DNA from: Bacteroidales bacterium
Lineage (GTDB): Bacteria > Bacteroidota > Bacteroidia > Bacteroidales > JAADGE01
Direction of reading: 5' to 3'
Assembly: GCA_021648725.1 (NCBI GenBank)
Contig: JAKISF010000002.1
Coordinates: 1-32,001 of the forward strand
DNA: 32,001 bases
Within the stretch, counting starts at the first letter, position 1; each line of letters starts with the position of its first letter. The position numbers were made by a program, and so were the translations under genes. Of the stretch, positions 1 through 32,001 are shown piece by piece. A model generated the notes under the pieces. That model did no database searches and was not told the origin of the DNA. It worked only from the letters and a program-made list of their open reading frames with translations.

Positions 1-92
1 CATCTTGCCGACAAAGATAATAAGTTAATTTATTGTAGCAAAATTATTTATATATTTTTTAGATTTTATTTTCTTGCCCACACTTTTGTCTC

Positions 93-136
93 AAAACCTG
101 AGCCTTTGCCTATAAACAAAGGGGTAGACAGGTTTT
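93..136. other. Nested inverted repeat in intergenic DNA
   Basis: AAAACCTG at 93-100 pairs with CAGGTTTT at 129-136, and inside it CCTTTG at 103-108 pairs with CAAAGG at 117-122. The two nested stems would give one branched or bulged hairpin in either strand. There is no T-run directly after it, so it is not an obvious intrinsic terminator. I do not recognise the element; it may be a structured RNA end belonging to a gene left of the window, or chance. Confidence 0.35.
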
Positions 137-172
137 AGGCTGATGAACTTCCGTTAAAAAAAGACGAAAATA

Positions 173-207
173 AAAAAAGAGGCTCAATATTTCTGTGCCT
201 CTTTTTT
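173..207 (-). terminator. Intrinsic terminator, probably bidirectional
   Basis: An 11-bp stem pairs 173-183 with 197-207 around a 13-nt loop. The GAGGC/GCCTC core is flanked by an A-run on the left and a T-run on the right, so it can terminate from either side. It lies about 50 nt past the stop of the minus-strand gene at 260-1201 and would end that transcript. It would also stop plus-strand transcription entering from the left of the window. Confidence 0.75.
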
Positions 208-259
208 ATTTCTGTCAAAAAGCTATTAAAAGTTATATAAAATAAATATCACATAAGTA

Positions 260-1201
260 TTATTGAATACTGTCGTTTAAACTTTCACGCCTTTCAAGCT
301 CTTCATAGTATTTATCATCTCGTTCTAAAGAATTGTCGTGTTTGAAAATTTTATTTTTAAATAGCTTTGTTCCGTGTTTTTTCGGTCTTCTGAAATCAAT
401 ATTATAAGACATACCCGCAATAGGCATTATTAAAAACCGGTTTCTTCCGGGCATTGTTGAAAACCCTAATTTTATTCCTGCAAAGCCGCTTAAATGTTTT
501 CCTGAATATCCCATAATTCCAAATTTGCTTTCTATTGCCCAACTGTTAATAAATCCGTGAGAATAAAAATCTAAATCTGCAAAGTAATTAAACATTGTGT
601 TGAGATGTCCGTCAATATCTGCCCCGACATACCAAACAAAACCGGGGTAAAAAACTATAGTTTCTCTGTATAAAACAGATTGATAAATTAGGGGCTGCTC
701 ATAATCGCTGAATTTAAAGGCATATTTAAAACCTAAACGAGCAGTTATAAGTTTATCGCCTGCTGTGCAATGATTAGGCTCGTTTAAAAAATGACTTAAA
801 ATTATTTCGTTTTGTATTGCTAAAGATTGCGGATTGGCTGCACCTTGCGGAACTGCTTCCGAAAAACGAAAAGGTAAACGATTATTTATATTTAAAGCAA
901 TTCGAGGATAATATATTCCGTGCCGAGATGAAAACAAAAATCGCTGCTTGAAAAGTTCAAATTTTACCCATCTTCTTTTATAAAAAATATGAGGTAAAAC
1001 AAAAACACCAACCGGATGTGCCGAAATCTCATCTTTTTTCGTCAATCCGAATTTTGCAGGCCTGAAAATGCTTAGCTCTAAATTCTTTTGAGTAACAGTA
1101 AAAGCTGTACCGTCAGTCCATAAAGGATTTTGCCCTTTAAGTTCGGGGATGCCGGAAAGCAAGAATAATAAATATAGAATAAAGTGTGTTTTTTTCATCA
1201 A
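260..1201 (-). CDS. Secreted protein of unknown function, probable envelope protein
   Basis: 313 residues. An N-terminal signal peptide is visible (two Met, two Lys, then a leucine-rich core to about residue 24, ending KGQ). The rest has no transmembrane helix and alternates aromatic and polar residues, as in an outer-membrane or periplasmic beta-rich protein. Examples are the FVLPHIFYKRRWVKFELFKQ stretch and the repeated short glycine and tyrosine turns. The C-terminal 35 residues are highly charged (many K, E, R and D) and look disordered. I do not recognise a family. It follows the epimerase-like gene on the same strand after 25 nt and is followed by a clear terminator, so the two may be co-transcribed. 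An alternative is a soluble periplasmic protein. Confidence 0.75.
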   Translation of the reverse strand: MMKKTHFILYLLFLLSGIPELKGQNPLWTDGTAFTVTQKNLELSIFRPAKFGLTKKDEISAHPVGVFVLPHIFYKRRWVKFELFKQRFLFSSRHGIYYPRIALNINNRLPFRFSEAVPQGAANPQSLAIQNEIILSHFLNEPNHCTAGDKLITARLGFKYAFKFSDYEQPLIYQSVLYRETIVFYPGFVWYVGADIDGHLNTMFNYFADLDFYSHGFINSWAIESKFGIMGYSGKHLSGFAGIKLGFSTMPGRNRFLIMPIAGMSYNIDFRRPKKHGTKLFKNKIFKHDNSLERDDKYYEELERRESLNDSIQ

Positions 1202-1226
1202 CTATTAAAACTATACGACAAAATTA

Positions 1227-2246
1227 TCATTTTGGTTCAAATTCCGTAAGAAATATTTTGCAAATTTCTTTTAGTGCATCTTCAACCGGTTTAAAGTTAT
1301 AATTAATTGCTTGTTTTATCTTTTCATTTGAACAGGTGTGAATTTGTTGAGCCGATTTTAGTGTATGCTTTGTAAGTCTTGGTTCTTTACCTGTTAATTG
1401 ATATCTTATATTATCAAATATTTTTAAAGAATGCAACATAAAATTTGTTGAATAAATATGCGGTCTTTTTTTATTTAAATTATCTGCAATAATATTAAAA
1501 ACTGTTCTGAAAGGAAGGTTTTCAGCATTTAAAATAAACCTTTCTCCCGAAATATCACTTTCGGTAAGTTTAACCATAATATTTACTACGTCTTTTACAT
1601 AAATAAAACCGTTTTCTCCTTTTGTATAATATTTAAGACCGTCCCAAATTGTTTTTATTAACCTCGGGCTTCCGTGTTTCCAATTTCCTGCTCCGAGAAT
1701 AATCGAAGGGTTAACAATTACAACATTTAAGCCTTCGGCATAAGCTCTCCAAACTTCTTTTTCTGAACGAAACTTACTTATTGCATAGCCGGAAACATTT
1801 TTGTAGTTTGTTTTTTCTGTTTCTTCGGTTAGGGCTTCGCCTTCTCGAGCATCTCCGAGTGCGGCAACTGAACTTACATGGCAAAGTTTTTTAACATTAT
1901 TAATTAATGCCGAATTAACAACATTTGCAGTTCCCTGAACATTATTATGAATCATTAAATCTCTTTCGGAAGGTTTAAACGAAACCATTGCTGCAGAATG
2001 ATACACTATATCAACAGCTTTCATTGCATTATTAACCGAATTATAATCTGTTAAATCGCCTTCCGTCCAGTTAATTTTTGAAAATAATTCATTGCCTTTA
2101 CCGCTGTTATTAATAAAAACCTTCTTTGTAATTTCAAGATTGCTGTTTTTTCTGTGTAATGCTTTTACATTATATCCCGTTTCTATCAGTTTTAAAAGTA
2201 AATATGCTCCGGTCATTCCGGTTCCTCCGGTAACTAAAACTTTCAT
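1227..2246 (-). CDS. NAD(P)-dependent epimerase/dehydratase-like protein (extended SDR)
   Basis: 339 residues. The N-terminus carries the Rossmann glycine motif GGTGMTG at residues 7-13. The extended-SDR catalytic set is present: Ser125/Ser126 in HVSSVAALG, then Tyr154 and Lys158 in GYAISK. GDLTD near residue 63 and the NPSIILGAG stretch after the YxxxK motif are typical of the dihydroflavonol reductase / nucleoside-sugar epimerase branch. It is cytoplasmic, with no signal peptide. The substrate cannot be told. Candidates are a nucleotide sugar, in line with the polysaccharide genes that start divergently at 2421, or a hydroxy-aldehyde or ketone as in DFR-like reductases. Start chosen at the Met just before the beta-strand KVLVTGG. 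Confidence 0.9.
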   Translation of the reverse strand: MKVLVTGGTGMTGAYLLLKLIETGYNVKALHRKNSNLEITKKVFINNSGKGNELFSKINWTEGDLTDYNSVNNAMKAVDIVYHSAAMVSFKPSERDLMIHNNVQGTANVVNSALINNVKKLCHVSSVAALGDAREGEALTEETEKTNYKNVSGYAISKFRSEKEVWRAYAEGLNVVIVNPSIILGAGNWKHGSPRLIKTIWDGLKYYTKGENGFIYVKDVVNIMVKLTESDISGERFILNAENLPFRTVFNIIADNLNKKRPHIYSTNFMLHSLKIFDNIRYQLTGKEPRLTKHTLKSAQQIHTCSNEKIKQAINYNFKPVEDALKEICKIFLTEFEPK

Positions 2247-2420
2247 ATTTTATTTGTTTTTATATTTATTTGAAAATAGTTAATGCCTCTTGCAACCTTA
2301 ATTCTAAAAGAACGTCTTTATTAGTAAATTAAGTATTTATTTTTATACCTGAAAAATATTTTTACAAATTTCTTTTTTTCAAATAAAATTGTTGAACTTT
2401 GCATACTCAAATAAATATAT

Positions 2421-3485
2421 ATGTTTGAATCGATATCGATACAATATATTATAGCCGGGGCTTTTATTGCTTCATTAATAATAAGTTTAGTTTCAATACC
2501 TTCAATAATTAAGGTGGCTCGATTAAAAAACTTATTTGATGAACCCGATGACAGAACCGTTCATAGTTTCAGCATTCCTACCCTCGGAGGTTTGGCTGTA
2601 TTTTCGGGCTTTGCTGTTTCAGTTTTATTTTTTTGTGATATTCTTTTAATTCCGGAACTAAAATTTATCATTGCTGGAACCGTAATATTGTTTTTTATCG
2701 GAATTAAGGATGACATTCTTGTGATTGCTCCTTTAACGAAACTGTTGGGGCAGATAGTCGTCACATTTATTATAGTGTTTTTTTCTGACTTAGAGTTAAC
2801 AAACTTACACGGTTTTTTCGGCATAGCTGAAATCCCGAGGTATTTTGGTATTCCGTTAACAATTTTTGTATTTCTTGTTATAATTAACGGATTTAATCTT
2901 ATTGACGGAATTGACGGCTTGTCGGCAAGTATAGGAGTTGTTTCGGCAGGTGCTCTCGGCATTTGGTTCTTTTTAGTAGGAGAATATCAATATGTAATAA
3001 TAGCAGCATCAATTATAGGTGCATTATTTGGCTTTTTAAGATATAATGTTTTTTCAAAAAATAATAAAATTTTTATGGGAGATACCGGTTCTCTTATTTT
3101 AGGCTTAATAATTTCGGTTCTTATTATCAAATTTAATGAGGTGAATATTAAACACGATTTTGATTATGCAAAATACGGAGCTCCTGCAATTTCAATAGCA
3201 ATATTAACAGTTCCGCTATTCGATACATTAAGAGTTATGTTTATTCGTTTTTTTCAGAGAAAACCGTTATTTAAACCGGACAAACAACATATTCATCATG
3301 TTTTTATTCGATTAGGACTTTCACATAAACAAGCAGTTTTAATTATTGTTGTTATTAATATGTTATTTATTGTTGCTGCAATGTATTTGCATAACAAAAT
3401 GGGAATAAGAAGGTTAATACTTTTATTTTTATTGGCTGCAATGGTCGTTTTTTACATTCCTGTTCTTATTAATAAGAAAAAATAA
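2421..3485 (+). CDS. Undecaprenyl-phosphate sugar-1-phosphate transferase, WecA/MraY family
   Basis: 354 residues, a polytopic inner-membrane protein with about ten hydrophobic helices. Family motifs appear in the expected order: DEPDDRTVH at 40-48, PTLGG at 53-57, the Mg-binding pair Asp97-Asp98 in GIKDD, NLIDGIDGLSAS at 159-170, FMGDTGS at 218-224 and the HIHH motif at 290-293. The HIHH region and the length fit the WecA/TagO/RgpG group rather than MraY of peptidoglycan synthesis. Such enzymes move GlcNAc-1-phosphate or a similar sugar-phosphate from a UDP-sugar onto undecaprenyl phosphate, starting O-antigen, enterobacterial common antigen-like or capsule glycans. The next gene, 28 nt on, is Wzi-like, which supports a surface-polysaccharide role. 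The exact sugar is not shown. Confidence 0.93.
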   Translation: MFESISIQYIIAGAFIASLIISLVSIPSIIKVARLKNLFDEPDDRTVHSFSIPTLGGLAVFSGFAVSVLFFCDILLIPELKFIIAGTVILFFIGIKDDILVIAPLTKLLGQIVVTFIIVFFSDLELTNLHGFFGIAEIPRYFGIPLTIFVFLVIINGFNLIDGIDGLSASIGVVSAGALGIWFFLVGEYQYVIIAASIIGALFGFLRYNVFSKNNKIFMGDTGSLILGLIISVLIIKFNEVNIKHDFDYAKYGAPAISIAILTVPLFDTLRVMFIRFFQRKPLFKPDKQHIHHVFIRLGLSHKQAVLIIVVINMLFIVAAMYLHNKMGIRRLILLFLLAAMVVFYIPVLINKKK

Positions 3486-3513
3486 AAATAGTATTGCAAG
3501 AAAAATAAAATAA

Positions 3514-5109
3514 ATGCGAAAAAATAATTCCTTCATTTATATCTTTTTATTATTTCTGTTTCCTTCATATATTTTTAGTCAAAACATTCGAACGAATCAT
3601 GAAATAAATATTCTGAACGAACAATCTGTTTCTTCTGACTCAAGTTTTCATTTTACGATAAAACCCTATTCTCAAAAAGATTTTTCAAAGTTTAAAGCCG
3701 AAAGCAATATATCGGTTAGTTCAAAATTGCTTGATAATTTGTTAAATAAGGATTTGTTTAATGTTGAAAAAGATAATGTCTCTGTCAGAGTAAATCCCTT
3801 GATTCATTCGCAAACAACTTACGAAAATATCGTATCTTCTTTATTTTTTAATTATAAAACAGGGCTCAGTATTAATTCAAAATTTAAAGATAAATTATTT
3901 TTCACTTCTGATATTTTTTATTCAAAAGTTCAATTTCCGGTATTTCAAAAAAACTTTGTCGATTCTTTCGGAATTATTCCTCATTACGGACATTTTATTT
4001 CAAATAATGAAAATAATTATACATTTTTTTCATTTAACGGAGAGCTCAGCTACAATCCCACAAAAAACATTTCATTGTACATCGGAAACGGCAAGCATTT
4101 TTTAGGAAACGGTTATCGTTCACTATTTCTTTCAGACAACAGCAATTCATATCCTTATTTTAAAACAACAGTAGATATTTGGCGAATAAAATATTTTTGG
4201 ATGATTGCAAAACTCAGCGACTTTGAGCTGTACAACTCGGAACAAAACTTTAATTTGTATAATAAAGCCGCATTTATACATTATTTCAGCTTAAACATTA
4301 CAAAAAGAATAAATTTTAACTTTTTTGAAGCAATTATTTCTAACCCTTATGACATTAACAGAAATAAAACCGGTTACGAAGCGGCATATTTTAATCCGGT
4401 AATTTTTTACCGACCGATTGAATTTTATGCGGGAACATCTGATAATTCTTTAATGGGAATAGGTTTAAATTTGCGGTTGTTTAATTCTTTACATTTATAT
4501 TCTCAATTTATTTTGGACGATTTGATAATTTCAAGATTAAATGACGGCTCCGGTTGGTGGGGAAATAAATTCGGAATTCAAACAGGCATGAAAGCATATA
4601 ACTTTTTAAACGTGACCGGATTGTTTTTCAGAGGAGAAATTAATTTAATAAGACCCTACACTTATTCTCACGGTGTTGCCGTTTCCGAAAATGCATTAGC
4701 AAATTTAAACTATGGCAATTATCATCAAAATCTTGCACATCCTGCAGGGGCAAATTTTATCGAAGCAATTTCTGTAATCAGATATAACATAGGTCGGTTC
4801 TCGGCAAATGCAAAAATTATTTTAGCAAAAAAAGGGAGTGATACCGATACGATAAGTTATGGGAGTAATATCTATAAAGATTATAATTTAAGACCGAGTG
4901 ATTTAGGAATAACATTTTTACAAGGGGAAATTACAAACCTTACATTTATTGATTTTCATGTTTCTTATCTGATAAATCCGAACTATAATTTAAGACTTGA
5001 ATTGGGCATTTTTCACAGAAAAGAAGCAAATGATTTTACAGAAAATAAGAATACTGTTTTTTATTTCGGATTCTCCTCAAAACTATTTAATGAACATGCA
5101 GATTATTAG
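3514..5109 (+). CDS. Outer-membrane beta-barrel, Wzi/RemB-like capsule assembly family
   Basis: 531 residues with a signal peptide (charged start, hydrophobic core, FSQ at about residue 23). The mature part is full of alternating aromatic strands and short turns, typical of an outer-membrane barrel. Landmarks resembling Wzi-like proteins are the central GNGKHFLGNGYRSLFLSD stretch, FNPVIFYRPIEFYAG, and NDGSGWWGNKFGIQTGMK. The late segment YGNYHQNLAHPAGANF resembles the same family. E. coli Wzi helps hold capsule on the cell surface, and Flavobacterium RemB is a related surface protein linked to gliding. The gene follows the WecA-like gene by 28 nt, so both are probably one transcript. I am fairly sure of the barrel and less sure of the exact function. 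Confidence 0.8.
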   Translation: MRKNNSFIYIFLLFLFPSYIFSQNIRTNHEINILNEQSVSSDSSFHFTIKPYSQKDFSKFKAESNISVSSKLLDNLLNKDLFNVEKDNVSVRVNPLIHSQTTYENIVSSLFFNYKTGLSINSKFKDKLFFTSDIFYSKVQFPVFQKNFVDSFGIIPHYGHFISNNENNYTFFSFNGELSYNPTKNISLYIGNGKHFLGNGYRSLFLSDNSNSYPYFKTTVDIWRIKYFWMIAKLSDFELYNSEQNFNLYNKAAFIHYFSLNITKRINFNFFEAIISNPYDINRNKTGYEAAYFNPVIFYRPIEFYAGTSDNSLMGIGLNLRLFNSLHLYSQFILDDLIISRLNDGSGWWGNKFGIQTGMKAYNFLNVTGLFFRGEINLIRPYTYSHGVAVSENALANLNYGNYHQNLAHPAGANFIEAISVIRYNIGRFSANAKIILAKKGSDTDTISYGSNIYKDYNLRPSDLGITFLQGEITNLTFIDFHVSYLINPNYNLRLELGIFHRKEANDFTENKNTVFYFGFSSKLFNEHADY

Positions 5110-5140
5110 ACTTATATGCTAAAAAGCCAATTATCTGAAA

Positions 5141-5167
5141 TCAATATAATTATTGATACTTTTTACA
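5141..5167 (+). terminator. Weak AT-rich hairpin with T-run after the Wzi-like gene
   Basis: TCAATA at 5141-5146 pairs with TATTGA at 5151-5156 around a four-base loop, followed by a short T-rich stretch. It sits 30 nt after the stop at 5109. The stem has only two G/C pairs, so termination would be weak. Confidence 0.3.
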
Positions 5168-5193
5168 ACAAATATAAATCCTTGTATTTGTTT

Positions 5194-5223
5194 TTTGATT
5201 ATCAGAATAAAAAAATATATTTG
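5194..5223 (+). promoter_or_regulatory. Bacteroidota-type housekeeping promoter of the pyrophosphatase gene
   Basis: TTTG at 5194-5197 and TATATTTG at 5216-5223 are separated by 18 nt. They match the Bacteroidota -33 TTTG and -7 TAnnTTTG pattern, for which about 19 nt spacing is usual. Transcription would begin near 5230, leaving a leader of about 54 nt before the ATG at 5284. No strong Shine-Dalgarno sequence is seen, as is common in this phylum. Confidence 0.55.
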
Positions 5224-5283
5224 CGTGATTTTTTAACAATAATTAACATTATATATTAATTAACAAAAACCTTAAAAATACAA

Positions 5284-7557
5284 ATGGAAAATATTGTATA
5301 TGCATTAATCGGCACAGGGGTCATCGGAATTTTGTTTACAATTTGGAAGTCTGCTTGGATAAATAAAAAAGATGCCGGCACCGAAAAGATGCAAAAGATT
5401 GCAAAACATATTGCTGACGGAGCAATGGCATTTTTAAAAGCGGAATATAAAATTCTCGCAGTATTTGTTGCTGCTGTTGCAATTTTATTATATTTTAAAG
5501 GGGAGTCCGAAGATGCTTCAAACGGCTTTATTGCAGTTTCTTTTATTACCGGTGCTGTATTATCAGCATTGGCAGGTTATTTAGGAATGCGAATTGCCGT
5601 AAAATCGAATGTGAGAACAACCAATGCCGCAAGAACTTCAATTAACGATGCTTTAAGAGTTGCTTTTAACGGAGGTTCTGTTATGGGTTTGGGTGTTGTT
5701 TCCCTGGGAATCTTGGGGCTTAGTATCCTATTTGTTGTGTATAATATGGTGGGTTTTGACGGCGGAACAACAGAAGTTCTGAATGTTATCTCAGGGTTTT
5801 CTCTCGGTGCTTCGTCAATCGCTCTTTTTGCTCGTGTGGGCGGAGGGATATATACAAAAGCAGCTGACGTAGGTGCAGATTTAGTGGGTAAAGTCGAAAG
5901 CGGTATTCCGGAAGACCATCCTTTAAATCCTGCAACAATTGCTGATAATGTTGGTGATAATGTTGGCGATGTTGCAGGAATGGGTGCCGACCTTTTTGAA
6001 TCTTTTGTAGGTTCAATTATTGCAACAATGGTGCTTGGAGCTGCATTTATCGACTTAGATTCATTCTCAAGTTTTAAGTTAGGACCGATATTATTACCTT
6101 TAACATTAGCCGGAGCAGGCATTATAATTTCTATAATAGGAACTTTTTTTGTTAAAGTTAAAGAGGGCGGAAATCCGCAAAAGGGTTTGAATGCGGGAGA
6201 GGCTGTTTCATCCGTATTAATGATTATTGCTTCCTTCTTTATAATTAAGGGAATGTTACCCGATGAATGGGTTGTTGACGGAAAAACATTCTCTTCACTA
6301 AATGTGTTTTTAGCAACAATTTTTGGTTTAGCGGCAGGGTATGCAATAGGAAAAATTACGGAATACTATACAGGAACCGGAACAAAACCGGTTAGATCAA
6401 TTATTGAAAATTCAAGAACCGGTGCCGCAACAAATATTATCGGCGGACTGGAAGTAGGAATGAAATCTACCGCATTTCCGATAATAGTAATTGCACTTGC
6501 CATTATAGGGTCATATTATTTTGCCGGTTTATACGGTATTGCAATTGCTGCCGTAGGAATGCTCGCTAATACAGGAATTCAACTGGCAATAGATGCTTAC
6601 GGACCGATTGCCGATAATGCCGGAGGAATTGCACAAATGGCAGAATTAGAACCGGAAGTACGAGAACGAACTGATAAATTAGATGCCGTAGGTAACACAA
6701 CTGCAGCAATCGGAAAAGGTTTTGCAATAGGTTCGGCAGCTTTAACTGCTTTAGCTTTATTTGCCGCTTTTATGCAACAAGCAAATGTTGATGTAATTGA
6801 CTTGGCAGACCCTTATAATATTGCCGGATTATTTTTCGGAGCAATGTTACCATTTTTATTTTCTGCATTAGCACTGGGGGCTGTAGGCAGAGCTGCAAGT
6901 AAAATGATTGATGAGGTAAGAAGGCAATTTAAAGATATTCCTGTTCTTAAAGAAGCTCTTTTGATTATAAAAAAATATGACGGGGATACTAAAAATGCTT
7001 CCGAGGGTGAAAAGAAAATATTAAAAGACGCCGAGGGTGCAGCAGAATATGAAAAATGTGTTGAGATTTCTACAAAATCATCTCTTAAAGAGATGGTTAT
7101 GCCGGGAGTTTTAGCATTAGCTGTTCCCACACTAATCGGGTTTTTAGCCGGTGCAACTGTTTTAGGCGGTGTGTTAGCCGGGGTTACTGCAACAGGCGTA
7201 ATTATGGCAATTTTCCAGTCTAACGCAGGCGGAGCATGGGATAATGCAAAAAAAATGGTTGAGGAAGGTGTTAAATGCCATGACGGAACAGAATATGCAA
7301 AAGGCTCTGAAATGCACAAAGCAACCGTTGTAGGTGATACTGTAGGCGATCCGCTTAAAGATACATCCGGACCGTCATTAAACATCCTTGTTAAATTAAT
7401 GTCGATTGTTGCCTTAGTTATTGCTCCGAGTATTGCTGTTGATATTGATGCAAAGAAAATTGATGAAGATAAAACCTCAAATGTAATTAATATTGAAGAT
7501 GATGCTGTTAAAAGCAACACTCCTGAAAAAATTGCTTATTTTAATGACTTCAAATAA
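5284..7557 (+). CDS. hppA: Membrane-bound ion-pumping pyrophosphatase, K+-dependent type
   Basis: 757 residues with about sixteen membrane helices. It hydrolyses pyrophosphate and pumps Na+ and/or H+ across the inner membrane. Signature motifs are [11 protein letters not shown] at 195-205 and [20 protein letters not shown] at 221-240, plus GGAWDNAKK and [14 protein letters not shown] near the C-terminus. The alanine after GNTT (about 473-474, [10 protein letters not shown]) marks the K+-dependent subfamily; K+-independent enzymes have lysine there. The gate-region glutamate is at residue 239 in DLFES, the position used by Thermotoga-type Na+ pumps, whereas plant H+ pumps have it one helical turn later. 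Na+ or mixed Na+/H+ transport is therefore likely, but not proven. A charged tail of about 40 residues follows the last helix. The gene stands alone with its own promoter and terminator. Confidence 0.96.
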
Positions 7558-7587
7558 TCGTTTTTTTGAAATATTATAAAAAGAAGG

Positions 7588-7617
7588 GGTTCAAAATTTT
7601 TGAACCTCTCCTTTTTT
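7588..7617 (+). terminator. Intrinsic terminator of the pyrophosphatase gene
   Basis: GGTTCAAAA at 7588-7596 pairs with TTTTGAACC at 7598-7606, followed by a T-run at 7612-7617. It lies 30 nt after the stop at 7557. A-rich sequence on the left could let it work in the other direction too. Confidence 0.75.
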
Positions 7618-7870
7618 GCTTTTCGTAATTTATTATATCAAACTCAAATTACTGTGTTGTTTTTTTCGTTTTATTGTGTCATGCCTTTTATATGTCCGAC
7701 AAAGCTTTGTTTATACTAATGATAGTGTGCTGTAATTTGTTTTGAAATTGTCTTTTTTATAGTGCAAAACACAGTTATTCAAATCCATATAATTCACACA
7801 ATTCGTTATATCTTAATTTACAAAGACTTTTATTGAGAATCAATTCTAATGTTTATATAATTTCAATTTA
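7618..7870. other. Non-coding spacer between convergent genes
   Basis: About 250 nt between the two terminators of the convergent pyrophosphatase gene and cytochrome operon. I see no supported ORF, RNA gene or repeat in it. The sequence is AT-rich with no long stem. Confidence 0.5.
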
Positions 7871-7872
7871 AA

Positions 7873-7903
7873 AAAATCCGCTCGTATAAAACGAACTGAT
7901 TTT
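7873..7903 (-). terminator. Intrinsic terminator of the eight-gene cytochrome operon
   Basis: AAAATC at 7873-7878 pairs with GATTTT at 7898-7903 and TCGT at 7882-7885 pairs with ACGA at 7891-7894, with G880-C896 between two mismatches. Read on the minus strand the hairpin ends in a U-run (A-run at 7871-7876 on the plus strand). It begins about 10 nt past the stop at 7913. Confidence 0.6.
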
Positions 7904-7912
7904 CTGTCTTTT

Positions 7913-9409
7913 TTAATATAAGTCGCTGTGGCACTCAGAGCATGCTGCTTCTTTCCATGCCTCATCAATATTTATCGGGTGCTTAAATTCCAAGGAATTG
8001 TTTACGTCTGTTGATCGAAATAATGTATCTACTCCTTGCGAAAGTATTGTATGACAAAGGTTACAGTCATTTCTTATTTTTTTACCCTCGTCACTTACAT
8101 GAATTCCTGAATGGCATCTGAAACAACCTTTTGTTTCTTGATGTCCGATGTGATTAACGTACGATTTATGATAAACTTTCATTTCAGGAAAACTGTTTGT
8201 ACTGAATTCATCTTGGATTCCTGCAATTGCTTTTTCTATCAGCTCTTTTTTATTTTTATATATTTCAGGATGTACCTCTTTATAAAAATTTGTGATACTG
8301 TCATTAATAAAACTAAAGGTTGAATCATTAGTGCTAAATTGCACTTTTAAAACCTGTAATGCTATTTGTTTAATAAATTGCAAATCTTTCGGAATCTTCC
8401 CCTTATTTAAACCGTCATCAAGATAATCCGTAGGAGAATTAAATAAGTGAGAGGGTCTGTTATGGCAATCCATACAATCCATGGTTCTGGAATCAAGACT
8501 TAAAACTTCTTCATCTGCTAAAGGTTCATATTCATCTTTATATATTGTCACTTCACCTGTTTCAAGGTTTGTATATTTTACCCAAGGAATTGTATCTCTT
8601 TGGTTTGATCTTGCAATATACTCAATTTTAACATTAGGGTTTATGTGCCAATGTATTCCTTCACTATGTCCGTCAGTACTGATTGATGCCGCAGTTTTCA
8701 TCTTCAATGTTACATTACATTCGGTATTAAATGTATCTGCCAAAAAACTTCTGATATTAACCAGTCTGTTTGAATAGAACTTATTCGGCCAATGGCATTT
8801 TTCGCAAGTTTCTCTTGCAGGTCTTAAATTATGAATCGGTGTGGGAATCGGTTTCGGGTATTTTTTAAAAATAACAGAATATACTTGGTACATTCCTGAC
8901 AGTTTCGATTTAACATACCAATCTGCTCCTTCTCCTACATGACACTCAACACATTTTACATGTGCATGAGACGATTGTTGGTAGGCAGTATATTCCGGAC
9001 TCATAACCGAATGACAAAGAGTTCCGCAAAATTCATTTGATTCTGTATAGTGAAACGCTTTATAGCTGCCGATAGCACTTGCAAATAAAATTACGAATGT
9101 TCCGATTACAAAAATAATCATTGCATTTCTTGTTGTTCTGTTATTTAAGTCAATAACTTTCCATTTGTTTTCTGTTTTGTTGGTTCTTCTTTCTCGTCTT
9201 TTCTTCAAATACATACCCAACGGTATCATAAATAGTCCGACTATCATTATCATCGGTAAAACAATGTAAATAATCAAACCGATATATCCGCCGCTTTCCA
9301 TAAAGTATGTACTGACAATAAATAGAAACAAAATCAAGACAAAACAAAATGCGGCAATCAAACTGCCAAAAAAAGACATTGTGTTGTAATAGGAATTAGG
9401 TAATTTCAT
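7913..9409 (-). CDS. NapC/NirT-type 7-heme membrane cytochrome c
   Basis: 498 residues. Three hydrophobic segments precede the heme domain (about 12-36, 42-68 and 94-116); NapC/NirT proteins usually have one. The first heme site is CGTLCH at 128-133, a CX3CH motif followed by SVM. The methionine three residues after the histidine recalls the unusual first heme of NrfH. CVECH at 153-157 and CEKCH at 202-206 follow, with GADWYVKSKLSG and HNLRPARETCEKCHWP, which are typical of the family. Four more CXXCH motifs (CMDCH, CFRCH, CNLCH, CSECH) lie in a C-terminal extension, the last six residues from the end. NapC/NirT/CymA proteins oxidise menaquinol and pass electrons to periplasmic cytochromes; the same is inferred here. 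It is the last gene of the operon. No NrfA-like partner is present. Confidence 0.9.
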   Translation of the reverse strand: MKLPNSYYNTMSFFGSLIAAFCFVLILFLFIVSTYFMESGGYIGLIIYIVLPMIMIVGLFMIPLGMYLKKRRERRTNKTENKWKVIDLNNRTTRNAMIIFVIGTFVILFASAIGSYKAFHYTESNEFCGTLCHSVMSPEYTAYQQSSHAHVKCVECHVGEGADWYVKSKLSGMYQVYSVIFKKYPKPIPTPIHNLRPARETCEKCHWPNKFYSNRLVNIRSFLADTFNTECNVTLKMKTAASISTDGHSEGIHWHINPNVKIEYIARSNQRDTIPWVKYTNLETGEVTIYKDEYEPLADEEVLSLDSRTMDCMDCHNRPSHLFNSPTDYLDDGLNKGKIPKDLQFIKQIALQVLKVQFSTNDSTFSFINDSITNFYKEVHPEIYKNKKELIEKAIAGIQDEFSTNSFPEMKVYHKSYVNHIGHQETKGCFRCHSGIHVSDEGKKIRNDCNLCHTILSQGVDTLFRSTDVNNSLEFKHPINIDEAWKEAACSECHSDLY

Positions 9410-9445
9410 GCGTTAAATATTTAAAAGTTAATAAAAATGCTTATT

Positions 9446-12217
9446 TTATCCGAATAACAGAGAGTAAATAATTAAAACTACAAGCACGGTTCCTGTTGCC
9501 AAGAATAAAAATCCGAAAGTTTTAATTACTCTCATCCGTAATTTTGAAAATTCTCTTTTAGTAACTAACTTATCAAGTTTCCCTTCTTTTTCTAATTCTT
9601 CATATTCTCTCGGTCTGTCTTCCTTATATTCTTCTGCCGGAACATGCCCGGTAAATATAACTGTATCCATAGGGAATGATTCAGGACGCAAATGTGTATT
9701 AAAAAAATGAATTGTGAAAATAAATCCTACTGCAAGTAAAGCTTCATCACTATGAATAATTTGTGCAACATTAATAAATTTACCCGGCAACAACTTTGAA
9801 AAGAATTCGGGAAACCATAACATCAACCCCGAAAACCCGATAACAGCGATACCCCAAAATACTGCCATATAATCAAATTTCTCCCAGTATGTCCATCTTC
9901 CGTATTTTGGTCTCGGTCCTTTACCGAAAAACCACTTAATTGATGCTGCAAAATCTTTAACATCTTGTTTATTAAACATCAATGAATTTTTTCCGAACAC
10001 AAAGTTTTTTATACTTTTTTTACGCGAAATTTTTTGTTTAATCATTGAATACAAATGAAACCCAAAATATCCAAAAGTTAAAAATGCACCAAATCTGTGT
10101 ATATTTCCGGCACCTTCAACTCCTCCGAAGTATTTAATTAAAAATTTTGCCCACTGCATATCAGAAAACTTTAACATCATACCCGTTAAAGCCAACAGAA
10201 TAAAACTGACAATAACAAAAATATGAGTAATGCTTTGAGCTCTTGTAAAGCGTCTGAAATATTTCACTTCACCGCTCGGATGTTGAGGGTGTAATTTTTT
10301 CTTGCGTCTTCTTTCTTTTAAAGACCTTGGTAACCAAAGTAATGTGTGAAGACCGAAAAATCCGAAAACACTTATAAGCAAAAATGTCATCGCCCAATAA
10401 GTATAATATAATAACGGAAACTTTTCTCGGTTGTAATGTGTTGCATGTGTTAAATATCCGACAAATTTTTCATTTGCATCTTCGTGACATTTTTGGCATG
10501 TTCTTACAATATTATTTTCCCCGACACTTGATTCCGGATTATCCATACTCAATATTAAGTGGGCATTATGACAATCAGAACACTTAGCTGACTTTTCATA
10601 TCCCAATTGATATGATTGTCCGTGATATGTATCTAAGTATGTTTCAGCTAACTCTTCATGACAAGAGCCGCATTGGTGCATAACTTCCGTCATGAACTGA
10701 TCTTTCCCGACATTTCTTATAACATGAGCAGAATGGCAATCTACACAAGTCGGAAATCTGTTTTCCCCTTCCCGGTTAATTGCATGATCACTTCTTATAT
10801 ATTTATCATAAATTCCTTTGTGGCATTTTGCACAAGTGGCAGGAACATTTTTCGGATTAACCGAAGAGCGTTCATCGGATGCACGAAGCATATAATGAGA
10901 AGAGTGACAATCTGTACAAACTGCACTTACCAAAAGTCCCTTTTCGGTAACCCCTCTTCCGTGAACACTTAACGAATAATCACTATAAGCTTCAACCTCG
11001 TTAAGATGAACATCTTTATCTGCTTTACCGTCTTTTTTGTGGCAATCTCCGCATAAAGTCGGTATTGATGTTCTGAATATAGGCGAAGTATCATCATTTT
11101 TTCCCAATATTTTATGACTGCCGTGACAATCAGTGCAATAAGGGGCATTTTCGTGTTTATTAAAATATGCCTGACCGTGTCCGCCGTCAAAATACAGATT
11201 AGATGCTTCGACATGACAACTTGAACAATCTATTTTGCCGACCGTTTCGCAGGGTCTGTCAAGATCCGGAGATACATCTGAGTGGCATTTTACACAAGTA
11301 ATGTTTTTATGCACTGAATACCTAACATCATCAATATCAACCTTTAACGATATTGTGTCTCCGTTTTCAATTTTGTGTATATCATCATTAGCATGGCATT
11401 TTAAACAAGACTGAACAGACATTGTTTCAACAATATTTTCAATTTTCACTTTGTGAGGCAAATGACAATCTGAACATGAAGGTATTTTACCCGGCTCTTC
11501 TTCCCACAACTTTTGATTAATTATTTTTTTATGAACATCTTCAATTCTTGCGTGACACTTCATACATGTTTTTGCAATGTTTTTTGATGAAATCGATGAA
11601 AAAGGATCTGTATGGGGTAATACCTGGTGGTTTCCATGGCAATCATTACAGGTTGCCGACACTATTAATCCGCTCTTAAACAAACCTTTACCGTGAATGT
11701 CCTGGCTGTAATTTTCAAGAATATTATGTTCGGTAATGTTATAAATTCTTGCAACCGGAGCATTTTCTCTGTGACACTTTCCGCACAATAAAGGAATATT
11801 CATTTTATATGTTCGGGATTTTGGATTTTTTTTATATAAAATATCATGTTTCCCGTGACATTCTTTACAATTTGGAGCATACATTTCGCCTCTTTTATAG
11901 GCTTGCCCGTGTAAGCCTGAATCAAAGTTGCGCATTGCTGATTTATGACAATCTCCGCAATTTACTTTCTTCAAGCGTTCGGGATGAGGAAAATCAACAG
12001 CTGCATCTTTATGACATGACACACATTTAACTTTTTTATGTACAGATCTAAGCAGTGTCTTGTCATTTACATACAGAGAAACTGTTCTTCCTTGCTTTAT
12101 TGTCGTTAAACCTTTATCTTCATGGCACATCATACAATCTTCATTAGATTGAGCCGATAAGTAAAAAGTAAATAACAAACTTACTATTGTAAGTACAATT
12201 TTTTTAAGATGCTGCAT
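9446..12217 (-). CDS. 19-heme cytochrome c fused to a membrane cytochrome b
   Basis: 923 residues: signal peptide (1-22, ending SAQ), periplasmic multiheme part (28-578) with 19 CXXCH motifs, then about six membrane helices from about residue 603. Helical histidines (about 624, 665, 707 and 721, plus later ones in the IHSDEALL and IHFFNTHLRP segments) are placed as in diheme b561/FdnI-type cytochromes. The periplasmic part is internally duplicated: residues about 50-275 align with about 290-520, heme for heme, for example SVHKKVKCVSCH with SVHKNITCVKCH and GLHGQAY with GGHGQAY. Its N-terminus is also close to that of the upstream gene product. The architecture is like Geobacter CbcL, an inner-membrane quinol oxidoreductase joining a diheme b domain to a multiheme c domain. 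A quinone-to-periplasm electron transfer role is inferred. Confidence 0.9.
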   Translation of the reverse strand: MQHLKKIVLTIVSLLFTFYLSAQSNEDCMMCHEDKGLTTIKQGRTVSLYVNDKTLLRSVHKKVKCVSCHKDAAVDFPHPERLKKVNCGDCHKSAMRNFDSGLHGQAYKRGEMYAPNCKECHGKHDILYKKNPKSRTYKMNIPLLCGKCHRENAPVARIYNITEHNILENYSQDIHGKGLFKSGLIVSATCNDCHGNHQVLPHTDPFSSISSKNIAKTCMKCHARIEDVHKKIINQKLWEEEPGKIPSCSDCHLPHKVKIENIVETMSVQSCLKCHANDDIHKIENGDTISLKVDIDDVRYSVHKNITCVKCHSDVSPDLDRPCETVGKIDCSSCHVEASNLYFDGGHGQAYFNKHENAPYCTDCHGSHKILGKNDDTSPIFRTSIPTLCGDCHKKDGKADKDVHLNEVEAYSDYSLSVHGRGVTEKGLLVSAVCTDCHSSHYMLRASDERSSVNPKNVPATCAKCHKGIYDKYIRSDHAINREGENRFPTCVDCHSAHVIRNVGKDQFMTEVMHQCGSCHEELAETYLDTYHGQSYQLGYEKSAKCSDCHNAHLILSMDNPESSVGENNIVRTCQKCHEDANEKFVGYLTHATHYNREKFPLLYYTYWAMTFLLISVFGFFGLHTLLWLPRSLKERRRKKKLHPQHPSGEVKYFRRFTRAQSITHIFVIVSFILLALTGMMLKFSDMQWAKFLIKYFGGVEGAGNIHRFGAFLTFGYFGFHLYSMIKQKISRKKSIKNFVFGKNSLMFNKQDVKDFAASIKWFFGKGPRPKYGRWTYWEKFDYMAVFWGIAVIGFSGLMLWFPEFFSKLLPGKFINVAQIIHSDEALLAVGFIFTIHFFNTHLRPESFPMDTVIFTGHVPAEEYKEDRPREYEELEKEGKLDKLVTKREFSKLRMRVIKTFGFLFLATGTVLVVLIIYSLLFG

Positions 12218-12243
12218 AGAATTCTATTTAAATAATTAATAAT

Positions 12244-14694
12244 TTATTTTTGTTTGTTTTCTTCAATGTATATTCTTAAATCTTCATCGTTATCTATTTC
12301 TGTTTTAATAAATTCATCGGTATTTGCTCCTGATTTTTCAACAGCTTTTATAAATAAGTTTCCGAAATGACTCAGTTGCTTTTCTGTTCTTTTTCCCTCT
12401 TTTAGTTCTACCCATTCAAGCATAACCTTTTTATATTTTAATTTGTGTTCATCTTTAAAATGGATGATGGTCATTTTTCCGTCAACACATGTAAAGCTCA
12501 TAGGATATTCTTGCGGTCTGAACATTACAAAGAACCAATGCCAAACAATAATTGCCAGTGTTGCCAAAATTGCTTCATAAAAGTGAACAATTTCGCTTAC
12601 CTTAATAACCCAAAGCGGTGCCCAGTCGCCTATTACAGTAGGAAACCATAAAATAAATCCGGTTACAGCCATTACAATAGTTCCCCAAATCAATGCCCAA
12701 TATTCTGCTTTTTCAATATAATTATAGTTGTCAAATTCGGGGTGTTTTTTTCTTAGGTGTAAGTGGTATGAAATATTTTGTATTGCGTGTTTAATGTCAG
12801 AAACTTTAAGCAGCATGCCTCTTAAAACATCTCTGCCCCTCGCTGTTATTCCTAAATATACAACATGCCATATTGAAAGACCTATCATAACTAATGCAGA
12901 TATTCTGTGTGTCCATTGTCTTGCAACTTCATTTAAACCAAAATAGCTTAAGCCTTCTGCCCACCAACTATCGGGGTATTTTAGTTGAAACCCCGTAATT
13001 GCAAGAATACTGAATGAAAGAAGTAAAATTATATGTTGTATCAGTTCATTGCGTGTAAATCTCGGTATTCTTATTGCTTTATTAATTTCTTTTCTTTTCT
13101 CACGAAGGTCATATATAAATATAATCAAATTATGAACAGCCATTCCTCCGATAACAATGATAATTAACCAAAAATATATGGTTTCAACTATATCTTCAAT
13201 AAATTTAGCAGAACTGTCTTCTTCGCTTGAGTGTGAATAACTTTTAGAAAATACATCAGAAGCTCCTTCGTGACATTTCCTGCAGGTTTCAACAACATTT
13301 CCTTCATGTATAGTTGATTCTTCATGGTATTTAGGTAAAATTTTATGAACTCCGTGACAATCTATACACATTGCCGCATCATCATCTCCTCGCATTGTTG
13401 CCAATCCGTGGTAGCTGTCTTGATAGTTTGCAGCACTTTCTTCGTCTATTCCGAAGCGTTCTGACAGTAGGAGGTTTTGATGACACTCTAAGCAAGTTTG
13501 TTCTTGCAGTTTTTTTATCTCCTCCTTTTTATGAAGGTTATTTATTTCTTTAATGCAATGCTCACTATGGCAATCATTACACGTGGGGGATTCTCCGACT
13601 CCTTTTTTTACCGACATCCAATGAATAGATTGTTCGTATTCTTTTTGTATTTCTTCGTGACATTTTCCGCATGATTTTGATACGCCGATACTTGAAATAG
13701 TTGAACCCGGTTGAATCCTGTTTTTAATATTATGAACACCGTGACATGAAGTACAACCGGCGGCATCCATTCGCCCCATTTCTACGAGTTTGGCATGAAC
13801 AGAAGTTGAATATAATTTTGCAGGGTGTTTAACTGATGAATGATGTTTTTCGGAGAAAGAATCGTCATCATGGCATTCTCCGCAAGTTTTTATCAGATTT
13901 CTTGAGCTTACCTTACTGTTTTCGGAAGCTACCTTTGTTATTTCGTGGGAACCGTGACAATTCCAACAATTTGCAGCCTCAAACATTCCTTCTTTAATAG
14001 ATATTCCGTGAATGCTTTCTTTGTGTTCTGATGCAATTGACCCGTGACAAAGATAGCAGTCGGCACTAGGGCGTTCATTGTCTGTTTCGTGTCCTTTTAA
14101 ATTGTTGACAACATGACCATGGCAATTTGCACATTCCAGATTAGCATGAACAGATTTTTCAAGCATTAACTTATAGTCTGTTTCATTATGGCATTCAACA
14201 CAGCCTTTATTTATGCCGCTTGAAATATGGTATGCAGAAGATAAAACTTTTGTTTCGTGGCATTTTCCGCAAAATTGCTTTGATTTATTCTTTACATTAG
14301 CCGGTTTCTTTACATTATGAGTATTATGGCAATCTTTACAAGTGGGCGGGTTTTTACAAGTTTTTTTCATAAGTGTATTATGAATGTCGTTGTTAACTTG
14401 TTCAGAATAGTCGGTATGACAGCTTCCGCAACTTACTTTTTTTAATTTTTCCGAATGAGGAAACTCACTGCCTGCCGCATCCTTATGGCAAGAAACACAT
14501 TCTACTTTACTGTGTGCAGATTTCTGCAATAAAGCTTTATTTACATACATTGATACAGTTTTTCCGTATCTTTCTGCAGTTAAATCTTTATCCTCATGAC
14601 ACATCAAACAATCATCATTTGATTGTGCAAGGATAATTACCGAGTAGTAGAAAAAACAGATTGTTACTGCAATTAATTTTTTGAAGTTTAACAT
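12244..14694 (-). CDS. 16-heme cytochrome c fused to a membrane cytochrome b
   Basis: 816 residues: signal peptide (1-24, ending LAQ), 16 CXXCH motifs between about residues 29 and 475, then five membrane helices from about residue 503, and a charged C-terminal tail of about 100 residues. The helices carry histidines suited to b-heme ligation (MAVHNLII, LIQHIILL, WTHRISAL, SIWHVVYL, IVHFYEAI, VWHWFF). The first 90 residues are strongly similar to the 19-heme protein encoded next (SNDDCLMCHEDKDLT against SNEDCMMCHEDKGLT), but the middle differs and is not obviously duplicated. Like that protein it resembles CbcL-type quinol:cytochrome oxidoreductases. Two adjacent paralogues suggest two quinone-reactive modules tuned to different potentials or directions. 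That is inference. Confidence 0.9.
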   Translation of the reverse strand: MLNFKKLIAVTICFFYYSVIILAQSNDDCLMCHEDKDLTAERYGKTVSMYVNKALLQKSAHSKVECVSCHKDAAGSEFPHSEKLKKVSCGSCHTDYSEQVNNDIHNTLMKKTCKNPPTCKDCHNTHNVKKPANVKNKSKQFCGKCHETKVLSSAYHISSGINKGCVECHNETDYKLMLEKSVHANLECANCHGHVVNNLKGHETDNERPSADCYLCHGSIASEHKESIHGISIKEGMFEAANCWNCHGSHEITKVASENSKVSSRNLIKTCGECHDDDSFSEKHHSSVKHPAKLYSTSVHAKLVEMGRMDAAGCTSCHGVHNIKNRIQPGSTISSIGVSKSCGKCHEEIQKEYEQSIHWMSVKKGVGESPTCNDCHSEHCIKEINNLHKKEEIKKLQEQTCLECHQNLLLSERFGIDEESAANYQDSYHGLATMRGDDDAAMCIDCHGVHKILPKYHEESTIHEGNVVETCRKCHEGASDVFSKSYSHSSEEDSSAKFIEDIVETIYFWLIIIVIGGMAVHNLIIFIYDLREKRKEINKAIRIPRFTRNELIQHIILLLSFSILAITGFQLKYPDSWWAEGLSYFGLNEVARQWTHRISALVMIGLSIWHVVYLGITARGRDVLRGMLLKVSDIKHAIQNISYHLHLRKKHPEFDNYNYIEKAEYWALIWGTIVMAVTGFILWFPTVIGDWAPLWVIKVSEIVHFYEAILATLAIIVWHWFFVMFRPQEYPMSFTCVDGKMTIIHFKDEHKLKYKKVMLEWVELKEGKRTEKQLSHFGNLFIKAVEKSGANTDEFIKTEIDNDEDLRIYIEENKQK

Positions 14695-14727
14695 TTTATA
14701 TAATTTTAGAGTTCAATATAATATATG

Positions 14728-16887
14728 CTACTTTCTTATAAGCTCGAATTCTGCCCTTCTGTTTTCTGCTCTTCCGTCTTCGGTTTCATTTGTGTTTACA
14801 GGGTTTGACTCTCCGTATGCTTTTATTTTTATTCTTTTAGGTAATATTCCTTTTGCTGTTAATATTTTTTTTACCGCCGTTGCTCGTTTTTTGGAAAGTT
14901 CGATATTATAATCAGTACTTCCCACGCTGTCAGTATATCCGTTTATTTGAATAGTTACGGCAGGGTATTTATTCATAAAATCTGTTAATTTATCTATCTC
15001 ATTGTTTATGTTTTTTTCAAATTCTGTTTTTCCGAACTTAAAGAATACCTTTAACGGTAACATTCTGTTAAATGCTTCAACTTCTGAAATTATGGTTTCT
15101 TCGAGATTGTTTGTATTTGATACTTCTGCGGAATCTTTGGTAATGTTTAAAGTTGTTGAATCGATTTGGGTTATATTATCATTTGTTAACGTATCTTTTT
15201 TAATTTCTACATTATCAACAATAACAGAATCTTTAATGGTAACTGTAATTGTTGTATCATTTTTGACTATATTATCGCTTTTATGTGTTATTGTATCTTT
15301 TTCGGTTGTAATTGAGTCAATTTCAGTTATATTTTCAATAGTACTTATTGCAACGGTATCTTTTTTAATTTCTACATTATCAACAATAACAGAATCTTTA
15401 ATGATAACTGCAACTGTTGTGTCATTTTTAACGGAACTGTTTTCTATATTTTCAACAACATTTATCGTGTCAGCAACATTGTTAATATGATTTGTAACAG
15501 AATCCGTAACATTGATACTGTCATTTTCAGGAATTTTTACTCGTGTGTATTTTTTTTCTGTGTGGCATCCTGTTCTGCATGATGCACCGTTTTCTTTTAG
15601 AATGAAATTCATGGGCATATTCCACGTTCCGAAATTAACTCTCTTTTTTATCAGAAACTTATTTTTTGAGGCATGCACATCGTGGCAAATGTTACAAGTT
15701 CTTCCTTTGTCGCCGTTTATATGAGTAAAGTGTAGATTTTGCTCACCGTTTCGAAAGTTTGTTGCCGTGCTTGAAAATTCTTTTTCCAACAAATCGGTAT
15801 CATGGCAATTAAAACAAAGTTCAAATGATTCGACACTTGCTTTTGTATATTCACCTTCCGGAAAAGCACCGTTCAATAAAGCCGTATTATTCGAAGCATG
15901 GGGGTTATGGCAAACAGCACATCCGTCTTCAATCGGAGCATGTTTATATTTAGCATTATTGAGTTTTTCTTTAATGTTTTCAATTTGTTTTGTTTCTGTG
16001 TCTATTTTTTTATTATGGCAATTTAAACATAAAACATCCTGTTCTTCTTTTAAAATTTTATTATGAGAAGATGAATGCGGAGAATGGCATTTTTGACACT
16101 CAATCTTACTTCCCGACACTTTGTGTATGTTTTTTGATTCGTTTATTTGCGAACTTATATCATCATGACAAGTAAAGCATAATTCCGGAGTTGAAGAATT
16201 CAGCAAAAATGATTCTTTTGAACTGTGAGGATTGTGACAGTTTGAGCAGTCATCGTCAAACGGTGCATGTAGAAATTCTGCTTGTTTTTCGGCTTCGATA
16301 TTATCGTGACAAGTTGCACATATTTTAGATTTGTCTTCAACTAAAAGAAAAGAATTATCTGATTGGTGAGCATCGTGGCATGACAAGCATCCGTCTAATT
16401 CAATCGGTGCATGAATGTTTGTATTCTCGCTTAAATCAATATCATGGCATTCTAAACAAAGTTTTGAACTCTCGGATTCTGCTAACATATACTTGTATTC
16501 TGCTCCGTGCGGTGAGTGACAAGAGACACATTCACCTCCCTCAACGGGTGTATGTATGTTTTTTTTGTCATTTTTTTGTTCGTGACACATGTAACATAAA
16601 TCCGGCATTTTTTCTGCCAGGATAAAGCCTTTTTCTTTTACCCTGGGATGTTTATTCCCTGTACTTTGATGACAGGTTTCACAATCGTCTGTAGCCGGTG
16701 CATGTAAAACTTTATGATTAATAATATCATTGTGGCAAAATGAACATTCTCTTTCATTTACGGAATTATATGAATAACCGGAATATGTATGTGTACTGCC
16801 TAATGATTTAATTTTTGATATTCTCGGTAAATAGCTTAGACTTACGGCTAAAATTGCAATCGGTATTACTATTATATATCTTTTCAT
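14728..16887 (-). CDS. 15-heme cytochrome c fused to an OmpA peptidoglycan-binding domain
   Basis: 719 residues. A hydrophobic N-terminus (4-20) lacks a clear cleavage site and may be a signal peptide or an inner-membrane anchor. Fourteen CXXCH motifs (48-411) in doubled-CXXCH repeats are followed by a fifteenth heme site with CX3CH spacing, CRTGCH at 437-442. A Thr/Asp/Asn-rich linker (about 450-605) contains a 55-residue repeat unit in two copies. Residues about 612-719 are an OmpA-like C-terminal domain, with FFKFGKTEF, INGYTDSVGSTDYN, LSKKRA and YGESNP plus a final GRAENRRAEF. Asp653 and Arg668 have the 15-residue spacing of the diaminopimelate-binding pair of OmpA domains. The protein should therefore be tethered to the cell wall inside the periplasm. 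The heme part is a paralogue of the upstream gene product, which lacks the OmpA domain. Confidence 0.93.
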   Translation of the reverse strand: MKRYIIVIPIAILAVSLSYLPRISKIKSLGSTHTYSGYSYNSVNERECSFCHNDIINHKVLHAPATDDCETCHQSTGNKHPRVKEKGFILAEKMPDLCYMCHEQKNDKKNIHTPVEGGECVSCHSPHGAEYKYMLAESESSKLCLECHDIDLSENTNIHAPIELDGCLSCHDAHQSDNSFLLVEDKSKICATCHDNIEAEKQAEFLHAPFDDDCSNCHNPHSSKESFLLNSSTPELCFTCHDDISSQINESKNIHKVSGSKIECQKCHSPHSSSHNKILKEEQDVLCLNCHNKKIDTETKQIENIKEKLNNAKYKHAPIEDGCAVCHNPHASNNTALLNGAFPEGEYTKASVESFELCFNCHDTDLLEKEFSSTATNFRNGEQNLHFTHINGDKGRTCNICHDVHASKNKFLIKKRVNFGTWNMPMNFILKENGASCRTGCHTEKKYTRVKIPENDSINVTDSVTNHINNVADTINVVENIENSSVKNDTTVAVIIKDSVIVDNVEIKKDTVAISTIENITEIDSITTEKDTITHKSDNIVKNDTTITVTIKDSVIVDNVEIKKDTLTNDNITQIDSTTLNITKDSAEVSNTNNLEETIISEVEAFNRMLPLKVFFKFGKTEFEKNINNEIDKLTDFMNKYPAVTIQINGYTDSVGSTDYNIELSKKRATAVKKILTAKGILPKRIKIKAYGESNPVNTNETEDGRAENRRAEFELIRK
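15191..15433. repeat. Two 165-bp-spaced direct repeats in the cytochrome-OmpA linker
   Basis: A stretch of about 78 nt starting at 15191 recurs at 15356, offset by 165 bp; the first 48 nt are identical or nearly so. Both copies are in frame and encode the KDSVIVDNVEIKKDT segment of the linker between the heme and OmpA domains. The high nucleotide identity points to a recent duplication or ongoing length change of the linker. Confidence 0.85.
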
Positions 16888-16914
16888 CAGTACATTCTGT
16901 TTTCAAATTCTATA

Positions 16915-18219
16915 TTATCGTCTATAAGATTTTTCAGCATGGCAACCCGGAAAACAAGAACCTCCGGCAGTTGTAACTTTATAGTTCATTTGCATTTCCC
17001 AAGATCCGAATTTGCTGACTTTTCGTATAAGGTGTTCATTCCCTGATGCGTGAACATCATGGCACAAACTACAGCTTCGTCCTTTTTTACCTTTAACATG
17101 AAGATAGTGCATGTTTGTTTCTCCGTTTCTGAAGTTCGTTGCATTTGTTGTTTTTTCTTTTTCAAGTAAATCTTGTTCGTGACATTCAAAGCATAAAGAA
17201 AAGTTTTCAACTTCGGCATTTTCATATTTTTTTCTCGGATATTTACCTATTAATAGTGATTCATATTCCGAGAAATGTGGTTTATGACAAGTTGCACAAC
17301 CGTCAAACTCTATTGCTCCGTGAACAGACACGCCGGTTTTTATTTTTCTGTCTATGTTTTCTATTGTTCTTGTTTCAGTTTTTATTTTTTTATTATGACA
17401 GCCTAAGCACAGATTCTTTTTATCATTTTTTAGCATTGAACTATAAGATGATGCGTGAGGAGAGTGGCAGTTTATACAATTTTTTTGGTCTAAAGCAACA
17501 GAATGTGATGAAACAGACTTCTCAAAATTTTCTTTAAATCCGTCATGACAATTAAAGCAGATGTCAGGTGTTTTTTCCGACATTAAATAATTTTCGGAAG
17601 AGCTGTGTGGTTTATGGCAGTTACCACAATCATCGTCAAAAGGATAATGTATGTTTTCTAAGGAAGCTTCTTTTTTTTCATTTTCATGACAAGAAAAGCA
17701 TAATTGCGGCTTAGTTTCTTTCAAAAAATAACTGTTATCTGATTGGTGAGGGTCGTGGCAATTTTGACAATCTCCACTTTTAACCGGGGCATGCATTTTG
17801 TCTGTTTCGGGTATTTTAAAATCATGACATCTCATGCAAGTTTCTTGATTCGGACTTTTTTTAATCATTGCCGGATTTGACGACCCGTGGGGAGAGTGGC
17901 ACATCATACAATAACCGTCGGTAACAGGCGGATGAACATTTTTCTTTGTATTTTTCGGATCATGGCACATATAACAAAGATCGGGAATGCTTTCGGTTAA
18001 ATAAAATTCATTGCCGACAGAATTAGGATGATCTCCTTCTTTTTTTTGATGGCAATTGTCACAAGCATCCTCTACTACAGGGTGTAGATATTCATATTTA
18101 AGTAAATCGCCGTGACAATCTGCACATGTTTTTTCTTGGTTGCTTTGTCCGAATGCACTTGATATATAAGAAAAACTTACAGTTATTAAAATCAAGCATA
18201 TTAAATTTTTATTAAGCAT
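16915..18219 (-). CDS. 15-heme periplasmic cytochrome c, doubled-CXXCH type
   Basis: 434 residues with a signal peptide (1-24, ending AFGQ). It has fourteen CXXCH motifs and a final CX3CH site, CFPGCH, near the C-terminus. Pairs of hemes recur in units such as DDDCGNCHKPHSSSEN followed by a PDICFNCHD half, typical of doubled-CXXCH (cytochrome c3-like) repeats. Heme order, spacing and the final CX3CH site all match the following gene product, so the two are tandem paralogues; this one has no linker or OmpA domain. No lipobox or membrane helix is visible, so it should be a soluble periplasmic or porin-inserted electron carrier. By position next to the barrel gene it is the best candidate for the MtrA-like component inserted in the barrel. 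Confidence 0.92.
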   Translation of the reverse strand: MLNKNLICLILITVSFSYISSAFGQSNQEKTCADCHGDLLKYEYLHPVVEDACDNCHQKKEGDHPNSVGNEFYLTESIPDLCYMCHDPKNTKKNVHPPVTDGYCMMCHSPHGSSNPAMIKKSPNQETCMRCHDFKIPETDKMHAPVKSGDCQNCHDPHQSDNSYFLKETKPQLCFSCHENEKKEASLENIHYPFDDDCGNCHKPHSSSENYLMSEKTPDICFNCHDGFKENFEKSVSSHSVALDQKNCINCHSPHASSYSSMLKNDKKNLCLGCHNKKIKTETRTIENIDRKIKTGVSVHGAIEFDGCATCHKPHFSEYESLLIGKYPRKKYENAEVENFSLCFECHEQDLLEKEKTTNATNFRNGETNMHYLHVKGKKGRSCSLCHDVHASGNEHLIRKVSKFGSWEMQMNYKVTTAGGSCFPGCHAEKSYRR

Positions 18220-18226
18220 CTTATTT

Positions 18227-20209
18227 CTAAAATTTTCGGATTAACCTAAAATAAACCCCGTTATAATTATTAATTTGTCCTAAGAAATCTCTGTTATATT
18301 TTTCCAAACCGAAAGTTAGGTACAACTGTCGAATTTTAGATGTTACTTCAAACCTTGCGGTTAATAAATCTAAATTAATTCCGTTTCCGACTTGTTTACG
18401 GTAACCTAAATTTAAACTTGCTTTTGTAAGGTCAAAAATTCGATAAGTGGCTTTTCCTGATATATCTGCGTAAATATGGTTAATTGAATCATAAACCAAA
18501 TAATAATCGCGATAATTTGCATTTAATGATAGTATGACCCTGTCGTTTATAGTTTTATTGGCAGTTGCATAAAATCTTATCATTTCATACGGAATAATTG
18601 TGCTGTTATAATTGTCTTTTTCAACACCGGCGGTCACATAATTAATATCAAATCTAAATCCGTATTTATATTGCACATAATAGTTAAGGCTCAAAAGATC
18701 TGCATCTGTTAAATTAATGAAGTTTTGATTGTTTACTTTAAAATAGACTTCAAACATTCTTTTTAACACGCTAATACTTGCAGAAAATTTATTAAAATTA
18801 GCATCATAGCTGTATGTTTCAGGTTGATTAACTATGTAATCAACTAAAACTGCATCTCCGTTTGCTATTTGCCCGCCGGGAAATCTTTGAATTTCAATGT
18901 AATTGTTTCTTTCAATTATTGTATAATCCAAATCTTCCTGATAAATTATTGCTCCGTTTATATCTTTCACAACAATTGTTGCCCGGTTTATAAAGGGTCT
19001 GTCCAACAAAGTAATTTCTCCGTCAGTTAGTATGTGATTTTCGTTTATTATTTGAAGTGTAACCGGGTCGCTGTTGTTAATTCGCTTGTCTCGTCTATAA
19101 TTGTAGGACAAATTTAAACGCCCTTTTAACGGAATTTTTTTCGTATAGTAAATGTTTCCTCCGAAATATTGATCGCTTTCATCAAAAACTGTATTGATTG
19201 TATTTCGATATTCATAAAATATACTTGTATTTAAACTTAAAAATAACTTATGCCCGAGAGAGCCGTTAATAATGTTCGTTCTGTTTTCATGGGGCTCTTG
19301 AAGCTCTTGGAGTTCTTGGGTTATTCTGTTAAAGTTATAGTTACTTTGAAATATAAATTGGTACGGCAGTTTTAAAAGTAAACTTTCATTTACGTTAAAA
19401 CTATTAAAATTAATTGTTCCTTTTTGGTTATGTGCTGCAATTCTTGAGCGAAAACTATAGTTTTGTTTTTGGTCAAAATAGAAGTTATCGTTAAGAGTTA
19501 TTTTATCGGAAAAAGTTTCTGATTGAAATATATTGTAGTTGTTAAATATAAATTTATCATGACTATATACTAAGTCATGTTTATCATTATTATAAAAAGT
19601 TTTTGATGCTCTTCCTGTAAAATTTAGTTGATTCATATCAGACATTCTGCCTATTTCTGTTTCTTCCTGATTCCATTTTGTGTGGTTATAACTGAAATTC
19701 AGCGGAACGACCTTATTTGCAAACCTTAAAACGGCTCCCCAATTTTTTCTGTTTGTTTTTATATTTGTCAGGTTTTCTCGGTTACTGTATGTTTGGCTAA
19801 AATCGGCATGAGTAAGTAATGATACGGGCTTCTGACTGAATATATTTGTTTTAATATTCAATCTTTTCATTGTTCTTGTTTCGGCTTGGTCGGGAATTAC
19901 AATAAAATCTTCTTTAATAAAATCCGGGTTAAATTCGGCTTCAATGTCTAACTTCAATAAATTAGGATGCCAAAAATAACTCTTTGATCGAACAAGTGCT
20001 CCTACTGAAAAACGTGAGCTGTTTTGAGTTTCACTTAAATAGTTCCTTAAAATTTTTTGTGTTCTGTAATGTCCGAACGTGCTCAGTTCTCCGGAAAAAG
20101 AAGTCGGTACCCAAAAAGAAAATCTGTCAGAAGCAAAAAATGTTCTTTCTTGAGAAAATCCCCAACTTGTAATTAGAGTTAACAATATTATGATTACCGT
20201 TTTTTTCAA
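18227..20209 (-). CDS. Outer-membrane beta-barrel, putative porin of the electron conduit
   Basis: 660 residues: signal peptide (1-19, ending FSQ), then a chain of amphipathic beta-strands ending in a terminal phenylalanine (RLIRKF), the usual signal for barrel assembly. Its size is close to the MtrB/PioB/OmbB porins that sheathe multiheme cytochromes. I do not claim sequence homology, because these porins diverge strongly. It contains no cysteine at all, so the N-terminal CXXC of MtrB is absent. At about residues 380-465 there is a likely globular insert with the segment DYTIIERNNYIEIQRFPGG and then GDAVLVDYIV, which looks like a periplasmic or surface domain interrupting the barrel. Placed between the 9-heme lipoprotein and the 15-heme cytochrome genes, with 13-nt and 7-nt gaps, it fits the porin role. 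Confidence 0.8.
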   Translation of the reverse strand: MKKTVIIILLTLITSWGFSQERTFFASDRFSFWVPTSFSGELSTFGHYRTQKILRNYLSETQNSSRFSVGALVRSKSYFWHPNLLKLDIEAEFNPDFIKEDFIVIPDQAETRTMKRLNIKTNIFSQKPVSLLTHADFSQTYSNRENLTNIKTNRKNWGAVLRFANKVVPLNFSYNHTKWNQEETEIGRMSDMNQLNFTGRASKTFYNNDKHDLVYSHDKFIFNNYNIFQSETFSDKITLNDNFYFDQKQNYSFRSRIAAHNQKGTINFNSFNVNESLLLKLPYQFIFQSNYNFNRITQELQELQEPHENRTNIINGSLGHKLFLSLNTSIFYEYRNTINTVFDESDQYFGGNIYYTKKIPLKGRLNLSYNYRRDKRINNSDPVTLQIINENHILTDGEITLLDRPFINRATIVVKDINGAIIYQEDLDYTIIERNNYIEIQRFPGGQIANGDAVLVDYIVNQPETYSYDANFNKFSASISVLKRMFEVYFKVNNQNFINLTDADLLSLNYYVQYKYGFRFDINYVTAGVEKDNYNSTIIPYEMIRFYATANKTINDRVILSLNANYRDYYLVYDSINHIYADISGKATYRIFDLTKASLNLGYRKQVGNGINLDLLTARFEVTSKIRQLYLTFGLEKYNRDFLGQINNYNGVYFRLIRKF

Positions 20210-20222
20210 AATAACATTTTAA

Positions 20223-21041
20223 TTAATTTAAAATATATCTATTATCCCCTCCGTGCGGATTATGACATTCCGTACAATCAAAATCTTCAATACCTTCGTG
20301 ATTTTCATTTTTAAAAACTGAACTTTTATTATGACACTTTAAACACATTTCTTGACCGGTCAGCAATAATTTATACTCTTTTTCTGAACTGTGATTATCA
20401 TGACACGAGTTGCAAAAGCCACTGTCGACAGGACCGTGCAAATGTTTATATGTGTCATTAAAATCATCATGACATTTGTAACATGTGCCTTCTTTTAAGA
20501 AAAATTTGTTTTCTTCACCATGTGGATTATGACATTCCGTGCAATTTGAATTATCAATCAGTGAGTGCACATCATTATATGCAAGTTGCTCGGAACTGTG
20601 GCAATAAAAACATAACTCCTCGTTTTCTCTTTTAACTAATTTATCAAATTTAGACTGATGGGGGTTATGGCACGATGTGCATTCACTTAAAGCAGGTCCG
20701 TGAACAACAGCATAGTTGTCTTCAAAGCTTTCATGACAAGAATAACATAAGCCGGGTTGTTTTTCTGTTGCCATACTGTTATCATGACAACTGTTACAGC
20801 TTTTTGTTTTGTATGGTTGATGGATGTTTATGGTCGGAATATTCTCTGCAATATCCAAGATTCCTGTACTGTCAATTTGAACAACAGAGTCAAGCCGGTT
20901 TGTTGTGTTATCATAATCCGGGTCAGGTACTCCGTCAAAAACAAACGATAATACCTTATAGGTTGTTTCTGTTGAACAAGCTGCTATTAACAATACAAAT
21001 AAAAAGATTGAAAGCTTTATCTTATTTTTATATTTCGGCAT
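20223..21041 (-). CDS. 9-heme cytochrome c lipoprotein
   Basis: 272 residues. The N-terminus ends in a lipobox, LLIAAC with Cys22, so the protein should be lipidated. Residues 23-75 form a heme-free spacer that includes SFVFDGVPDPDYD. Then come nine CXXCH motifs to the C-terminus in doubled units, for example ECTSCHNPHQS with a following LCFYCH half. No peptidoglycan or membrane domain follows. As the only lipidated multiheme protein of the operon, and adjacent to the barrel gene, it is the candidate outer-membrane cytochrome, on either the inner or the outer leaflet. The sequence does not settle which side it faces; a run of acidic residues directly after the cysteine, the usual Bacteroidota surface-export signal, is not evident. 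Confidence 0.9.
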   Translation of the reverse strand: MPKYKNKIKLSIFLFVLLIAACSTETTYKVLSFVFDGVPDPDYDNTTNRLDSVVQIDSTGILDIAENIPTINIHQPYKTKSCNSCHDNSMATEKQPGLCYSCHESFEDNYAVVHGPALSECTSCHNPHQSKFDKLVKRENEELCFYCHSSEQLAYNDVHSLIDNSNCTECHNPHGEENKFFLKEGTCYKCHDDFNDTYKHLHGPVDSGFCNSCHDNHSSEKEYKLLLTGQEMCLKCHNKSSVFKNENHEGIEDFDCTECHNPHGGDNRYILN

Positions 21042-21066
21042 ATAACTTACGACTTTCTTTTACTGT

Positions 21067-22149
21067 TTACTCTTTTAATTCAACTCTTCCGTATATATTC
21101 AGCTTATAAGGACCATATTGATTAGTAACCAAAATTATATATTTCAGTTTAAACTTAGGGTCTGTAAATTTTTCAAAAAAATGTACATCTTCATAGTTAA
21201 TATCAATTCCTGCCGGCATATACATATATCCTTTTCCGCTTTGTCCGCCGGCAGGATTACCGAAAAACATCAATACATGGTTGTCTTTATTGAATATCTG
21301 AGCATTTGCAAATGCTGCATCAATTACATATAAATTATCTTCATTATCAACAGCAATTCCTTTTGGTCTGGCAAATTGTCCGGGTTTTAAACCTTGTGCT
21401 CCAATTGTGCTTAAATAATTTCCTTCTTTTGAAAACTTTTTCACATTAAAAGAGCCGAAGTCACTTACAAAAACATTGTTGTTTGTTACAAAAACATTTC
21501 TTGGTTGGTAAAGGAATGCGTCATCTCCTTTTTTTGCATCAGGAAAAGAAAATAAAAATTTATAACTTGTATCATTTTGAAAAACATCAATTGTATGGTT
21601 TTTCATATTTGCAACCCAAATTTTATTGTCCGATACAAATACATCAAGAGGCTTGAAGCTTTCAGAAGCTCCGAAAGCGTTAACAAAATTTCCGTTTACA
21701 TCAAAAACTACAATTTCTTTTCTTCCTGAATCAGCAACATACAAATAGCCTTTTTCGTCAACATGACAATTTACCGGAATAACCAACTTTCCGTTACCTT
21801 CCGGGAGAAAATAGTCAAATGTTTTTTTGTTTAGGTCAATAATTTCCAGCCCTTTAATACCAATATCGCAAACGTATATTTTCCCGAAACGAATATCTAC
21901 GCCAAATGCGTTTTTTATTGTTTTCGATTCCTCTTTTCCTAAAACAAAACTTTTAAATTTTGATTGCCTTCCTTCAATGTCAAAAGAGTTTCCGATACTT
22001 GTTAAAAATTGAATTCGTGCTGTATCCGGTGCTGAGGGAAAAACTATTACTTTTTCCGGAATTGTTGTTGTCTGAAATATTTTACACGAACTGATAAGGA
22101 CTAAAATAATACTTGCCGATAAAAATAAATTAAGCCGTATTTGTTTCAT
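21067..22149 (-). CDS. NHL-repeat beta-propeller lipoprotein
   Basis: 360 residues from the chosen start. An in-frame ATG seven codons upstream (22170) exists, but starting at 22149 gives a normal lipoprotein signal (MKQIRLNLF to LVLISSC, Cys22), and a promoter-like box at 22184-22191 leaves almost no leader for the upstream ATG. The mature part has repeated blades of NHL type, for example GYLYVADSGRKEIVVFDVNG, and later KPGQFARPKGIAVDNEDNLY. It forms a probable six-bladed propeller with no catalytic motif. It is the first gene of the operon. A related propeller gene (28007-29020) heads the second cytochrome operon, so a structural or docking role with cytochromes is likely. The exact function is unknown. 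Confidence 0.88.
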   Translation of the reverse strand: MKQIRLNLFLSASIILVLISSCKIFQTTTIPEKVIVFPSAPDTARIQFLTSIGNSFDIEGRQSKFKSFVLGKEESKTIKNAFGVDIRFGKIYVCDIGIKGLEIIDLNKKTFDYFLPEGNGKLVIPVNCHVDEKGYLYVADSGRKEIVVFDVNGNFVNAFGASESFKPLDVFVSDNKIWVANMKNHTIDVFQNDTSYKFLFSFPDAKKGDDAFLYQPRNVFVTNNNVFVSDFGSFNVKKFSKEGNYLSTIGAQGLKPGQFARPKGIAVDNEDNLYVIDAAFANAQIFNKDNHVLMFFGNPAGGQSGKGYMYMPAGIDINYEDVHFFEKFTDPKFKLKYIILVTNQYGPYKLNIYGRVELKE

Positions 22150-22183
22150 TATAAACAATTTTGAAAACAATTATTAGAGTACA

Positions 22184-22191
22184 CAAAAATA
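22184..22191 (-). promoter_or_regulatory. Candidate -7 box for the cytochrome operon
   Basis: On the minus strand the sequence reads TATTTTTG, matching TAnnTTTG, 35 nt before the ATG at 22149. No clear TTTG lies 18-20 nt further upstream, so the match is partial and could be chance in AT-rich DNA. No GG-N10-GC sigma-54 site is visible here. Confidence 0.35.
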
Positions 22192-22271
22192 AAGAAATAT
22201 CATTAAAAATAAGATGTTATATAACAAGCAATATTTACTGAAGTCAATGAGGTTCTTTCCGTTTTAAAGAT

Positions 22272-22298
22272 AAAAAGGCGATTTCAAACCGCCTTTTT
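22272..22298 (-). terminator. Intrinsic terminator between the tetraheme gene and the main operon
   Basis: AAAAAGGCG at 22272-22280 pairs with CGCCTTTTT at 22290-22298 around a nine-base loop. It lies 24 nt past the stop of the tetraheme gene at 22322 on the minus strand. It should separate that gene from the operon starting near 22177. Confidence 0.85.
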
Positions 22299-22321
22299 AC
22301 TGTAATAATTATGTTTTAATA

Positions 22322-22954
22322 TTATTTATTGTGACAAGTTAAGCAAAGCTCACTACTGATATTTGTTTTAAGTAATAAACCGGGAATACCTGCATAATTA
22401 TGAACATCATGGCATGATCCGCATTGAAGAGTTCCGCTGAACAGCATATCTGTAGTAATTGTTCCTCCTGCGGGTAATCCACTTAATTGTGTTGTCGGAT
22501 CATAAAGTTCAGGATCTGTAAATGTACCGTCCCAAGCAAAAGATACGGGATGGTCATCACTTAAATCTGTTCCTACTAATGCAGTTCCTGTCATTGCATC
22601 TGCAGAAGTTCCGTAATCGTGATCATTAAGGTTTACAGTACCGTCATGGCAACTTAAACAATATAAAGAAACTCCTGAAGGTTGTCCGGGAACAGCTTCC
22701 ATTGTATTGAAAGGACTTGTATAAATTGTAAATACTGCTGTTGACAATGTGTGACTCCAAAGAGGTCCGCTTGCTGCTTGCGAAGCATTGTGAGGTGTAT
22801 GACAAGGTCCGCACATTTTGTTTGAAGCCATTGTATTCCAAGCATCATTTCCTAAGCCGGCTCCATCGTTAAAATCGTGAGCAGAGCCGGTTAATTGTCC
22901 GAAACTCATTAAACCGATTGTAACAAAGAATAATAAAATACTTAATTTTTTCAT
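22322..22954 (-). CDS. Secreted tetraheme cytochrome c
   Basis: 210 residues with a signal peptide (1-20, ending SFGQ). Four CXXCH motifs: CGPCH, CLSCH, CGSCH and CLTCH, the last just before the C-terminus. The layout HTPHNA, then EAVPGQPSGVSLYCLSCHDG, then DLSDDHPVSF closely matches the first four-heme module of the 12-heme protein encoded at 26317-28017. This looks like a free-standing copy of that module. It has its own terminator and 380 nt of non-coding DNA upstream, so it is likely transcribed alone and could be strongly expressed. A soluble periplasmic or secreted electron shuttle is inferred. Confidence 0.9.
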   Translation of the reverse strand: MKKLSILLFFVTIGLMSFGQLTGSAHDFNDGAGLGNDAWNTMASNKMCGPCHTPHNASQAASGPLWSHTLSTAVFTIYTSPFNTMEAVPGQPSGVSLYCLSCHDGTVNLNDHDYGTSADAMTGTALVGTDLSDDHPVSFAWDGTFTDPELYDPTTQLSGLPAGGTITTDMLFSGTLQCGSCHDVHNYAGIPGLLLKTNISSELCLTCHNK

Positions 22955-23334
22955 AACATTTAATTTTTATAAAGTTTAATTTAATTTGCAAAATTTTAAT
23001 TTAGAAAAGACAAATTACAAGCCAAAAGAAAGTATTGTAAGTTTTTGTTCAGCATACGGCAATATTTTTCGAAAAACTTCAATATTTCATAGTTTGCAAT
23101 TATTTATATTGTTTTTATTTGACACCTCCTAATTGCCCTGTAGCTCTGTGATTATGCCCCAAAGGTGAGATTTGGCAACTTATCTTTGCAGAAAGGTATA
23201 TTGTGTAATATCAAATAGACTACTGCTATATAACACAAACACTAAAAGTTATTTATTTGCTAAAAGTTGACTTCAGGCAAACAATATGGGTTATATAATC
23301 ACACTTTTTGGTCATTTGCCCTATTTTTTATTGT
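22955..23334. other. Non-coding stretch upstream of the tetraheme gene
   Basis: 380 nt with no supported ORF or RNA gene. It must hold the tetraheme gene promoter, but I find neither a clean TAnnTTTG box nor a GG-N10-GC pair on the minus strand. GGCAAA at 23276-23281 and TTTGCC at 23315-23320 form a loose inverted repeat near the stop of the regulator gene. No convincing terminator follows that gene. Confidence 0.5.
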
Positions 23335-24705
23335 CTATAATTTATACTTTTTCTTTTTATACCTGAAAGTATCTCTGGATATTCCGAGAAGTTTAGATGC
23401 TTTTGTTTGGTTGTTTGCAGTTTTTTCAAGAGCTTTCTTAATAAACTCTTTTTCTATTTCATATAATGAGATACCCTCATCAGGGATATTAAAATCGTAA
23501 GGGTGGCATTGGCTGTCTTTTGATATGTTTTCTCTTATTTCTCCGGGAAGGCTGTCTTCGTGTAAAATATTATCAGACTCTAAAATTACGGCTCTTTCCA
23601 TTACATTTCTCAATTCTCTGATGTTTCCGGGCCAGTTGTACTTTATCATGAGGTCTTTTACCTTAGGGTCTGTTCCTTCAATTTTCTTTCTGAATTGAAA
23701 GTTAAACTCTTCAATAAAATAATTAACAAGAAGGGGAATGTCCTCTTTATGTTCACGCAACGGCGGAATTGTAATCTGAAAAACTTTAAGTCTATAATAT
23801 AAATCTTCTCGGAATAATTTTTCTTCGACTGATTTTTTTAAATCTTTATTTGTTGCTGCAATAATTCGGATATCGACAGGGATATCTTTTGTTCCGCCTA
23901 AACGTCTGACGGTTCTGTTTTCCAGTACACTTAACAGTTTTAATTGAGTTGCCTGGTTTATCTCTCCTATTTCATCTAAAAAAACGGTTCCGCTTTCTGC
24001 AACCTCAAACAATCCTTTCTTTTGTTTTTTTGCATCTGTAAATGCACCTCTTTCATAGCCGAACAGTTCGCTTTCCAAAAGAGTTTCGGGTAGCGAGGAA
24101 CAGTTAATTGTAACAAAAGGTTTATCTTTTCGGCTGCTTTCGTTATGTATTGCTTTTGAGAACATGTCTTTACCGGTTCCGCTTTCTCCCAAAAGTAAAA
24201 TTGTTGTTGTTTCTGTTTTTGCTATTTTTTTTGAGATTTGAACTTTGCTTTTAATTTTCTCTGAAACTCCTATAATTTGGCTAAAAGTAATATTATCTTT
24301 TTTTTCCCTTCGCAAAAGCTGAATCTCTCTGTCTTTACTTATTTTAACTCGAATGTTCTCAATAATAATATTTATCTCTTCAAATGTAAACGGTTTGTTA
24401 ATGTATTCCGATGCTCCTGCTTTCATGGCATTTACGGCAGTATCAACGGATTCGTAAGCTGTCATAAAAACAATAACGACCTCATCATTAATAGATTTTA
24501 GTTTTTTGAGAACTTCGATTCCTTGCATTTTGGGAAGTTTGTTATCTAAAAAAACTATATCGGGCTGTTCCATTTCAAATGTTTCGATACCGTCTTCCCC
24601 CGATCCTGCAGTATATATTTTATAACTCTTTGAATTCAGTTTTTTTTCAAAAGACCACCTTATTAATTTTTCATCATCTATTATTAATATCTTCAGAGGC
24701 TTCAT
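23335..24705 (-). CDS. Sigma-54-dependent response regulator, NtrC family
   Basis: 456 residues in three domains. Receiver (1-118): acidic pocket Asp10/Asp11, phospho-acceptor Asp54 in FLDNKLP, Thr82 and Lys104. AAA+ ATPase (about 141-375): Walker A GESGTGKD at 173-180, Walker B GTVFLDEIGE, NWPGNIRELRN. C-terminal Fis-type helix-turn-helix (about 420-456) with KASKLLGISRDTFRYK. The sigma-54 contact loop reads GAFTDA (220-225) instead of GAFTGA, with Asp in place of the second Gly. The gene follows the heme-motif histidine kinase by 122 nt, and the two are an obvious two-component pair. A well-matched sigma-54 promoter lies at 29143-29156 before the c554-like gene, the best candidate target in this window. 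Confidence 0.95.
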   Translation of the reverse strand: MKPLKILIIDDEKLIRWSFEKKLNSKSYKIYTAGSGEDGIETFEMEQPDIVFLDNKLPKMQGIEVLKKLKSINDEVVIVFMTAYESVDTAVNAMKAGASEYINKPFTFEEINIIIENIRVKISKDREIQLLRREKKDNITFSQIIGVSEKIKSKVQISKKIAKTETTTILLLGESGTGKDMFSKAIHNESSRKDKPFVTINCSSLPETLLESELFGYERGAFTDAKKQKKGLFEVAESGTVFLDEIGEINQATQLKLLSVLENRTVRRLGGTKDIPVDIRIIAATNKDLKKSVEEKLFREDLYYRLKVFQITIPPLREHKEDIPLLVNYFIEEFNFQFRKKIEGTDPKVKDLMIKYNWPGNIRELRNVMERAVILESDNILHEDSLPGEIRENISKDSQCHPYDFNIPDEGISLYEIEKEFIKKALEKTANNQTKASKLLGISRDTFRYKKKKYKL

Positions 24706-24734
24706 TTACTTTCTGTTATTGTGAAATAAAGTTT

Positions 24735-24742
24735 CAAATATA
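24735..24742 (-). promoter_or_regulatory. Candidate internal promoter (-7 box) for the response regulator
   Basis: The minus strand reads TATATTTG, a full TAnnTTTG match, 30 nt before the ATG at 24705 in the 122-nt gap after the kinase gene. The matching -33 region is only a T-run. The regulator may thus be transcribed both with and without the kinase gene. Confidence 0.35.
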
Positions 24743-24827
24743 ATCTTTTTGTATTGTTTTAAAAAAACTTCTGTTTTATTTAGGACAGAAAGAAGTATTA
24801 GGGGATAAGGGAGCGTTATTTTTTATT

Positions 24828-26315
24828 TTAAGTATTTGGCGTTGATTCAAAAGATAAGTTTGTAGGCAAGGTAACAATAAAGGTTGTTCCTATTCCGAGC
24901 TTACTTTCAACCTTAACTGTTCCGGAATGTTTTTCTGCCGTTTCTTTGATAATTGCCATTCCCAGCCCGGTACCTTCTGTTTTTGTAGTATAAAAAGGTT
25001 TGAAAATTTCGTTTATTTTGTCTTCCTGAATTCCTGTTCCGTTATCTTCAATAAGTATTTTAATTTCTTTTTTATCTTTCAAATATACTGTCTTGTAAGT
25101 AATAACTCCTCTGATGTTTTTCTCCTCAATAGCATCAATAGCATTAAGTGTTAAGTTTAAAAAAACATTTTCTATTTTTTCTCTGTCAAAATAAAACTCA
25201 GGAATTTTATCTTGAAGGTCTAATATAAATACGACATTCTTTGTGCTTGACTGGCTTTTAATAAAAAACACAATAGATTTAACTGTTTCATTAATACACT
25301 GTTTGTCAAGCGTCAGTTTTTCTGACTTGGCATATTTTAACAGTTTGGATATTGCCTCATTTACCCTTGTTGCTTGCCTTTTAATTTCATGTAATATCGG
25401 CTTATTTTGTTTGTCTTTTGTGTCTTCTGCAATTATTTCGATAGCATTTGCAATTCCTGTAATAGGGTTTCTTATTTCATGGGCTAATCTTGCCGACATT
25501 TCTCCTATTGTAGCCAACTTTTGTGCATCTTGCAGCTCTTTTTCGTGATATGAGCTTAATTGCTTCCTTGTTTCTTCAAAATTATCAAGCATTAAATTAA
25601 AACATTTTGCAAGTTCACCTAATTCTCTGGAATCTGAAATCGGAACCCTTTCACATAAGTTTCCGGCATTAATATTTTTAATAGATTTTTGGAACTTTAC
25701 CAATGAACCCCTTACAAATCTATAGTGCATTAATAAAACAAAGCCTCCGAGGATAAGCACCATAAAAACGGTAAATATAATGCTGAATTTTCTTGTAAAA
25801 TTTATGTTTTTTTCTGTTTGATTTATTGAAAAATCAAACACTATATATCCTAAATTTTTAGTGTCAGAAGAATGGCAGTTTTTACAATTCTCTTTATTCT
25901 GTATCCTTATAAAGGCTCTTGAAAGAGAATGTTTTTCAGATTTGAAAGTTTTAAATGTCAGGTCTTCTTCAATCAAAGGTATATCCGTTTCAAAAATTGA
26001 ATCACTTTTAATATAAGATGCTCTAACCGGAAACTTTAATACGCCGACAGAATCAAGAAAATACGCATCAGATATTTGATCGCTTTTAATCATTTTTTCG
26101 ACTAATGAATTAAATGCTCCAGAATTGTGCGGCTGTAAACTTAACCTGACAGGTTCATTAATCATGTCCAAAACAGCAATAGTGTTTTCTTCGGTTTTAG
26201 CATATATTCTTTTACTAAGATAATTACTGTATAAATAAAAAGCAAAAGACGAAAACAATGAAACCACAACTATTACGGTAAAAATAATTCTGGATCTGAA
26301 AGTGTTTAATCTCAT
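24828..26315 (-). CDS. Sensor histidine kinase with a periplasmic heme c motif
   Basis: 495 residues. Membrane helix 1 (about 10-30), a periplasmic sensor of about 145 residues, helix 2 (about 178-197), HAMP (about 198-250), dimerisation/phospho-acceptor domain with His279 in ARLAHEIRNP, then the ATPase domain with LNLTLNAIDAI, DNGTGIQED and GTGLGMAII. The sensor contains one CKNCH motif at 144-148, just before LGYIVFDFS, placed so that a c-type heme would sit in the periplasm. Kinases and chemoreceptors with covalent periplasmic heme are known in metal-reducing Geobacter; redox or ligand sensing is inferred here. Its ATG starts one base after the stop of the 12-heme gene, so synthesis of sensor and cytochrome is probably coupled. 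The response regulator gene follows. Confidence 0.93.
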   Translation of the reverse strand: MRLNTFRSRIIFTVIVVVSLFSSFAFYLYSNYLSKRIYAKTEENTIAVLDMINEPVRLSLQPHNSGAFNSLVEKMIKSDQISDAYFLDSVGVLKFPVRASYIKSDSIFETDIPLIEEDLTFKTFKSEKHSLSRAFIRIQNKENCKNCHSSDTKNLGYIVFDFSINQTEKNINFTRKFSIIFTVFMVLILGGFVLLMHYRFVRGSLVKFQKSIKNINAGNLCERVPISDSRELGELAKCFNLMLDNFEETRKQLSSYHEKELQDAQKLATIGEMSARLAHEIRNPITGIANAIEIIAEDTKDKQNKPILHEIKRQATRVNEAISKLLKYAKSEKLTLDKQCINETVKSIVFFIKSQSSTKNVVFILDLQDKIPEFYFDREKIENVFLNLTLNAIDAIEEKNIRGVITYKTVYLKDKKEIKILIEDNGTGIQEDKINEIFKPFYTTKTEGTGLGMAIIKETAEKHSGTVKVESKLGIGTTFIVTLPTNLSFESTPNT

Positions 26316-26316
26316 G

Positions 26317-28017
26317 CTATTTATAAGATTTTGGATTGTGAACTTTTCCGTGACAAGTTAAATAACATGTTCCGCTGAATAATCCAGTATCTTCAAAGCG
26401 GAGAATACCGTCAGCAGGCGAAACAATACTTACATTAAAGTTAATTAAATTTGAATTATTAACAGAATTACCCTGAAAACTGCTCACTCCGTGGGAATCA
26501 TGACAAACACTGCATGATGTGTTTAAATCAACAATATGTTTGTTATGGACTTTATCTTGAAACTCATTCGGATATTCACTTATTATCGAATTTCTGTCGT
26601 GACACTGATAACACAACTCATAAGACTGATAGGATTCTATAGTATTATTAAATGTTGAGTAGTTATACTTCAAAATATGAGGGTATATTGAGCCATGCGG
26701 TCCGGCTGCTGAGCTTTTACCATTGCTTGCATGACAATCAGTACAATAAATAATACTTGACTCAGAATAGGGGGCTACCAAACTCGGAACGTCCGGATTA
26801 ACTCCTGTTCCTGTTACAGGATGAAATGACGGGTTTAAAGAGTTAAACTCTAACCTTACATTATTCTGTTCTATTTGTCTGGTTATTGAACTTGCAGATT
26901 TGTTCGGGCTGTCTGCATGACATCTGTAACATATTTCATATTCAAATTGTACCGGATTTACTTTATTACCGTCTTGATTAACTCCGACGGTTCCTTTATT
27001 GAAACCTTTAACAAAGGGAGCTTTGCCGGGGGAGTTATCAGATCCGTGGGGATTATGACAATCTTCACATTCTACATGCATATTTAAAGTTAGAGCGTCT
27101 TCGTTAGGATCATGGTCTCTATTATATGCATAAACATTATGAGAATACGGTTTATTTATTTGTATTTGAATGTTTTGTGAAGCAACATTTCCGTTATGGC
27201 AATCCAAACAATTACTTTCTTCTTTTTGATACTTCATAAGACGTTCATTTCCTCCTGCCGTATGAGTATTATGACAATTTTCACAAGCATTTTCTGCAAC
27301 AGTCGTATATTTTGTATGAAACCAAGGGTTTTTCCCTGAACCGTTCCATTTTGCAGTAGAATTTCTGTGTCCGGACTCGAACCAATAATCTTTATCATGG
27401 CAGCTTAAACAAAGCTCAGAATATCTGTTCGACCGAACAAGAAAATTGTCAAACTTATTATTGTGCGGGTCGTGGCAAGATATACATTGTACTTTTCCGT
27501 TTTCAAGAGCAACCGGATGTGTTAAGTTCATGGGGTCTCTTAGTTCGCCGTCTGTATATGCTAAAGCTGAAGTATATTCAAATGAAATCATATGATCATC
27601 TGATAAATCTGTTGTAAGATTATTTTTGCTTCTTTTGAATGAGTTTGCACCTTCGCTAAAATCAATCTCCTTTTTTTTACTTAAAACACTTCCGAGTGCA
27701 ATTGTTCCGTCGTGGCATGAAAGACAAAGAATCGAAGAGCCGTCAGGTTGCCCCGGAACTGCCTGAATTGTAGAGCTGTTATATAAAATATAATTTAACC
27801 CGGGTGTTTTTTTATTCCATAAAGGTGTTTTTGGGTTACTGCTGTGCGAAGTGTGACAAAAAATACATATTTCAGATTCTCCCGTTGATTTAACATTCCC
27901 TATTCCGCTTACGCTCAAATTATGTTTAGAGTTTACAATTGATTGTGAAAAAGAAGGTTTTGTATTAATAATGCAAAACAATAATATTACATAAATAAGC
28001 ACTTTTCTATTTACCAT
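26317..28017 (-). CDS. 12-heme cytochrome c
   Basis: 566 residues from the chosen start. The open frame extends 54 codons further up (to 28179), but those codons lie inside the preceding NHL gene and encode no export signal. Starting at 28017 gives a proper signal peptide (MVNRKVLIYVILLF to SFSQ) and an 11-nt overlap with the NHL gene stop, typical of translational coupling. It has eleven CXXCH motifs plus a last CX3CH site, CYLTCH, 15 residues from the end. The first four hemes form a module shared with the tetraheme protein encoded at 22322-22954 (AVPGQPDGSS, DLSDDHMISF). The remainder has doubled-CXXCH features such as CEDCHNPHGSDNS. No membrane helix or lipobox is visible. Soluble periplasmic or secreted electron carrier, partner unknown. 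Confidence 0.9.
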   Translation of the reverse strand: MVNRKVLIYVILLFCIINTKPSFSQSIVNSKHNLSVSGIGNVKSTGESEICIFCHTSHSSNPKTPLWNKKTPGLNYILYNSSTIQAVPGQPDGSSILCLSCHDGTIALGSVLSKKKEIDFSEGANSFKRSKNNLTTDLSDDHMISFEYTSALAYTDGELRDPMNLTHPVALENGKVQCISCHDPHNNKFDNFLVRSNRYSELCLSCHDKDYWFESGHRNSTAKWNGSGKNPWFHTKYTTVAENACENCHNTHTAGGNERLMKYQKEESNCLDCHNGNVASQNIQIQINKPYSHNVYAYNRDHDPNEDALTLNMHVECEDCHNPHGSDNSPGKAPFVKGFNKGTVGVNQDGNKVNPVQFEYEICYRCHADSPNKSASSITRQIEQNNVRLEFNSLNPSFHPVTGTGVNPDVPSLVAPYSESSIIYCTDCHASNGKSSAAGPHGSIYPHILKYNYSTFNNTIESYQSYELCYQCHDRNSIISEYPNEFQDKVHNKHIVDLNTSCSVCHDSHGVSSFQGNSVNNSNLINFNVSIVSPADGILRFEDTGLFSGTCYLTCHGKVHNPKSYK

Positions 28018-29020
28018 CTTTCCCTTTAATAAATTTAAAAATTTGTATTCTTGAGTTATAACTGTCGGCAACATAAATAATATCATTTTTATCAATAAAA
28101 ATTCCGGCTGGCATCCATAATTGGTTATCTCCTCTGCCCTGTGAACCAAAACTATATAAAAACCCCCCCTTTTTATCAAATATTTGAATTACATGAAACA
28201 GTGCATCAGCAACATAAATATTTCCTTCTGAATCAACTGCAATTCCTTTCGGTCTGGCAAAAAACCCGGAACCGTCTCCGTGTTTACCAAAAACACTAAT
28301 TAATTTTCCTGTTTTGTCAAAAATCTGAATTCTGAAATTTAGTGAATCTACAACATATATAATGCCTAATTTATCAATCCAAATAAAAGTCGGATAATTA
28401 AATTCTCCGGGGGCACCTCCCCTCTTCCCTATCTTTCTGATTAGCTCTCCCTGTTTATTGTATGCCGAAATTCTGTGTGCAGCTGTTTCTACAACCCAAA
28501 TTTCTTTTGTTATTTTTGAATATGCTACTCCTGTGGGTTGAATAAGTGTGTCTTTAATATTAAATTTGCTGATGTTATTGTTTTCTTTTAAAAGAAATAC
28601 TGAATTAAGATAAGAATCCGTAAATAAAATATTATCATCAAAAAAAAGGCAAATACCAACAAGAGAAATAAAGTCCCGGTTTCTTTTGTTTAACAGGCTG
28701 GGCATTTCCCCCTTTTTGTTCTTGTATTTAATTAAAGTGTTTGTGCCGTGGTCTGCAACAATAACATTGGCGGCACTATTAGACACCATGCCCACCGGGT
28801 TGTTTAGCCCAACACGATTGTCCCCGATTAATAAACTGAAAAATTTTTTACGGAAAATACTTCTTTTGTTTTTATTAATATTAGTGATTTGTCCTATTTT
28901 TATTATTTTATTTTTTTCAGGAAGCATATTTGGGACTAAAGTGTCTTGAGCTTTGCATAAACCGGCAAAAACCAATAAAAAGCCTATCGAGAAAGAAACA
29001 TGTTTTGTGTTTAATAACAT
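28007..29020 (-). CDS. Secreted NHL-repeat beta-propeller protein
   Basis: 337 residues with a signal peptide (1-25, ending CKAQ). The cysteine at 22 is not in a good lipobox, so simple secretion is more likely than lipidation. NHL blades follow, for example GFFARPKGIAVDSEGNIYVA and later LWMPAGIFIDKNDIIYVADS, giving a probable six-bladed propeller. It is a paralogue of the operon-leading lipoprotein at 21067-22149; both carry RPKGIAVD and MPAGI blocks in the same relative positions. It is the first gene of the NHL, 12-heme, kinase operon and overlaps the 12-heme gene by 11 nt. The role is unknown; association with the cytochrome is inferred from the repeated gene pairing. Confidence 0.88.
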   Translation of the reverse strand: MLLNTKHVSFSIGFLLVFAGLCKAQDTLVPNMLPEKNKIIKIGQITNINKNKRSIFRKKFFSLLIGDNRVGLNNPVGMVSNSAANVIVADHGTNTLIKYKNKKGEMPSLLNKRNRDFISLVGICLFFDDNILFTDSYLNSVFLLKENNNISKFNIKDTLIQPTGVAYSKITKEIWVVETAAHRISAYNKQGELIRKIGKRGGAPGEFNYPTFIWIDKLGIIYVVDSLNFRIQIFDKTGKLISVFGKHGDGSGFFARPKGIAVDSEGNIYVADALFHVIQIFDKKGGFLYSFGSQGRGDNQLWMPAGIFIDKNDIIYVADSYNSRIQIFKFIKGKDGK

Positions 29021-29076
29021 AGATCTTGAATTTTTGTTAAATAATCTTCAAAATTATTCTAATAATACTAACACAA

Positions 29077-29084
29077 CAAATATA
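29077..29084 (-). promoter_or_regulatory. Candidate -7 box for the NHL/12-heme/kinase operon
   Basis: The minus strand reads TATATTTG, a full TAnnTTTG match, 57 nt before the ATG at 29020. No good TTTG lies 18-20 nt further upstream. The element shares the 176-nt divergent region with the sigma-54 promoter of the next gene. Confidence 0.35.
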
Positions 29085-29140
29085 TTTTACCAAATATTTT
29101 TTTATTTCACTTCCTCTAAATAATTAACAATTTTCTTTGA

Positions 29141-29157
29141 TTGGTATATTATTTGCC
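29141..29157 (+). promoter_or_regulatory. Sigma-54 (-24/-12) promoter of the c554-like gene
   Basis: TTGGTATATTATTTGCC contains GG at 29143-29144 and GC at 29155-29156 exactly 10 nt apart. It also keeps the TGG and TTGC blocks of the TGGCAC-N5-TTGC consensus. Transcription would start near 29168, leaving about 29 nt of leader. A perfect AT-only palindrome (ATTATT at 29053-29058, AATAAT at 29061-29066) lies about 75 nt upstream of the -24 element, where an activator site might be. The palindrome is weak evidence because of the base composition. Confidence 0.65.
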
Positions 29158-29196
29158 CTACTATAAATAATTATTAATATACTAAATTTTAAAAAA

Positions 29197-29694
29197 ATGA
29201 AAAAATCAACGTTAAGTAAATTATTATTAGCTTTTGGACTCTTCCTTTTTATCGGAAATACAGCGGTAGCACAAAACAAATATATTGGTGCCGTAAAATG
29301 TAAAATGTGTCATAACAAAGCTGAAAAAGGAGAACAATACAATAAATGGTTGGCAGGTCCTCATGCAAAAGCAATGGAATCTCTAAAAGGTGCTGATGCA
29401 ACAAATCCTAAATGTACAAAATGTCACTCAACTGCTGCGTCTGTTGATGCAAGCCTTCATATGGGCATTAAAGCAACAGAAGGGGTTTCTTGTGAATCGT
29501 GTCATGGTGCCGGCAGTTCATACAAAAGTATGTCTGTAATGAAAAACAAAGACCTAAGTAAAACAAAAGGGCTTGTAATTCCGACAGAAGAAGTTTGTAA
29601 AAAATGTCATAACAGCGAAAGTCCTAATTTCAAAGGATTTAATTTTAAAGAATATTTTGCAAAAATTGCTCATCCCAATCCGTTGAGTAACTAA
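29197..29694 (+). CDS. Tetraheme cytochrome c, cytochrome c554-like
   Basis: 165 residues with a signal peptide (1-26, ending AVAQ). Four CXXCH motifs: CKMCH, CTKCH, CESCH and CKKCH. The opening KYIGAVKCKMCHN with a following WLAGPHAKAMESL, and the GVSCESCHGAG block, match the cytochrome c554 family. In nitrifiers that family accepts electrons from hydroxylamine oxidoreductase; many anaerobes have short relatives of unknown partner. The mature protein is lysine-rich and basic and has no anchor, so it should be a small soluble periplasmic carrier. It is monocistronic, with a sigma-54 promoter before it and a strong terminator after it, and sits divergent from the operon that encodes the heme-motif kinase. 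Confidence 0.93.
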   Translation: MKKSTLSKLLLAFGLFLFIGNTAVAQNKYIGAVKCKMCHNKAEKGEQYNKWLAGPHAKAMESLKGADATNPKCTKCHSTAASVDASLHMGIKATEGVSCESCHGAGSSYKSMSVMKNKDLSKTKGLVIPTEEVCKKCHNSESPNFKGFNFKEYFAKIAHPNPLSN

Positions 29695-29718
29695 AGGTTT
29701 TATTAACTAAAGCTATTT

Positions 29719-29755
29719 AAAAGGTTGAATCAATATAATTTGATTCAACCTTTTT
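29719..29755 (+). terminator. Strong intrinsic terminator of the c554-like gene
   Basis: A perfect 15-bp stem pairs 29719-29733 with 29740-29754 around a six-base loop and ends in a T-run. It starts 25 nt after the stop at 29694. The flanking A-run would also let it work on the minus strand. Confidence 0.93.
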
Positions 29756-29810
29756 AGATATGCACGATAAGGTCAAATAACCCTATCGGATGTATATGGA
29801 CTCCCTTTCT

Positions 29811-29856
29811 AAAACAATGCTGCTTGTTTATTTGGGTGTGTTATGCAGCATGTTTT
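29811..29856. other. Inverted repeat with 12 paired bases
   Basis: AAAAC at 29811-29815 and ATGCTGC at 29817-29823 pair with GCAGCAT at 29845-29851 and GTTTT at 29852-29856, with a single bulged A at 29816 and a 21-nt loop. No T-run follows. Possible structured RNA or mobile-element remnant. Confidence 0.5.
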
Positions 29857-29868
29857 GGGATATTGCTG

Positions 29869-29910
29869 TTATTTAAGCAAGGGGTTTATAAGCAAACCCC
29901 ATTTAAATAA
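29869..29910. other. Two-part hairpin with 15 paired bases
   Basis: TTATTTAA at 29869-29876 pairs with TTAAATAA at 29903-29910. Inside it GGGGTTT at 29881-29887 pairs with AAACCCC at 29894-29900 around a six-base loop. The internal loop is GCAA against AT. It lies only 12 nt after the preceding inverted repeat. Confidence 0.55.
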
Positions 29911-29948
29911 TGCGAAATCGCCCTACACTCACAACACCCTCGACACAA

Positions 29949-29961
29949 GCCTATTATAGGC
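29949..29961. other. Short perfect inverted repeat
   Basis: GCCTA and TAGGC flank a three-base TTA loop. It is the third stem in the same spacer. Small on its own, but noted because of the cluster. Confidence 0.35.
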
Positions 29962-30181
29962 GCACTGGGTAAAAAAGCTTCTTTTTTAATCATTTTTTTA
30001 AAAAATAATTCTATTAATTTTGCATTTTATATAAAAAAATGATTATATTGCAATTAAAATCAAGTAACAACCTTACTTCGCACATAATACCATAAACATC
30101 AAACTAGTTAATTGAATTCTGTCAACAATTATGGTTGTTTTTCTTTTAGAATGCTGCAACCTTTTAGGTTAAAAATGGTGT

Positions 30182-30189
30182 TAAATTTG
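30182..30189 (+). promoter_or_regulatory. Candidate -7 box for the NHL/PKD gene
   Basis: TAAATTTG matches TAnnTTTG, 26 nt before the ATG at 30216. Only a T-run is found about 16 nt upstream in place of TTTG, so the match is partial. Confidence 0.3.
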
Positions 30190-30215
30190 ATGTTAAATTA
30201 AAAAATAAAGATTTC

Positions 30216-32001
30216 ATGAAAATAAAGACTTACATTACTATCGGTATTATTCTATTTTTTTTCTGTAAAATTAATACTGCCCAGAGCAGTTTATCTGATG
30301 TTATCCACACACAACAAATTTATAACAGGTTAACTTCTCCCGTAAGAATGGCTCTTGACAAAGAAGACAACCTATATGTTACCGATAATAATCAAAAAGA
30401 AATTATCAAATATGATGCATCAGGGAACTATACCGAAAGCTTCATTCTTAACTTCTTTCCTGTTTCGATAGCAGTCAGCGATAAAAATGAACTTTTTATA
30501 GGAAATAAAAAAACAGGACAAATTTTTAAACGGTCTGCAAACGGAGACATCTCATTATTTTATTCCGGCTGTGCATTTCCCTGTGAAATGGAGTTTACAC
30601 CTGACGGGCTGCTTTATGTTGTTGACAGCAAACTTAAACAAATAATCGTACTGGATGCATCAGCCAATATTGTAAAATCATTTGGGAGTGATGTCTTGAT
30701 ATATCCGACTTCAATTGCCTACGACGGAAAAAACAAGCGTATTTTAGTAGGGGAACACGGAGGACTGGGAACAGGCTTTACCCCTCCGTGTAAAGTTTTA
30801 GTTTTTGATTTATCCGGAACTTTTCTTTCCGATTTTGGTTCATACGGAAACGGAGACAATGAATTTTACAGAATTAGTGATGTAAGTATCGGTAAATGCG
30901 GTAACATATATGTCTGCGACCCCTATCAAGGAAATATAAGCGTATATGATGAAAACCTTAACTTTCTGACAAAATTCGGTTCATACGGAAATAACCCGGG
31001 AGAACTGGACGTCCCGCTTGACATAGCATTTAGCTCAGAGGAAAAAATTTTAGTTACTACACTAAATAATGGAGCCGTTGAAGTTTATAGTGTTGTCGAT
31101 TCATTGCCAACTTCTAACATGATATGCCCAACTTCTGTTTTATGTGAGGGAGGCTCAAAAGATATTAGTATCTCTTTTACGGGAACACCTCCGTGGAATT
31201 TTACTTATACAAATAACGGAACTAACCCCATAACACTTACAACATATGATAACCCGTATATATTAAATGTTACAAACCCCGGCATTTATGAAATTACACA
31301 ACTTTCTGATGCTTATAAATCAGGAACATGTTTTTCCGGAAGTGCCGTAGTAATAAAGTACGATATAGTCCCGACAATTGAAATTTCAACCCAAACACCG
31401 GACATCTGCATTGATGATACCGCTAAAATTTCATTTAATTTTACAGGAACTCCTCCGTGGACATTTTCTTATTCGCTGAATTCTGTCCAGGGCTCGGAAA
31501 TAACAACATTTGACAACCAATTTGTATTGAATACACAAAACGAAGGGAAATATCAAATTTATAACTTTACGGATAATTTTTGCACAGCCGAAAACAACCA
31601 AGCTGTTAATATTGTTAAGCATGAAGAAACTGTCCCTGATTTTAGTTTTTCAACTTCAGGGCAGATTGTAGAGTTTATTAACTTATCTGCAAACGCAGAC
31701 AGTTATTTTTGGGATTTTGGTGACGGAACCACAAGTACAGAAATAAACCCACGGCATAACTTCCCCAATCCCGGAATCTATACGGTTAGTTTATTTTCTT
31801 CAAATATCGGATGCGGGGCAAACGGTATAAGCGAAAAAGTTAATACAGGAAGTGTTTCTGCAAATGAGTTAGAAAAATCAGAATTAATTACTGTTTACCC
31901 AAACCCTACAAACGGAAAGTTTATTATAGAAGTTAAAAATAACGAACAACTTGACATCACAATAGAAATTATTTCTCTTACCGGAAAAGTTGTTTATTCT
32001 G
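30216..32001 (+). CDS. Secreted NHL/Ig-like/PKD protein with probable T9SS sorting domain (partial)
   Basis: The frame is open from the ATG at 30216 to the window end, 595 codons, with the 3' end missing. Translation gives a signal peptide (KIKTYITIGIILFFFCKI, then TAQ). NHL-type propeller blades follow to about residue 295 (ALDKEDNLYVTDNNQKEIIK; FGSYGNNPGELDVPLDIAF). Then come two repeats with the SFTGTPPW block (CEGGSKDISISFTGTPPWNF and a second copy about 100 residues later) and a PKD-like domain with FWDFGDGTTSTEINPRHNF. The last stretch, ITVYPNPTNGKFIIEV with SLTGKVVYS at the edge, matches the start of the type A sorting domain of type IX secretion. The protein should be exported to the cell surface or released. 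It is the third NHL protein in the window. No cytochrome motif is present. Confidence 0.88.
   Translation, partial: MKIKTYITIGIILFFFCKINTAQSSLSDVIHTQQIYNRLTSPVRMALDKEDNLYVTDNNQKEIIKYDASGNYTESFILNFFPVSIAVSDKNELFIGNKKTGQIFKRSANGDISLFYSGCAFPCEMEFTPDGLLYVVDSKLKQIIVLDASANIVKSFGSDVLIYPTSIAYDGKNKRILVGEHGGLGTGFTPPCKVLVFDLSGTFLSDFGSYGNGDNEFYRISDVSIGKCGNIYVCDPYQGNISVYDENLNFLTKFGSYGNNPGELDVPLDIAFSSEEKILVTTLNNGAVEVYSVVDSLPTSNMICPTSVLCEGGSKDISISFTGTPPWNFTYTNNGTNPITLTTYDNPYILNVTNPGIYEITQLSDAYKSGTCFSGSAVVIKYDIVPTIEISTQTPDICIDDTAKISFNFTGTPPWTFSYSLNSVQGSEITTFDNQFVLNTQNEGKYQIYNFTDNFCTAENNQAVNIVKHEETVPDFSFSTSGQIVEFINLSANADSYFWDFGDGTTSTEINPRHNFPNPGIYTVSLFSSNIGCGANGISEKVNTGSVSANELEKSELITVYPNPTNGKFIIEVKNNEQLDITIEIISLTGKVVYS

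Follow-up and report, generated by a model that had tools for sequence, protein, structure and literature searches.

A multiheme cytochrome fused to an OmpA domain in a candidate route for extracellular electron transfer in Bacteroidales

Cytochrome gene cluster

We analyzed a stretch of 32,001 nucleotides (hereafter the window), positions 1 to 32,001 of contig JAKISF010000002.1 in the genome assembly GCA_021648725.1 of a Bacteroidales bacterium. Eight genes between 7913 and 22170 run in the same direction with gaps of 7-36 bp, and further genes of interest lie beside them:

7913..9409, minus strand: NapC/NrfH-like cytochrome with 6 CXXCH (Pfam and NCBI families, motif count)
9446..12217, minus strand: 19-CXXCH protein with a C-terminal cytochrome b561 domain (Pfam, motif count)
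12244..14694, minus strand: 16-CXXCH protein with a C-terminal cytochrome b561 domain (Pfam, motif count)
14728..16887, minus strand: fused multiheme cytochrome with a C-terminal OmpA domain, 719 aa (ORF list, Pfam)
16915..18219, minus strand: paralogue without an OmpA domain, 49% identical, 14 CXXCH and 1 CX3CH (Pfam, comparison, motif count)
18227..20209, minus strand: probable outer-membrane beta-barrel, 660 aa (weak structure model, fold search)
20223..21041, minus strand: 9-heme protein with a stretch like 6r2q_A and, by our own reading, a lipobox (PDB sequence match, motif count)
21067..22170, minus strand: NHL-repeat protein with a lipobox by our own reading (ORF list, Pfam)
22322..22954, minus strand: tetraheme cytochrome like 7tfs (6.5e-23) and also related to 9yuq (PDB sequence match)
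26317..28179, minus strand: protein with 11 CXXCH and a CX3CH, residues 64-263 like 7tfs (8.9e-28; PDB sequence match)
28007..29020, minus strand: beta-propeller-like (NHL-type) protein (own reading of repeats)

All 34 matches to the doubled-CXXCH profile PF09699 (E 0.001) in the 3.24-Mb genome fell within the 11-40 kb region of this contig. The tetraheme cytochrome at 22322-22954, by its likeness to 7tfs (which we take to be OmcE), is a candidate filament subunit in Bacteroidales, and a 4-heme ORF recurs at its position in ten related loci. For the second OmcE-like gene, at 26317-28179, the start as listed, a TTG, overlaps the gene upstream and a later ATG is likelier. By our own reading, 23335-26315, also on the minus strand, encodes a response regulator of the sigma-54 type together with a histidine kinase, a possible heme-c redox sensor with one CXXCH in its sensor part; similar regulator and kinase pairs were seen in several related loci. 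Just beyond the window (G000:C2, L104:127-8633, plus strand) we found ORFs of 1974 aa (26 CXXCH) and 852 aa (19 CXXCH).

Judged by ORF size and heme count, a run of 4-heme, 350-400-aa, 5-9-heme, and ~660-aa proteins followed by a terminal cytochrome was detected in genomes G006, G008, G011, G082, G119, G120, G138, G191, G230, and G297, and the terminal cytochrome came directly after the ~660-aa barrel-like gene in the loci holding both. Same-looking b561 ORFs follow the cytochrome in G004, G006, G008, and G011, with single b561-type ORFs in G189 (16 CXXCH) and, separated by a gap, in G191 (19 CXXCH); no b561 proteins were present in the stretches read of G082, G119, G120, G138, G215, G230, G297, and G318. 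Because the b561 genes are absent from many of the loci read, the link to b561 proteins is not a general one.

Probable barrel and MtrA-like proteins

The predicted structure of the 660-aa protein had a mean pLDDT of 34.8, with long strands in its last 150 residues, where block means were 58-86. Three of 671 Foldseek matches to this model reached E 0.001 or better, these being entries of one porin with a TM score of 0.19 by query, and many of the further matches were also porins. Four of the five members of this group of barrel-like proteins end in Phe, and the fifth ends two residues later. The five members had no relevant Pfam match up to E 10, and the barrel-like protein had no PDB sequence match. 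Described conduit barrels comprise several families, with four models used, according to the available text of PMC7399161. From the model and the fold search, we consider the 660-aa protein a probable outer-membrane beta-barrel.

Of the features expected of a porin-cytochrome (Pcc) system, a probable barrel gene, so called from a weak model, lies beside multiheme cytochrome genes, and the window encodes OmcE-like proteins as candidate outer-surface cytochromes. The best reading of the cluster is that it may form a porin-cytochrome route for extracellular electron transfer. The 9-heme protein matched 6r2q_A at 64.2 bits, and the cytochrome half of the fused protein and the paralogue did so at 59.8 and 54.5 bits, the MtrA-like match being driven partly by heme motifs; this chain, labelled cystathionine beta-synthase in the PDB copy used, is presumably MtrA of the MtrCAB conduit. 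The match suggests that the 9-heme protein may be a candidate barrel plug. The protein in this position carries just 5 CXXCH in some relatives, perhaps too few for a plug.

Architecture of the fused cytochrome

The fused protein joins a heme half, a linker, and an OmpA domain in one chain, and its parts were located as follows:

16828..16878, minus strand: hydrophobic stretch, residues 4-20, a signal peptide or membrane anchor (hydropathy, own reading)
15562..16746, minus strand: 15-heme part, residues 48-442, 14 CXXCH and 1 CX3CH (Pfam, motif scan)
15562..15579, minus strand: CX3CH site CRTGCH, residues 437-442, terminal in related cytochromes too (motif scan, relatives)
15055..15561, minus strand: linker of about 169 residues (443-611; motif scan, uniform cut)
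15352..15429, minus strand: linker repeat copy 1, residues 487-512 (repeat search)
15187..15264, minus strand: linker repeat copy 2, residues 542-567 (repeat search)
14758..15045, minus strand: OmpA domain PF00691, residues 615-710 (Pfam, PDB sequence matches)
14884..14931, minus strand: Asp653 to Arg668, putative diaminopimelate-binding pair (motif, PMC7947798)

The original prediction, made from the letters of the window, placed this gene correctly at 14728-16887, where the ORF lies on the minus strand, and Pfam and motif searches agree with its account of hemes, linker, and a full C-terminal OmpA domain in a single chain. Its fifteen heme sites are borne out as 14 CXXCH, spread from residue 48 to residue 398, plus one CX3CH (CRTGCH, residue 437); in 5000 shuffled versions of the protein, CXXCH occurred 0.06 times on average and at most twice. 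PF09699 matched the heme half in repeated stretches at E 1e-71. The predicted structure of the whole fused protein was of low confidence (mean pLDDT 33).

At the N-terminus there is one hydrophobic stretch, at about residues 4-20, with no obvious cleavage site by our own reading, and cleavage after Ser16 is possible. By the same kind of reading, some of the closest fused relatives likewise have a hydrophobic N-terminus with no obvious cleavage site, and the fused proteins of other families at L090 and L109 carry ordinary-looking cleavable signals.

The OmpA domain is complete by profile, with PF00691 matching at E 1.6e-23 and 83.3 bits against a curated cut-off of 27.2 and covering 98 of 98 profile positions. 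Asp653 and Arg668 do stand 15 residues apart, the spacing of the diaminopimelate-binding pair that had been proposed for them, and the available text of PMC7947798 describes the same pair, D142/R157, in the wall-binding protein Pba (PA1041). All six fused proteins read whole keep the pair. Among 35 OmpA domains gathered from the loci (E 1e-6 or better, at least 75 residues, identical sequences removed), 31 had D/R at this spacing and three had E/K, with the pattern unreadable in one; a pair this common points to an ordinary domain of the wall-binding type. Among solved structures, the OmpA half was best matched by OprF (5u1h, 2.8e-20) and PA0833 (6jfw), whose domains we take to be wall-binding. 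The MurE of the source genome carries the motif DNPR, presumably indicating a diaminopimelate-type wall, so the ligand of the OmpA domain should be present. From these likenesses we infer that the OmpA domain of the fused cytochrome would grip peptidoglycan.

Selection on the domain was estimated in two pairs of fused proteins, the second of which has dS above 1 and hence a rougher dN/dS. The OmpA domain gave dN/dS of 0.224 (G011 vs G006) and 0.178 (G082 vs G1046), and the cytochrome part 0.125 and 0.192 in the same pairs; the OmpA domain is under purifying selection in both. The linker, in a comparable piece and in the sole pair measured for it (G011 vs G006), gave 0.41. Its repeat, present as two copies of ~26 residues each, 55 residues apart, was correctly noticed in the original prediction, and the length then put at about 150 residues measured about 169. 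By the same cut, linkers in the six whole fusions were 169, 175, 112, 66, 50, and 46 aa long. A linker that is long, fast-changing, and variable (46-175 aa) makes a leash likelier than a rigid mount, and an OmpA domain maintained where present beside a linker free to change is the pattern of a tether. The description of the cytochrome as bolted to the wall was therefore too strong.

Occurrence of the fusion

A strong cytochrome match was found in 6 of the 21 genomes of the window's family, three of the 21 being 71-77% complete or less. The whole fusion is present in three of these (G000, which is the window genome, G011, and G004). In G006, one contig stops within the linker and a second opens with the same 87 bp and continues through the OmpA part into the two genes after it; this break (G006:C82 end and C22 start; L117, L116) coincides with the linker repeat, and such fusions may be under-counted in MAGs where repeat and contig break coincide. 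G013 has a second copy truncated by the contig end, and G008 has a single, unfused copy (L101:10915-12285) with a tail resembling the beginning of the linker. One scan of genome contigs used two peptide patterns from this cytochrome family.

In an order-level sample of 393 genomes, the cytochrome was detected at E 1e-60 in 22: four held whole fusions (G000, G191, G082, G1046), one a split fusion (G006), and one a copy cut short (G1047). The other 16 were unfused in the stretches read, which for most meant ~1.5 kb of flank only and for six a wider region. The cytochrome matched in four of seven genomes of the G082 family, where the fusion occurs in G082 and G1046 and the copy able to show it in G1045 and G1047 ends at a contig end, and in one of 17 genomes of the G191 family, G191 itself. 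Besides the window's own match, the class and phylum samples gave matches at E 1e-60 in 5 of 394 and 3 of 394 genomes, and no fusion was found in the loci read from these.

An assembly or frame error near 15500 is refuted as the source of the fusion. That two genes were joined by such an error has a negligible chance of being true: in G006 contigs do break inside the linker, at the 87-bp repeat, but the fusion is read in one frame in the window genome and five others, independent assemblies that include two separately named ones (JAJRUH, DZBS).

Evolution of the cytochrome

The number of CXXCH ranges from 7 to 26 among members of the cytochrome family, to which a 5-CXXCH protein of G985 may also belong. 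Family copies read to their end all close with CX3CH; the 38-row cytochrome tree, for which rows were selected by a terminal CX3CH and at least 5 CXXCH, is for that reason no gauge of how general this ending is. Unfused relatives at L091:9439-11640 and L108:307-2505 carry 25 and 26 CXXCH, and since the L091 copy looks internally duplicated, heme number may vary by blocks in the family. A phylum-level relative (L102:1472-3031) has 11 CXXCH and a CX3CH; the 110 residues that follow its last heme, where no OmpA pattern was found, are perhaps another kind of C-terminal attachment.

A 17-row tree of the cytochromes, for which the tool warned that long branches meet, united the fused paralogues from the window's family in a clade (98/94) that also takes in the unfused G008 copy and the cut-off G013 copy. 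The G008 copy falls with those of the window and of G013 (97/97), and holding the fused clade together without it was disfavoured (p-AU 0.024). On this placement the G008 copy reads as a loss, having probably shed its OmpA domain. Forcing the fused clade of the window's family together with the G191 protein was not rejected (p-AU 0.40); among the OmpA domains themselves, the four fused ones of the window's family group (99/97) and join the other three fused domains weakly (71/77), so that a single origin of all fusions is neither shown nor rejected. On the 38-row tree, the fused or unfused label requires at least four changes, two of them forced by well-supported branches. By this count, the OmpA domain has come or gone more than once, with gains and losses indistinguishable. 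The fused gene adjoins an unfused paralogue, 16 of the 22 order-level genomes with the cytochrome are unfused in the stretches read, and one close relative has apparently lost the domain. This suggests that the periplasmic cytochrome can do without its OmpA part, and that tethering to the wall is an optional addition to it which the pathway does not need.

A proposed leashed cytochrome and its alternatives

We suggest, with rather better than even confidence, that the fused protein is the periplasmic multiheme partner of an outer-membrane porin-cytochrome conduit and that its OmpA domain leashes it to peptidoglycan. The b561/multiheme and NapC-like proteins would take electrons from the quinol pool and hand them to the 15-heme cytochrome and its unfused paralogue, from which they would cross the beta-barrel complex and reach OmcE-like cytochromes on the outside; both this flow and its order are read from gene content. 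The OmpA domain would grip the diaminopimelate of the wall and so keep the cytochrome at the wall beneath the conduit, with the linker of 46-175 residues letting it move within reach of its partners. With regard to the original prediction, the parts that hold are membership of an electron conduit and the ability to hold to the wall, which sequence, conservation, and gene neighbourhood support; a fixed relay, like bolting, exceeds the evidence.

The rival explanations differ in where the cytochrome sits and in what the OmpA domain does. The cytochrome could instead plug the barrel itself, with its OmpA domain tying the conduit, and any filament, to the wall in the manner of OmpA-type proteins associated with porins, a structural anchor that we consider unlikely though the main rival. 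It would fit G191, in which no copy but the fused one was found and this one directly follows the barrel, and G008, in which a sole copy from the fused clade is apparently the barrel's sole partner; a fused sole copy in the one and an unfused sole copy in the other also make the two forms seem to share a task. However, a C-terminal wall-binding domain means that the C-terminus must be in the periplasm, and the C-terminus of MtrA faces outward in its barrel, so a plug oriented like MtrA would point the OmpA domain away from the wall. The fused protein would then have to dock below the barrel or sit in it reversed. The neighbouring 9-heme protein scores slightly higher on 6r2q_A and may be the plug instead, and it is the combination of this candidate and the MtrA orientation that leads us to prefer the leashed periplasmic carrier.

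A trans-periplasmic wire, fixed by an uncleaved N-terminal helix in the inner membrane at one end and by the OmpA domain at the wall at the other, seems improbable. The window protein and some of its closest fused relatives do lack an obvious cleavage site by our own reading, but the signals at L090 and L109 look cleavable, a site after Ser16 may exist in the window protein as well, and so long a linker suits a rigid wire poorly. We see little more likelihood in the broader proposal of a wall-tethered wire that would run from inner membrane to peptidoglycan, spanning the periplasm as a fixed path and mechanically rooting an OmcE-like filament system in Bacteroidales. Less probable again is that the OmpA domain is a protein-protein module or a passenger that does not bind peptidoglycan. 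The repeated coming or going of the domain on the 38-row tree would suit this reading, but the Asp/Arg pair retained in all six whole fusions, the purifying selection in both pairs measured, and nearest solved relatives of wall-binding kinds all argue against it.

Relation to known systems

The fused cytochrome resembles the MtrA/DmsE/GSU2203 type in its doubled CXXCH hemes, its barrel-like neighbour gene, and its sequence matches to 6r2q_A, TIGR03508, and NF041028, with scores below the curated cut-offs for DmsE (TIGR03508, 143.3 vs 192.2 bits) and GSU2203 (NF041028, 115.7 vs 325). It differs from that type in having 15 heme sites rather than 10, along with a long linker and an OmpA domain. 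An electron-transfer protein with a C-terminal OmpA-like domain is also found in the photosystem I PsaB chain 7f4v_aB (match at 751-862 of 872), presumably from Gloeobacter; PsaB, in contrast, is an integral photosystem subunit without c hemes. The complete PF00691 with an Asp/Arg pair 15 residues apart is shared with OmpA, Pal, and PA1041 (Pba; PMC7947798, available text), where the domain sits on a barrel or lipid anchor, whereas here it sits on a multiheme cytochrome.

Multiheme cytochromes with S-layer domains are described from ANME archaea (PMC9012536, as far as its text was available), and these are alike in being fused to a domain that holds the cytochrome in an envelope layer. There, however, the layer is S-layer protein instead of peptidoglycan, and the ANME protein is proposed to conduct electrons through it. 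In the same phylum as the window genome, a Bacteroidetes MAG from an anode has a cluster of seven genes, six for multiheme cytochromes and one for a barrel, that was called uncharacterized (PMC8258643, main text); its gene content is similar, by description and not by sequence, and the words "OmpA" and "peptidoglycan" are absent from that main text. Within the available text of two further papers, OmpA/OmpF porin homologues of other bacteria come up in PMC5539420, and OmpA appears in PMC13390432 only as a signal peptide. A search of titles and the starts of abstracts, in which some queries came back empty and subscription papers lay largely outside, found no description of a multiheme-OmpA fusion, in line with the original prediction, which knew of no characterized protein built this way. 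Electron-transfer proteins held by envelope domains thus have parallels, and the multiheme-OmpA pairing was not found described.

An open question of extracellular electron transfer is how electrons get through the periplasm and its peptidoglycan mesh, and the periplasmic carriers of Geobacter are described as freely diffusing (PMC12307469, available text). Since this conserved cytochrome carries a putative wall-binding domain of its own, tethering could be tested by deleting that single domain, and the cluster places a whole candidate electron pathway in the little-studied Bacteroidales.
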